From contig BDDD01006374.1 in NCBI GenBank assembly GCA_001972305.1, positions 1-64,000 on the forward strand: a DNA stretch of 64,000 bases. Reading direction: 5' to 3'. Below the pieces are notes generated by a model. It was not told the origin of the DNA. It saw only the letters and a program-made list of their open reading frames with translations, and did not search any database. Origin of the DNA: Cephalotus follicularis (lineage: Eukaryota > Streptophyta > Magnoliopsida > Oxalidales > Cephalotaceae). Position 1 is the stretch's first letter; each line of letters begins with the position of its first letter. The position numbers and the translations under genes are program-made. Positions 1-64,000 of the stretch are shown here, piece after piece.

Positions 1-351
1 CTGAGAAGGAGAAAGAGAGAGAGGGGGAGACCGGCAGTGGAGAAAGTGAGAGAGAGGGAGACCGACAATGGAGTGGGAGAGAGGGAGAAAGAGAGAGGGA
101 GAAGGAGAAAGTGAGGGAGACGAGGGAAAGAGGGGAAAAAAAGGAGCAGGCACAAATTAGGGTACCTTCCGAGGGCATGGCGAGGGCAGTTAGTGCCCTC
201 GCCATTGCGAGGGCATGGCGAGGGCAATAACGCCTTCACCATGCCTTTTCTTTAAATAAAAAATAAAAAACGGGCTAAACGGCGAGGGGATCATGTGCCC
301 TTGCCATGCCCTCGTCGTTTGCCCTCGTCGTTGCCCTGTTTTTTAGTAGTG
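1..351. mobile_element. CACTA (En/Spm) transposon terminus, partial
   Basis: The last bases before 352 read, on the opposite strand, CACTACTAAAAAACAGGG, which is the canonical terminus of plant CACTA elements. Just inside it are several direct and inverted copies of a motif around GAGGGCATGGCGAGGGCA and GCCCTCGTCG (about 170-335). These match the subterminal repeat arrays to which CACTA transposases bind. Positions 1-155 are a purine-rich GA tract with no coding signal. The element runs off the left edge, so its transposase, other end and 3-bp target duplication cannot be seen. It sits inside the TA-rich stretch of the gypsy LTR that resumes at 352. Confidence 0.75.
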
Positions 352-1156
352 ATATATATTAAATTATATATATATACATGTATACATTAAATGAGCAGTG
401 GATGGCGTAATGCTTGGCACGACCACGTCCGAGACGGGTTCTCCCTCTACGCCCGAGCACGCACCTATTCGACCCAAGCGACGCACCCGTTAGCAGGTCA
501 GGACCAAATGGCCGAGATCCCCATCATTATGGGTCTGAGCATGGCTAGGTGTTTAACCCCTCGTTGGCTGGCGCCGAGCTCTCCATCCATCAAGGACCTT
601 GTTAATGACCCGAGGTGCCATTGCTAGTCCTACCCGGGGTGCCACCCCTTGTGCCGAGGAGAATGCGCCGAGGAGCGTAGGAGCATACCATGGCGTCGAG
701 CAGTGAACACCCGAGATGTCGGGGCTACACTGTGCGCACGAGCTCCCATACCCGAGCTGCCAGGGGTGCCGAGGATCCATACCCAAGCTACTATGGTGCC
801 AAGGAGCATAAGTGCTGAGCTCCCCTGTCCATACCCGAGCATCCATGTCTGCCAAACCCGAGCTCACCAAGTAGGCCTCCACGCATCCGCCCAAGCTTGT
901 CCTCTGCCATGCATGCACAGAGCCCTCCTCTGCTTGGTATCAGCGTCGAGCACGTCCTGCATGCACCTGAGCATGCTGAGCGGTGCTCCCAGGCGTTCCA
1001 TGCATGCGTCCAAGCTTGCATACGCCGAGCATGCCAAGATGGTACCCAGGCAAGCATGCATATGCCGAGGATGCCAGATGCCCAGCTCTTCACTGCTCAC
1101 AGTACGCATCCTGAGCATGCATCCAAGCACTGAGCATGCCGAGCATGCAATGTCAT

Positions 1157-1867
1157 AGCTGAAGCTCTGGCAGCGCCCGATCATGCAATGCATGCGAGTT
1201 CTCCACTGTCCATATGTCCGAGATGTCATGTCGGAGCTCTCCCATGCCGCACTCAAGCACACCATGCACCCGATTTCTCTTGAGCTCTCCACTGGTGTAT
1301 GCTGAACCCTCTTCTGCATGTATCCTGAGCCTCCATGGTGTGCGAGACGATAAGTGATGAACATAATTCCTCATGTCATGCGCTGTAGCCTGCAAAATGG
1401 AAGACAATTGTACTGTGGTTCGCCTGTATGAGCGCAGTACATGCGAGCATGTGCTCGGGTATTGCAATTATCATTATTATACTGTGCTTATCATTATCAT
1501 AATCCATTTTTTAGTTGCATTATGATAATGATAAGCACAGTATAATTTCAGTATAATAATAGCTGAAGCTCTGGCAGCGCCCGAGCATGCAATGCATGCG
1601 AGTTCTCCACTGTCCATGCATCCGAGATGTCATGCCGGAGCTCTCCCCTGCCGCACTCAAGCACACCATGCACCCGATTTCTCTTGAGGTCTCCACTGGT
1701 GCGTGCCGAACCCTCCTCTGCATGTATCCTGAGCGTGCATGGCATGCGAGACGGTAAGTGACGAACAGCGTTCCTCATGTCATGCGCTGTAGCCTACGAA
1801 ATGGAAGACAACTGTACTGTGGTTCACCTGTATGAGCGCAGTGCATGTGAGCATGTGCTCGGGTAGT
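1157..1867. repeat. Duplicated 307-bp LTR segment with 28-bp palindrome at the join
   Basis: The segment beginning AGCTGAAGCTCTGGCAGCG occurs at 1,157 and again at 1,561, about 307 bp each. The other two LTR copies have it once. Positions 1,465-1,521 are the reverse complement of LTR sequence at about 1,940-1,996. Positions 1,476-1,503 and 1,519-1,546 form a perfect 28-bp inverted repeat with a 15-nt loop. The first segment matches the 12,400 LTR variant and the second matches the 18,168 variant. Confidence 0.85.
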
Positions 1868-2339
1868 GCATGGTAATGTCTCCGACATGCATGGCCCTGT
1901 TGCATGCGCTATGTGCCCGACCTTAATGCCTGGATGTATAATGCAACTGAAAAATGGATTATGATAATGATAAGCACAGTATAATAATGATAATTGTAGT
2001 AAAAGTGATGCGGAGTAGGCATGCATTGTGCCTTGCATGAGAACATGCATGCATCCAAAGGGTGATGCATTGTATGCCGAGTGTAGCCTGCGCCAACAGT
2101 CTTCCCACTTGTGCATTAAGTGATGACATGATGGGTGTGTGCAGGAAAAGTATATATTAATTAAAAAGGGGGTATAAGTACAATGAATTGTAAATGATAA
2201 AGGGAAGTGTAATATAGCGTAGTGTAAAATAAGGAAGGCAGACCCTACATTGAATGGAAATGTAGAGTTAGTATAATGTATTGTAATGTTACTGTAATAT
2301 TAATGTATTGTTAATGTAGTGTCAATGTACTGTACTGTG

Positions 2340-2580
2340 CCTGATCACCAATTGAGATGAGCTGACTGATCACTGATTGAGATGAGCCGTCGGATCACCA
2401 ATTGAGATGAGCCGGCAAGGCTATCTTTGAGATGAGCCTACGGGATCACCGAGATATCCCAATGGATCACCGACAGAGATGAGCCATCGGATCACCAACT
2501 GAGATGAGCCGACTGATCACCGACCGAAATGAGCCACACTGACTGTTACTGTTACTGTTATTATTACTGTTACTGTTACC
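2340..2580. repeat. Tandem 25-bp array plus TGTTAC microsatellite in LTR
   Basis: Six to seven degenerate units of about 25 bp, each built on GATCACCNANTGAGATGAGCC, are followed by a TGTTAC-type microsatellite. The same array lies in the other LTR copies near 13,190-13,430 and 18,955-19,170. The microsatellite length differs between copies. Confidence 0.8.
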
Positions 2581-3010
2581 GTATAGTGTTTATTTTCCTC
2601 TCCTCCGCCAATAACACCTAGAGTATGTCTATTGCTCTTCCTACAGCCGAGGAACCCGAGGAACCGGTCTGCCTAAAATGTAACGATTATTCCTATCCCG
2701 GCTCCTCTGCCTTAACGTCTGGAGTGCGTTATTACTCCTCCTTTAGTAGGGGGATGTCGAGGAAGGATTTATTATGACGATTAATGATTGTGAATGATTG
2801 TTAATGACTGTTGAGGACTGATATGGAATGAATGACTGTTAAGAAATGATACGGAATGGATCGTACTGTCATTGATTGCTAGTAGCGAATGAGTGAAGTG
2901 TTATACTGTACTGTTATTATTACATCTCATTGCATTACATATTGCCTACTACATCTGCATCTCCATGCATGAGTGGGTTGTAGTTCCTACACGACCAATG
3001 GTCGCTGACC

Positions 3011-3326
3011 CATTGCATTTTAATGTAATGGGTCAGGTACATGTGGAGCTTCGCAGCAAGCTGAGGATTGAAGCCCCGGGTGAGTCTCATCCCTTTCATT
3101 GTAGTTCGACGACCCAAGAAGTATAGTGATAAATTATTGTATGACCTGACGGCTTGTGGCAGAGCTCCATTGTATTTTAACGTAATGGGTCAAGTACAGG
3201 TGGAGCTTCGCAGCAAGTTGAGGATTGAAGCCCCGGGTGAGTCTCCTCCCTTTCATTGCAGTTCGACGACCCAAGAAATATAGTGATAAGTTATTGTATG
3301 ACCTGACGGCTTGTGGCAGAGCCCCA
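3011..3326. repeat. Two tandem units of about 158 bp near LTR 3' end
   Basis: A unit starting near CATTGCATTTTAATGTAATG is repeated in tandem. It is also double in the 3' LTR (about 19,595-19,910) but single in the 5' LTR (about 13,866-14,025). This ties the right half of LTR copy A to the 3' LTR lineage. Confidence 0.8.
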
Positions 3327-3511
3327 TTATGAACAGTACTGTATAACTTTGGGGTTTATCCATACAAGTGATATATTTAATTGGGTATTATTCCGCATGT
3401 ATTATTATATTGTTCAAAGTTTTTAATTTCCGCTGAATAATAGTAAATAAATGATACTGTTCGTAGTGCGTCAAACCTTTGGGGTTGACCCTTGGGGTTT
3501 GGGGCGTTACA

Positions 3512-3901
3512 TCTTAGATGCAAAGTTCTTATGAGTCCCACATTGCCATCATACCACTGTTTTCTCAACAATACAAAGAGAAGAAACTAGACTTCGTGTT
3601 GTCATTGACTACAGTGATTTTGATGAATTTTCTCCTGTCCCAATACCTATTAATGAGGTCAATAAGGATGATAATTTGAATGAGGGTGTTGATAATTAGA
3701 GCACAATTGATAATAAAGATAGTTGTTAATAGAGACACAACTGGACTAGCCTATGTGCCGGTTCACAGGTCAACTCATAATTCAAAGCCTTCAACTCGAC
3801 TTTGGGATTTTTTTCACCTACCATGCTACTCAGCATCCCATTCATGCTTGTGATTGTTATGATAATGTTTCTCCCAAGTTCTTGAGTTTTCTATTTGTTA
3901 T
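3512..3901 (+). pseudogene. Old copia polyprotein remnant (integrase-RT spacer), unit 1
   Basis: The DNA between the gypsy LTR and the younger copia LTR translates in pieces to a typical copia spacer ahead of reverse transcriptase. It includes HRSTRNSKPSTRLWDFFTY and then HPIHACDCYDNVSPKFLSF, with stops and a frame change. The reading frame ends at the GTTAT target duplication (3,897-3,901) of the younger copia element. It is the counterpart of 20,096-20,485, whose continuation after the younger element, at 28,382, is the start of the same old RT domain. Confidence 0.65.
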
Positions 3902-4488
3902 TGTTGAGTTTGGCTTAAATTTTCTGTAATTCTGTAGAATCTAGTCGACTGCCAAGGATGGGTAGTCGGCTAGATTGTTGAAGTTTGGAGTTGCATTTCA
4001 TCTGCAGAATCCAGTCGACTGTCAAGGCTGGACAGTTGACTAGAATGGTAAGATAGTCGACTGGTGTCTGATGACAGTCGACTGTCGAGTTGCGACTTGG
4101 GACTTTTATTTATATAAAACAGTCAGCTGCTTGGTGGGAGGTAGTCGACTGGTTTGTCTGTCCAGTCGGCTGCCGCGCGACTTATATAAATAGGAAAGTT
4201 TCCTTAGGGCAAAAGTAAGAGAGCAAAAGGAGAGATAGCAGCCGTCAGCCAATTTTGCACTAGAGAGTGGGTCTTTCTGGGTGTAACAAGGGCTAAGGGT
4301 TTGTGAGAAACTCATTGTAATCTCATATTTACATAGTGAAAGAACCATATCACCTCTGCCCGTGGACGTAGATCACATTGATAGAACCACGTAAATCTTG
4401 TGTCGATTTATCTTTACCGTCTTGTTGGTGTGTGCTTGATTAAACTTTGTTATAGGTTGTTAGAATTACCGAGGCTAGTTTTACAACA
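3902..4488 (+). repeat. Copia 5' LTR, unit 1
   Basis: This LTR of 587 bp has perfect TGTTG...CAACA ends. It holds at least six copies or variants of the palindrome CAGTCGACTG between about 3,943 and 4,170, and a TATA-like stretch with TATATAAATAGG just after them. The primer-binding site follows two bases after its end. Confidence 0.92.
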
Positions 4489-4490
4489 AG

Positions 4491-4502
4491 TGGTGTCAGA
4501 GA
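4491..4502 (+). other. Copia primer-binding site
   Basis: TGGTGTCAGAGA is a one-to-two-base variant of the initiator methionine tRNA complement (TGGTATCAGAGC) and starts two bases after the LTR end. The gag ATG follows at 4,527. The same site lies at 21,094 in the second copy. Confidence 0.75.
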
Positions 4503-4526
4503 CAGGTTCTTGCTTCGGGATTCAAG

Positions 4527-5385
4527 ATGTCAGCAACCAAGTTTGATATTGCGAAGTTTAATGGAACATGCGATTTTAGTATGTGGCGTGTGAAGATGCA
4601 GGCACTACTGATACAACAAGAAGTTTGGGGGCCAGTAGATGGTGAAGAAGGTTTACCTGAGAATATGTCTCAGGTGGAGAAGAAGAGGATCCTAAATAGG
4701 GCACACACATTGATTCAGTTGTGTCTGGAGGATGACGTTCTCCGTGAATTTGTGGATGAGACTACGGCGATTGGGTTATGGAATAAACTGGAGAGTCGCT
4801 ACATGACCAAGTCACTCACAAACAGGTTGTATCTCAAACAACGCATGTATACTCTGCGAATGAAGGAATGTATGTCCATAAAATAGCATATTGACAATTT
4901 TAATAAGGTGATTCATGATTTGAAGAATACAAATATTAAAATTGATAATGAAGATCAACCCTTGATCTTACTGTGTTTGTTGCCATCCTCATATGATCAC
5001 TTTGTGGATACTATGTTATATGGTAGAGACTCCATTGATGTAATGATGTTAAGGATGCATTGTAGTCTAGGGAGTTGAAGAAAAACGTGTCAGAAAATAT
5101 GTGGGAGAATCAGGCAGACGGTTTGGTAGCTAGAGGCATGAACATGGAGAGAGGGTCAGGTAAAATGGGTAAGTCACGATTTAAATCGAGAGCTAAGAAT
5201 TCGCGATGCCTTATTTGTAATGAAACTGGGCATTGAAATGTTGATTGTCCGAAATACAAGGGAATGGGAATAGCTAAAGGGAATAAAATCGAAGCTAATG
5301 CAGGAGTTGTGCATGAAAGTTCGGATGAAGCTGATTCAAATTTAGTTCTGTCTGTTAGCGTAAATAACACAGTAGTTGGATTCTT
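4527..5385 (+). pseudogene. Copia gag, degenerate (unit 1)
   Basis: Gag coats element RNA in cytoplasmic particles. The first 119 codons are open from an ATG that closely follows the primer-binding site. They show the copia gag opening pattern of a short FNG core, then an SMWRVKMQALL segment and a W-N-KLESRYMTKSLTNRLYLKQRMYTLRM helix region. A TAG interrupts the frame after codon 119. Further downstream a CCHC zinc knuckle is readable as CLICNETGH, stop, NVDC (about 5,207-5,249). The expected Trp codon there has become TGA at 5,234-5,236, and copy 2 shares that stop. It is not functional as it stands. Confidence 0.85.
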
Positions 5386-6690
5386 TATTCGGGATGTTCT
5401 TTTCACATGACACCTAACAGGGATTGGTTCACCACCTATGAAGTCAATGAGGGGAAAGTTCTGTTGGGGGACAACAATGCATTGAAGGTTTTCAGATGTG
5501 GGAAAGTTCAGATCAAGATGTTTGACGGTGTGATTAGAACTTTGGAAGCTTGGCATGTTCCGAGGCTAACGAAAAACCTGATTTCCTTGGGGGTTCTAGA
5601 TTCTCATGGTCGCAAGTTTACCGGGGAGAATGGGATAATCAAAGTACTTAGGGGTGCTCTTGTTATTATGAAGGGAAAGAAGATCGATGGCCTATATTAG
5701 CTGTAGGGGAATACCGTGCTGGGTACTGCAGCAGTTGCTTCTTCATCAGGGGATAAAGATGCAGATACTACTCGACTTTGGCATATGCGTCTGGGGCATA
5801 TGAGTGAGAGAGGGTTGCAAATTCTATCCAAGAAGGGTTTGCTCGCTAGAGTGAAGTCAGAGAAACTGGATTTCTGTGAGCATTGTGTGTATGGAAAATA
5901 GTGTAGGGTGAAATTCAGTACTGCCATTCACAGGACCAAAGGTATTTTTGATTATATTCATTATGATCTTTGGGGTCCCTCGTCACATATGTCACTTGGA
6001 GGAAGCCGGTATTTAATGACCTTGATTGATTACTACTCTACAAAGGTCTGGACATATTTCTTGAAGAGTAAAGATGAGGCGTTTGTCAAGTTAAAGCAGT
6101 GAAAAACCATGGTAGAGAAGAAAACGGGAAGCGTGGTCAAAACTCTATGGACTGACAATGGTTTGGAGTACTGCTCGGAGGAATTTGACAAGTTCTGCAA
6201 GGATGAAGGTATAGTGAGACACCACACTGTATGAAAAACACCACAACAAAATGGAGTTGTAGAACGGATGAACAGAACGTTATTAGAAAGAGCACGCTGC
6301 ATGCTTTCTAATGCTGGACTCTCTAAGAAGTATTGGGCTGAGGCAATTCATACAGCAGCTTACCTGGTAAATAGGTCTCCATCAACAGCCATTGAGTTAC
6401 AGACTCCACAGGAGGTATGGTCAGGTATCGCGGGTGATTATTCTGGGTTGAAAGTATTTGGTTGTCCTGCATATGCTCACGTGAATGATGGTAAACTTGA
6501 GCCGAGGGCAAACAAGTGCATATTTCTAGGATATGCGAATGGGGTGAAAGGGTATCGGTTGTGGTGGATTGAAAATCCCAAGTCGTCAAAATTTCTTATT
6601 AGCAGAGATGTGACATTTGATGAGTCTGCCATGGTCAACCAGAAGGAGAAGTTTGAGAATGGTGAGAAAGACCTTGGTGTAGAGAAATAG
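5386..6690 (+). pseudogene. Copia protease tail and integrase, degenerate (unit 1)
   Basis: Copy 2 reads through the protease active-site region, but here two bases are missing near 5,366, so the frame breaks just before HMTPNRDWF. The following blocks are the post-protease domain, the GAG-pre-integrase zinc region (RLWHMRLGHMSERGL...CEHCVYGK), and the integrase core with DLWGPS, the LWTDNG Asp block and TPQQNGVVERMNRTLLERAR. They end in the conserved WAEAIHTAAYLVNRSPS and KVFGCPAY motifs. In-frame stops lie at positions where family members have Trp or Gln (for example after KIDGLY, after CVYGK and after KLKQ). A further TGA lies before KTPQQNG, in this copy only. The integrase cannot be made as one protein. 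Confidence 0.88.
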
Positions 6691-6724
6691 GTAGAGCTTA
6701 ATCTAGAAGCTCCGGGAAGGGAAG

Positions 6725-7303
6725 ATGAAGCTTCTTCCAGCCAGTCAACTCAAACCGAATTGCAATATCAGGATGAGGATGGAGCACTTCAGGAGCAACA
6801 ATATAGTATTTCTAGAGGTAGAGAGAGGAGGCAGATTAGACCACCATCAAGATACAGTCATGCGGGTAGCTTTTGCTTTGTCAGTCGAGAAAAGTGTTGA
6901 AGAAGAGGAACCATACACTTATAAGGAAGCAGTGAAAAGCAAAGAATCAACAGAGTGGGTAACTACCATGAATGAAGAAACTCAATCTCTTGAAAATAAC
7001 AAGACTTGGGAGTTGGTAAAGATGCCAAAGGGGAAACGGGTTGTAGGCTGTAAGTGGATTTTCAAGAAAAAGGAAGGTACACATGGGGTTGAGGCAAAAA
7101 GGTTCAAGGCACAGTTAGTAGCAAAGGGTTTTACTAAGAAGGAGGGAGTGGACTTTCATGAAGTATTTTCTCCAGTTGTGAAGCATAGCTCGATCCGTGC
7201 ATTACTCGCTATGGTTGCTTGTCAAGACTTGGAACTTGAGCAACTGGATGTCAAGACAGCGTTCTTACATGGTGAGTTGGATGAACAGATTTATATGGCC
7301 CAA
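6725..7303 (+). pseudogene. Copia reverse transcriptase, N-terminal part (unit 1)
   Basis: This is the RVT_2-type reverse transcriptase start. It carries EAVKSKESTEWVTTMNEE, the KWIFKKK block, FKAQLVAKGF, VDFHEVFSPVVKHSSIRALLA and the LDVKTAFLHGELDEQIYM catalytic segment. The frame is open up to the insertion of a solo LTR at 7,304 and resumes after it at 9,946. The upstream residues, which come from the linker to integrase, are read in another frame in the longest ORF. Confidence 0.9.
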
Positions 7304-8547
7304 TGTCACACCCCGTGTTCCATAAACAATATATATGACAAAGGCAAATAACATTGAACATTCAGCTTATGCAAAATACCATAAAATCTAAACTTTTAAA
7401 CAGGATAACATTGCGGAAGCATTTAAAACCATAAGCTGAAAAGCACATAACGTGCATCCCATACTACACGTTACCAAAATACATGTCTGTCATAGTTAAA
7501 AGCCCACGAAACGGAGCGTGATCAAAATACATAATCCGTCAACATAAAACTTAACCAACAGAAGTACGGTACGTAACTTTCATTTATTACATAGTAGCTC
7601 ATGAAAATCCAAAAGAACATAACCCCAAAAAAAACATTATTAAAACTTGTCCTTCGTCCATGCTGAACCATATCGGTGTCCACTGCATCAATCTGTAAAG
7701 TAGGGGGTTAGCCTTTGTCCTCACTCGGCTAAGCATAAGTGCAATTTGGGGTCAATATTAAATGCATGTCATGTAATGTATGCATAGTGATGCAGTACAG
7801 TAAAATAACAGTTTATACGTATGTGAAAAAATATATATATATATCAACAGTACAATAGTAACCCGGCCAGGGCTACGTCATCAGTAACAGCAGTGTCATT
7901 GAGGACCAGCAAATAGTATACAGTATGTCCACAAAGGGACTAACAAGCAGTCAGTCAGTACGAACAACGTCGCCAACTCCTGGCCCCACATCACACTCCT
8001 AACTTTGGCCCCACCTCCGGACGGCACGAAGTAGGCCACAGTACAGTACAGTGAGTTACCCACCCAACTCCTGGCTTCTAGGTCAACCCTGCCACTAGTC
8101 ATCGCTGGCAATCTCCGCCACACAACTAGTACGACGCAAACACAAACACAACCCAAACACAGCATAGTCACAGTGCAAACATAGTAACAGTACAGTTCAA
8201 GCAATTTTATAAAATAATTACTTGATCAAAGTATATCAGTTTACTTCAAGTCATAAAAATTAATTGAAATCATGCATTTCCATCTCATAGAAAATACTTT
8301 AAACAGTAAAAGTATTGGGATTCATTCCCCAGTTTGTTCGAAAATATGCATTTGTCTAATGTATATTTTCGTACTTAAATAATGATTTTTGAAATCATAT
8401 AAGCATTTCTAAAATATTGAAGCAATTTTAGAAACTAAACACAGTCAATAAACAGTACGTATGCAATGCATACAAATTCTCTAATGCACCATAACTGAAA
8501 TCGGGATCATTTCGTATCATTTAAGCGAGAATTATCCAAACAGTGTC

Positions 8548-8770
8548 TTAAAGCGTCGATATTTAACCCTTGGGCGTCGGCGCTTATTTCCTCTAAGCGT
8601 CGACGCTCAATCCTTAGCGTCAGCGATTTCCAGTACCTAAGGCATTGATGTTTACTCCTTAGGCGTCGACGTTATAATATAAAGCGTCTATGGTTCTCAT
8701 GCATTCAGTAGCAATATCACATTTTACAGTCCCAAGCGTCGATACTTATACCAGAGCGTCGACGGTTACG
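8548..8770. repeat. Palindrome cluster with GTCGAC core in solo LTR (first cluster)
   Basis: Variants of AAGCGTCGACGCTT recur at about 8,551, 8,570, 8,596, 8,662, 8,733 and 8,755. A second cluster of the same motif lies at about 9,597-9,750. The same layout is present in the second solo-LTR copy near 25,155-25,370 and 26,195-26,345. Confidence 0.8.
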
Positions 8771-9319
8771 TGCACAGTTCGTCTTCTTTCTCACGACGTT
8801 ACCAAACCAGAGGACTCCCAACCAACATACATGTAATTCGACATGCAATATATCCAGGAAAATGACATGCAATGACAGATTACACATCCAGTAAAACATG
8901 GCATCAATTCAGTGATAAAAAACAGTCAAAAAAGCCATGCAATCCACGCATAAACATCACTGATCAAACACTAAAAATTGAACACAAAATACAATTATGG
9001 CTTCCCCTACCTCTGGCTTCAAGTTAGAAGCCGAAAGTCCACTACTTTTAGTACTCAATCCAGTCACTTCGAGCTCCCATGTTCGGTCTAGATGCTCCCA
9101 GGTTCACTCCAGCAGTTGTTGTTCGAGCTCCAAGCTCTCCCTTGCTCAACAATGGAGTTTGAGCTTCTCTATCTCTACACCTTCTCTGATTTTCTCTCAC
9201 TTTCTGTGTTTCTCTCCAGTCTCTGGTTTCTCATTCACAGTAACAGACGAGAGAGATGAGAGGAGCCGATTTTATGCATTTCCCTTTTGTTTTTCTCTGC
9301 ATGCATTCATTGATTCCTT

Positions 9320-9367
<48 letters not shown>
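9320..9367. repeat. CT microsatellite
   Basis: An uninterrupted CT dinucleotide run lies in the solo LTR. The homologous run at about 25,924-25,962 is shorter. The Arg-Glu and Ser-Leu repeat ORFs across it are not genes. Confidence 0.95.
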
Positions 9368-9370
<3 letters not shown>

Positions 9371-9945
9371 ACCTGGTGCAACAGGTGTCCATTTCTTCCT
9401 TCTCCCAGTTCATGCATGCTCAGAACCCCACTCATAGCTGCCTCTTTTCAGTCCTTCCCAGTCCTGGAAAGTCAGGCGTCACATAGCATGCATTACACGT
9501 ATCAAAACGTGTGTGAAGGCGTCTGAAGGGTGGCGTGAACATGCCCCCATGCGACACGTTCGCCTGCTGTTAGTGTGTTTCTGGAATGCGACACAAAGCA
9601 TCGATGCTTTTATTTAAGCGTCCGCGCTTTGGTGTGTTGTGCGAATGGCGTTGACACGTATACTGTGCGTCGACGTTTTGGCCATTCATAAAACACGTGC
9701 GCATTTTGGTTGGTAAGGCATCGACGCTTTGGTTTAAGGCGTCGACGCTTAAGCCATTTTTCCTCATTCTTTCAAAGTAAGGCAAAAGTTTAACATTTCT
9801 TGATGTTCCCTATCTCAAAATCAACATTATACAAAAGGGAAAACATCATCAAAGTTGGGATATCCATCATTTTATTAATTTCAAGATAAAATTACATTAA
9901 CATAGTAAAATTACAATATCGGAAAATCCAGGGCGTTACACCCAG

Positions 9946-11118
9946 CAAAAAGGTTATTATTTTTCAGGGAAAGAAGATAATGTGTGTCTACTGAAGAAAT
10001 CCTTGTATGGATTGAAACAATCTCTTAGACAGTGGTATAAAAGGTTTGATACTTTTATGATCAAGAACAGTTATTTTCGATGTGAGTATGATAGCTGTGT
10101 GTACTTGAAGAAACTCCCGGATGATTCTTTTGTATATCTGTTGCTATATGTTGATGACATGTTGATGGCATCAAAGGGTAAATTAGAGATTAACAAATTG
10201 AAGGCTCAGTTAAGCAGTGAATTTGAAATAAAGGATTTGGGTGCAGCCAAGAAGATATTGGGTATGGAGATTCAAAGGGAACTTCAAGTTAGACGGTTAT
10301 ATGTATCTCAGAAAAAATATATCGAGAAAATGCTTGAGAGGTTTGGAATGGAAAAGTCTAAACCAGTAAGTACTCCGTTAGCTGGACATTTCAAATTTTC
10401 AGATTCATTATCGCCAAAGATTGAGGCTGAGGTGGAGCACATGGCTCGTGTTCCATATGCTAGTACAGTTGACAGTATGATGTATGCCATGGTGTGCACT
10501 AGGCCAGATATTTCACATGATATGAGTGTGGTTAACAGGTATATGGATAATCCAGGGGAAGCTCACTGGGATGCTGTGAAATGGATAATGAGGTACTTGA
10601 GAGGTTCTACAGATGTTGGGTTAGTCTATGGTAGCGGTGGAGCTGCTAGTGTGGATGTTGTGGGCTATTCGGATTCTGATTATGCGGGGGACATGGATAA
10701 GTGGAGATCCCTCACGGGGTATGTTTTCACTTTGTCAGGCTGTGCAGTTAGTTGGAAGGCAACTTTGCAACCAACAGTGGCCTTGTCTACGACGAAGGCG
10801 GAATACATGGCATTGACTGAGGCAGTGAAAGAAGCTATCTGGTTGTGTGGTTTGGTTGGTAGTATTGGTTTGATACAGCAGATTTTAACGGTGTATTGTG
10901 ATAGCCAAAGTGCCATTCATTTGAGTAAGAATCAGATGTTTCATGAGAGAACCAAGCACATTAGTGTCAAATATCATTTCATTCGGGATGTTATCGAAGG
11001 GGGTGAAATTGCAGTTCAGAAGATAGCCATGGCCAAGAATCCAGCTGATATGTTGACTAAACCGGTTCCTGGAGAAAAGTTCAAGCTTTGCTTGAACTTA
11101 ATTGGATGTTGTAGATAA
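9946..11118 (+). pseudogene. Copia RT C-terminal part and RNase H (unit 1), open frame
   Basis: This continues the RT interrupted at 7,304. It runs through CLLKKSLYGLKQS, the YVDDMLMA catalytic box with both aspartates intact, DLGAAKKILGMEI, and the TRPDISHDMSVVNRYM block. RNase H follows with YSDSDYAGDMD, KAEYMAL, YCDSQSAIHLSKN and HERTKHISVKYHF, ending LNLIGCCR-stop. No stop interrupts this segment, which makes it the best preserved coding part of the element. It serves as the reference for decoding the A-rich block at 27,202 in the other copy. It still lacks a start and is cut off from the rest of pol. Confidence 0.92.
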
Positions 11119-11181
11119 GCTCTTGGGGATGACAGATGTGGTGATGTGGAGTAGCTGATGTGAAGGTTGGAAAAATTTGAT

Positions 11182-11194
11182 CCAAGGTGGAGAT
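11182..11194 (+). other. Polypurine tract of copia unit 1
   Basis: CCAAGGTGGAGAT directly precedes the 3' LTR start, the usual place for plus-strand priming. Confidence 0.75.
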
Positions 11195-11624
11195 TTTTTT
11201 AGTTTGGCTTAAATTTTCTGCAATTCTGCAGAATCCATTCGACTGCCAAGGATGGGTAATCGGCTGGATTGTTTAAGTCTAGAGCTGTCTTTCATCTATA
11301 AAATCCAGTCGGGTGTCAAGGATGGACAGTCGACTGGAATGGTAAGACAGTCGACTGTCGAGTTGCGACTTGGGACTTTTATTTATATAAAATAGTCAGC
11401 TGTTTCGGGAGACAGTCGGCTGCCTGGTGAGAGGCAGTCGACTGGTTTGTTTGTGTAGTCGGCTGTCGCGCGACTTATATAAATAGGAAAGTTTCCTTAG
11501 GGAAAAATCAAGAGAGCAAAAGGAGAGATAGTAGCCGTCAGTCGATTTTGCACTAGAGAGTGGGTCTTTCTGGGTGTAACAAGGGCTAAGGGTTTGTGAG
11601 AAACTCATTGTAATCTCATATTTA
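11195..11624 (+). repeat. Copia 3' LTR, truncated at duplication junction
   Basis: The LTR matches 3,902 onward but its first bases are altered to TTTTTTAG. It stops at CTCATATTTA (11,624), where the complete 3' LTR of copy 2 continues CATAGTGAAAG. From 11,625 the sequence is the gypsy LTR beginning TATACATTAAATGAGC. Confidence 0.88.
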
Positions 11625-14205
11625 TATACATTAAATGAGCAGTGGATGGCGTAATGCTTGGCACGACCACGTCCGAGACGGGTTCTCCCTCTACGCCCGA
11701 GCACGCACCTATTCGACCCGAGCGACGCACCCGTTAGCAGGTCACGACCAAATGGCCGAGATCCCCATCATTATGGGTCCGAGCATGGCTAGGTGTTGAA
11801 CCCCTCGTTGGTCGGCGCCGAGCTCTCCATCCATCAAGGACCTGTTAATGACCCGAGGTGCCATTGCTAGTCCTACCCGGGGTGCCATCCCTTGTGCCGA
11901 GGAGAATGCGCCAAGGAGCGTAGGAGCATACCATGGCGTTGAGCAGTGAATGCCCGAGATACCGGGGCTGCACTGTGCGCACGAGCTCCCATACCCGAGC
12001 TGCCAGGGGTGCCGAGGATCCATACCCAAGCTACTATGGTGCCGAGGAGCATAAGTGCTGAGCTCCCCTGTCCATACCAGAGCATCCATGTCTGCCAAAC
12101 CCGAGCTCACCAAGTAGGCCTCCACGCATGCGCCCAAGCTTGTCCTCTACCATGCATGCATGGAGCCCTTCTCTGCTTGGTGTCAGCGTCGAGCACGTCC
12201 TGCATGCACCTGAGCATGCTGTGCGGTGCTCCTAGGCGTTCCATGCATGCGTCCAAGCTTGCATACGCCGAGCATGCCAAGATGGTACCCAGACAAGCAT
12301 GCATATGCCGAGGATGCCAGATGCCCAGCTCTTCACTGCTCATAGTACTTATCCTGAGCATGCATCCATGCACTGAGCATGCCGAGCATGCAATGTCATA
12401 ACTGAAGCTCTGGCAGCGCCCGATCATGCAATGCATGCGAGTTCTCCACTGTCCATATGTCCGAGATGTCATGTCAGAGCTCTCCCGTGCCACACTCAAG
12501 CACACCATGCACCCGATTTCTCTTGAGCTCTCCACTGGTGTGTGCCGAACCCTCCTTTGCATGTATCCTGAGCCTCCATGGTGTGCGAGATGATAAGTGA
12601 CGAACAACATTCCTCATGTCATGCGTTGTAGCCTGCGAAATGGAAGACAATTGTACTGTGGTTCGCCTGTATGAGCGCAGTGCATGCGAGCATGTGCTCG
12701 GGTAGTGCATGGTAATGTCTCCAGGCATGCATGACCCTGTAGCATGCGCTATATGCCCGACCTTAATGCTTGGATGTATAATGCAACTGAAAAATGGATT
12801 ATGATAATGATAAGCACAGTATAATAATGATAATTACAGTAAAAATGATGCGGAGTAGGCATGCATTGTGCCTTGCATGAGAACATGCATGCATCCAAAG
12901 GGTGATGCATTGTATGCCGAGTGTAGCCTGCGCCAATAGTCTTCCCACTTGTGCCTTAAGTGATGACATGATGGCTGTGTGTAGGAAAAGTATATATTAA
13001 TTAAAAGGGGGTATAAGTGCAATGAATTATAAATGATAAAGGATAGTGTAATATAGCTTAGTGTAAAATAAGGAAGGCAGACCCTACAGTGAATGGAAAT
13101 GTAGTGTTAGTATAATGTATTGTACTGTTACTGTAATATTAATGTATTGTTAATGTAGTGTCAATGTACTGTACTGTGCCTAATCACCAATTGAGATGAG
13201 CTGACTGATCATCGATTGAGATGAGCCGTCAGATCACCGATTGAGATGAGCCGGCAAGGCTATCTTTGAGATAAGCCTACGGGATCACCGAGATAGCCCA
13301 ATGGATCACCGACCGATATGAGCCGTTGGATCACCAACTGAGATGAGCCGACTGATCACCGACCGAGATGAGCCACACTGACTGTTACTGTTACTGTTAT
13401 TGTCACTGTTACTGTTACTGTTACTGTTACCGTATAGTGTTTATGTTCCTCTCCTCCGCCTATAACGCCTAGAGCGCGTCTATTGCTCTTCCTACAGCCG
13501 AGGAACCTGAGGAACCGGTCTGCCTAAAATGTAATGATTATTCCTGTTGTGGCTCCTCTGCCTTAACGTCTAGAGTGTGTTATTGCTCCTCCTTTAGTAG
13601 GGGGATGTCGAGGAAGGATTTATTATGACGATTAATGATTGTGAATGATTGTTAATGACTGTTGAGGACTGATACAGAATGAATGACTGTTAAGGAATGA
13701 TACAGAATGGATCGTACTGTCATTGACTGCTAGTAGAGAATGAATGAAGTGTTATACTGTACTGTTATTATTGCATCTCATTGCATTGCTTATTGCCTGC
13801 TACATCTGCATCTCCATGCATGAGTGGGTGGTAGTTCCTACACGACCAATGGTTGCTAACCCATTGCATTTTAATGTAATGGGTCAAGTACAAGTGGAGC
13901 TTCACAGCAAGCTGAGGATTGAAGCCCTGAGTGAATCTCCTCCCTTTCATTGCAGTTCGACGACCCAAGAAGTATAGTGATAAATTATTGTATGACCTGC
14001 CGGCTTGTGGCAGAGCTCCATTATGAACAGCATTGTATAACTTTTGGGTTTATCCACACAAGTGATATATTTAATTGGGTATTATTCCACATGCATTATT
14101 ATATTGTTCAAAGTTTTTAATTTCCGCTGAATAATAGTAAATGAAAGATACTGTTTGTAGCGCGTCAAACCTTGGGGGTTGAACCTTGGGGTTTGAGGCG
14201 TTACA
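11625..14205 (+). repeat. Gypsy 5' LTR, left-truncated
   Basis: It is homologous to 16,828-20,095 from that copy's TATACATTAAATGAGC (about 17,414) onward, so roughly the first 590 bp are missing. It ends GAGGCGTTACA. It has a single copy of the 158-bp 3' unit, and at 12,400-12,700 one copy of the segment that is doubled in LTR copy A. Confidence 0.88.
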
Positions 14206-14209
14206 GTCT

Positions 14210-14221
14210 TGGTATCAGAGC
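14210..14221 (+). other. Gypsy primer-binding site
   Basis: TGGTATCAGAGC is an exact match to the initiator methionine tRNA 3' end complement, four bases after the LTR end. It fixes the LTR boundary and the plus orientation. Confidence 0.9.
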
Positions 14222-15909
14222 CGCGGTTCTCCTATTCTGGATACTCCAGTAAGGAGTCCTTGACTTATAAAGTTGATTGCATGCGGGTAAGATAATGGAT
14301 ATTAACCCTTTTAAGTTATACAAAAAGGAAATTGGACGATCGTCGAAATAGAACTGCACGAGGAGGAAGAACAGAGACGTCGAATAGACGTACTTGAACT
14401 CTAAGAGATGCAAAAAGAACTGAATGTTGCCCAAGAGGCTGAAGAGATAGTAAGGTTTCTAACGTATGAAATGGATAAGTGATTGATAGAATGAACCGTA
14501 ATGGACAAGTGACAGACTGAATGAACGAATGATTGATTGGATGGACCTAAAAGCATAAGTGTTTGATTGAATGAATGATAATTTATTGATTGATTTATTG
14601 GTTTAGTGGACCCTAAGCTAGAACCCTCGGGGATTAGCCAATGAGTAATTGGGTGAATGATTGATTTCATAATGGATTGACTAAATGAAGGATTGAATGT
14701 ATGACTACATAATGAATGATTTAATATAGGACTGAGTGAATGATTGAATGATTGATTGGACGACTAAGTGAACGAATGACTGATTAAAAGGGGATACGGT
14801 TAACTACTTGTACATATACTGGTATGGGACAGTATATATATATATAGTGAACCACTAGACGTTAACTATTTATATATATGTTGGTATGGGATGACATATA
14901 TATACCTAGTCAGCTTCTAGACTCCCAGTAGAATGTTAAGTGGACATGAATGGTATCGAATTGAAACTGAGAAAGACTGAGAATGAACGGATTGAGCAGT
15001 CACGGATCATACAGTTCTGATTAAAGGGTAATTGACTGTACTGCTGTGGAATGATTATTGCATGAGTGGCTATCTGCACGTTGTGCGTATGAGGATTGAG
15101 AAAGAAAGGTGTGACCTTCAATGTGTCAGAATAATCTTTATTCCACTTTGATGGAACCTTGAAATGTTAATCGATTCAAGGGTTCCTACTATGTAGACTT
15201 ATGGACTGATAAGACAAGGTTATGATACTTACCTAGCACACATTACTGACAACTGTGAGATGGTTAATGTAAAAAGGGAAAGGACTTTCAGAGTCTTGAA
15301 ATGTTCTAACTCTCATAAAGTTCTCTTCGCCATCTATAAACTGCAACACGAAGCAGATCTTTGGTGGAAAAATGACTGAAACTGCATAGAATTGGACCAA
15401 AAGAGAAGCTGAGTCTCTTAACTTAGCTCAAGATAGGGTCAAGTTTGGCCCCACTCATGGTTGAAACTGAGACCCGAAAGGCCAAAAGTCGCTTATTGGC
15501 CTCAGATTTGACATCAGACTGTGCAACGGAAGCGTGTCGGTGACGACAATGGGAATGAACTGATAACGGACCAACACTGTCTGAGACTAGTAAGCGGGTT
15601 TACTATATTATATTGATGAAATGGTAATGGAATTGTCGTAAAACGTAGGGTTATGGGCTGAATGGCCTTGGATATGGAACAAATGATTGAGGAATGTACC
15701 GTTATAGAACATATTGTTAAGGACTGTACCGTTACTGAATCGTATAGAACCGATATATTATGTCTAGATGGTGTGCGTGGTTAACTATTTATATATGCTA
15801 GTATGGGACGGTATATATATATCTAGCTAACCTCTAGATGGTTAACTGTCTATATATGCCAGTATGGGACAATATATGTATTTAGTTAGCCTCTAGACTG
15901 TCACCAGAA
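14222..15909 (+). pseudogene. Internal region with gag relic, mostly non-coding
   Basis: There is no continuous ORF. An Arg/Gly-rich stretch (RTARGGRTETSNRRT) near 14,350 recalls the basic start of chromovirus gag. Near 15,310-15,370 a fragment reads KVLFAIYKLQHEADLWWKND, matching the conserved gag block around the double Trp. Positions 14,460-14,790 are degenerate TGAATGAT-type repeats. Two copies of a unit around GTTAACTATTTATATATG with GTATGGGA lie at 14,808-14,925, and related units lie at 15,775-15,900. The rest holds nothing I can assign. The lineage call (gypsy, chromovirus-like) rests only on these fragments and the primer site. Confidence 0.55.
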
Positions 15910-16694
15910 TAGGGATGGTAATTTTTCGGGACTATTAGGGTATCTGACTCGTCCCGACCCTAATAGGATTTGGGATGGGTTTGGGATTTAAAAAAAATAC
16001 CCGTTAGGGTTTGGGATGGGATTGAGATTTGACCATAGGATACCCGCTACCCGAACCCATTTATTTGTTATAATCATACTCTAATATGTTTTTCTAACTT
16101 CTGTAGGTGAAGTGCAAAAAGAAAGTTACATGAGGTATGTAATTGGAAATTGTTGTTTATTGTGTTGGACTTGTTTATGGTATTAGTGTTAAATTTGATC
16201 TTTTGTATTTGATGTATATTTGTCACTTGGTATACTTGAATTGTTTAGAGTATTAGTATATTGAACTATGATTTGATTTTTGTTGTTGATTAGCATTGTG
16301 ATGTTGAATAGGATGTTAAATTTGATGATGATTGAGTGGGATGCTAAATTTGCTGTTAATGAATAGTGTAATGTTGAATTATTATTAGGTTTATAGTGAT
16401 AGATGATATTAGAGACTTATTTATTTATTTTTCTTCTTTTTTTTTCAATCAACTCTCTTTAAATTTCGGGTTTGGGGTCGGGTTTCGGGTCAGGTTTCGG
16501 GTATCCTACCCTATTAAATGATAATCGGGTGGGACGGGTAATTAACGGGTATAGCGGGTTTGGGACGGGACGGGTTTGGAAAATTATTATAAAATTTAAA
16601 CGGGTTTGGGACGGGTTTCGGGATTGGGATACATAAACGGGTTCGGGAATGGGATGAGCAATTCTGGCGGGTACCCGACCCGTTGCCACTCCTA
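15910..16694. mobile_element. Non-autonomous hAT transposon (MITE), 785 bp
   Basis: The ends are TAGGGATGGTAAT and, on the other strand, TAGGAGTGGCAAC. These are imperfect terminal inverted repeats of the plant hAT type. The element is flanked by perfect 8-bp target duplications CACCAGAA at 15,902-15,909 and 16,695-16,702, the size diagnostic for hAT. The subterminal parts are rich in CGGGTTTGGGACGGGT and CCCGTTAGGG motifs. The interior is AT-rich with no transposase. Confidence 0.92.
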
Positions 16695-16814
16695 CACCAG
16701 AAGGATAAATGTGTAATGATAATGTTATGGTAATGTTAGTGTATTGACAATGATATGGAAACGGTATCTTTCCTCGCCAGATCGGAGTCTAGAATCTCAG
16801 GACGAGATTCCCCT

Positions 16815-16827
16815 AAGGGGGGAGGAT
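16815..16827 (+). other. Polypurine tract of gypsy element
   Basis: AAGGGGGGAGGAT lies directly before the TGTAATACCC start of the 3' LTR. Confidence 0.85.
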
Positions 16828-19800
16828 TGTAATACCCGAAATTTTATAATATAAAAATAGCTGTTGGACTGGACAGAATTGGATTAATGGAAATTGGGCT
16901 TTAAATGTGTTATTGGTATTGGGCCTATTGTTATGAATATAATTAAAAGAAAAAAAAGTAGAGATATTGGGCCTTAATTGGATAAATGGTGTTGATATTG
17001 ATTGGGCTCGGAGATATTTATTAAAGGCCCGAATTAGTGTTGAAAGTGGTAGAAATGTGTAGCAAATGCTAGAACCTTCCTTGAATTGGCTATAAAAAGG
17101 AAGGGAGAGAGTGGAGTGGGGCTGTTGACAAATTGGGAGAGAAAGAGACACCAGGAAGCTACCAGTAAAGGAATAAGGAAGAGGAATCGGAGGAGACAAT
17201 GAGCAATTAAGGGAAGTGTGCTGAGCGAAGGACAGTGCAGTAACCTCGTCAATCCAGGTAGGATCTACCTCATACTCAGTACTTCCATTTGTATGTAAAT
17301 TGTTATGATTGGAATTAGGCTAAGCATGGGAATGATAAATGAGTGTTAGCCCTCTGGAATGAGTATGGGAATTATATATGTATTAAATTTTATATATATA
17401 TATATATATACCTGTATACATTAAATGAGCAGTGGATGGCGTAATGCTTGGCACGACCACGCCCGAGACGGGTTCTCCCTCTACGCCCGAGCACGCACCT
17501 ATTCGACCCGAGCGATGCACCTGTTAGCAGGTCAAGACCAAATGGCCGAGCTCCCCATCATTATGGGTCCGAGCATGGCTAGGTGTTGAACCCCTCGTTG
17601 GCCGGCGCCGAGCTCTCCATCCATCTAGGCCCCTGTTAATGACCCGAGGTGCCATTGCTAGTCCTACCCGGGGTGCCACCCCTTGTGCCGAGGAGAATGA
17701 GCCGAGGAGCGTAGGAGCATACCATGGTGTCGAGCAGTGAACGCCCGAGATGTCGAGGCTGCATTGTGCGCATGAGCTCCCATACCCGAGCTGCCAGGGG
17801 TGCCGAGGATCCATACCCAAGCTACTATGGTGCCGAGGAGCATAAGTGCCGAGCTCCCCTGGCCATACCCGAGCATCCATGTCTGCCAATCCCGAGCTCA
17901 CCAAGCAGGCCTCCACGCATATGCCCAAGCTTGTCCTCTGCCATGCATGCACGGAGCCCTCCTCTGCTTGGTGTCAGCGTCGAGCACGTCCTTCATGCAC
18001 CTAAGCATGCTGAGTGGTACTCCCAGGTGTTACATGCATGCATCCAAGCTTGCATAAGCCAAGCATGCCAAGATGGGACCCAGGCAAGCATGCATATGCC
18101 GAGGATGCTAGATGCCCAGCTCTTCACTGCTCACAGTACGCATCCTGAGCATGGCAAGCATGCTACGTCATAGCTGAAGCTCTAGCAGCGCCCGAGCATG
18201 CAATGCATGCGAGTTCTCCACTGTCCATGCATCCGAGATGCCATGCCGGAGCTCTCCCCTGCCGCACTCAAGCACACCATGCACCTGATTTCTCTTGAGG
18301 TCTCCACTGGTGCGTGCCGAACCCTCCTCTGCATGTATCCTGAGCGTGCATGGCATGCGAGACGGTAAGTGACGAACAGCGTTCCTCATGTCATGCGTTG
18401 TAGCCTACGAAATGGAAGACAGCTGTACTGTGGTTCGCCTGTATGAGCGCAGTGCATGCGAGCATGTGCTCGGGTAGTGCATGGTAATGTCTCCGGCATG
18501 CATGGCCCTGTTGCATGCGCTATGTGCCCGACCTTAATGCCTGGATGTATAATGCAACTAAAAAATGGATTATGATAATGATAAGCACAGTATAATAATG
18601 ATAATTGCAGTAAAAATGATGCGGAGTAGGCATGCACTGTGCCTTGCATGAGAACATGCATGCATCCAAAGGGTGATGCATTGTATGCCGAGTGTAGCCT
18701 GCGCCAACAGTCTTACCACTTGTGCATTAGGTGATGACATGATGGTTGTGTGCAGGAAAAATATATATTAATTAAAAAAGGGGTATAAGTACAATGAATT
18801 GTAAATGATAAAGGGAAGTGTAATATAGCGTAGTGTAAAATAAGGAAGGCAGACCCTACAGTGAATGGAAATGTAGAGTTAGTATAATGTATTGTAATGT
18901 TACTGTAATATTAATGTATTGTTAATGTAGTGTCAATGTACTGTACTGTGCCTGATCACCAATTGAGATGAGTTGACTGATCACTGATTGAGATGAGCCG
19001 TCGGATCACCAATTGAGATGAGTCGGCAAGGCTATCTTTGAGATGAGCCTACGGGATCACCGAGATATCCCAATGGATCACCGACCGAGATGAGCCATCG
19101 GATCACCAACTGAGATGAGCCGACTGATCACCGACCGAAATGAGCCACACTGACTGTTACTGTTACTGTTACCTTATAGTGTTTATGTTCCTCTCCTCCG
19201 CCTATAACGCCTAGAGCGCGTCTATTGCTCTTCCTACAGCCGAGGAACCAGTCTGCCTAAAATGTAACGATTATTCCTGTCCCGGCTCCTCTGCCTTAAC
19301 GTCTGGAGTGCGTTATTGCTCCTCCTTTAGTAGGGGGATGCCGAGGAAGGATTTATTATGACGATTAATGATTGTGAATGATTGTTAATGACTGTTGAGG
19401 ACTGATATGGAATGAATGACTGTTAAGAAATGATACGGAATGGATCGTACTGTCATTGATTGCTAGTAGCGAATGAATGAAGTGTTATTCTATACTGTTA
19501 TTATTGCATCTCATTGCATTGCATATTGCCTACTACATCTGCATCTCCATGCATGAGTGGGTTGTAGTTCCTACACGACCAATGGTCGCTGACCCATTGC
19601 ATTTTAATGTAATGGGTCAGGTACATGTGGAGCTTCACAGTAAGCTGAGGATTGAAGCCCCGGGTGAGTCTCATCCCTTTCATTGAAGTTCGAAGACCAA
19701 AGAAGTATAGTGATAAATTATTGTATGACCTGACGGCTTGTGACAGAGCTCCATTGAATTTTAACGTAATGGGTCAAGTACAAGTGGAGCTTCGCAGCAA

Positions 19801-20095
19801 GATGAGGATTGAAGCCCCGGGTGAGTCTCCTCCCTTTCATTGCAGTTCGATGACCCAAGAAGTATAGTGATAAGTTATTGTATGACCTGACAGCTTGTGG
19901 CAGAGCCCCATTATGAACAGTATTGTATAACTTTGGGGTTTATCCACACAAGTGATATATTTAATTGGGTATTATTCTGCATGCATTATTATATTGTTCA
20001 AAGTTTTTAATTTCCGCTGAATAATAGTAAATAAATGATACTGTTCATAGTGCGTCAAACCTTTGAGGTTGACCCTTGGGGTTTGGGGCGTCACA
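16828..20095 (+). repeat. Gypsy 3' LTR, complete (3,268 bp)
   Basis: It starts TGTAATACCCGAAATTTTA and ends GGGGCGTCACA, so the ends are near-perfect inverted TGTAA/TTACA. It carries a TA microsatellite at about 17,380-17,412, CATGC-rich DNA, the 25-bp array and two 158-bp units. This is the only full-length copy in the window and defines what the other two copies lack. Confidence 0.92.
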
Positions 20096-20485
20096 TCTTA
20101 GATGCAAAGTTCTTATGAGTCCCACATTGCCATCATACCACTGTTTTCTCAACAATACAAAGAGAAGAAACTAGACTTTGTGTTGTCATTGACTAGAGTG
20201 ATTTTGATGAATTTTCTCTTGTCCCAGTACCTATTAATGAGGTCAATAAGGATGATAATTTGAAAGAGGGTGTTGATAATCAAAGCACAATTGATAATAA
20301 AGATAGTTGTTAATAGAGACACAACTGGACTAGCCCATGTGCCGGTTCACAGGTCAACTCGTAATTCAAAGCCTTCAACTCGACTTTGGGATTTTTTTCA
20401 CCTACCATGCTACTCAGCATCCCATTCATGCTTGTGATTGTTATGATAATGTTTCTCCCAAGTTCTTGAGTTTTCTATTTGTTAT
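20096..20485 (+). pseudogene. Old copia polyprotein remnant, left part (unit 2)
   Basis: It is homologous to 3,512-3,901. It reads a copia integrase-RT spacer in fragments, with HRSTRNSKPSTRLWDFF and YDNVSPKFLSFLFVIV, and ends at GTTAT (20,481-20,485). The same frame resumes after the younger element at 28,382, so both pieces belong to one older element split by the insertion. Confidence 0.7.
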
Positions 20486-21091
20486 TGTTGAGTTTGGCTT
20501 AAATTTTCTGTAATTCTGTAGATCTAGTCGACTGCTAAGGATGGGTAGTCGGCTAGATTGTTGAAGTTTGGAGCTGTATTTTATCTGCATAATCCAGTCG
20601 ACTGTCAAGGATGGACAGTTGACTGGAATGGTAGGATAGTCGACTGGTGTCTGATGACAGTCGACTGTCGAGTTGCGACTTGGGACTTTTATTTATATAA
20701 AACAGTCAGCTGTTTCGGGAGACAGTCGGTTGCCTGGTGGGAGGTAGTCGACTGGTTTGTCTGTGCAGTCGGCTGCCGCGCGACTCATATAAATAGGAAA
20801 GTTTCCTTAGGGAAAAAGTAAGAGAGCAAAAGGTGATATAGCAGCCGTCAGCCGGTTTTGTACTAGAGAGTGGGTCTTTCTGGGTGTAACAAGAGCTAAG
20901 GGTTTGTGAGAAACTCATTGTAATCTCATATTTACATAGTGAAAGAACCATATCACCTATGCCCGTGGACGTAGATCACATTGATAGAACCACGTAAATC
21001 TTGTGTCGATTTATCTTTACTGTCTTGTTGGTGTGTGCTTGATTAAACTTTGTTATAGGTTGTTAGAATTACCGAGGCTAGTTTTACAACA
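20486..21091 (+). repeat. Copia 5' LTR, unit 2
   Basis: The ends are TGTTG...CAACA. It is about 20 bp longer than the unit 1 copy because of a segment near 20,710. It holds the same CAGTCGACTG palindrome series. Confidence 0.92.
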
Positions 21092-21129
21092 AGTGGTGTC
21101 AGAGACAGGTTCTTGCTTCAGAATTCATG

Positions 21130-21985
21130 ATGTCAGCAACCAAGTTCGATATTGTGAAGTTTGATGGAACATGCGATTTCAGTATGTGGCGTGTGAAGAT
21201 GTAGGCACTACTGATATAACAAGAAGTTTGGGGGCCAATAGATGGTGAAGAAGGTTTACCTGAGAATATGTCTCAGGTGGAGAAGAAGAGGATCCTAAAT
21301 AGGGCACACACATCTATTCAGCTGTGTCTGAAGGATGACGTTCTCCGTGAATTTGTGGATGAGACTACGGCGATTGGGTTATGGAATAAACTGGAGAGTC
21401 GCTACATGACCAAGTCACTCACAAACAGGTTGTATCTCAAACAACGCATGTATACTCTGCGAATGAAGGAAGGTATGTCCGTAAAATAGCATATTGACAA
21501 TTTTAATAAGGTGATTCATTATTTGAAGAATACAAATATTAAAATTGATGATGAAGATCAAGCCTTGATCTTACTGTGTTCGTTGCCATCCTCATATGAT
21601 CACTTTGTGGATACTATGTTATATGGTAGAGACTCCATTGATGTAATGATGTTAAGGATGCATTGTAGTCTAGGGAGTTGAAGAAAAAAGTGTCAGAAAA
21701 TATGTGAGAGAATCAGACAGACGGTTAGGTAGCTAGAGGCAGGAACAGGGAGAGAGGGTCAGGTAAAATGGGTAAGTCACGATCTAAATCGAGAGCTAAG
21801 AATTCACGATGCCTTATTTGTAATGAAACTGGGCATTGAAATGTTGATTGTCCGAAATACAAGGGAAGGGGAATAGCTAAAGGGAATAAAATCGAAGCTA
21901 ATGCAGGAGTTGTGCATGAAAGTTCGGATGAACCTGATTCAAGTTTAGTTATGTATGTTAGCGTAAATAACACTAGTAGTTGGAT
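21130..21985 (+). pseudogene. Copia gag, degenerate (unit 2)
   Basis: It starts at the same MSATKFD position as copy 1. This copy has its own early stops, TAG and TAA, where copy 1 reads Gln (M-Q-ALL and LI-Q-QEVW), so they are CAG-to-TAG and CAA-to-TAA changes. The TAG after codon 119 of copy 1 and the TGA inside the CCHC knuckle are shared with copy 1, so those two stops predate the duplication. Confidence 0.85.
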
Positions 21986-23294
21986 TCTTTATTCAGAATG
22001 TTGTTTTCACATGACACCTAACAGGGGTTGGTTCACCACCTATGAAGTCAATGAGGGGAAAGTTTTGTTTGGGGACAACAATGCATTGAAGGTTGTCGGA
22101 TGTGGGAAAGTTCAGATCAAAATGTTTGACGGTGTGATTAGAACTTTGGAAGCTTGGCATGTTCCGAGGCTAAAGAAAAACCTGATTTCCTTGGGGGTTC
22201 TAGATTCTCATGGTCGCAAGTTTACCGGGGAGAATGGGATAATCAAAGTACTTAGGGGTGCTCTGGTTATTATGAAGGGAAAGAAGATCGATGGCCTATA
22301 TTAGCTGCAGGGGAATACCGTGCTAGGTAATGCAGCAGTTGCTTCTTCATCAGGGGATAAAGATACAGATACTACTCGACTTTGGCATATGCGTCTGGGG
22401 CATATGAGTGAGAGAGGGTTGCAAATTCTATCCAAGAAGGGTTTGCTAGCTGGAGTGAAGTCAGGGAAACTTGAGTTCTGTGAGCATTGTGTGTATGGAA
22501 AATAGTGTAGGGTGAAATTCAGTACTGCCATTCACAAGACCAAGGGTATTTTGGATTATATTCATTATGATCTTTGGGGTCCCTCGTCACATGTGTCACT
22601 TGGAGGAAGCCAATATTTAATGACCTTGATTGATTACTACTCTACAAAGGTCTGGACATATTTATTGAAGAGCAAAGATGAGGCGTTTGTCAAGTTCAAG
22701 CAGTGAAAAACCATGGTAGAGAAGAAAACGGGAAGCGTGGTCAAAACTCTATGGACTGACAATGGTTTGGAGTACTGCTCGGAGGAATTTGACAAGTTCT
22801 GCAAGGATGAAGGTATAGTGAGACACCACACTGTAAAAAAAACACCACAACAAAATGGAGTTGTAGAACGAATGAACAGAACGTTATTAGAAAGAGCACG
22901 CTGCATGCTTTCTAATGCTGGACTCTCTAAGATGTATTGGGCTGAGGCAATTCATACAGCAGCTTACCTGGTAAATAGGTCTCCATCAACAGCCATTGAG
23001 TTACAGACTCCACAGGAGGTATGGTCAGGTATCGCGGGTGATTATTCTGGGTTGAAAGTATTTGGTTGCCCTGCATATACTCACGTGAATGATGGTAAAC
23101 TTGAGCCGAGGGCAAAGAAGTGCATATTTCTAGGGTATGCGGATGGGGTGAAAGGGTATCGGTTGTGGTGGATTGAAAATCCCAAGTCGCCAAAATTTCT
23201 TATTAGCAGAGATGTGACATTTGATGAGTTTGCCATGGTCAACCAGAAGGAGAAGTTTGAGAATGGTGAGAAAGACCTTGGTGTAGAGAAATAG
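21912..23294 (+). pseudogene. Copia protease and integrase, degenerate (unit 2)
   Basis: The protease active-site region reads SWILYSECCFHMT where the family has Asp-Ser-Gly, so both Asp (now Tyr) and Gly (now Glu) are lost. The GAG-pre-integrase block (HMRLGHMSERGL...CEHCVYGK) and the integrase core (LWTDNGLEY, TPQQNGVVERMNRT) follow. Three stops between the blocks fall at family Trp or Gln codons and are shared with copy 1. The last 193-codon stretch (22,713-23,294) is continuously open, from the central integrase through KVFGCPAY and the C-terminal KCIFLGYADGVKGYRLW segment. Protease inactivity alone would stop processing. Confidence 0.88.
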
Positions 23295-23328
23295 GTGGAG
23301 TTTAATCTAGAAGCTCCGGGAAGGGAAG

Positions 23329-23907
23329 ATGAAGCTTCTTCCAGCCAGTCAACTCAAACCGAATTGCAATATCAGGATGAGGATGGAGCACTTCAGGAGC
23401 AACAGTATAGTATTGCTAGAGGTAGAGAGAGGAGGCAGATTAGACCACCATCAAGATACAGTCATGCGGGTAGCTTTTGCTTTGTCAGTCGAGAAAAGTG
23501 TTGAAGAAGAGGAACCATACACTTATAAGGAAGCAGTGAAAAGCAAAGAATCAACAGAGTGGGTAACTACCATGAATGAAGAAACTCAATCTCTTGAAAA
23601 TAACAAGACTTGGGAGTTGGTAAAGATGCCAAAGGGGAAACGGGTTGTAGGCTGTAAGTGGATTTTCAAGAAAAAGGAAGGTACACATGGGGTTGAGGCA
23701 AAAAGGTTCAAGGCACAGTTAGTAGCAAAGGGTTTTACTAAGAAGGAGGGAGTGGACTTTCATGAAGTATTTTCTCCAGTTGTGAAGCATAGCTCGATCC
23801 GTGCATTACTCGCTATGGTTGCTTGTCAAGACTTGGAACTTGAGCAACTGGATGTCAAGACAGCGTTCTTACATGGTGAGTTGGATGAACAGATTTATAT
23901 GGCCCAT
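23329..23907 (+). pseudogene. Copia reverse transcriptase, N-terminal part (unit 2)
   Basis: It is nearly identical to 6,725-7,303 and includes KWIFKKK, FKAQLVAKGF, FSPVVKHSSIRALLA and LDVKTAFLHGELDEQIYM. It is cut by the solo LTR at 23,908. An overlapping frame at 23,295-23,504 is the linker from integrase. The near identity suggests the duplication is recent compared with the insertion. Confidence 0.9.
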
Positions 23908-25921
23908 TGTCACACCCCGTGTTCCATAAACAATATATATGGCAAAGGCAAATAACATTGAACATTCAGCTTATGCAAAATACCATAAAATCTAAACTTT
24001 TAAACAGGATAACATTGCGGAAGCATTTAAAACCATAAGCTGAAAAGCACATAACGTGCATCCCATACTACACGTTACCAAAATACATGTCTGTCATAGT
24101 TAAAAGCCCACGAAACGGAGCGTGATCAAAATACATAATCCGTCAACATAAAACTTAACCAACAGAAGTACGGTACGTAACTTTCATTTATTACATAGTA
24201 GCTCATGAAAATCCAAAAGAACATAACCCCAAAAAAAACATTATTAAAACTTGTCCTTCGTCCATGCTGAACCATATCGGTGTCCACTGCATCAATCTGT
24301 AAAGTAGGGGGTTAGCCTTTGTCCTCACTCGGCTAAGCATAAGTGCAATTTGGGGTCAATATTAAATGCATGTCATGTAATGTATGCATAGTGATGCAGT
24401 ACAGTAAAATAACAGTTTATACGTATGTGAAAAAATATATATATATATCAACAGTACAATAGTAACCCGGCCAGGGCTACGTCATCAGTAACAGCAGTGT
24501 CATTGAGGACCAGCAAATAGTATACAGTATGTCCACAAAGGGACTAACAAGCAGTCAGTCAGTACGAACAACGTCGCCAACTCCTGGCCCCACATCACAC
24601 TCCTAACTTTGGCCCCACCTCCGGACGGCACGAAGTAGGCCACAGTACAGTACAGTGAGTTACCCACCCAACTCCTGGCTTCTAGGTCAACCCTGCCACT
24701 AGTCATCGCTGGCAATCTCCGCCACACAACTAGTACGACGCAAACACAAACACAACCCAAACACAACATAGTCACAGTGCAAACATAGTAACAGTTCAGT
24801 TCAAGCAATTTTATAAAATAATTACTTGATCAAAGTATATCAGTTTACTTCAAGTCATAAAAATTAATTGAAATCATGCATTTCCATCTCATAGAAAATA
24901 CTTTAAACAGTAATAGTATTGGGATTCATTCCCCAGTTTGTTCGAAAATATGCATTTGTCTAATGTATATTTTCGTACTTAAATAATGATTTTTGAAATC
25001 ATATAAGCATTTCTAAAATATTGAAGTAATTTTAGAAACTAAACACAGTCAATAAACAGTACGTATGCAATGCATACAAATTCTCTAATGCACCATAACT
25101 GAAATCGGGATCATTTCGTATCATTTAAGTGAGAATTATCCAAACAGTGTCTTAAAGCGTCGATATTTAACCCTTAGGCGTCGGCGCTTATGTCCTCTAA
25201 GCGTCGATGCTCAATCCTTAGCGTCAGCGTTTTCCAGTACCTTAGGCGTTGATGTTTACTCCTTAGGCGTCGACGTTATAATATAAAGCGTCTATGGTTC
25301 TCATGCATTCAGTAGCAATATCACATTTTACAGTCCCAAGCGTCGATGCTTATACCAGAGCGTCGACGGTTATGTGCACAGTTCGTCTTCTTTCTCATGA
25401 CGTTACCAAACCAGAGGACTCCCAACCAACATACATGTAATTTGACATGCAATATATCCAGGAAAACGATATGCAATGACAGATTACACATCCAGTAAAA
25501 CATGGCATCAATTCAGTGATAAAAAACAGTCAAAAAAGCCATGCAATCCACGCATCGACATCACTGATCAAACACTAAAAATTGAACACAAAATACAATT
25601 ATGGCTTCCCCTACCTCTGGCTTCAAGTTAGAAGCCGAAAGTCCACTACTTTTAGTACTCAATCCAGTCACTTCGAGCTCCCAGGTTCGGTCTAGATGCT
25701 CCCAGGTTCACTCCAGCAATTGTTGTTCGAGCTCCAAGCTCTCCCTTGCTCAACAATGGAGTTTGAGCTTCTCTATCTGTACACCTTCTCTGATTTTCTC
25801 TCACTTTCTGTGTTTCTCTCCAGTCTCTGGTTTCTCATTCACAGTAACAGACGAGAGAGATGATAGGAGCCGATTTTATGCAGTTCCCTTTTGTTTTTCT
25901 CTGCATGCATTCATTGATTCC

Positions 25922-25966
<45 letters not shown>

Positions 25967-26536
25967 ACCTAGTGCAACAGGTGTCCATTTCTTCCTTCTC
26001 CCAGTTCATGCATGCTCAGAACCCCACTCATATCTGCCTCTTTTTAGTCCTTCCCAGTCCTAGCAAGTCAGACGTCACATAGCATGCATTACACGTATCA
26101 AAACGCGTGTGAAGGCGTCTGAAGGGTGGCGTGAACATGCCCCCATGCGACACGTTCACCTGCTGTTAGTGTGTTTCTGGAATGCGACACAAAGCATCGA
26201 TGCTTTTATTTAAGCGTCTGCGCTTTGGTGTGTTGTGCGAATGGAGTTGACACGTATACTGTGCGTCGACGTTTTGGCCATTCATAAAACACGTGCGCAT
26301 TTTAGTTGGTAAGGCGCCGGCGCTTTGGTTTAAGGTGTCGACGCTTAAGCCATTTTTCCTCATTCTTTCAACGTAAGGTAAAAGTTTAACATTTCTTGAT
26401 GTTCCCTATCTCAAAATCAACATTATACAAAAGGGAAAACATCATCAAAGTTGGGATATCCATCATTTTATTAATTTCATGATAAAATTACATTAACATC
26501 GTAAAATTACAATATCGGAAAATCCAGGGCGTTACA
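23908..26536 (-). mobile_element. Solo LTR inserted in copia RT (unit 2)
   Basis: This is the same insertion as 7,304-9,940, at the homologous site. The right duplication is CCCAG (26,537-26,541) and the left is CCCAT (23,903-23,907). In unit 1 the left one is CCCAA. The last base has therefore changed differently in the two units, and the insertion is older than the tandem duplication. Confidence 0.9.
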
Positions 26537-26541
26537 CCCAG

Positions 26542-27201
26542 CAAAAAGGTTATTATTTTTCAGGGAAAGAAGATAATGTGTGTCTACTGAAGAAATCCTT
26601 ATATGGATTGAAACAATCTCATAGAAAGTGGTATAAAAAGTTTAATACTTTTATAATCAAGAACAGTTATTATCGATGTGAGTATGATAGCTGTGTGTAC
26701 TTGAAGAAACTCCCGGATGATTCTTTTGTATATCTGTTGCTATATGTTGATGACATGTTGATGGCATCAAAGGGTAAATTCGAGATTAATAAATTGAAGG
26801 CTCAGTTAAGCAGTGAATTTGAAATAAAGGATTTGGGTGCAGCCAAGAAGATATTGGGTATGGAGATTCAAAGGGAACTTCAAGTTAGACGGTTATATGT
26901 ATCTCAGAAAAAATATATCGAGAAAATGCTTGAGAGGTTTGGAATGGAAAAGTCTAAACCAGTAAGTACTCCGTTAGCTAGACATTTCAAATTTTCAGAT
27001 TCATTATCGCCAAAGATTGAGGCTGAGGTGGAGCACATGGCTCGTGTTCCATATGCTAGTACAGTTGACAGTATGATGTATGCCATGGTGTGCACTAGGC
27101 CAGATATTTCACATGATATGAGTGTGGTTAACAGGTATATGGATAATCCAGGGGAAGCTCACTGGGATGCTGTGAAATGGATAATGAGGTACTTGAGAGG
27201 T
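26542..27201 (+). pseudogene. Copia RT C-terminal part (unit 2)
   Basis: RT resumes after the solo LTR. LYGLKQS, YVDDMLMA and the TRPDISHDMSVVNRYM block are intact, and the protein is readable up to WIMRYLRG. At 27,202 coding sense is lost abruptly. Compared with unit 1, seven differences clustered at about 26,600-26,665 are all changes to A (from G, T or C). RNase H cannot be read from this copy. Confidence 0.9.
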
Positions 27202-27724
27202 AAAAAAAAAATAGGATAAAAAAAAGAAAAAGAAGAAAAAAAAAAAAAGAAAATAAAGGAAAATAAGAATAAAAATAAAAAGGGGAAAAAGAAAAAAAGA
27301 AAAACCAAAAAGGGAAAAATTTAAAATTAAAAAGAAAAAAAAATAAATAGAAAGAAAAATTAAAAACAAAAAAAGACATAAAAAAAAAAAAAGAAGAAAA
27401 AAAAGAAATAAAAAAAGAAAAAAAAAAAAAAAAAAAGATAAAAAGATTAGATAGAAAAAATAGATTAAAAAAAAAAAATTTAAAAGAAAAATAAAAAAAA
27501 CAAAAAAACAATAAATTAAAAAAAAAAAAAAAAATTAAAAAAAAAAACAAAAAAAATAAAAAAAAAAAAAAATTAAATAAGGAAAATAAAAAAAGGAGAA
27601 AAAATAAAAATAAAAAAAAAAACAAAGACAAAAAAACAAAAAAAAAAATAAAAAAAACAGATACTAGAAAAAAAATAAAAAATTAAATAAAAATAAATAG
27701 AAAATAAAAAAAAAAAAATAGGGA

Positions 27725-27756
<32 letters not shown>

Positions 27757-27790
27757 AAAAGATAAAAAAAATTAAAACAAAGAAGAAAAT
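27202..27790. other. A-replaced copy of copia RNase H and polypurine region
   Basis: This block is overwhelmingly A with scattered G, T and C. At a constant offset of 16,596 to 10,606-11,194, every non-A base I checked (about 60 across 27,202-27,480, for example GGGG at 27,282-27,285 and CC at 27,305-27,306) equals the base in the intact copy. The length is also preserved. It is therefore the RNase H sequence with most C, G and T written as A, not an inserted poly(A) tract. The Phe- and Lys-rich ORFs here are meaningless. Sparse changes to A continue into the 3' LTR as far as about 28,150. Confidence 0.95.
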
Positions 27791-28376
27791 TTTTTAAATT
27801 AGAATAAATTTTCTACAATTCTGCAGAATCCAATCGACTGCCAAGGATGGATAATCGGCTGGATTGTTTAAGTCTAGAGCTGTCTTTCATCTATAAAATC
27901 AAGTCGGGTGTCAAGGATGGACAGTCGACTGGAATGGTAAGACAATCGACTGTCGAGTTGCGACTTGGGACTTTTAATTATATAAAAAAGTCAGATATTT
28001 AGGGAGACAGTCGGCTGCCTGGTGAGAGGCAGTAGACTGGTTTGTTTGTGAAGTCGGCTGACGCGCGACTTATATAAATAGGAAAGTTTCCTTAGGGAAA
28101 AATCAAGAGAGCAAAAGGAGAGATAGTAGCCGTCAGTCGATTTTACACTAGAGAGTGGGTCTTTCTGGGTGTAACAAGGGCTAAGGGTTTGTGAGAAACT
28201 CATTGTAATCTCATATTTACATAGTGAAAGAACCATATCACCTCTGCCCGTGGACGTAGATCACATTGATCAAACCACGTAAATATTGTGTCGATTTATC
28301 TTTACTATCTTGTTGGTGTGTGCTTGATTAAACTTTGTTATAAGTTGTTAGAATTACAGAGGCTAGTTTTACAACA
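27791..28376 (+). repeat. Copia 3' LTR, unit 2
   Basis: It aligns with 11,195-11,624 and with the 5' LTR, and ends TTTTACAACA before GTTAT. Against unit 1, the fourteen substitutions I could list between 27,806 and 28,150 all change to A, from G, T and C alike. The density falls from left to right. Confidence 0.9.
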
Positions 28377-28381
28377 GTTAT

Positions 28382-28590
28382 CGATTCACATAAAGAAAAA
28401 AATAGTTTTTTGGAAGCAAGCAAATTAGCCATGTGGGTTAAGGACATGAATGATGAGCTCCAAGTTCTTAATCACAATCGTACTTGGGAAGCAGTTCGCT
28501 TACCAAATGGCAAGCGAACAGTTGGTTGTGGATAGATCTATAAGGTCAAGTATAATAATGATGGATCTATTGAAAGATATAAGGCAAGAC
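28382..28590 (+). pseudogene. Old copia reverse transcriptase start, right part
   Basis: It reads EASKLAMWVKDMNDELQVL, NRTWEAVRLPNGKRTVGC, then a TAG in place of the conserved Trp, then IYKVKYNNDGSIERYKAR. This is the entry of the copia RVT_2 domain and continues the frame left at 20,485. It is cut at 28,590 by the LTR of the next copia element, whose left flank is AAGAC. Confidence 0.85.
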
Positions 28591-29336
28591 TGTTAAAAAT
28601 AAATAAGTGTTCTTTGTAAATTGGACCTTCAGAATTGACACTGGTAGCCCTTGTCCTTAAGGTGTTTATTGAAGCCACACTAAAGGTTTACTAAAGGTTA
28701 CATGCAATATACCTCCAGGATATATGTCAAGCCTTATGAATTCTTTGTGATAGCAATTCACTAAGAATTATACTAACATTACTTTGTAGATGATATATTT
28801 GAGAGAGAATATGAGAGAGATATTTTATGCTAGTAATTGGTAACAATAATATAATGCCTAATAATTTATAACACATTTGAAGAAGTGTAACAAACCTCTT
28901 AATATTACCCATTACTGAGGCAATTGAAGAGGTGTAACCTACCTCATAATATAGGTCATTAACCCATCTCTTAATATGGTGTAACCTATCTCATAATGTA
29001 GGTCATTAAGCTACTGTTAATATAAGTATAACCTACCTTATAATGTAGGTTATTAAGCCTCTCTTAATATAGGTGTAATATATCTCATGATGTAGGCTTT
29101 AAGATAAAAAGAACAATAGTTTTTTCAAACAACAAAGCACATTTTCATATTCTCCACTTTAGGCTTAAAGAAATTACACCAAATGATTCCAACTTGAATC
29201 AAATTAAATTCTCTCTTATTATTCACATGAAGGACAATTAAATACATCCTTAAACACATTTATATGTATATAATTGGATTTAAATTAAATCCAAAAGTAA
29301 CAATAATAAGTCTCAAATAAGGTGCAATTTCCAACA
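28591..29336 (-). repeat. Element C 3' LTR
   Basis: It is 746 bp with TGTTA...CCAACA ends as seen on the plus strand. It includes at about 28,915-29,100 four degenerate units of about 45-50 bp built on TGTAACCTACCTCATAATGTAGG. The units lie in the promoter-proximal (U3) side in element sense. Confidence 0.85.
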
Positions 29337-29914
29337 ATTCCTCACTTGTTTGAAAAAACTACTTTTCTTTCAAACATTTCTCTATCAAATAACACTAAGA
29401 TTTGTATGCATAAAAGAAGGTGTGACTAGCATTGAACAGTCATTAGTGTAAACAACTTAAAGTTAAATCAGAGTTGAAGGTGTTCACAGATTGAACCTCT
29501 ACTCTTAATGATATAACCAAATTTATCACACACAAAGAAATTCCTTCATCTACGGTGAATGTTTTATCGCCTAGCACTTTTAATGGCCATGCGCTATATC
29601 ATGTTCCATGAACCTATAAGAGAGTAAACCACAACTCTCTATAAGAAGCAACTCCACTTATAGTTCATATAGGCAAAGTGTTCTTTTGCATTTTCGTTGT
29701 TAAGAGTGCAAGAATTTTGTTAAGAGCATAGCTTATCCTCGGATGTGCAACGGACATTACTGTCATTACTACATATGGAGCCAAAAAAGAAAAATAGTAA
29801 CTCAGTCAGCAACTTTGATTTTTTTTTTTCCCATTGAATCTTTAAACTAGGGGTAACCTAGAAAAAGGTTGGGTTCTCATCACCCCTAACTCAAAGTGGT
29901 TTAAGCCCCATATC

Positions 29915-31425
29915 TCATGTAGTCATACTTACCAAGTCTCTCGTCAGAGGCTTAGTAAGCGGATCAACCAAGTTTTTACTTGACTTTACATAGACAATGG
30001 TTATGATGCCATCATGTATTAATTGTCTCACATATTCATGTCTAAGACCAATGTGTCTAGACTTACCATTATAGGTTCCACTATACGCTCTCATTAGCGT
30101 AGATTCACTATCGCAATATAGTGAAATTGGATGCATTGGATTTGGCCATAGGTTTATGTCTAGAAACATATCCCTAATCCATTCAATCTCCTTGCCTGCC
30201 TGAGCAAGGGCAATGAATTCAAATTCCATAGTTGAGTGGAAAATACATATTTGCTTCTTGCTGGCCCAAGAAACAGCACAACAAACAAGATTGAAAATCC
30301 ACCCACTTGTGGATTTAATGTCTCCCACACAATTAATCTAGCTCGCATTAGAGTATCCTTCTAAAACACTATGGAACTTATTATAAGCCAATCCTAAGCC
30401 ACTGGTTCACTTAAGATAACCGAGTACCCTATCAATGGCTTTCTAATATTCAATACTAGGATTGCTAGTATATTTACTATGCTTACAAAAAGAAAAGGCA
30501 ATATCTGGTCTAGTGCAGTGTAAAGTATACATAAGGCTACCAATAGCACTTGTGTACTCTAGCTGTGTAATAGCTCTACCAGAATTATCTTTAAGTTTAA
30601 CACTGCTATCAAAAGGAGTATTTACCACCTTGAATCCCAAGTGATTAAACTTACTCAACACTTTCTCAAAATAGTGTGATTGGTTCAATGTAAAACCCCC
30701 ATTATGCTTTCTTACTTTTATACCTAAAATAGTATATACTTCGCCTAAGTCTTTCAACTTAAAGACAAAAGATAGATACTTTTTAGTCTCATTTACTCCA
30801 ACCATGTTTGTACTTATGATCAACCTATCATCTACATACAAACAGACTATCAACATATTGTCTTTGGTTGTTTTGAAGTATATGCACCTATCTGCACTAT
30901 TATATTTAAATCCAAAATTTAAAATAGCAGTGTCAAACCTCTTGTGCCACTGTTTTGGTGTTTGTTTTCAATTTACACATTTTTGCCTCACTACCCGGTA
31001 TTACAAACCCTCTGGTTGTTCCATGTATATTTCCTCATTCAAATTGATGTTCAAAAATGAAATCTTTACATCCATTTGATGAACATAAAGACCGTAAAGA
31101 GAAGACAAGGAAAAAATAATTCTAATGGAAGTTACACATGTTACCGGTGCATAAGTGTCAAAATAGTCAATATCCTCTATTTGTCTAAACCCTTTGGCCA
31201 CTAGTCTAGCTTGAAAAGCAGTAACATTGTCATTTGTAATATATTTCTTCTAAAAATCCATTTGCACCCAGTGGGTTTAGAACCTCTAGGTAAATCAACC
31301 AATACCCAAGTGTTATTTCCTAAGATTGAATCCATCATCATTAACAACTTCCTTCCAAAAAGTAGCATCCCTAGAAGCCATAGCTTCTTTAAATGATTTA
31401 GGATCACTCTCAAGATTAAACACAT
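29915..31425 (-). pseudogene. Element C reverse transcriptase and RNase H, degenerate
   Basis: In element order this reads an RT entry (NNTWVLVDLPRGSKPTGCKWIF), MAKGFRQIEDIDYFDTYAPV, the MDVKISFLNINLNEEIYM segment, then CLYVDDRLII with both catalytic Asp of YVDD kept. DLGEVYTILGIKV and a TRPDIAFS block follow. RNase H follows as STSGWIFNL, TMEFEFIAL, YCDSESTLMRAYSGTYNGKSRHIGL and NLVDPLTKPL. Several frame changes and stops separate these pieces, so no full polyprotein is encoded. Confidence 0.88.
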
Positions 31426-31865
31426 AAGCTATTTAGCTTACCACTCCATTATTATGGTTTCCCTCCACCAAAAATAATATAGATTGAGAAGAAATGAAAT
31501 CTTTATACAAATCTTTCTCTTTTCTAGCTCTAGTACTCCTTCTAGGTTCACTTGGTTGTTCTAGAACACTAGGTTCCCCAACCTCAACATTGGACCTTAT
31601 AGGACCTCTAGGCTTGCCAAGCATCGATGTTTCACATTTTCAACATCTTTTGAAAATTTATTTTCGAAAATTCTATATCCCTTAACTCAGTTTTCACATT
31701 AGACTCCAAATCAAATAGCCTATAGGCTTTGCAATTAAGAGCATATCCTACGAGTACACTTCTAATAGCTCTAGCCCCTAACTTTGTCCTCATTGGATCA
31801 GGAACTTGAAAATATGCTAAACAATCCTACATTTTAAAATAACTTATGTTAGGTCTCCGTCCTTT

Positions 31866-32905
31866 CTATATTTCATTGGGACTAGTTTTTACAATTTTAC
31901 TAGGTGTCCTATTTAAAATATGACAGGTAGTTAAGAGAGCCTCACCCCATAAATTATTTGGTAAATTAGCGTGATTTAACCTACAATTAATCATATCAAC
32001 AATTGTACAAGTTTTCCTTTTAGCTACACCATTTTGTTGTGGCGTATAAGGTGAAATACGGTGGTGTATAATGTCATTTTCTTTACAAAATGCATCAAAA
32101 TCATTCAAGAAGTATTCACCACCTCTATCAGAACGTAGAACATTAATCTTCTTATTAAGTTGATTTTCTACTTCTAATTTATAATTCTTAAAAACACCAA
32201 ATGCTTCATCTTTAGTTATAAACTTACAGATATCTGCTAGCATCGTCAATAAAAGTTATGAAATATCGCTTTCCTCCGCTAGTCAATATTCCATTTAGTT
32301 GACATGTATGAGAATGTATTAAATCCAATAATTGTAATTCTCTTTTAACATTTGGAAATGGTTTCTTTACAATTTTGATTTAACACATACCTCACATTTG
32401 TCAAGTTTATTATTTTTCCCAATATCAATAATTCTCATTGCATGCTTATTTTTTAAATTTCTTTCATTCACATGTCCTAATCAACTATGCCACAAAGAAA
32501 TTGCACAAATAATATAAGCAGAATTAGAATTATTATTATTATTATTGATAGACATCTTGCACATGCCATTACAAGAATAACCTTTTCCCACAAAGACACC
32601 ATCCTTTGTAACAATGACTTTTCCGGACTCAATAGAAACCTTAAAACCCTTCCTATCCAAAAGAACAACAGAAATTAAAATTTTTCTTATTTTGAGTACA
32701 TACAAAACATTCAATAAAGTAAGATTTTTTCGGAGGTAAAGTTTATTTCAACAGTTCTTTTGCCACCAACACTAGCACGAAAACTGTTTCCCATTTGAAC
32801 TTCAAGTCCATTTGATTCTTCAAATGTTTTGAACATTTTACGATTTTTGCAAACATGGATAGTAGCTCCAGAATACAACCACCAGCCAGTATGCTCACAT
32901 GCCAT
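31866..32905 (-). pseudogene. Element C protease and integrase, degenerate
   Basis: The protease region reads WWLYSGATIHVCKN, with Tyr where the active Asp is expected. A weakly preserved middle contains GKVIVTKDGVFVGKGY and an Asn run. The integrase core then reads NVLRSDRGGEYF with its Asp block intact, and SPYTPQQNGVAKRK, where the third catalytic residue, Glu, has become Lys. INRTPSK-type motifs follow. Both enzymes would be inactive. Confidence 0.85.
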
Positions 32906-32911
32906 GTTAAT

Positions 32912-33855
32912 TTATGAAATGATAGTCACATCAAGACTAAGATCTAAGACCATAGTAATAAGGTTCTTCTCATCCATGTTGGTCGAGTAACTTCTACGAA
33001 ATTTGCATTCCCTACCATAGTGTCCTATTTTTCCACAAACATGACACTTGCATTTCCTTTTATTTGGATTAGAATTTTGTTTAGGTTTTTGAGTAGGTTT
33101 CTTGAAATTGGCATTGTTCTTCTTCATGCCAATTGAAGAACTTTTTCCCTTAGAGGGTATGGCTTCCAAACAATTAACATTAGACTATCCTTGGAACAAA
33201 TTCTTACCATCACGTTTTCGGGCCTCCTACTCAATATGTAGATGTTTTTGAATCAGATCCAAGGAAATATCTTCAGACTTGTGCATCAACTTTTTGGTAA
33301 AATCTTTCCAAGAATGAGGAAATTTTGCAATTATCACTCCCGCTTGAAAAATTTCAGGCAACACTATCTTCAAGATTTTCAATTTATTCACAATAACCTA
33401 CAGTTCATGCACTTTCTCCAATATAGGTTTAGTATCAACCATTTTAAAATCAAGGTACTTAGAAATCTAATATTTATTAGCACCTTCCTCCTAAGCTTTA
33501 TGTTTGAACTCCAACACCTCCCATAGTTCTCTTGGAGATTTAAAGTTGGTGTAAAGGTCGTAAAGACGATCAGATAGTGTATTGAGGATATGTCCCTGAG
33601 CAAGTTCCTCATCTTCAACCCTTTTTTTTCCTTTGCTCTTTCAATTGGTTCAAGTATAGCAGCATCTGGTTGTTGTCCTTCAATGGGTTGAGGATCCTCT
33701 GGAACTGGCTGAAAACTAGGATCCAAAACATATGCAATCTTCAACACAGTCAACAAAAACTTCATCTTTTCTTGCCGACGACTGAAGTTGTTTCCATAAA
33801 AATGATCCAACTTGACGAAATCCCAATTAATCATCTTGAAAGATTCTGAGTCCAT
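32912..33855 (-). pseudogene. Element C gag, degenerate
   Basis: It begins MDSESFKMINWDFVKLDHF with a GNNFSRRQEKMKFLL segment typical of copia gag, starting 34 nt inside the 5' LTR. After a frame-broken middle, the zinc knuckle CHVCGKIGHYGREC is fully intact (CX2CX4HX4C) near 33,000-33,050. The Lys- and Asn-rich linker before it matches RNA-binding gag tails. Confidence 0.85.
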
Positions 33856-33889
33856 TTATCCATAACAGAAAAATAAACACCTTAAGAAT

Positions 33890-34477
33890 TATTAAAAATA
33901 AGTAAGTGTTCTTTGTAAATTGGACCTTCAGAATTGACACAAGTAGTCCCTATCCTTAAGGTATTTATTGCCCCCACACTAAAGGTTTCCTAAAAATTAC
34001 AAGCAATATACCTCCAAGATATATGTCAAGCCTTATGAATTCTTTGTGATAGCAATTCACTAAGAATTATACTAACACTACTTTGTAGATGATATATTTG
34101 AGAGAGAATATGAGAGAAATATTTTATGTTAGTAATTGGTAACTATAATATATTACCTTATACTTAAATTTTATAAGGCATTTGAAGAGATGTAACAAAC
34201 CTCTTAATGTTACCCATTACTAAGGCAATTGAAGAGGTGTAACCTACCTCATAATGAAGGCCATTAATCACTCTCTTAATATGGTGTAACCTATTTCATA
34301 ATGTAGGTCATTAAACTTCTCTTAATATAGGTGTAACCTATCTCATAATTAAGCTATTAAGCCTCTCTTAATATAAGTGTAACATATCTCATGATGTAGG
34401 CTTTGGGATAAAAAGAACAACAATCTTTTCAAACAACAAAGCACATTTTCATATTATCCACTTTAGGCTTAAAGAAA
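33890..34477 (-). repeat. Element C 5' LTR, truncated
   Basis: It is homologous to 28,591 onward, with TATTAAAA where TGTTAAAA is expected, and carries the same 45-50-bp tandem units (about 34,200-34,410). Homology stops at AGGCTTAAAGAAA (34,477). The remaining 163 bp of the LTR are replaced by gypsy gag sequence. Confidence 0.85.
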
Positions 34478-35700
34478 ATAATGATCGCCCAGAGGAGGCT
34501 GAGGAGACCCGAGCAAGCTCCTACACTTCACGTAGGACAGACACGTTGCAGAGAAGAAGGTCAGACCACTCGGTCCGGCTTGCCACGGGAACATCCCAAG
34601 TTTCTAGCAAGACTAGGAACATAGAGGATATCGAGCAGACCATGAATAGAAGGTTTGACGAGATAGAGAGAAGGCTCAGAGGAGCCGAGCAGGGGAAAGG
34701 GTACCTGTCAGAGGTACAAAACATCAACTGTACCCCTTTTACTACTGAGATAATGAGGGAGCGTATCCCAAGGGGATTCAAATTCCAGAGTCTCAAGGAG
34801 TACAATGGGTCCACGGACCCAATTCAACATGTGCGCTACTATACACAAATTATGTTAGTGCACCAAGATTAAGACTCTGTGCTTTGCCACGGATTCCAGA
34901 CAACTCTGACAGGCGCGGCCCAAGCATGGTATTCCACGTTATCACAAAACTCGGTGGCAAACTTCGAACAATTTACGAAACTGTTCATGACCAAATTTTC
35001 TCAACAGCACCACGCAAAGGAAGAACTCAAACCATATAATCAACGTGGTGAAGGGGAAAGATGAGTCCCTCAGAGATTACCGAACCAGATTCAATAGGGA
35101 ATCTCTGATGATTAAGGACATAGAGCCCTTCTTCGCTCTAGTAGCTCTGAACAGTGAGTTGAAGGAAAACTCACCCTTTACTTTCTCTCTTATAAAGAAA
35201 CCAGCTCAAGATATGGCAGACATGCTAAGAAAAGTCGAGAAGTACGTCAATACCAAGAAGGCAATGGCCGCTAGGAAGCAGAAGACTTCCTGATCGGGCC
35301 AATAGGTGGAGAAAGAGGAGCACTCACAAAGTGCTCCAGGGAAAAAACAGAAGAGAAAGGATAGGTCAAAGCTGACCAAAGATGACCTAAGACACAAACT
35401 CTCCAGAAAGGAGGATTCACCAAAGAGGGGTACACCGATCCCTACTTACAACAACTTTGCCCCTCTCCTGAAGACGAGGACCAGAATTCTAGCAATAGAG
35501 AAAGACAAGGTCTCCATTCAGTGGCCAGAGCCATTGAGATCAGCGCCAGAGAAGAGGGACGCGGATAAATATTATCAGTACCATCATGACCACGAGCACG
35601 ACACGAAAAAGGGCATACACTTAAAGAATCATATTGAGGACCTGATTCGAAAAGGTAATCTTTGAAGGTATGTTTACAGGAATGCTCCCCAAGAAAGAAG
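34478..35700 (+). pseudogene. Element D gag, degenerate
   Basis: The pieces read IEQTMNRRFDEIERRLRG (coiled region), PRGFKFQSLKEYNGSTDPIQHVRYY, then the retrotransposon-gag core GAAQAWYSTLSQNSVANFEQFTKLFMTKFS. After the core come an SLRDYRTRFNRE block and a C-terminal YHHDHEHDTKKGIHLKNHIEDLIRKGNL motif, which is the Tat gag tail ahead of protease. Stops and frame shifts at about 34,872, 35,064 and 35,293 split it. It starts abruptly at the junction with element C, so its initiation codon is lost. Confidence 0.85.
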
Positions 35701-35752
35701 GGAGCACAGAGAACCAACTCCGAAGCAGAAAGAGGAGTAGCAGCCCAGGGGT

Positions 35753-36487
35753 GTGATTCACACCATCTCTGGAGGGGTCACATCTGGTGGCGACCACGTA
35801 AGGACTCAAAAAGCATATGCTAGACAGACCTTTGCTGTGCAACAATACCCGCATAGAAAAATGTTGAAGTCAAGTGGAGAAGAAGAGGTTATATCATTCT
35901 CTAAGATGGACTATGAGGGAGTACGTCTCACTCATGATGATCTAGTGGTGGTGACTCTTCAAGTGAAATTGTTCACTATGAAGAGGATCCTCATTAATAG
36001 TGAGAGCTCGATTGATATCCTATAAAAGCACGCTTTTGATCAATTGAGGATACCGACCGACCAGTTGAGGCCCATGAAAACTCCTCTACTAGGCTTCACA
36101 AGAGAGATGGTCTATACTCTAGGATCCATTGACTTGTCAGTGGTTTCAGGCACAACCCCACGCTAGACTCAAGTGCAAATGACATTCTCAATGATTGATA
36201 CACAAAGCCCATACAACGCAATAGTTGGGAGAACAGGTCTAAATTTGATGGAGGTGATAGTGTCGACAAGACACTTATTGATGACATTCCCGACCAGGTT
36301 TGGTGTGAGGGAAGTCCGCAGAGACCAACAGGTTGCTAGAAAGTGCTACAAAACTGCCATAATGGATAAGGGGAAGGAAAAAACCCTTCCAATCGCAAAT
36401 GTGGAGCCAAGAGGAAAAGTGGAGCCCGAGCGTCCACAGCCCATGGAAGATGTAGTGCAGGTGCCTTTAGAGGAAGGAAATGCATAG
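35753..36487 (+). pseudogene. Element D protease, degenerate
   Basis: This is a gypsy aspartic protease. It opens TISGGVTSGGD and has the FSKMDYEGVRLTHDDLVV lead. The active-site stretch reads ILINSESSIDIL, where the family has Asp-Ser-Gly-Ser-Ser. Asp has become Asn and Gly has become Glu, both G-to-A changes on the coding strand. The C-terminal YNAIVGRTGLNLM flap-side motif is preserved. The Glu- and Pro-rich linker to RT follows (PERPQPMEDVVQVPLEEG). Confidence 0.85.
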
Positions 36488-36639
36488 AAAGTTTTACAAG
36501 TTGGCTCACAACTTAGAGAGGTGGAGAAAGAGAAACTAATAACGTTCCTCAAAAACAACAGAGATGAGTTAACCTGGTCAGCAGAGGAGGTTCCAGGGAT
36601 CAGTCCAAAGGTGATGGTACATAACTGAGCGTAGATCCA

Positions 36640-38527
36640 ATGAGGCCTCCGATCAGGCAAAAGAAGAGAAACTTCACCCCAAAAAGGCAACAAGTGATAG
36701 CAGATGAAGTCAATAAACTATTGCAGGCAAGGTTTATAAAGGAAGTGCATTATTCTGACTGGCTGGCGAACCCGGTCATAGTCAAGAAGGCGAATGGCAA
36801 GTGGAGGATGTGCATAGATTTTACAGATCTCAACAAAGCTTAACCAAAAAATCACATCCACCTCCCAAAGATTGATCAATTAGTAGATGCAACCTCCGAA
36901 TAAAGAATATTAAGCTTCTTGGATGCATACTCGGGCTACAATCAGATTCCTATGTATGAGCTAGACGAGAACAAGACAGCTTTCATCACTGACAGAGGCA
37001 TGTATTGCTACAAGGTCATGCCCTTCGAATTAAAGAATGCTAGGGCGACCTACCAATGGTTGGTCAACAAGATCTTTGAACCTCAGATCGGGAGGAATAT
37101 GGACGTTTATATTGACAATATGCTCGTCAAAATACCAGTACGGAGCCCTCACATTAAAGACTTGGAGGAGACTTTTGAAGTACTGAGGAAATACAAAATG
37201 CGGCTAAATCCTTCCAAGAGTACTTTTGGGGTTACTTCTGGTAAATTCCTCGGGTTTATGGTTTAAAGCAGAGGAATAGAAGCCAACCCAGAGAAGATTA
37301 CAGTGATTCAGAGCTTAAGGCCTCCACAATCTGTCAAGGATGTGCAAAGATTAAACAGTAAAATCGCAGCCATGAGCAGATTTGTTTCCAAATCGGCGGG
37401 GAAATGCCTTCCTTTCTGCAAAGTATTAAGGGATCCCAAGGGGTTTTCCTGGTGGGAAGAATGTTAAGCAACCTTTGAGAAATTGAAGGAATACTTGGCT
37501 TCCCCTCCTCTGATATCAAAACCAAGAGATGGGGAAGACTTGTATTTGTACCTTGCGGCAACATCAGGAGCAGTGAGTGAAGTGCTTGTCAGGGAAGAGG
37601 ACAAAGTTCAAAGGCCGGTATATTATGTGAGCAAGGCTTTGAACGACACTGAGGGGAGGTATATAGAGGTAGAGAAATATGCTTATGCTCTAATCATTGT
37701 AGCAAAGAAGTTAAGGCCATACTTTCAAGCCTATACTATCAAAGTCTTGACTGACAAGCCACTAAAACAAGAGGTAGCAAAGCTAGACATCTCGGGCAGA
37801 TTGATCAAGTGGTCTGTCGAATTGGGCAAGTATGACGTAAAGTACGAAGCCAGACCAGCAATAAAATCACAGGTCTTGGCTGACTTTGTAGGAGACAATA
37901 CACTTATGGAGTGTATGGAAGAAGACTCCTCCAAAGAGGATAAGGGGTTATGGAAACTTCCAGTTGATGGCTCATCCCATGTCTCCAAAAGTGGGGCAGG
38001 TTTGGTGTTAACCAGTCCAGATTGGTGGACCTTGGAGTATGCTCTGTGATTTGGTTTCAAAGCAATAAACAATGAAGCAGAGTGGGAAGCTTTGATTGCC
38101 AGACAGACAATTACAAAGCACTTAGAGGTTCAAAAAATAGAAGCCTTTAGTGATTCTCAGCTGGTGGTTGGTCTGGTAAGTGAAGAGTATGAAGCCCGAG
38201 AAGATTCCATGGCTAAATACTTAGCCCATGTTCAGAGTTTAAGGTCGGTTTTGCAAGTATTGCGAGTTTTGAAAGTTCCCAGAGCAGACCAATTATCAAA
38301 ACTAGCTAAATCAGGGGAATTAGAGAAAAATCGAACCGTGCTAATAGATTATTTGGACAGGCCTACCATCTCGGATGCAGAGATGATGGATATTGATGTT
38401 TGACAGGAGCCAAATTGGATGACTACATTTATCAGTTGGCTAAGGGATGGAATTGTGTCAGAGAACCCAGAGGAGGCAAGGAGGTTGGTGTATAGATCCA
38501 ATGGATACCAATTCCGAGAAGGGATCC
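36640..38527 (+). pseudogene. Element D reverse transcriptase, RNase H and archaeal-type RNase H
   Basis: RT blocks read in order: EVNKLLQARFIKEVHYSDWLANPV, KWRMCIDFTDLNKA, FLDAYSGYNQIPMY, KVMPFELKNARATYQ and DVYIDNMLVK. The catalytic YIDD has become YIDN. RNase H follows with YLAATSGAVSEVLVREE, PVYYVSKALNDTEGRY and TDKPLKQ. A second RNase H follows with LPVDGSSHVSKSGAG, NEAEWEAL and SDSQLVVGL; this archaeal-type domain marks the Tat lineage. Stops at 36,841, 36,901 and 38,047 and other breaks disable it. The frame is cut after NGYQFREGIL by a solo LTR. Confidence 0.88.
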
Positions 38528-41060
38528 TGTAATAACCGAAATTTTAAATTCAATGTATATTGTACAATGATAAATAAAATATGCATTGAATTGAAAAATT
38601 AATGCTTAATTACCCTTTTGATTGAGCTAATTGTTGCTATTGGATTGTATTGAGGGTTTAATTGCATGGCATTTGGACTGAATTAACTTAATTGAAAGTT
38701 GGTTGAATAAAGTTATGAAATCAGAATTTTGGCACTTGACAGTCGACTGTAGCAGAGGAAAAGTCGACTGGTCGATTCATAAAGGGACAGTAGACTGTTA
38801 GAGAAAATAGTCGACTGGGAGAGCTCAGACAGAAGCTCGATACGTGTTGCTTGAAACATGGAAATGACATGAGTCATTGGGATAGGAGTTACATTCCGAG
38901 AATTGACGAGGAAACGTGTCCTCAGCTTCTGTATTGAGGAAAGAATGGTGTCCTAAGTCATTTCACCTGCAAAAAAGAAAAGAAAGGAAAGAGAACAGGG
39001 AGAAAAAGAGAAAAGAAAATGTTGAAACTGTGAGTTAGTGGAGATTCTGAGACACTGATACAAATTCTTATATATCAGCTATTGCATGAGTCAATTAAGA
39101 GTGTTAGAATGTTTGAAAGAGAGGAAACAATCTGTTACTGTGAGCATACTGGAATTGGAGTCAAAGATGAGTTTGGAAGCTTGATATTCAAGTGGTAAGC
39201 TACTGATTCGAGCTCAGTTATTATTACCATAATTAAGCAGTTATGTATATATACTGAATACGTTCTCTATGCATACTGTTAACATGCAAACATAGATTGA
39301 ATTCTGGAAATTGGAGTTAAAATGAATTGAAGGAGTTTTTGGTCTATAAAGAGAAGAATCACTCAATTGATTATGGGATAGCGAATTGAGATAGGTTGTA
39401 TGATATGATTTTGAAGATATGATATGTGTATTATAACAAGATGGTTATATATATGATTGCATGTTTTTTGGCTTGAATTGAAATGAGAAATGCATGCTCT
39501 GTTTTCTGCCTGTTACTATGAATCGATGTTCAGGCAAGAACAGTCGACTATTTAGGATAAACAGTAGACTACTCAATGGAAACAGTTGACTATTAATTAG
39601 AGACAGTCGACTGTGCAAGGGAAAAAGACGACTATTCAAGAGAAACAGTCAATTGTTGGAGAGACTGTCAGCATTTTAGTAAGAATTGTCAACGCTTAAG
39701 TGCTTGTTTCATGTTCAATGCTACTGTTTACACTAGATTCCATAGAGGATGATTCCAATAATCAATCATTGCTATGTGTAATCAAATTTTGGGAATTAGA
39801 CGACTTATGCATTCACCGTTGATTGCATATATTGATATTGATTATACTGTTATTAACTGTTTGAATCCTTGAACTGTTATTACTCGTACTGTTATGCAAT
39901 TACATATTGCTATTGCTAATGTTATAGATATTGTATATTTATCAAAGTAATTTATAAATACTACTGTTCTAAAGTGATTTCAAAGATTTTAATTAATAAG
40001 TGCTATATGCACAATTAAAGATTTTCAACTACTATTTTAAAAAAAAAAACCTATTGCTACTGAATTGTTTTCTCCAAGTGAGAGTGCTATATGCACAACT
40101 AAGTGTTTCAACTGTACTGTTTTCTCTATAAGAGAACTCAATGTTTCCAGTGTACTATTTTCATCCACTGAGAGGCATTGTTATTGTACTATTATTGTTT
40201 CTCAAAAGAGATTTACTGAACTATTTTACTATTTTCTCAAAAGAAAACTACTATTATATTACATATTATATATGTAATACTGATATATTGTAATGTACTA
40301 TTTGTCTCTGATAGTTTCAGATGCTCTAGTAAACAGAGTGTATCACTGACTACGGAGGTGAGCCTATGTGCTAGGAGTTTATGGCTAGAGCTTATTCACC
40401 AAACTTATCTACAATGAAGATCGTGAGTGTTAGTTGCCCGCAAAGTGCCGACAACAGTGTTTACCTATTCTATCATCATCAGAGTGCATGGTGATAGTAA
40501 GTGGTGCATCATTGTCTAGGAGGTAGCGACATTTGACACCCACTAGTGGTATTCGAACAACCTGATTGTTTGTACTCTTGTGCGGTATGCTTGATAACTG
40601 ATTGACTATAGCCACTTGGCACGTTTTCTTACATATATCAGCATATATATATAATCAATGTTTTCAAAATATAAACTATCATGCATGATTACATACATAT
40701 ATTCATTCTCATACATTCTTCCTACTAAACCGAGTGAGGACAATGGCTAATACCTATAATTTCAGATTAACAAAGGAAGTGAAGACGTGCTGCTGAAGCT
40801 TCTCGCTGAAGGCTTCTATCTTAAGGTTGTTAATGTGTACTATAATAAAGTCATACCCTGTAGTTATATTTACATTGCTAGTATGTAATATATAACTTGT
40901 ACTGTACTGAGCTTAAGCATGTAGTATGGGATACATGTGTATGCGTTTTTATATAATCCAGTATGAATGATTGCTTATGAAAAGTTTAAATTTTTGGATT
41001 TTGATAAATACTGAATTAACTGATAACCATGTGTGTTGATTCAAAAAACAGGGTGTGACA
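38528..41060 (+). mobile_element. Solo LTR in element D pol, with target duplication GATCC
   Basis: It starts TGTAATAACCGAAATTTTA and ends GGGTGTGACA, flanked by a perfect GATCC duplication (38,523-38,527 and 41,061-41,065). Removing it rejoins the D reading frame. It contains two clusters of CAGTCGACTG-like palindromes (about 38,738-38,820 and 39,538-39,660). The rest is AT-rich and non-coding. Confidence 0.93.
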
Positions 41061-41065
41061 GATCC

Positions 41066-41833
41066 TCTACAAAATGTCATTTTCTTTCCCTATGTTGAGA
41101 TGTTTGACCCCCTTAGAGGCCGATTACCCTTTAAGGGAGGTCTATGAAGGATTATTCGGAAATCACACAGGGGGCAAAACTTTGTCCAACAAGTTGTTAA
41201 GACAGGGTTATTTCTGGCCCACCATGCACAAAGATACCATCAATTTTGTAAGGAAGTGTGATAAGTGTCAGAGGAATGCTAACATAAGCAGAAGACCATC
41301 TGAACCTTTGACATCCATCACCGCTCCTTGGCCCTTCCCGCAGTGGGGAATGGACTTCGTCGGACCATTACCAGTGGCATCGGGGCAGAGAAAATATCTC
41401 ATTGTGGTAGTGGACTACTTCACTAAATGGGTAGAAGCCGAGCCCCTAGCCACGATAACATAGAAGAATACAGAAAGTTTCGTCTGGAAGTCAATCATTT
41501 GCAGATTTGGGGTTCCCAGAGTAATTGTCTCTGATAATGAGAAATAGTTTGACTGCCAAGCTTTCCATAATTTTTGCAAAGAGTGGAGAATTGAGCATAG
41601 GCTTGCTTCCATAGCCTACCCCCAGAGCAATGGCCAAGCAGAGGTCATTAATAGAGAAGTCATCGTGGGTTTGAAAAAGTGCCTTGAAGATAGCAAAGAA
41701 AGATGGACAGAGAAGCTACCAAGTGTACTATAGGCATATAGAACCACTCCTCAGACCACAACTGGCGAGTCCCCCTTCAGCCTTTGTTTTGGAGCAGATG
41801 CTATGATACCGGTGAAAATAGGAGTGCATTCTA
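41066..41833 (+). pseudogene. Element D integrase, N-terminal and core
   Basis: The zinc-binding region reads GLFGNHTGGKTLSNKLL with CDKCQ, lacking one expected His. The core has PFPQWGMDFVGPL, VSDNEK followed by a TAG where the family has Gly then Gln/Arg, and YPQSNGQAEVINRE with the catalytic Glu. YRTTPQTTTGESPFSLCFGADAMIPV ends the core. Several Gln and Trp codons are stops. The frame is then broken by a second solo LTR. Confidence 0.88.
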
Positions 41834-44694
41834 TAATGACCCGTGTTAATTTTGGGCAAATTAGCCTTTGGATCTTGGGGAAATTCTCTTTTTCCTTCCT
41901 TGGTTCGGGTTTGGGCTTGAAGGATGGTAAGTCCCAAAGGAGGAAGGAGTCACGTGTGTTTGTTTTGGGTTGTTGCCTTGGGATGTGGGAAGAGTACTGA
42001 AGTGATTTTGGCAGTAGGCAGTTGGTGTCTTAAGCAGAGGCAGGTGGGATTACTCATTTTCTACCAGTTCCAGTTGGATGAAGAGTTGCTGAGAAGTTTT
42101 CTTCTTTCTTCTTCTTCGTTCTCTCTTTGAGGTGATGTTCGTGTCTGAGGTTATGGACGTTCTCACCGGCTACGTGCTTAGAAGGTGAGTGTTCTCCTCA
42201 ATGTGTTAGCAGGGCGACGATCGTGGCAGTGTGATAGTGTGAGGCCGAGGAAGATCTCTATTGTGGTTTTATACATATGAGTGTTCACACATTTTCCCCG
42301 GTAGTGCTGAGTAGATGTTGCTAAGCTTGTTGTGTGTATGTTGATCTTGCAGAGGAAGATCCAGGCGCAGAGTCTGCACAGCAAGTAAGCTAGCCTGAGA
42401 ACTTGCAGTTACTAGTGAGTGGGATGTTTCCTTTTCTATCATTTGATACTGAGAGTCTATTGTTAATATGCCTTCCTCTGATGTTATCTTTGACCAGAAT
42501 TCTTCTCCTGTTGCCTTATTGTTGTTGCATGATTTAAATACTTTCTTTCCAAGTAGAGATGCTTGATGTTTGGGGTTGATTGTGGTTACCCTATTTCCTA
42601 AGTATCTCATGCTTCTTGACATCATTGTGTTATTCTCGGAGGCCGGTTACTGGTATGTTTGGTTGTATGAGACCTCATCTGGCCGAGGAGGAGTGTGGTG
42701 TTCGATCCCAATTCCATTTAGAAGTTCTGTTGTCTATGACGGAGCTATTGAGTGTGACTGTGCCTAGGTTCCATTACCAGGATCTGCTCATTTCGTTGGT
42801 CTATGATGAAATGTTGCGTTGAGAGCAGCCGATGGATCCGCTACCTCTTTGGTCTAGCCATGATTGAGTGCTCAAACATGAGATTTCTGACTTGAGATAG
42901 TTGGGTGGTGATTCACCCACCTCTGAGTCAAAGTTCTCCTCTGTCATCTCAACAAGGGTGGAACTAAGCGGTGATTCACGGGCCCCTTAGTTGATGCTCG
43001 GACTATATGATTATAGACGAAGGAGTGCTTGTGTAGCCCTTCCATAGAAGTTCATATATATATGTGATTGCCGACGAAGGAGTGCTTGCGTAGCCCTACC
43101 ATAGAAGTTCATGTATTGAGTCCCAAAAGTATGATTGCCGACGAAGGAGAGCTTACGTAGCCATTCCATCGATGTTCATACGGATGCTTTGGACATGTGG
43201 TATCTGTATGTGTACATGAGGGAAGTGTACAGTCCTGTAGCCCATGACCTCTCCGATGTGGCCTCCGACGAAGCTGTAACTTGTGGTTGACGAAGTGGTT
43301 CCGGAAGTGGAAATGTGTGAATGAAATGTGTGGTGTGATGTGTGTGAATGTGTGGCATGTTTACTTGTGGTTGATACAATACCAGTAGTCCTCTGATCAT
43401 TTGTTGATCCTCGAAATATTTATCATAACTTTACGTTATTACCTTTCCTGAGATCGGTCATCGAGTTGGTAGCTCTGAAGTTCTTCTCGGACTCTTTACT
43501 TTGTTAAAATGTTTTACATACTCACTTCTTAATTTTCTTGTTGAACCATGGTTATGTAGTGTCCTCGGCCCAGTTGGGCATGGCACATGTTGTTGCTTAG
43601 CGCCCAGTGGTTGTGGGTTGCTTGGGAAGTTCCTTGATCTTACTCACTAGTCGATTGGACTAATCCCCTCTCAGTTTTGTGTGCAGAGGAAGCTGAGGTA
43701 GAGTTTTTGAGATCCACCAGAGGAAAGCGCGTTTTGGCAGAGGTAGACGTATGACGCAAGCACCTTAGAATGGCCCCTAGGCCACGTCTGACCTTCATGC
43801 ATTTTTGGGGCATCTTGGGTTTTGTTTAGATTTTGGTGGATAAATCTGTAAACCTATTGTAATCATCTCTGTATGTAAACATTAAAGAGGATAGGTTGTC
43901 CTCGGATTTTGTGTAGAGGATCGTTTATAAGATGCCTGATGGCTATATGTTTTCTATGACTTTGGGATGATCGGTGACATGATATTTATGCCTTGGTATG
44001 TTAATGAAATTTTGTATGTTGTTGATGAAGTTCTAGGTCATAGAAGGCTTGGAGCCATGGTGATGGGATGCCATGGAGGAACTTGGAGTCTTGCCAGACC
44101 TGGGATGGTGTGGCAGTCCTCCTAGGGCATTGCCTGACTAGACCCCTAGGGTTGAGGATAGTATGCTAGCATGGGAACCTTGTCCTAGGACATTGGGTAT
44201 CCTAGGACTCTTGGCAGAGGTCATACTTTAGGGGAGCTCGGGTAATTAGTTCCTTGTGATGTGACCGTATGTTGGATCTCTCAGTGGTTGACCTTGCAAC
44301 GAGTCCTCGGACTAGAGAGAGAGTCCTCTTGCCTTGATCGCGAGTGTGGCCTTATAGAGTTTTCCCCCCTGGGAGCATGTGGTGTCCTTGGACTTGAATT
44401 GTCCCCGGGCATTTCCTCACTGCCTTAAGTGAAACAGAGCATTTCGTTCTTTGAGGGTAGAAGAGCCTAAGTTTAGTTAAACGGTGAGCTTTGGGTGTCC
44501 TCGGGTTTTCTCTTATTTGCTTATCTTGTTTGGCCCTCGTCTGCTCGGGCGTTTTGCCTTGACCTTTCTGGTCGGGCATTTCGTGAGGGTCCTAGGTAGG
44601 ATCCTCAGCGTGTTTTGGGTGTTCTCGGGTTGTTGGCAGTGTGCCATCCCCGGTAGGACCGTTGTCCCTACGGAACGAGAGCGGATCCTGTCAC
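41834..44694 (+). mobile_element. Solo LTR (2.9 kb) inside element D integrase
   Basis: It begins TAATGACCCGTGTTAATTTTG, close to the TGTAATGACCC start common in plant gypsy LTRs, and ends GGATCCTGTCAC. Integrase coding sense is lost on entry and recovered on exit (VVHCNEANNEEGLRNLLNL). The flanks TTCTA (41,829-41,833) and CTCTA (44,695-44,699) match at four of five bases, so boundaries are good to a few bases. No internal domain is present. The ORF from 44,484 begins in this LTR by chance. Confidence 0.75.
43005..43180. repeat. Three tandem units of about 60-70 bp in solo LTR
   Basis: GACGAAGGAG with GCTTGCGTAGCCC and CCATAGAAGTTCAT recurs three times in direct order with spacer changes. 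Confidence 0.8.
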
Positions 44695-45050
44695 CTCTAG
44701 TGGTGCATTGCAATGAAGCTAATAACGAAGAAGGTTTAAGGAACCTCCTCAACTTAGTGGAAGAGCTCAGAGATAAAGCGGCCATCAGAGTAGCAGCCTA
44801 TCAACAGAGAGTGAGCCATTATTACAATAAAAGAGTAAACCCAAGACCACTAAAGGAAGGAGACCTAGTCCTCCGCAATGCGGCAGTAGCTGATCCTACC
44901 GGTACCAGAGGAAAGTTAGCTCCTAATTGGGAGGGGCCCTACAAGGTGAAAATAGTGCTCCGACCTGGAATATTCAAACTTGAAACTCTGGGGGATAGGG
45001 ACATTCCTAGGGCTTGGAATGCCGAGCACTTAAGGAAGTACTATCAGTGA
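44695..45050 (+). pseudogene. Element D integrase C-terminal end
   Basis: It reads VVHCNEANNEEGLRNLLNL, AIRVAAYQQRVSHYYNKRV, LKEGDLVLRN, GKLAPNWEGPYKV and AWNAEHLRKYYQ-stop. This is the standard C-terminal tail of gypsy integrase with its GPY-type motif. It is open across the whole segment. It ends pol of element D. Confidence 0.9.
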
Positions 45051-46165
45051 TGTTTGCAAGCATTTACAAATGTTCAAAATTTAAGAATATCAATAAAGAA
45101 GAATTTTTTACTCAAAAAGCTGTTTCAAGATTACAGTTTCAAGTTTGCAAGGGACAGGAGGCCCAATGTTCAAGTCCTTAAACCTCTGAACAGCCACCAA
45201 CTAGTTCCCTCAGTCATGAAGCTTTAATACAAGCTTATCAGGTCACGCTGCCAAGGGAGCAATCTGAGCAGGCCTTGATACGGGACCAGAGCTCTCCAAG
45301 TCTCACGAAGACTTAAAACTCCTAAGGGAGTAATCAGAACAGACTAAGGTCTCGAACAAATCGAGGTCTCGAATCCAAAAAGACTCTGTCAGATGAGCAA
45401 CCAAGACAGCCACCAAAGGAGCACCAAAGACTCCTAAGAGAGCAGTGATAAAAGATTATTAAGGGAACAACTAAAAGACTTCTAAGGAAGCAAACAAAAA
45501 GACTCTCAGAGGAGAAAACGATGGTCGGCGAAGCCACAAAAATTTGTCAGACCAAACCAATATCGTAACTTGAGAGGCGAACCCATAAGAAATCGTAATG
45601 ATCAAAGTTGTTGGACTCAGCGCTTTAATACAAGTGCCCCTAAGAGGGCTGCAAGCTCAGACGACCTGGTCTGAAAAATATCAGACCAGACGAGACCCTG
45701 ATTTGAAAATCCATAAGAACTTGTCAGACTAGACCTTTTGCTTGGTCTGCGAACACTCAAGAACTCGCAAAGACCAAGTCTCTTTGCCTGAGAGCTTTTG
45801 ATACAAAGTGTCCTATGTGGGATAGAAAGCTCAGCAACTCGGTCTGAAAAATGTAGGACTACAATATAAGAAGTCTATGAAATAGACTAAGTAAAAATTC
45901 CTAAAGGGAATTACAGTGCTCAAATGAAGCAGAAATCGAGTCCTATTGCTTACATCAAATTTGTCCTAAAGGAATTGTAAGTTCTCCAATAAAGTTAAGG
46001 AAGCTACAAAAGCATGCAAAACAAGAAGGAAAAAATTCCTAAAGGAATAAAAAGACACAATGATGCCAAAGCTTTGTATTTTATAACTGCTCGGAAATGT
46101 ACAAGATACAGAAAAAGTACAAAGGCAAAAAAAAAAAGAAAAATCCTAGCCTAATTTTCATCCCC
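45051..46165. other. Element D spacer between pol and antisense ORF
   Basis: No coding signal. The stretch has imperfect repeats of motifs such as CCTAAGGGAG, CTCGGTCTGAAAAAT and AAGACT, and a polyA-signal-like TTTATT region near 46,080 in the antisense direction. Element F has the equivalent spacer at 61,365-62,726, where one motif (CTCCTCGGAAGGAG) is clearly in tandem. Confidence 0.6.
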
Positions 46166-48485
46166 TTAAGGGATATTGTATACATCAAAAGATTCAGGCA
46201 TTTGAGAGAAAAGGGGAAGAGGGTTCAAGACAACTTCAGTGGAAGCTCCAAAGTGCGGAACAATAGCACTTGAGTGCTCTGCCACTTGCACTTCATAAGT
46301 TTCCCGAGCTTGGCGATTTTTCTCCTCAAAGGAGAGGAGAGCTTCAACTTCCTTTGCATCTACCCCCTCAGGAAAGAAGTCAAACTCGGACATGGTCGAG
46401 CAGAAGACGATGTCGTCCAGAGGAACCTCTAGTTGGCGAGTACCAGGTTGCGGCATGTATAGAAGCCCCTACGATAAAGGACTGCGGACTCCTTAAGGAC
46501 CTAATCTTCAAAACTTTGAGAAGCCCTGAAGTCGTCCACGGCCTTAGTCAGAGCATATTGAAACTCCGAGGAAGCCTTGAAATCCATAAGGGCTCTATCC
46601 ACTGCCACCTCGATCCGAGCAACCTCCATCTCTTGAAGTTTGGAGAGCTTCTCATTGTAAGCCTTCGACTGATCCTGAAGCTTGATGTTGTAGTGAATTG
46701 TTACCTCCATTTCCTTCTTCTCCTTTGCCAGCTCTTCAAGAGCCTACCTCTTCTCCTCCATGACAGACTCTTAAGCCCCGAGCACTTCCTCCAGCTAGGC
46801 GCGGGTCTCGTCAGATGACCTCTTGAGGTCCGCATATTCAGTTTGAAGCTGCTCAATCAGTGCATAGTCATCCTTGGCATTCCCCAACAGGAGGTAGGCG
46901 TCGTTCAGAGCCTGAAAAAGAAGACTCAAGATCAAAAAAGGAACAAAGATTTTATTTAAAGAGAATATGAGTGGAAGTTACAAACCCTGAGGTTACTCTG
47001 AAAGATGTGGGTCCACGTTTGACTGACGGACCAATTCTTCGTCGCTTCCATCTCGGCAGGAAAGAGGCCCAACCTGCCGAGTTCCACTGCTACCCCCGGC
47101 GTTTTCAAACTGACACCCGAGTGGCTGAGCTCTTCAAGTACCTCTCTTACTCGGCCGAGATCCATGGGTACGTCGGGGCAGACAAGTTGTCGAGGACTCG
47201 TCTTTCCGAGAACAACCTTCCCTATTTGTCCTCCTCTTCTTATGTTTTTTTGGAGGGACGAGGTACCGCGAGCAATCTAGGCCCTAGCAGCCTCAGCAAC
47301 GGGCTCGGCCTCAGTAGTAGCAGCAGCAGCAACAGCCTCCTCAGCCGCTCTCTTCTCTGCCATCTCAACAGCCTTTTGCATAGCCCTATGCCTCTCCTCC
47401 TCGGCAGCGGCCTTGTTTTTCTCTCTGGCAGCCCTCAAGATATCATCCGAAGATCGCCGAGAAGCCATCGCTATAGAGAACCACGAAAAGCACATAGTCA
47501 TAAGCATAGTAATTTAACAAAAGAAATAAATAAGTTAGTAATGGAGGAGACGAAAGCTTAATACAGCTTTTCCCCTCGGTCTCGGGCAAAGCATCGAATC
47601 CTTCTCGGTTGTTTTGAACCCTCTTTCTCACCAACCCCACTGGGATCTCCTCTCCCTCATCCAAGAGATTTCGCCGATCAGGGGACATACTTAGTCCAAC
47701 ACGGTGCAAGCAATCCTCAAAGATGGTGTGGTTGACCCCCTCTGGTTCCAGAGCTGAGAGATTTTCCAGGTCCACCTTCTCGGCATCAGTCAAAACTGAC
47801 CTTTTATTAAGGCGTTGAATATTCAATGTGTCAGACCACTGGCAAGGGGTAAACCCAGGGAGATTCCTGACAAGAAATTACCTCCCTCTCCAACCCTTGA
47901 CAAACTTCGTAGGGCCCACCAACAATTTCTTGGTCAGTCCAGGGCGGGACTTAAAGTAGTACCCGCGCTTGCTAGGAGAAGCAGCTAGAGTATGGAATTC
48001 CTTGAAGATCCCACTGTAGCAGTCTATTTGATCTCCAAACACTTCACCAAAAATCCTACAATGAAGGCCCAAGATTGCGCCTGGAGCAGTGAGGGATGGA
48101 TTTTGAAATGTCTCAGGATCGTAAGGGCAAAGGACGGAATCGGGAGCCTCAGACCATGCTCCAGAGCATCCACAAACACCACAAAGAGGCTAGGTTTGCT
48201 CTCAGTGGCCTCCTTGGGATTTCAGGGGAGCGAATATGACAAGCTCCTCGGGAAATAGTACTTCTTAGCCAGATTGTTCACTTTATCCCGAGAGAGCACG
48301 CTATTGTCAAAGAAAGTCTTGAAAACTTAGACGCCAACTTCAATTGAGGTAACGTCAGGAACACCAGCGGCGGCGGCATCCATGGCTTCTTCCATACCCA
48401 GAGGGCACTAAGCGACACTAACACCTTCTCCAACACGGAGTACCTCTTCAGAAGTTCTAATATATTTGGTGGTTTGTTTTGTCAT
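46166..48485 (-). pseudogene. Antisense extra ORF of element D, degenerate
   Basis: It lies between pol and the 3' LTR on the strand opposite to pol. It begins MTKQTTKYIRTSEEVLRV (ATG at 48,485) and ends FDVYNIP. It is clearly related to the intact ORF at 59,024-61,364. The common core includes FHTLAASPSKRGYYFKSRPG, FTPCQW, RLNKRSVLTDAEKVDL and SALEPEGVN. An Ala/Glu-rich middle starts MASRRSSDD, and the tail has VPLDDIVFCSTMSEFDFFPEGVDAKEVEAL. The positions of both introns are recognisable: a GTATTAAG donor after KSC, and a CTTTTTCAG acceptor before ALNDAYLL. Stops in exon 1 and elsewhere disable it. Its function is unknown. Confidence 0.82.
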
Positions 48486-49005
48486 GGCCATCGGGAGATT
48501 TGTGAAGAGAGAGAGAGGGACAGAAGACGAGAAACCGAGAAAGACCCTTAACTTTCCTAAACAATTTACTAAAGACAAACGAAGCAAAATAGTTCACCTG
48601 AGAATTTCGCAAGATAGATCCGAAGAAAAGATTGTTTTGGAGGGCTGAAGGTTTTATGTAAACAGAAGTTTTGAAGGTTTGAGAAGCGTAAGGAGACTTT
48701 CTCAAGAAGACGAAGAAATTTAAAGAACCCTAGATTGCTTTCAGACTTTTAGATCTCTGTTATGTTAAACGGTTGAGATCAATCCGTCAAATCAGACGCA
48801 GGATACGAAGAGGTTATGCGCAACAACTGAAAAAAAATAAAAAAGAAATGACCTTTGCTCTGCAGAGTCATAATTAAAGCCAAAATCGAGCCGAATAGTA
48901 AGGCCCACAAGATAGAGCAATCTAAGTTATGCACTAACTCTAAGCCCTACTTAAAGCTAAGCCATAAATGGTCTTCCTCTTCTGCCAGGCCAAGAAAATG
49001 AAGAC

Positions 49006-49451
49006 TAGGAGGGCATATGATATGGAAAAAATCATACCCAAAAATACCGACACGTGTCCTCTGAAAAATAAGACAAATGTCCTCCAGAGCTAAAGACACG
49101 TGGTCGAGGGTTTGTAATATGAAAAGATAACGCACAACATAACGCTCCAGCTTAAAATCAGAGAAATGGCGAGATACTCGGCATTTACTAGGGGTACAAT
49201 AATCATCTCCGCAAGTCAAGAAAGGCAGTTAAGTCCAAGCACCACTATAAATACAACAATCAAATACATTTCACAGGTCGACCAATTCTACACTTGAAAG
49301 AACCTTGTAATTGTCTTCTTTGTTATCACTGACTTAAACATCGGAGAGTCATCGGGAGTGACACCTCTTGGATCTTTGTTCTATTTGCTTTCTGTGTGCA
49401 GCGAGGACAACTAAGCATCATTCAAACGCCCTTTTCGGAGCATTCACAACA
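49006..49451 (+). repeat. Element D polypurine tract and 3' LTR
   Basis: CTAGGAGGGCATA precedes the LTR start TGATATGGAAAAAATC at 49,018, matching CAGGGGGGCATA-TGATATGG of element F. A CACCACTATAAATACAACA promoter box lies at about 49,237-49,254, with its near twin in the F LTR. I place the end at CATTCACAACA (49,451). It could run a few tens of bases further, since no target duplication can be confirmed. Confidence 0.75.
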
Positions 49452-50815
49452 TTTTTCTCTACAAATTAAAACTCTATACATAGGGTACTATTGAAAAGTT
49501 GATTTCGATATTAACATTGTGTAACTATATATCATTTATAATGAAAAAGTTTATAAAACTATTAAAAGACAAAAGCTCATTTTGAGCTCATAACATTATC
49601 CCAAATCCTAATTTGGCTCCTAACATTTCAATCATCTCAATTTAACTTAACACCTTTTGTTTGCTCATAATTTAACTCATCCGTTAACTAAAACTAATGA
49701 ATAAAAACAAAGTGAAGTCATTTTTTTATGCAAATTTTATAAAGTATCAAGTTATACATGAAAATTAATTATAAAGTGAATCACATATATCATATTAAAA
49801 AAATATAAATAAAGACACTTTAAGATAATAATAATAATAATAAAAGAACTCGCTTATTGTACGAGAATCGGTAACAAATTTCATGACAGTTATTATTATT
49901 ATTTTAAGATATGATTTTTTAATGTAATTGAGAAAAAAAATGAAAAGAGTTCATCTAAATTGAAAAAAAATGAAAAGTGTAAAAGCTAAATTAACAATGT
50001 ACACAATGAAAATAGAAGTTAATTGATCAAATTAATATTTTTCACATTAAAATGTATAATATTACTCTTATAAATATACTGCTAAATTAACAATGTACTT
50101 GGTTAATTGATCAAACTAGTAATTTTCACATTAAATTGTATAACATTACTCTTAAAAATATACTGCTAAAAAATTTGGGCAGCCTTTTTCTATTTTGAGG
50201 CGACCCAATTCTGGGTAACAAGCACCATTAATTAATTCAAATCTCGGGGATTAAATATTAAAACCACCTTTGGTTTTATTGGGAAGAAACTGCCCTCCAC
50301 TTGACTGCACATAGTTACACGACCGGAGTATAGGCTTATTTTATGACTCAGTTCCCAATAATTAGTTTTTTTATATGGTTCTCTTAATATAATATTAATG
50401 GCAACAAATGAGTAAATATGAGGTATGAAATATCACTTCTATTCTATTTTTACAATGATTATCAAATTATACAAATAAATTATCTGACGTCTTTTTAACA
50501 AAACTGCCAAGTGATATCTTAATTCCGTAGAGAAACCCGTCAAAGTGTCCTTCCAAAAGAGGATACAACAAATGGTCATATGACGAGAAGCCCCATGAGA
50601 TCATGTCACAATTCCAGTCCGGCAGACATGCACCCATCAACACTCAGAATTCTACCCACAGCTAAAATCTACATCAACTGCTCCATTGCGATTCTGCTTT
50701 GGCTTGTAGGTAGAAGAAAGATATCCATTTCTCTAGAATGATGATGTGCCGGTTCTTGTCAGATTATCTAGAAAAATGAATCAGCGTGATACCTATAAAT
50801 AGATTTTTCATTCAA
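49452..50815. other. AT-rich intergenic stretch downstream of O-fucosyltransferase gene
   Basis: I see no gene, element ends or RNA gene here. It is AT-rich, with short AAT runs near 49,825 and ATT runs near 49,890. A sentence-length near-repeat (TAAATTAACAATGTAC...ATTGATCAAA) occurs at 49,989 and 50,083. The right part must contain the 3' untranslated region of the minus-strand gene that stops at 50,816. Confidence 0.6.
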
Positions 50816-53800
50816 TCAGGCCTTACACATGCAAGGAGTCAGAGGGTTCTCCCAGAGGTCATAGTTAGGGAAAGTCTCTTCCGGCAATCCAGTACGTGTC
50901 TGGTGGGTGACAACAACGTCCTCAACAAATGTTGCCCAGCCAATATATGGGTCCCCAAAAGATTTAGACATTAAACCCTTGTCTGGTTTTATGGATTTTT
51001 GACGGTGACCCATGTATCTACGTGCCCCGATAATCAATTTAGCAAAGTTGCCTCCATGAGTCATCACAAACACATCAGACTTCAAGCAGACCAAGAAATC
51101 GAGGGCAGCCAAGCTGGTCACATGCTTCCTGAAATGATCCAGCTCCTCCTTACTCGCCAACTCCTCCTTTGTAACCTGTTATAAATCCTCTAAATAAGTG
51201 CTTCTATCTTGTAAAATATTAATTAAAGAAAAACCCTAACAGGAAGTCTCCCCTCGGCCAAATTCCTTTTTCTTTATTAAACTGGCTTTCACAAGCATCT
51301 ATCCCCAAATATGAAGTAAAGTATATACTACATTCTAATTTTTAACACTCATTTCAATATCCAAATACAACCGTAGAACAAAAGATGAAATTAATCATAT
51401 TTCAACAGCCTCAGAATGAACCACATACACACAAATACATACAGAGATACAACAGGCAAATGCTCTTTCTTTACATTCGATTTTTATAAAAATATTTTGT
51501 ACACAAGAAGCACAAAATGATGGTCATGCCATGTGTATTGTCCTTTACATACTATCTGCCTGTAAAGCATCACTCATACATCATGGTAAGAGAAAGGTTA
51601 TTATTCCAGCAGTGAAAATGTGAAAATCATGATAGTTACTTAAACATGCCCAGCAACTCAAGCTGACACTCTGATCTAAAAGAGGTAAATCAAAAAACAG
51701 AACTGTTTGCATTAAAGACAAAAATGACAGCCATTGCCACACTTTTTTTCAATTTTCTCATATCTATGTATGTATGTATAAATCCAGATATAAAATAAAG
51801 ACAATCATAGGTCTTACCAGATATGGAAACATGTTCCTCAGAGGCGCCATCCGGTTCTGTCCACCATAAACCTGGCCAGAAGCAACGTAGATTTGAGTTC
51901 CCTTAGGATAACCCATAGCCCGAAGAATCACAGCCACTTCCCCAGGCTCAAGAGGGCAACGCCCTTCCTTCCGCTTCTGCAAGGCCAACTGCCATAGATG
52001 GGAACCATTCTGCATGCCAGAACACCGCATAAATGATCCATGTTTGTATGATTGTATGGGTTCTAACTGAAACTAGAGAAAAGATCTTTTATGCTAAATC
52101 ACCTTATACCGGCGAGGCCACTCTTTTTTTCTGTATTCCGCCATTCTAGCTTTCTCTTCCCTTGTTCCCACAAAATCACAGAATGATAGGCCTACCATTC
52201 CCTTCTCGAACCTAAGATGAAGAGCCCTGTATTAAAACAAATAGCACTGTTGGAGACTTGGTGTTAAAATAATGCTGCTGATCTTTCAAAGAACCTTTGA
52301 TACCAATATCACATACATGTAAGGATTTGAACTCGCTGTACGGTTTCTCATCCTTGATACCAGTAAATCAGCCATGTTCTCTATATCAGGAAGAAATTTC
52401 AGAGCATGATAGTTCACTCTGCACCTCAGCCTGTTGACTTCTAGAGGAACATTATCATACCTGGATAAAAAAATAGCAGTAGCAACTCAAATCAACGGTT
52501 CTTAAGTGAAACGCAAGATTTGGTTTAGTTCCCTATAGATCAATACAGAGCACTGACTTACCCAAGACGATCCACAAAAGGTTTCAGGGCCATTATCTTC
52601 TTTTCCTTTATTCGAGGCAGTACATTGTCGATATAGAATTGTGCAGGTGCATATTTAGGAATATTTTTTACTGTCCGTCTACAAGATACACCACAAATTT
52701 ATTTGTGACAGCAACTTAAGATGGTACAAATAGGACTCTCAAAAATAGATCAGTCGGCGACACGTTTATTAGGTATTTTCCAGAAAGGTACACATAAAAC
52801 GTAACTATTAAAATTAAAAACAAGTTACAAATTATAAATATATGTGCAACTTCAGAGAGTCAGAGGGGCCAGGACAAAGAGACTTTTAGAGTGGGATTAT
52901 CAAACACTGATAGAATTTTATATTATCTATCATATATTTTAATATAAATTTACTAGTTAATGTTCCCTAACATATTATATACATTCACATGAACTGAAAC
53001 AATAGGGAAAGGAACCATAAAAAGGTTCAAACCTTATACTAGAGAATAACTCCGCTCTGTCAGTAAACCAGTCAGGGATATCACGAACAATCCTGACATC
53101 ATGCTTCAAGTAGTCAATGAAGTGATCAACATCAAAAATGTCTTCAAATTTCCTGCAGTGATTTTACAAGTATTTTATAAAGAGAAGAAAGCATTGGAGC
53201 TTTAAAATAAAACAGCTTGAGAAAGGTCAACTAATCTCGTAAATGTTCCTCAACTGCGAGGGCGAAAAAAAAAGTGAGCGGATTTTCTCCAATTGTAGGC
53301 ATCATAACTCAATAATAATTACAACGATAATCAGAGTAATCAAAAGACAAATAAATAAATAAACAGCTTTGGCAGCTTCACAAAGAAAGTAGTGGCCAAT
53401 TCAAAATGACAAGATTAAGTGGCTTTTAATCAATGAGTTCACAATAAAAAATGGCATTAAGTTATGAAATGTTGCGCTCGAATTTTAGTATCAACACCGA
53501 ATTCCTTAGTGCCATTAAACATTCAGCACTGTTGAAGCTGTAAAACAGTTATAAAATCAAAGACATCATAAGGAATTTTCTTGCATTATTCATTTCTATC
53601 GTTTCTCCAATTTTATAATCAAGATAGTAACAGAAAAATTCAAAAGTAGAAAAACATAAATTTTTTGCACTACAATACACATATTGAGAGTAAATATCCT
53701 TAAAGACACAATACAAAGGTTGTCAGAATTGGGACCCAAACTAGGATCAACAAGGGTGGTGTAGGATCGGATCGACAATCATAAGATCCTACCAACTAAG

Positions 53801-55398
53801 TAAAAAAAACATCACAATAATGCAATTAAGCATGTTACAAAATAAACTAAACATAAGAAAAGAAAATACAATTAAATCACATCTATTGCGTAACAAACCA
53901 TTTGACCACCCATATACTCATCACCAATATAACGAGAGCTAGTGTCATCATCCAAGTTATTAATATCATCATCAATATCATCATCATATGTTTCATTGTC
54001 GCAAACCACAATACATGTATTTTCTAATCTGTGAAATCTATTTGCTATTGATCTTGCCCTAACTTTTGTGATTATGGAAGATCACTAGAAATTTTTTTGG
54101 TTTGGATTACTATTTTGGATTAATGGGTTTTATGCTTCATAAAACTTTAAAACCATAGTCTCTCAAGGCTAGATGGATAAATGAAAATTTGTACTACCAG
54201 CCGGACCAACAAATATATTTTACCCCGAATGACCCAAATTTCATGTTTTGTCAGGATCAGCTAGGAGCGTGTAAAATCCTATGCAATCCTAGTCAATCCC
54301 ACATCGATTCCAACAAGTATATAATCTAAGATGTGATCTGTATAGTTTGGTTATCTTGGAATCATAGGATTGTACGATCTTACGATCCAGATCACGATCC
54401 CATGCACAACACCCTTTTTATATAAGCATGTGTCACAGAATGAATACAAATATTGATCAAGAAATCTTACGTTTGGTCTTTCCAAATCTGGTCCTGCTTC
54501 AACACCGGTAAAATAAGGGTAGCATTCATTATCTTGGCCACGGCAACTGCATTGCATATCTGCATGTAAAATATGCACTTGAAGTTTATTATTATTAGGC
54601 ATACTGCTGGCCATTAAATATAATTAATTAAAACAATACACAATAGATAACCTCAAGGTTGTGCTTTAAGGCATTTTAATATAATTAATTGAAACAATTT
54701 CAAAGAGATAGCCTCAAGATTGTGCTTTCAGGTATTTTACTTGGGATGCCTTAAGGCGGAAAGAATTTCCTTATTCTAACCCAATTAAACCAATACCCTA
54801 GTACCTTCCATGTCCTACTCTCCCTAGCAAACGTAATAAAAACCCGAAAGTCTCGTTTCATTGGCATTTGGCAGTATAAATCAACATAGTTTAGACAGCT
54901 GAAGTAAAAGAGGCAAAAGATGGAGGTAAATAAATCATGTTGTATTCCAGTTTCAGAGAAAAAAACATCTAGATTTTTGCAAAGGATTTTGATATTGTCT
55001 AAATCTTTTAGAGTCCCAGTATCCTGAATATGAAGAGACCATGTGGCTCCATACTGCAACAGACCATACAGGAGTAAACACAAGATCCTCAGAGTCCAAA
55101 AGACTCCATGCTCGAAGAGGGGGAAAATAAACTTTGTACTAGGGATTTACTAAAAATACACATGAACCATGTAACAAGGGCCTCACATTTCTCCTATATA
55201 CCATGTTTGTATGGTGGGGCGATGTTCTACCGTCTTTTCCAAAAACAAAAGCCCCTTAGAGCCCCAGGACAGGGGCTCACATCATAACAACAACCTTAAA
55301 ATGCATACCATCTCATATCATATCACGTCTTACATGTATCTTCAAACTAAAGAGACTCTTTTTTTTTACAGAAAAAAAAAAAAAAAAATTAAAGAAGG

Positions 55399-55431
<33 letters not shown>

Positions 55432-57140
55432 AAATAAAAAAAAAAAAGGAAAAAAACAGAATTTTTCAATCATGCAGTAATATGAATGAATGAAATCCAT
55501 ACAGCAATCCTTTGCTGATTCAAACCACCCTCAGCATGGATAAATATATAGCCAGTTGTTTCATTCTCTGGAGGGAGATCTGCACAGAAGTGAGAAAAAA
55601 GTATAAGCAAATACTTTTTGAGCAAAAAGCAAAGTGATGCAGCAGCAGTAAGGGGAAAAAACAGTCACTGTTCACACGGATTATTAAGGGTTTTTATGTC
55701 TTTTAATTATTTCTTTTTATGTTTAGGATTATTATTAGGATTTCTATTTTGAATGGGATTTATTTCCTCTATATATAAAGAGGCTATTAGGGTTGATTTT
55801 TTAGGTCTTGATATTCTTTTCAAAATTAATAAAAGAAAGAATTCTCTATCTCTTTCCCTGGCTTAGATTACCAGAAGACAACTCAATTGCTGTTGTGTTT
55901 ATCCCTCTCTTTTGATCTCTTTATATTTCCGTTACGTTAGAAAGCAAGGGTTTAAAAAATGTCAATATCTCTGTGGTACTGTGTGAGAGGAAGTTGATGA
56001 CCTGAAAATAACATGCTAAGCATTTCTGAAAATTCATGATTCATCCAAATTATTTGCCAGATAGAAGTATCCCCAACAAACAAACAAAAAATTCTATAGA
56101 TCCTAATTAGACATCTCAGATAAGATTAAACACTTTGGTCTTGTTACCTCGCCATCCTTTGAAAAATGGAACAACCTAGGATGTACATGAGAAGATATAG
56201 ACTTCAATCTGCCACTGAAGTAGTCTGACCTCTTAATTTACTCAAAGGACAAGAAATGAAGTAGTTCCCAATTACTTAAGGCCTTCAAAACCAATAATGG
56301 AATCAAAATATCATGTATATCTAACAAAGCAACTTGATCAAGTTATCCTTGTAACTTAAAATGAAAACTACAACAATTCAATGATTTACAAATCAGGGAA
56401 TTTAAAACATAGGATACAGAAAGAAAAAAAAAAAGCCCACAATTACCCGATATTTCGCCATCATGGCGCTCGGCACAAGGTTTCCAAGAGGTAGTTGCAG
56501 AAAAAGGATTCTCCCATAGTGATGGAGACTCCTTGACCTATATAAATAGCAACCACGAGACACGATAACAACGCCAGTCATCAAAAACACAAACTAAGAA
56601 TACAATAACCGAAAATATCAGGTCCTTGGAGCACTTACACGAGGGCAGTGAAGAACAATCCCATCCTTTTTACACAAGTAAGGAGAATTCTAAAAACAAA
56701 CAGCAACAAATATTAATAACACGCTATTAATGTACTTGAGCAAGCTAATTTCAGCGAGAAATTGATAATCTCAATAATACAACAGGTAAAAACAGACATT
56801 ATCACAATTAACAGCATAAAACAAAATAGAGAGAGAGACTCACTAATCGCTTAACGATGGAGAAAGCCGAGATCAGACCAACAAGAAGAAGGAGAAGGAG
56901 AAGTAAGAGAGAGATGATGGAGTTGTATTGAGAAACCCTAGGATCATCAGAGAAGAAGTGAAGAAAAGACCAAAATGGACGGTCACGATCACAGGAAAGA
57001 TGGCGAGAGCGATCGTCGTCGCCGTCGCCGTCGGGTAGGTGATCGTGAATGAGAGGGGAGGAGTCGTCGTTCTCGCGCGGAGGCCTAGGAGAGGAAGTGG
57101 CTCGGCTCCCGAGTGAGCTCGAGTGCCGGAACTCAGCCAT
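50816..57140 (-). CDS. O-fucosyltransferase family protein, 11 exons, 553 aa
   Basis: It belongs to the plant GDP-fucose protein O-fucosyltransferase-like family, Golgi enzymes that use GDP-fucose; the acceptor cannot be told from sequence. Exons (minus strand): 57140-56844, 56689-56639, 56537-56447, 55579-55503, 54559-54471, 53152-53033, 52678-52562, 52460-52317, 52226-52103, 52009-51818, 51175-50816. Every junction is GT-AG, phases agree, and the exons sum to 1,662 nt with one stop. Residues 1-70 are a Ser/Pro/Asp-rich cytosolic tail. A Leu-rich membrane anchor follows at about 74-95 (type II topology). Then come SATTSWKPCAER, HAEGGLNQQR, LPVLKQDQIW, ALHLRFEKGM (signature motif) and MTHGGNFAKLIIGARRY near the C terminus. 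The length suits the family. No disruption is seen, unlike everything around it. Confidence 0.93.
55371..55458. repeat. A-rich tract in intron 4
   Basis: About 90 bp of nearly pure A, with AATTAAAGAAGG near its start, lies within the intron between exons 4 and 5 of the O-fucosyltransferase gene. It may be an ordinary poly(A) repeat (for example a retroposon tail) or a second case of the A-replacement seen at 27,202. There is no second copy to compare. Confidence 0.8.
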
Positions 57141-57432
57141 GGCTCGCTTCGGACTGAAAGCCAGCTTTTTTGGGTTTGGATCTTTCCTTTTCGGCTACTT
57201 AAATTAAGCTGGTTTTAGGGAAGCTTTTTTCTTGTTCACACACTATGCGAATGTGATGTAAATTCCTGATGAGGAATTACGGATCGGTTTTTTCTTAAGG
57301 GCACTTCCATCACTCTGCTAGTGGTAACTTCCATTCCGAATTTTTTAAGTACAATCTCATCCTTAATTTTAAGAATAATGTTTGTGAAAGTATATTCTAA
57401 TTTTCACCATTTTAACAATTTATTATTATTAT
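57141..57432 (-). promoter_or_regulatory. Proximal promoter and 5' leader of O-fucosyltransferase gene, by position
   Basis: Only about 290 bp separate the start codon (57,140, minus strand) from the LTR end of element F. No strong TATA box is obvious; TTAAATTAAGC near 57,200 is a weak candidate. An ATT microsatellite (57,421-57,432) abuts the LTR. The host promoter therefore either fits in this space or extends into the LTR. Confidence 0.5.
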
Positions 57433-58396
57433 TGTTGATACAGAAATCTTTCTCTCAACAGTATCCTACGTGGAGGACTTTTATTTGTTAAGAGAAACGC
57501 TTGTCACTGATGCCTGGAGGAAGATTTTGATCTCAGAAACCTGCACAATGTAGCAAACTGGTGGAAGGTCCAGGAGGTTGTTCTCTCGGGACACTCCGAC
57601 GCTCAAGTTAGACAAAGTGCAGAGGAAACAAGGTTATTTGTAATGCAAAAATGGCTTACCTTTGTTCAGTATGTTGAACTTGTATTTATAGTGGTGTCTT
57701 GTAACTGATAGAGCGTGAAATTCGGAGGTAATGGCTGTCCCCTAGGGAAATTCCGACGATCTCGGGATTTCCCTTATCTCCACCTGAATTATCTCTTATT
57801 TCCTTTATCGTCTCCTTAAATATCTCCTTTCCTTACTGATTGTCATCCCTATCTTATCTTCTTGCTGATAGTCATCTTTATCTCATCTTCTATATTTGGA
57901 GGATAAGGATCCCTGGAATTTAGGCTAACTCCAAGGCTTCATTCTATAAATGAGGAGGAGACCTTCTGTCAGTGATCTGCCGAGGAAAGGAGCTGCAATG
58001 AGGCTAATGAGAAAATAAGTCACTGGCTTCAAAGTCTTCAACGTCCATAGCCTTGCACTCGAAATGGATGGCCTTCTGTTATGTAGCCGAGGAGATCCTC
58101 GGCAGTAATGCTTCGGAAGGTGTCCTCGGACCTGGAGCCGAGGAGGATGAAATTTGCATGGCCATTACTGGACTGGTCCTCGGCACTTATGCCGAGAAGA
58201 ATGACCTTTGTACTGGAACCACTCGGTGTGTCCTCAGCACTTGTGCCGAGGAGGAGTCCTCCTAATATTATTGCTTTCTTGACTAACGGACTTCCTCTGC
58301 TTCTGTTTCATCAATCGTTGAGTCACTTGGACACCTGGTAGTGCTTGGATGAGGACATGTGTTGTTTTTTATTTAACTTAATTTTTTTCCATATCA
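57433..58396 (-). repeat. Element F 3' LTR
   Basis: On the minus strand it starts TGATATGGAAAAAAATTAAG and ends CTGTATCAACA, 964 bp. It has a promoter box CCACTATAAATACAAG at about 57,680-57,693 oriented leftward. It holds a series of GCCGAGGA/TCCTCGGC inverted repeats at about 58,086-58,260. The left flank ATTAT would be its target duplication; the other end is outside the window. Confidence 0.88.
57682..57691 (-). promoter_or_regulatory. LTR TATA box facing the O-fucosyltransferase gene
   Basis: TATAAATACA on the minus strand has the same context as the element D LTR box (CACCACTATAAATACAA). Transcripts started here would cross 57,433 and enter the host gene about 540 bp on. A splice-donor-like GGTAAGCC lies just downstream, near 57,659. 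Confidence 0.65.
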
Positions 58397-58412
58397 TATG
58401 CCCCCCTGGTCC
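58397..58412 (-). other. Polypurine tract of element F
   Basis: On the minus strand CCAGGGGGGCATA ends immediately before the TGATATGG start of the LTR. The match to element D (AGGAGGGCATA-TGATATGG) fixes both LTR boundaries. Confidence 0.85.
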
Positions 58413-58798
58413 TTGTTCTCTGACCGTGGTCAGAGGAGAAGGAATAGAGTTGAGAGCCGTGGCCCAGGCAATACACCTTTGCAGAGCTTGTTACTAATTT
58501 TCTTCTCATGAACCAGTCGAGAACGAAGATATTGCCTTGTATTATTTTTTGCAGAAAGTTGAGTGTGTCTTGGTAGAGGATCAAAGCCTGCCCCCTTGTC
58601 TTCTCCTGTCCCATCTAAAGGACCTCGTGCTATGAACCCACATCATTGCATTTAAGTAACGTATTAAGCACACTTCACACATGGCACGAGCAGAGCGTTT
58701 CCCGCCTCTGCCGCTTCGTTTCCCGCGTTTGGTATGTCGGTTGGCCTCACAACCGTTAGATCTTCACTGAATGGACGGCCAGGATTCAAGCTTTAGCC

Positions 58799-58806
58799 TA
58801 TAAATA
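58799..58806 (+). promoter_or_regulatory. TATA box of the antisense ORF
   Basis: TATAAATA in the context GCCTATAAATAGAAG lies 225 bp before the ATG at 59,024, on the plus strand, between the LTR and the ORF. It is outside the LTR, so the antisense gene appears to have its own promoter. Confidence 0.65.
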
Positions 58807-59023
58807 GAAGCCCAAATCACCTAACCACTCTTTTATGCCTTCTTATTTCTTACCAGCACTTGAGAATTTTTGAGATTTCCAGTTCTTCAACCCCAAATCT
58901 TCGTCTTCTAATCATCTTCGTAGAAGTTTCTGAGTAAGTCGACAATCCCTTTACTGTTCTTGAACTGATTCTTGCTCTTCCTTCTTGCTTTTTTCTTCGT
59001 TCCCTTTGTTTATTTTAACCTAG

Positions 59024-61364
59024 ATGGCTAGAACCAAACGCACTGCTAGGGTTTCTCCTCCCTTGGAGGTTGAGCCCCTGGCTATGGTGATCCCCACCGT
59101 CGAGAGTCCCCTTCCCTCCAAGGGTAGCCTGGGGGTTGCAGTGGGCGAGCCTGTCGTCCCTGATACTGAGGCTGACTCCTCTGCCCCTGATGGCTTTGGT
59201 GTCAGTGCTCTCTCTCGCCAGGATGTGGTTGATCTAACTACCAAGTTCAATTTCCCTTCTGGGTTGAGATTTTGTCTCCCCAAGGATCCTCGGATGGTCA
59301 CAGAGAGTAGAGAGGGCCTCTTCATTGTCTTCGAGGGGGCTCTTACTCATGGTCTGAGGATCCTTGTTCCTTCTTTTGCCTTATCCATTTTGGAGGCCTT
59401 TACCGTCCACCCTTCTCTTCTCCAACCCCAATCTTGGAGCTTCATAATAGGTTTCCTCATTAGGTGTCAAGAGTCCGAGGTGACCGCCACAGTGGGATTG
59501 TTCAAACAGTTCCATGTCATCTCGTCCTCGCCAGGGAAACGTGGCTACTTTTTCAAGCCACGTCCTGGCATAACAAAACTCCTCATCAAACCAACCCAAT
59601 CCATTAAACATTGGAGGAAGAGGTACTTCCTCATTAGGAATTTTGAAGGGTTCACCCCCCCTGTGTGGTGTGACTCCTTGGAGACCACACGCCTCAACAG
59701 GAGGCCCACATTGACCACGGCTGAGAACCTGGACTTCAATAAACTCATCCGATTGGAGCCCGAGGAGGTGAACTCTGTCGTGGTTGAGGAGCGTCTGCTT
59801 CGGGCTGGGCTAAGTATTGCTCCAAGCCAAGGATCACACTCGGCCGAGGTCGAGGAAGCCTCAGGGGACGATGGGTCCCCAAATCAATCTACACCCCAAG
59901 AGATGGGGGAAAACTGTATAAATCTTTCATCTCCTCCGTCTTCTTTGTCTTCAACTTTATAATCTTGTAGTTCAATTTCATGTTGCTAACATTTTTGGTC
60001 TCTACCTATGCAGCTATGTCTTCTCGACGAGGGTTCGATGCTCTGTTCAACGCTACCAAGGGCTCCAAGCCCTCCTCTGCTGCTGCTGACAAACAAAAGG
60101 CCGCCGAGGAAGCGGCTAGGCAAAAGGCTGCCGAGGAAGCGGCTAAACAGAAGGCTGCCGAGGGGGCCAAGCAGAGGGCCAAGGCTGCCGTTGTTGGGGC
60201 CAAACAACTGAAGAAGGCCGCTGTCAAAGATAAAGGGGCCAAACGCCCTATCAGTGTACGTTCCTCTGACAAACTTCCTCATCCCCCAAGCAAAAGGGGG
60301 AGGCTCATCACCGAGGTCGAGATGGACTCCATCCTCGGTCGTTCCTCTGATGTCCCTATCATCCTGCCTCCCTCTCGGGACGTGGAGAGGATGATCGAAG
60401 AGATAGAGGCAGTTGGGAAGGACTCCTGTACTCTGAACACGCAGGGGGTGCCATTTGCCCTCAGCTCTCTCTGTCTCTTCCCGGATGAGCTGAAGGAGAG
60501 GGAGGACTGGTCCAACAAGGACCTCGTCCATAATTCACTACGAAGCCAATTTGAGGTAAGGAGAGATCCTCTGAATGTGTGCTTTATACTAGTGTTTTTT
60601 TTTTGTTCTAACTTCAATCTTCTTTGCAGGCTTTGAATAACCACCACCTGTTGGTTGAGAACTTCTCAATTATCTTGGAAAGGTGCGATAAACTGAGGTT
60701 GGAGGTGATGGAGGAGAAAGAAACTTCTAGGATTGCCAAAGCTCAGCTTGAGGAAGTCCTCAAGGCTCAAGAGGCCACTGTGGAGGAGAAAAACAGAGCC
60801 GTGCTGGAAAAGGATCAATCACAAAAAGATCTTTCTAAGGCTTGTTATCTGTTCCAATCTCTGCAGAAGCAGCACGAGGAGACCTTGAGGAAGTATGAGG
60901 AGGCTATGAAGAGGCGTGAGGAGGAGAAGGCCAAGGCTGTGGAGGATGCCCTTAACGAGTTCCTCAGCTTGATGGAAGCCTCCGTGGAGGACTTCAAGGC
61001 TTCTGAGGCCTTCAGCGAGGAGGTCTTCAAGGAATCTGCCGAATACTATCGTCGAGAATTCTATACTTGCAAAAATTGGGTCAAGGCTCTGCACCCAGAG
61101 GTTCCCCTAGAAGAGGTCGCCTACTGCTCGACTGCTAAGGCCTTCGATTATTATCCTGACGGATACGAAGCCGAGGAGCTGAGAGCCGAGGAGGCTTTGG
61201 AAAGGAATGCTGGCCAAGGAGTTGGTAAAGAGGAGCTAGAAGTTCAGCCTGCCTCCGATGACCCTGCTTCAGACCTCGCGACTCCTCAACCTCCTCAAGC
61301 TGAACCTTTTGTCCCTCCTCCTCCTCAAGATGCAGCTTCCTCTGATCCTCCAGCCTTAGCTTAG
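59024..61364 (+). CDS. Antisense extra ORF of Tat element F, three exons, 722 aa, intact
   Basis: It runs opposite to pol, between pol and the 3' LTR. Exons 59024-59915, 60014-60555 and 60630-61364 are separated by GT-AG introns (GTATAA with TATGCAG; GTAAGG with TTTGCAG). Joined, they give 2,169 nt with no internal stop. Residues 1-297: mostly globular, with FHVISSSPGKRGYFFKPRPG, HWRKRYFLIRNFEGFTPPVW and RLNRRPTLTTAENLDFNKL. Residues 299-478: MSSRRG start, an Ala/Lys/Glu repeat (AAEEAARQK type) and a basic stretch with PPSKRGR that could be a nuclear signal. Residues 479-722: long coiled coil, then VPLEEVAYCSTAKAFDYYPDG and a Pro/Ala tail. Relatives are annotated only as plant transposon proteins; I do not assign a function. 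Element D has a broken homologue with the same intron positions. Confidence 0.85.
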
Positions 61365-62726
61365 CTTTTTCTTTCTTTCTTTGTAATGATTTCTTTTCCC
61401 GCACTTGTAATTTTCCATACATTAATGAAAAGAACTTTTTGCATTGTCTGCTGTCTTTGCTTTTTGCATTGTGAGATTGTTGTGTTTGCACTTATCATAT
61501 ATGTTTACAATCCCCTTAGGGATTTTGCCCATTGGGACCTCTGACTTCTCGTAGAAGCTAACACTCCTCCAAAAGAAACTTAACATAACTTTAAAAAATA
61601 TTAATAACAAACCCCTTGTAATCTCTTCCAGACATAAATAAAAGAATTTCTTTCATTCTCTGGTCTTGGCTTTAAATTTTTCTTGTGTTGCGGTTAATCT
61701 CTGCATACTTGTAGTTATTAATAATTCCCTTAGGAATTTTGTCTTCAAGGTGACCTCTGACTTCTCAAACAAGTGAACACTTGATTCCAAAAAAGCTTAA
61801 GTAACTTAACCAAAATATAAGTAAAAGGAGCTTTGCCTTCTCGGACTTTATCTTCAATTGGTTCCTCGTGTGTTTGAGCGTTGAGTGTATATATGTGCTG
61901 ATAATTCCTTAGAAATTTTAACTTAAGCTCACATCACTAACCTTTCGTGGGCGAGGTCACTCAAACTTTGATAGTCCTCGTAGGACTCTTCATTTCTAAA
62001 ATGCTCAAGTAATTATAAGAGAAAATTTGCACTCACAGATTGAGTTCTTGGTCTGCTCGGACAAGTTCTCATGGGTTTGCCGAGGAGAGTATCGTCTGAC
62101 CTAAGAGGTTTTAGGACAGGTCGGCTGAGCTTTCAGTCCACTTTGAGACACTTGTATTAAAGTGCTCAGTCCGACGAGCTTGATCGTTGCGAGTTCCCAT
62201 GGATTCGCCTTTCAAGTCACGACTTTAGGTCTGGTTGGACAAGTTCTCATGGTATTGTCAACCAGTGTTTGCTCCCTTAGGAGTCTTAGTGCTTTCTTGT
62301 AAGTCTTTAGGCGTGCTCCTCGGAAGGAGTCTTTGTTGATAAATATGGGTGTTCCTTGGAAGGAGGATTTTTGTATGCTCCTCGGAAGGAGGCTTTTTGT
62401 ATGCTCCTCGGAAGGAGGCTTTTGATGTGTGCATCCGTGGATGCTCTTGAATGCTTGTTTCGCTGGTCTGTCTGAGACCTCGGCTTGTGTTGATTTTGCT
62501 TTTTGAGGATTAGCCTTTGTAAGGCTTAGAAAGCTTTAAATCTCCAAGTGTCCCCTTGGGGGCATGATCCGAGATGCTTAGCTTAAGACTGAGGGAGCTG
62601 ATCGGCGGCTGTTCAGAGGTTTTAGGACATGAACATTGGACCTCCGGTCCCTTGCAAGCTTGGAACTATAAAATTGAACATATCTTGGATTGAAAAAATT
62701 CTAACTTCATTGAAAATTTCTTACAA
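61365..62726. other. Element F spacer between antisense ORF and pol
   Basis: No ORF of note. AATAAA-like signals (61,424, 61,638) could end the antisense transcript. At about 62,310-62,425 a CTCCTCGGAAGGAG-type unit recurs four to five times in tandem with TTTTTGTATG spacers. Motifs around TTCTCATGG, CCTCGG and GTCTGG recur elsewhere in the stretch and correspond to those in the element D spacer on the other strand. Confidence 0.65.
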
Positions 62727-64000
62727 TTATTGATAGTACTTCCTCAGATGCTCGGCATTCCAAAATCTCCCTACCCCCCAAAGTTTCAAGTTTGAATGTT
62801 CCTGGGCGGAGGACCATTTTGATCTTGTATGGCCCTTCCCAGGCAGGGGCTAGCTTTCCTCTGGTACCAGTAGGATCTGCAACGGCTTAGTTACGTAGGA
62901 CTAGATCTCCTTGCCTTAGTGGTCTTGGGCTTACTCTTTTGTTGTAGTATATCTATGTCCATTACCTCTGCTTGAGAGATTGTCGGACGCTCCAGGTAGT
63001 CAACTAGCACTGTTTGATTTTTCTCCAACTCCTCTGTTGTTGCTAGCTTTGACAATTGATCTGCTCTGACGTTCTCTGCACTTTCACAATTCTCAAAACT
63101 TCGAAGGCTGACTTCATACCCTGAAAATGGGCTAAGTATTTTGTCATGAGGTCTTCTCTGGCCTCATACTCCCCATTCGCCAAACCAACCACTAGCTGAG
63201 AATCACTCGAGACTTCTATCCTCTGCACCTCTAAGTGCTTTGTAATTGTCAGTCCAGCTATCAGAGCTTCCCACTCATCTTTGTTGTTTGTAGCTTTGAA
63301 CTTGAACCTCAGAGCATACTCCATCGTCCAACCATCTGGACTCGTCAATACTAATTCTGCCCCACTGCCAGTGAGGCATGAGGATCCATCCACTGATAAC
63401 TTCCACATTCCCTTCTCGCTCTCGGAAGGGTTCTCCTCCGTATACTCCGTAGGTGTATTATCTCCAACAAAGTCGGCCAGTACCTATGATTTGATTGCTG
63501 GTCTGGCTTCGAACTTCACATCATACTCGCCTAGTTCGACTGACCACTTGATTAGCCTACCCGAGGTGTCGGGCTTGGCGAGAACCTGTTTAAGTGGTTT
63601 GTCAGTCAGAACCTTGATTGTATGGGCTTGAAAATATGGCCTCAATTTTCTGGCCGAGATGATCAAAGCGTAAGCAAACTTCTCCACCTCTGGGTACCTT
63701 CCCTCCGCATCGTTCAAAGCCTTACTCACGTAGTACACCGGCTTTTGAACTTTCTCCTCTTCTCTGACTAGCACTGCACTCACTACGCCCGAGGTGGCCG
63801 CAAGGTACAAATACAGGTCTTCTCCATCCTTAGGTTTTGAGATCAGAGGAGGAGAAGCCAAGTATTCTTTCAACTTGTCAAAGGCTGCTTGGCAGTCGTC
63901 GGACCATGAGAATCCCTTGGGATCTCTAAGTATTTTGAAGAAGGGAAGACACTTCTCCGCTGACTTGGACACAAACCTACTCAGGGCAGCGATCTTCCCA
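62727..64000 (-). pseudogene. Element F pol: RT tail, RNase H, archaeal RNase H, integrase end with core deleted
   Basis: From the window edge the minus strand reads SAEKCLPFFKILRDPKGFSW, FDKLKEYLASPPLI, YLAATSGVVSAVLVREE, YYVSKALNDAEGRYPEVEK and TDKPLKQVL. A TAG follows near 63,484. The second RNase H reads LSVDGSSCLTGSGAE, KDEWEALIAGL and SDSQLVVGL. A frame change follows KVQRT. The sequence then passes from the VMDID motif straight into YYNKRVSPRPLRQGDLVLRN near 62,950. In element D about 1 kb of integrase lies between these motifs (solo LTRs excluded). It ends HLRKYYQ-like at 62,727. Integration ability is therefore lost by deletion. Confidence 0.87.

What the first reader, a model, noticed from the sequence alone, without database searches (positions are those of the whole stretch)
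27202..27790. RNase H region rewritten as A: a base-for-base A-substituted copy of the paralogue
The block looks like poly(A) junk but is not. At a constant offset of 16,596, every non-A base I checked (about 60, without exception) matches the intact copy at 10,606 onward, and the length is kept. C, G and T have all become A on one strand. Known genome mutators do not do this: cytosine deaminases change only C/G, and diversity-generating retroelements change A into other bases, the reverse. Two readings remain. (1) A consensus or base-calling artefact in which unresolved positions were written as A; this is the most likely. (2) Copying across a strand full of abasic sites, where polymerases insert A opposite each gap (the A rule), possibly during reverse transcription or repair. 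The effect is graded: nearly total in the block, sparse in the flanks, gone further out.
Basis: partly seen in the sequence, partly recalled or inferred. Interest (0 to 1): 0.93.

Follow-up and report, generated by a model that had tools for sequence, protein, structure and literature searches.

The report
Off-by-one sequence overlay, assembly artefact
The strange A-filled stretch is what a computer produces when two near-identical copies of a plant-type transposon are laid over each other one letter out of step and every disagreement is written as A, so it is almost certainly an assembly error and not biology.

Summary
At offset 16,596 the block is an A-substituted copy of the intact paralogue at 10,606: 120 of 121 non-A bases match. 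But the substitution follows a strict rule. A base survives only if the paralogue's next base is identical; otherwise A. This reproduces 593 of 597 positions; eleven other shifts give 406-444. Last bases of C, G or T runs never survive (0 of 91); earlier run bases do (120 of 123).

That is what results when two near-identical sequences are overlaid without gaps, one base out of register, with disagreements written as A. Two further results fit. The offset drops by one at the right edge, 27,804-27,808. The flanks, where the overlay is back in register, differ from the paralogue mainly by N-to-A: 8 of 10 left, 14 of 15 right.

The most likely source is an ungapped merge of two haplotypes or copies of a Ty1/copia element during assembly. 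The software was not identified, and neither reads nor the rest of the assembly could be examined.

The parts
27202..27808 (+). out-of-register part of the overlay: base kept if the next base of the paralogue is identical, otherwise A. Fitted start 27,201-27,202 (a TT pair in the paralogue), fitted end 27,804-27,808 (TTAAA)
   Evidence: 593 of 597 positions of 27,202-27,798 follow the rule; breakpoints fitted
26601..27201 (+). left in-register part of the overlay: N-to-A at 26601, 26621, 26626, 26639, 26644, 26655, 26672 and 26980; two other differences at 26781 (A to C) and 26790 (C to T). The left limit lies between 26,500 and 26,601
   Evidence: 8 of 10 substitutions are N-to-A
27809..28145 (+). 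right in-register part of the overlay: all 14 differences from the paralogue are N-to-A; none of these A's is seen in the other copies of the window aligned there (three copies at ten sites, two at four). One further difference at 28,220 (T to C), three bases before the homology ends, is not N-to-A
28225..28376 (+). possible further extension of the overlay: 5 of 6 positions where both other aligned copies agree against this one read A (background 4 of 21)
   Evidence: with 28,378 included 5 of 7, one-sided Fisher P 0.02
10005..11628 (+). intact paralogue used as the yardstick (3' end of a Ty1/copia pol ORF, 9982-11118, and sequence downstream of it)
26578..27219 (+). RVT_2 ORF of the affected copy; it runs into the overlay block and is cut short there

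Best explanation
The block is an assembly artefact. Two near-identical sequences (two haplotypes, or two copies of the same Ty1/copia element) were laid over each other without gaps and merged base by base: agreement was kept and disagreement became an unknown that was finally written as A. Relative to the paralogue, one sequence lacks one base at the TT pair at 27,201-27,202 and the other lacks one base in TTAAA at 27,804-27,808. Outside these points the two are in register and only real differences become A; between them they are one base out of register, so only bases equal to their neighbour survive. Shown: the neighbour rule, the offset change, the N-to-A flanks. Inferred: the merge, its compensating one-base deletions, and that an unresolved symbol (N or an IUPAC code) was turned into A by a two-bit or 'index 0' encoding (recalled as a common pitfall, not tested). 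Because non-A differences from the 10-kb copy are few (2 in the left flank, 1 in the right), one overlaid sequence was probably nearly identical to that copy (inference).
For: Shift +1 reproduces 593 of 597 positions; shifts -6 to -1 and +2 to +6 give 406-444. Kept with identical next base: C 13/13, G 48/51, T 59/59; kept with unlike next base: 0/69, 0/127, 0/123; last bases of runs kept 0 of 91. The four exceptions (27,597; 27,665; 27,736; 27,765) are each what one base difference between the two sequences would give (inference). The offset falls by one at the right edge; the fit leaves 7 mismatches in 27,100-27,880, which are the four exceptions and three N-to-A flank sites. Flanks: 8 of 10 left and 14 of 14 right (to 28,145) are N-to-A, against 62 of 208 in the rest of the 9-kb duplicated pair (binomial P 0.0015 and 4e-8) and 6 of 19 just left of the overlay. 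Runs of seven or more consecutive substitutions to or from one base were sought in seven pairs on both sides for all four bases: two were found, both N-to-A, one of them at 26,601-26,672. Adjacent unlike non-A pairs in the block: 1 observed, 14.2 expected under random retention with a minimum of 3 in 2,000 runs.
Against: No reads and no other part of the assembly could be examined: the genome search did not answer in six tries. Two of ten left-flank differences (26,781; 26,790) and the last of fifteen right-flank differences (28,220) are not N-to-A; they need to be shared by both overlaid sequences or to lie outside the overlay. Left-flank N-to-A changes are clustered (7 in 72 bases, then 1 in 529), which uniform divergence does not predict. 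The other run of seven N-to-A found (19,686-19,802) is not clearly an overlay, so such runs may occasionally arise otherwise. The responsible program was not found in five literature searches.
Confidence: 0.97

Rival explanations
1. Consensus artefact from low depth or quality: positions without a reliable call were written as A independently of one another.
For: Also gives N-to-A only, with kept bases matching the paralogue.
Against: Which positions are kept is fixed by the next base: all 120 kept bases are in the same-next class, and 10,000 shuffles reach at most 49. It does not predict the one-base offset change at the edge.
Confidence: 0.01
2. Homopolymer-related sequencing or base-calling error in one copy: all but the last base of each run is read and the rest is called A.
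For: Mathematically the same rule inside the block.
Against: Does not explain the T at 27,665, the offset change at the right edge, or the mainly N-to-A differences in both flanks.
Confidence: 0.015
3. Templated copying across abasic sites (A rule) during reverse transcription or repair of a damaged retrotransposon.
For: C, G and T all go to A on one strand.
Against: 318 of 319 bases with an unlike next base changed to A while 120 of 123 with an identical next base were kept; I know of no damage chemistry with that dependence. The offset change is unexplained.
Confidence: 0.002
4. Genuine poly(A) or microsatellite expansion in the element.
For: Another A-rich stretch lies in the window at 55,371-55,460.
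Against: The block keeps base-for-base register with the paralogue over about 600 bases.
Confidence: 0.001

Closest known systems
Flattening of assembly bubbles (heterozygous or repeat alternatives) into one ambiguity-coded consensus
   Same: Two alternative sequences are merged position by position and disagreements marked as ambiguous
   Different: Here disagreements end as A rather than N or IUPAC codes, and the merge is out of register over about 600 bases; the program was not identified
Silent conversion of non-ACGT symbols to A in two-bit sequence encodings (recalled)
   Same: Any unresolved symbol becomes A
   Different: Conversion alone does not say which positions were unresolved; the misregister does
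Ty1/copia LTR retrotransposon, TNT 1-94-like (the underlying element)
   Same: RVT_2 domain in both copies and close, full-length protein relatives
   Different: The element looks like an ordinary member; what is unusual is only its sequence as assembled here

Membership tests
Ungapped two-sequence overlay artefact | Inside the block a base is kept only where the paralogue equals itself shifted by a fixed number of bases | tested here: met
   Shift +1: 593 of 597; the eleven other shifts tested 406-444
Ungapped two-sequence overlay artefact | Register relative to the paralogue changes by the same shift across the block | tested here: met
   Offset 16,596 before, 16,595 after, change at 27,804-27,808
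Ungapped two-sequence overlay artefact | In-register flanks differ from the paralogue mainly by N-to-A | tested here: met
   8 of 10 left; 14 of 15 right to 28,223, 14 of 14 to 28,145
Ungapped two-sequence overlay artefact | Raw reads show two intact sequences and none with the block | not testable with these tools
   no reads held
Abasic-site / A-rule mutagenesis | Change to A independent of the identity of the 3' neighbour | tested here: not met
Cytidine-deaminase or RIP-type hypermutation | Only C (or, on the other strand, only G) changed | tested here: not met
   T, G and C all changed to A
Ty1/copia retrotransposon (underlying sequence) | RVT_2 reverse transcriptase with Ty1/copia relatives | tested here: met
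   E 2e-25 and 1.8e-26 in Pfam; 5,887 of 8,000 scored candidates at E up to 1e-20, 120 listed, several named Ty1/copia-type
Ty1/copia RNase H domain in the block | Match to an RNase H family downstream of RVT_2 | tested here: inconclusive
   No Pfam match there and no NCBIfam match above its cut-off; one weak PDB match (flagellar protein, E 0.0076) lies elsewhere in the ORF; the label rests on recalled gene order and motifs

The most novel reading that the evidence does not exclude
The merging step that made this block left many more scars in the same assembly, and in others built the same way. Most would be in-register overlays without any A-rich block, visible only as runs of false N-to-A substitutions in repeats and heterozygous regions; they would bias transposon dating and mutation spectra and could pass unnoticed.
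Probability: 0.35. Interest if true: 0.35.

Novelty: not a real feature. Interest (0 to 1): 0.13.

Why it matters
The block says nothing about mutation or transposon biology. It does give a compact fingerprint for one kind of assembly error: an A-rich stretch in which neighbouring non-A bases are nearly always alike, flanked by differences that are mainly N-to-A. That fingerprint can be searched for without reads, and such stretches should be masked before repeats are dated or mutation spectra are drawn.

Tried and rejected
Random or quality-driven replacement, A-rule copying, deaminase-type hypermutation and microsatellite expansion were weighed against the neighbour rule and the register and rejected. 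Eleven other shifts reached at most 444 of 597.

Other overlays in the window: seven self-paralogous pairs were examined, six of the 27 rows that one search listed plus one pair (3916-4488 with 20500-21091) that I formed myself; the other rows were not examined for this. Besides 26,601-26,672, one run of seven N-to-A differences came up, at 19,686-19,802. At five of its seven sites no third copy was aligned; at the other two the third copy has A (19,783) and C (19,802), so it stays undecided. The A-rich stretch 55,371-55,460 has no paralogue in the window by its flanks and could not be decoded.

Counts corrected while checking: the right flank to the end of homology has 15 differences, 14 of them N-to-A, not 14 of 14; the possible extension is 5 of 6 within the homology (to 28,376), 5 of 7 with 28,378, and 6 of 8 in the recount to 28,380.

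Literature: five searches. One search found no paper; the others listed 15 of 147, 10 of 181, 2 of 2 and 8 of 20. Nothing in the titles and abstract starts described such an artefact; no paper was opened, so this is weak evidence of absence. Solved-structure and NCBIfam searches gave nothing useful.

Full report
Observation. At offset 16,596 the block 27,202-27,798 aligns without gaps to the intact paralogue 10,606-11,202. Of 442 paralogue positions that are C, G or T, 120 are kept, 321 are A and one is another base; no paralogue A is changed. The window holds a 9-kb duplicated segment (1,559-10,605 against 18,170-27,201, 97.0% identical), and the block begins exactly where that alignment ends.

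The rule. The alignment shows that TT becomes TA, GGG becomes GGA, CCC becomes CCA, and single bases become A. Position i keeps its base if the paralogue has the same base at i+1, and is A otherwise. This holds at 593 of 597 positions, and at 438 of the 442 that are not A in the paralogue. Shifts -6 to -1 and +2 to +6 give 406 to 444 of 597. By base, same-next bases are kept in 13/13 (C), 48/51 (G) and 59/59 (T) cases, and unlike-next bases in 0/69, 0/127 and 0/123; the last base of a run of two or more is never kept (0 of 91). In 10,000 random retentions with the same per-base counts, the number of kept bases in the same-next class was 35 on average and 49 at most, against 120 observed. A second statistic agrees: the block has one adjacent pair of unlike non-A bases, against 14.2 expected if bases of the paralogue were retained at random.

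What makes such a rule. It is the position-by-position agreement of a sequence with a copy of itself shifted by one base, with disagreement written as A. Three further consequences of such an overlay were looked for. First, the register should change by one across the block: the best-fitting model has offset 16,596 up to 27,201-27,202, agreement from there to 27,804-27,808, and offset 16,595 after that. Both edges lie in short runs (TT and TTAAA). Second, where the two sequences are in register, only their real differences should read A. In the right flank the 14 differences at 27,815-28,145 are all N-to-A, and a fifteenth at 28,220, three bases before the homology ends, is T to C. None of the 14 A's is present in the other copies aligned there, three copies at ten sites and two at four, where the 3.9-kb copy has a gap. 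In the left flank 8 of 10 differences at 26,601-27,201 are N-to-A. The background is 62 of 208 in the rest of the 9-kb pair and 6 of 19 at 25,971-26,600. Third, exceptions inside the block should look like single differences between the two sequences. There are four (27,597; 27,665; 27,736; 27,765); the only non-A one, T at 27,665, is what results if the unshifted sequence has T where the paralogue has C, the next base being T (inference).

Extent. Left of 26,601 the differences are of mixed type, so the overlay starts between 26,500 and 26,601. On the right, 5 of 6 positions at 28,225-28,376 where both other copies agree against this one read A, against 4 of 21 such positions at 27,809-28,145 where the 11.2-kb copy supports this one; counted with 28,378, 5 of 7 gives a one-sided Fisher P of 0.02. 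So the overlay may reach about 28,360; this is suggestive only. From 28,593 the next paralogous pair shows no excess (A in 18 of 54 differing positions of the first copy, 20 of 54 in the second). The overlay is thus about 1.5-1.8 kb, of which about 605 bases are out of register.

What was overlaid. The sequence is the 3' part of a Ty1/copia pol gene and the region downstream. Pfam RVT_2 matches both copies (E 2e-25 and 1.8e-26). A protein search found 5,887 relatives at E up to 1e-20 among the 8,000 candidates it scored; of the 120 listed, those given with a full species name are flowering plants (the grouping is recalled). That the window is from a plant is inferred from this. The block covers the last 45% of the ORF, by recalled gene order the RNase H part, though no family model matched there, and 94 bases beyond the stop. 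Since non-A differences from the 10-kb copy are few (two on the left, one on the right), one overlaid sequence was probably almost identical to that copy and the other somewhat diverged; this is inference. The clustering of left-flank N-to-A changes (7 in 72 bases, then 1 in 529) is not explained by uniform divergence.

Mechanism and limits. Shown: the neighbour rule, the register change and the mainly N-to-A flanks. Inferred: an ungapped merge of two sequences with compensating one-base deletions, an ambiguous symbol at each disagreement, and its conversion to A. Recalled and not tested: that some assemblers flatten bubbles in this way and that two-bit encodings can turn non-ACGT into A. The program was not identified; five literature searches listed nothing that describes the artefact (titles and abstract starts only, no paper opened). 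The rest of the assembly could not be searched, so how common such scars are is unknown.

Verdict. It is not a biological feature.

Noticed in passing
window 55371-55460: A second A-rich stretch (78 of 90 bases A) in which none of the three multi-base non-A runs mixes bases, as an overlay would give; its flanks have no paralogue in the window, so it cannot be decoded and may be an ordinary poly(A) tract.
   Followed up: partly
window 19686-19802: Seven consecutive differences from 3102-3218 are all N-to-A. A third copy could be aligned at two of the seven sites and has A at one and C at the other; undecided as another in-register overlay.
   Followed up: partly
window 6725-11118 and 23329-27219: In both copies of the 9-kb duplication two ORFs about 2.6 kb apart match successive parts of the RVT_2 profile (about 1-101 and 114-242), as if the reverse transcriptase gene were interrupted by an insertion that was duplicated with it.
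   Followed up: no
window 59024-59962: ORF matching Pfam Transposase_28, 'Putative gypsy type transposon' (E 8.7e-07), so another kind of transposable element lies in the window.
   Followed up: no
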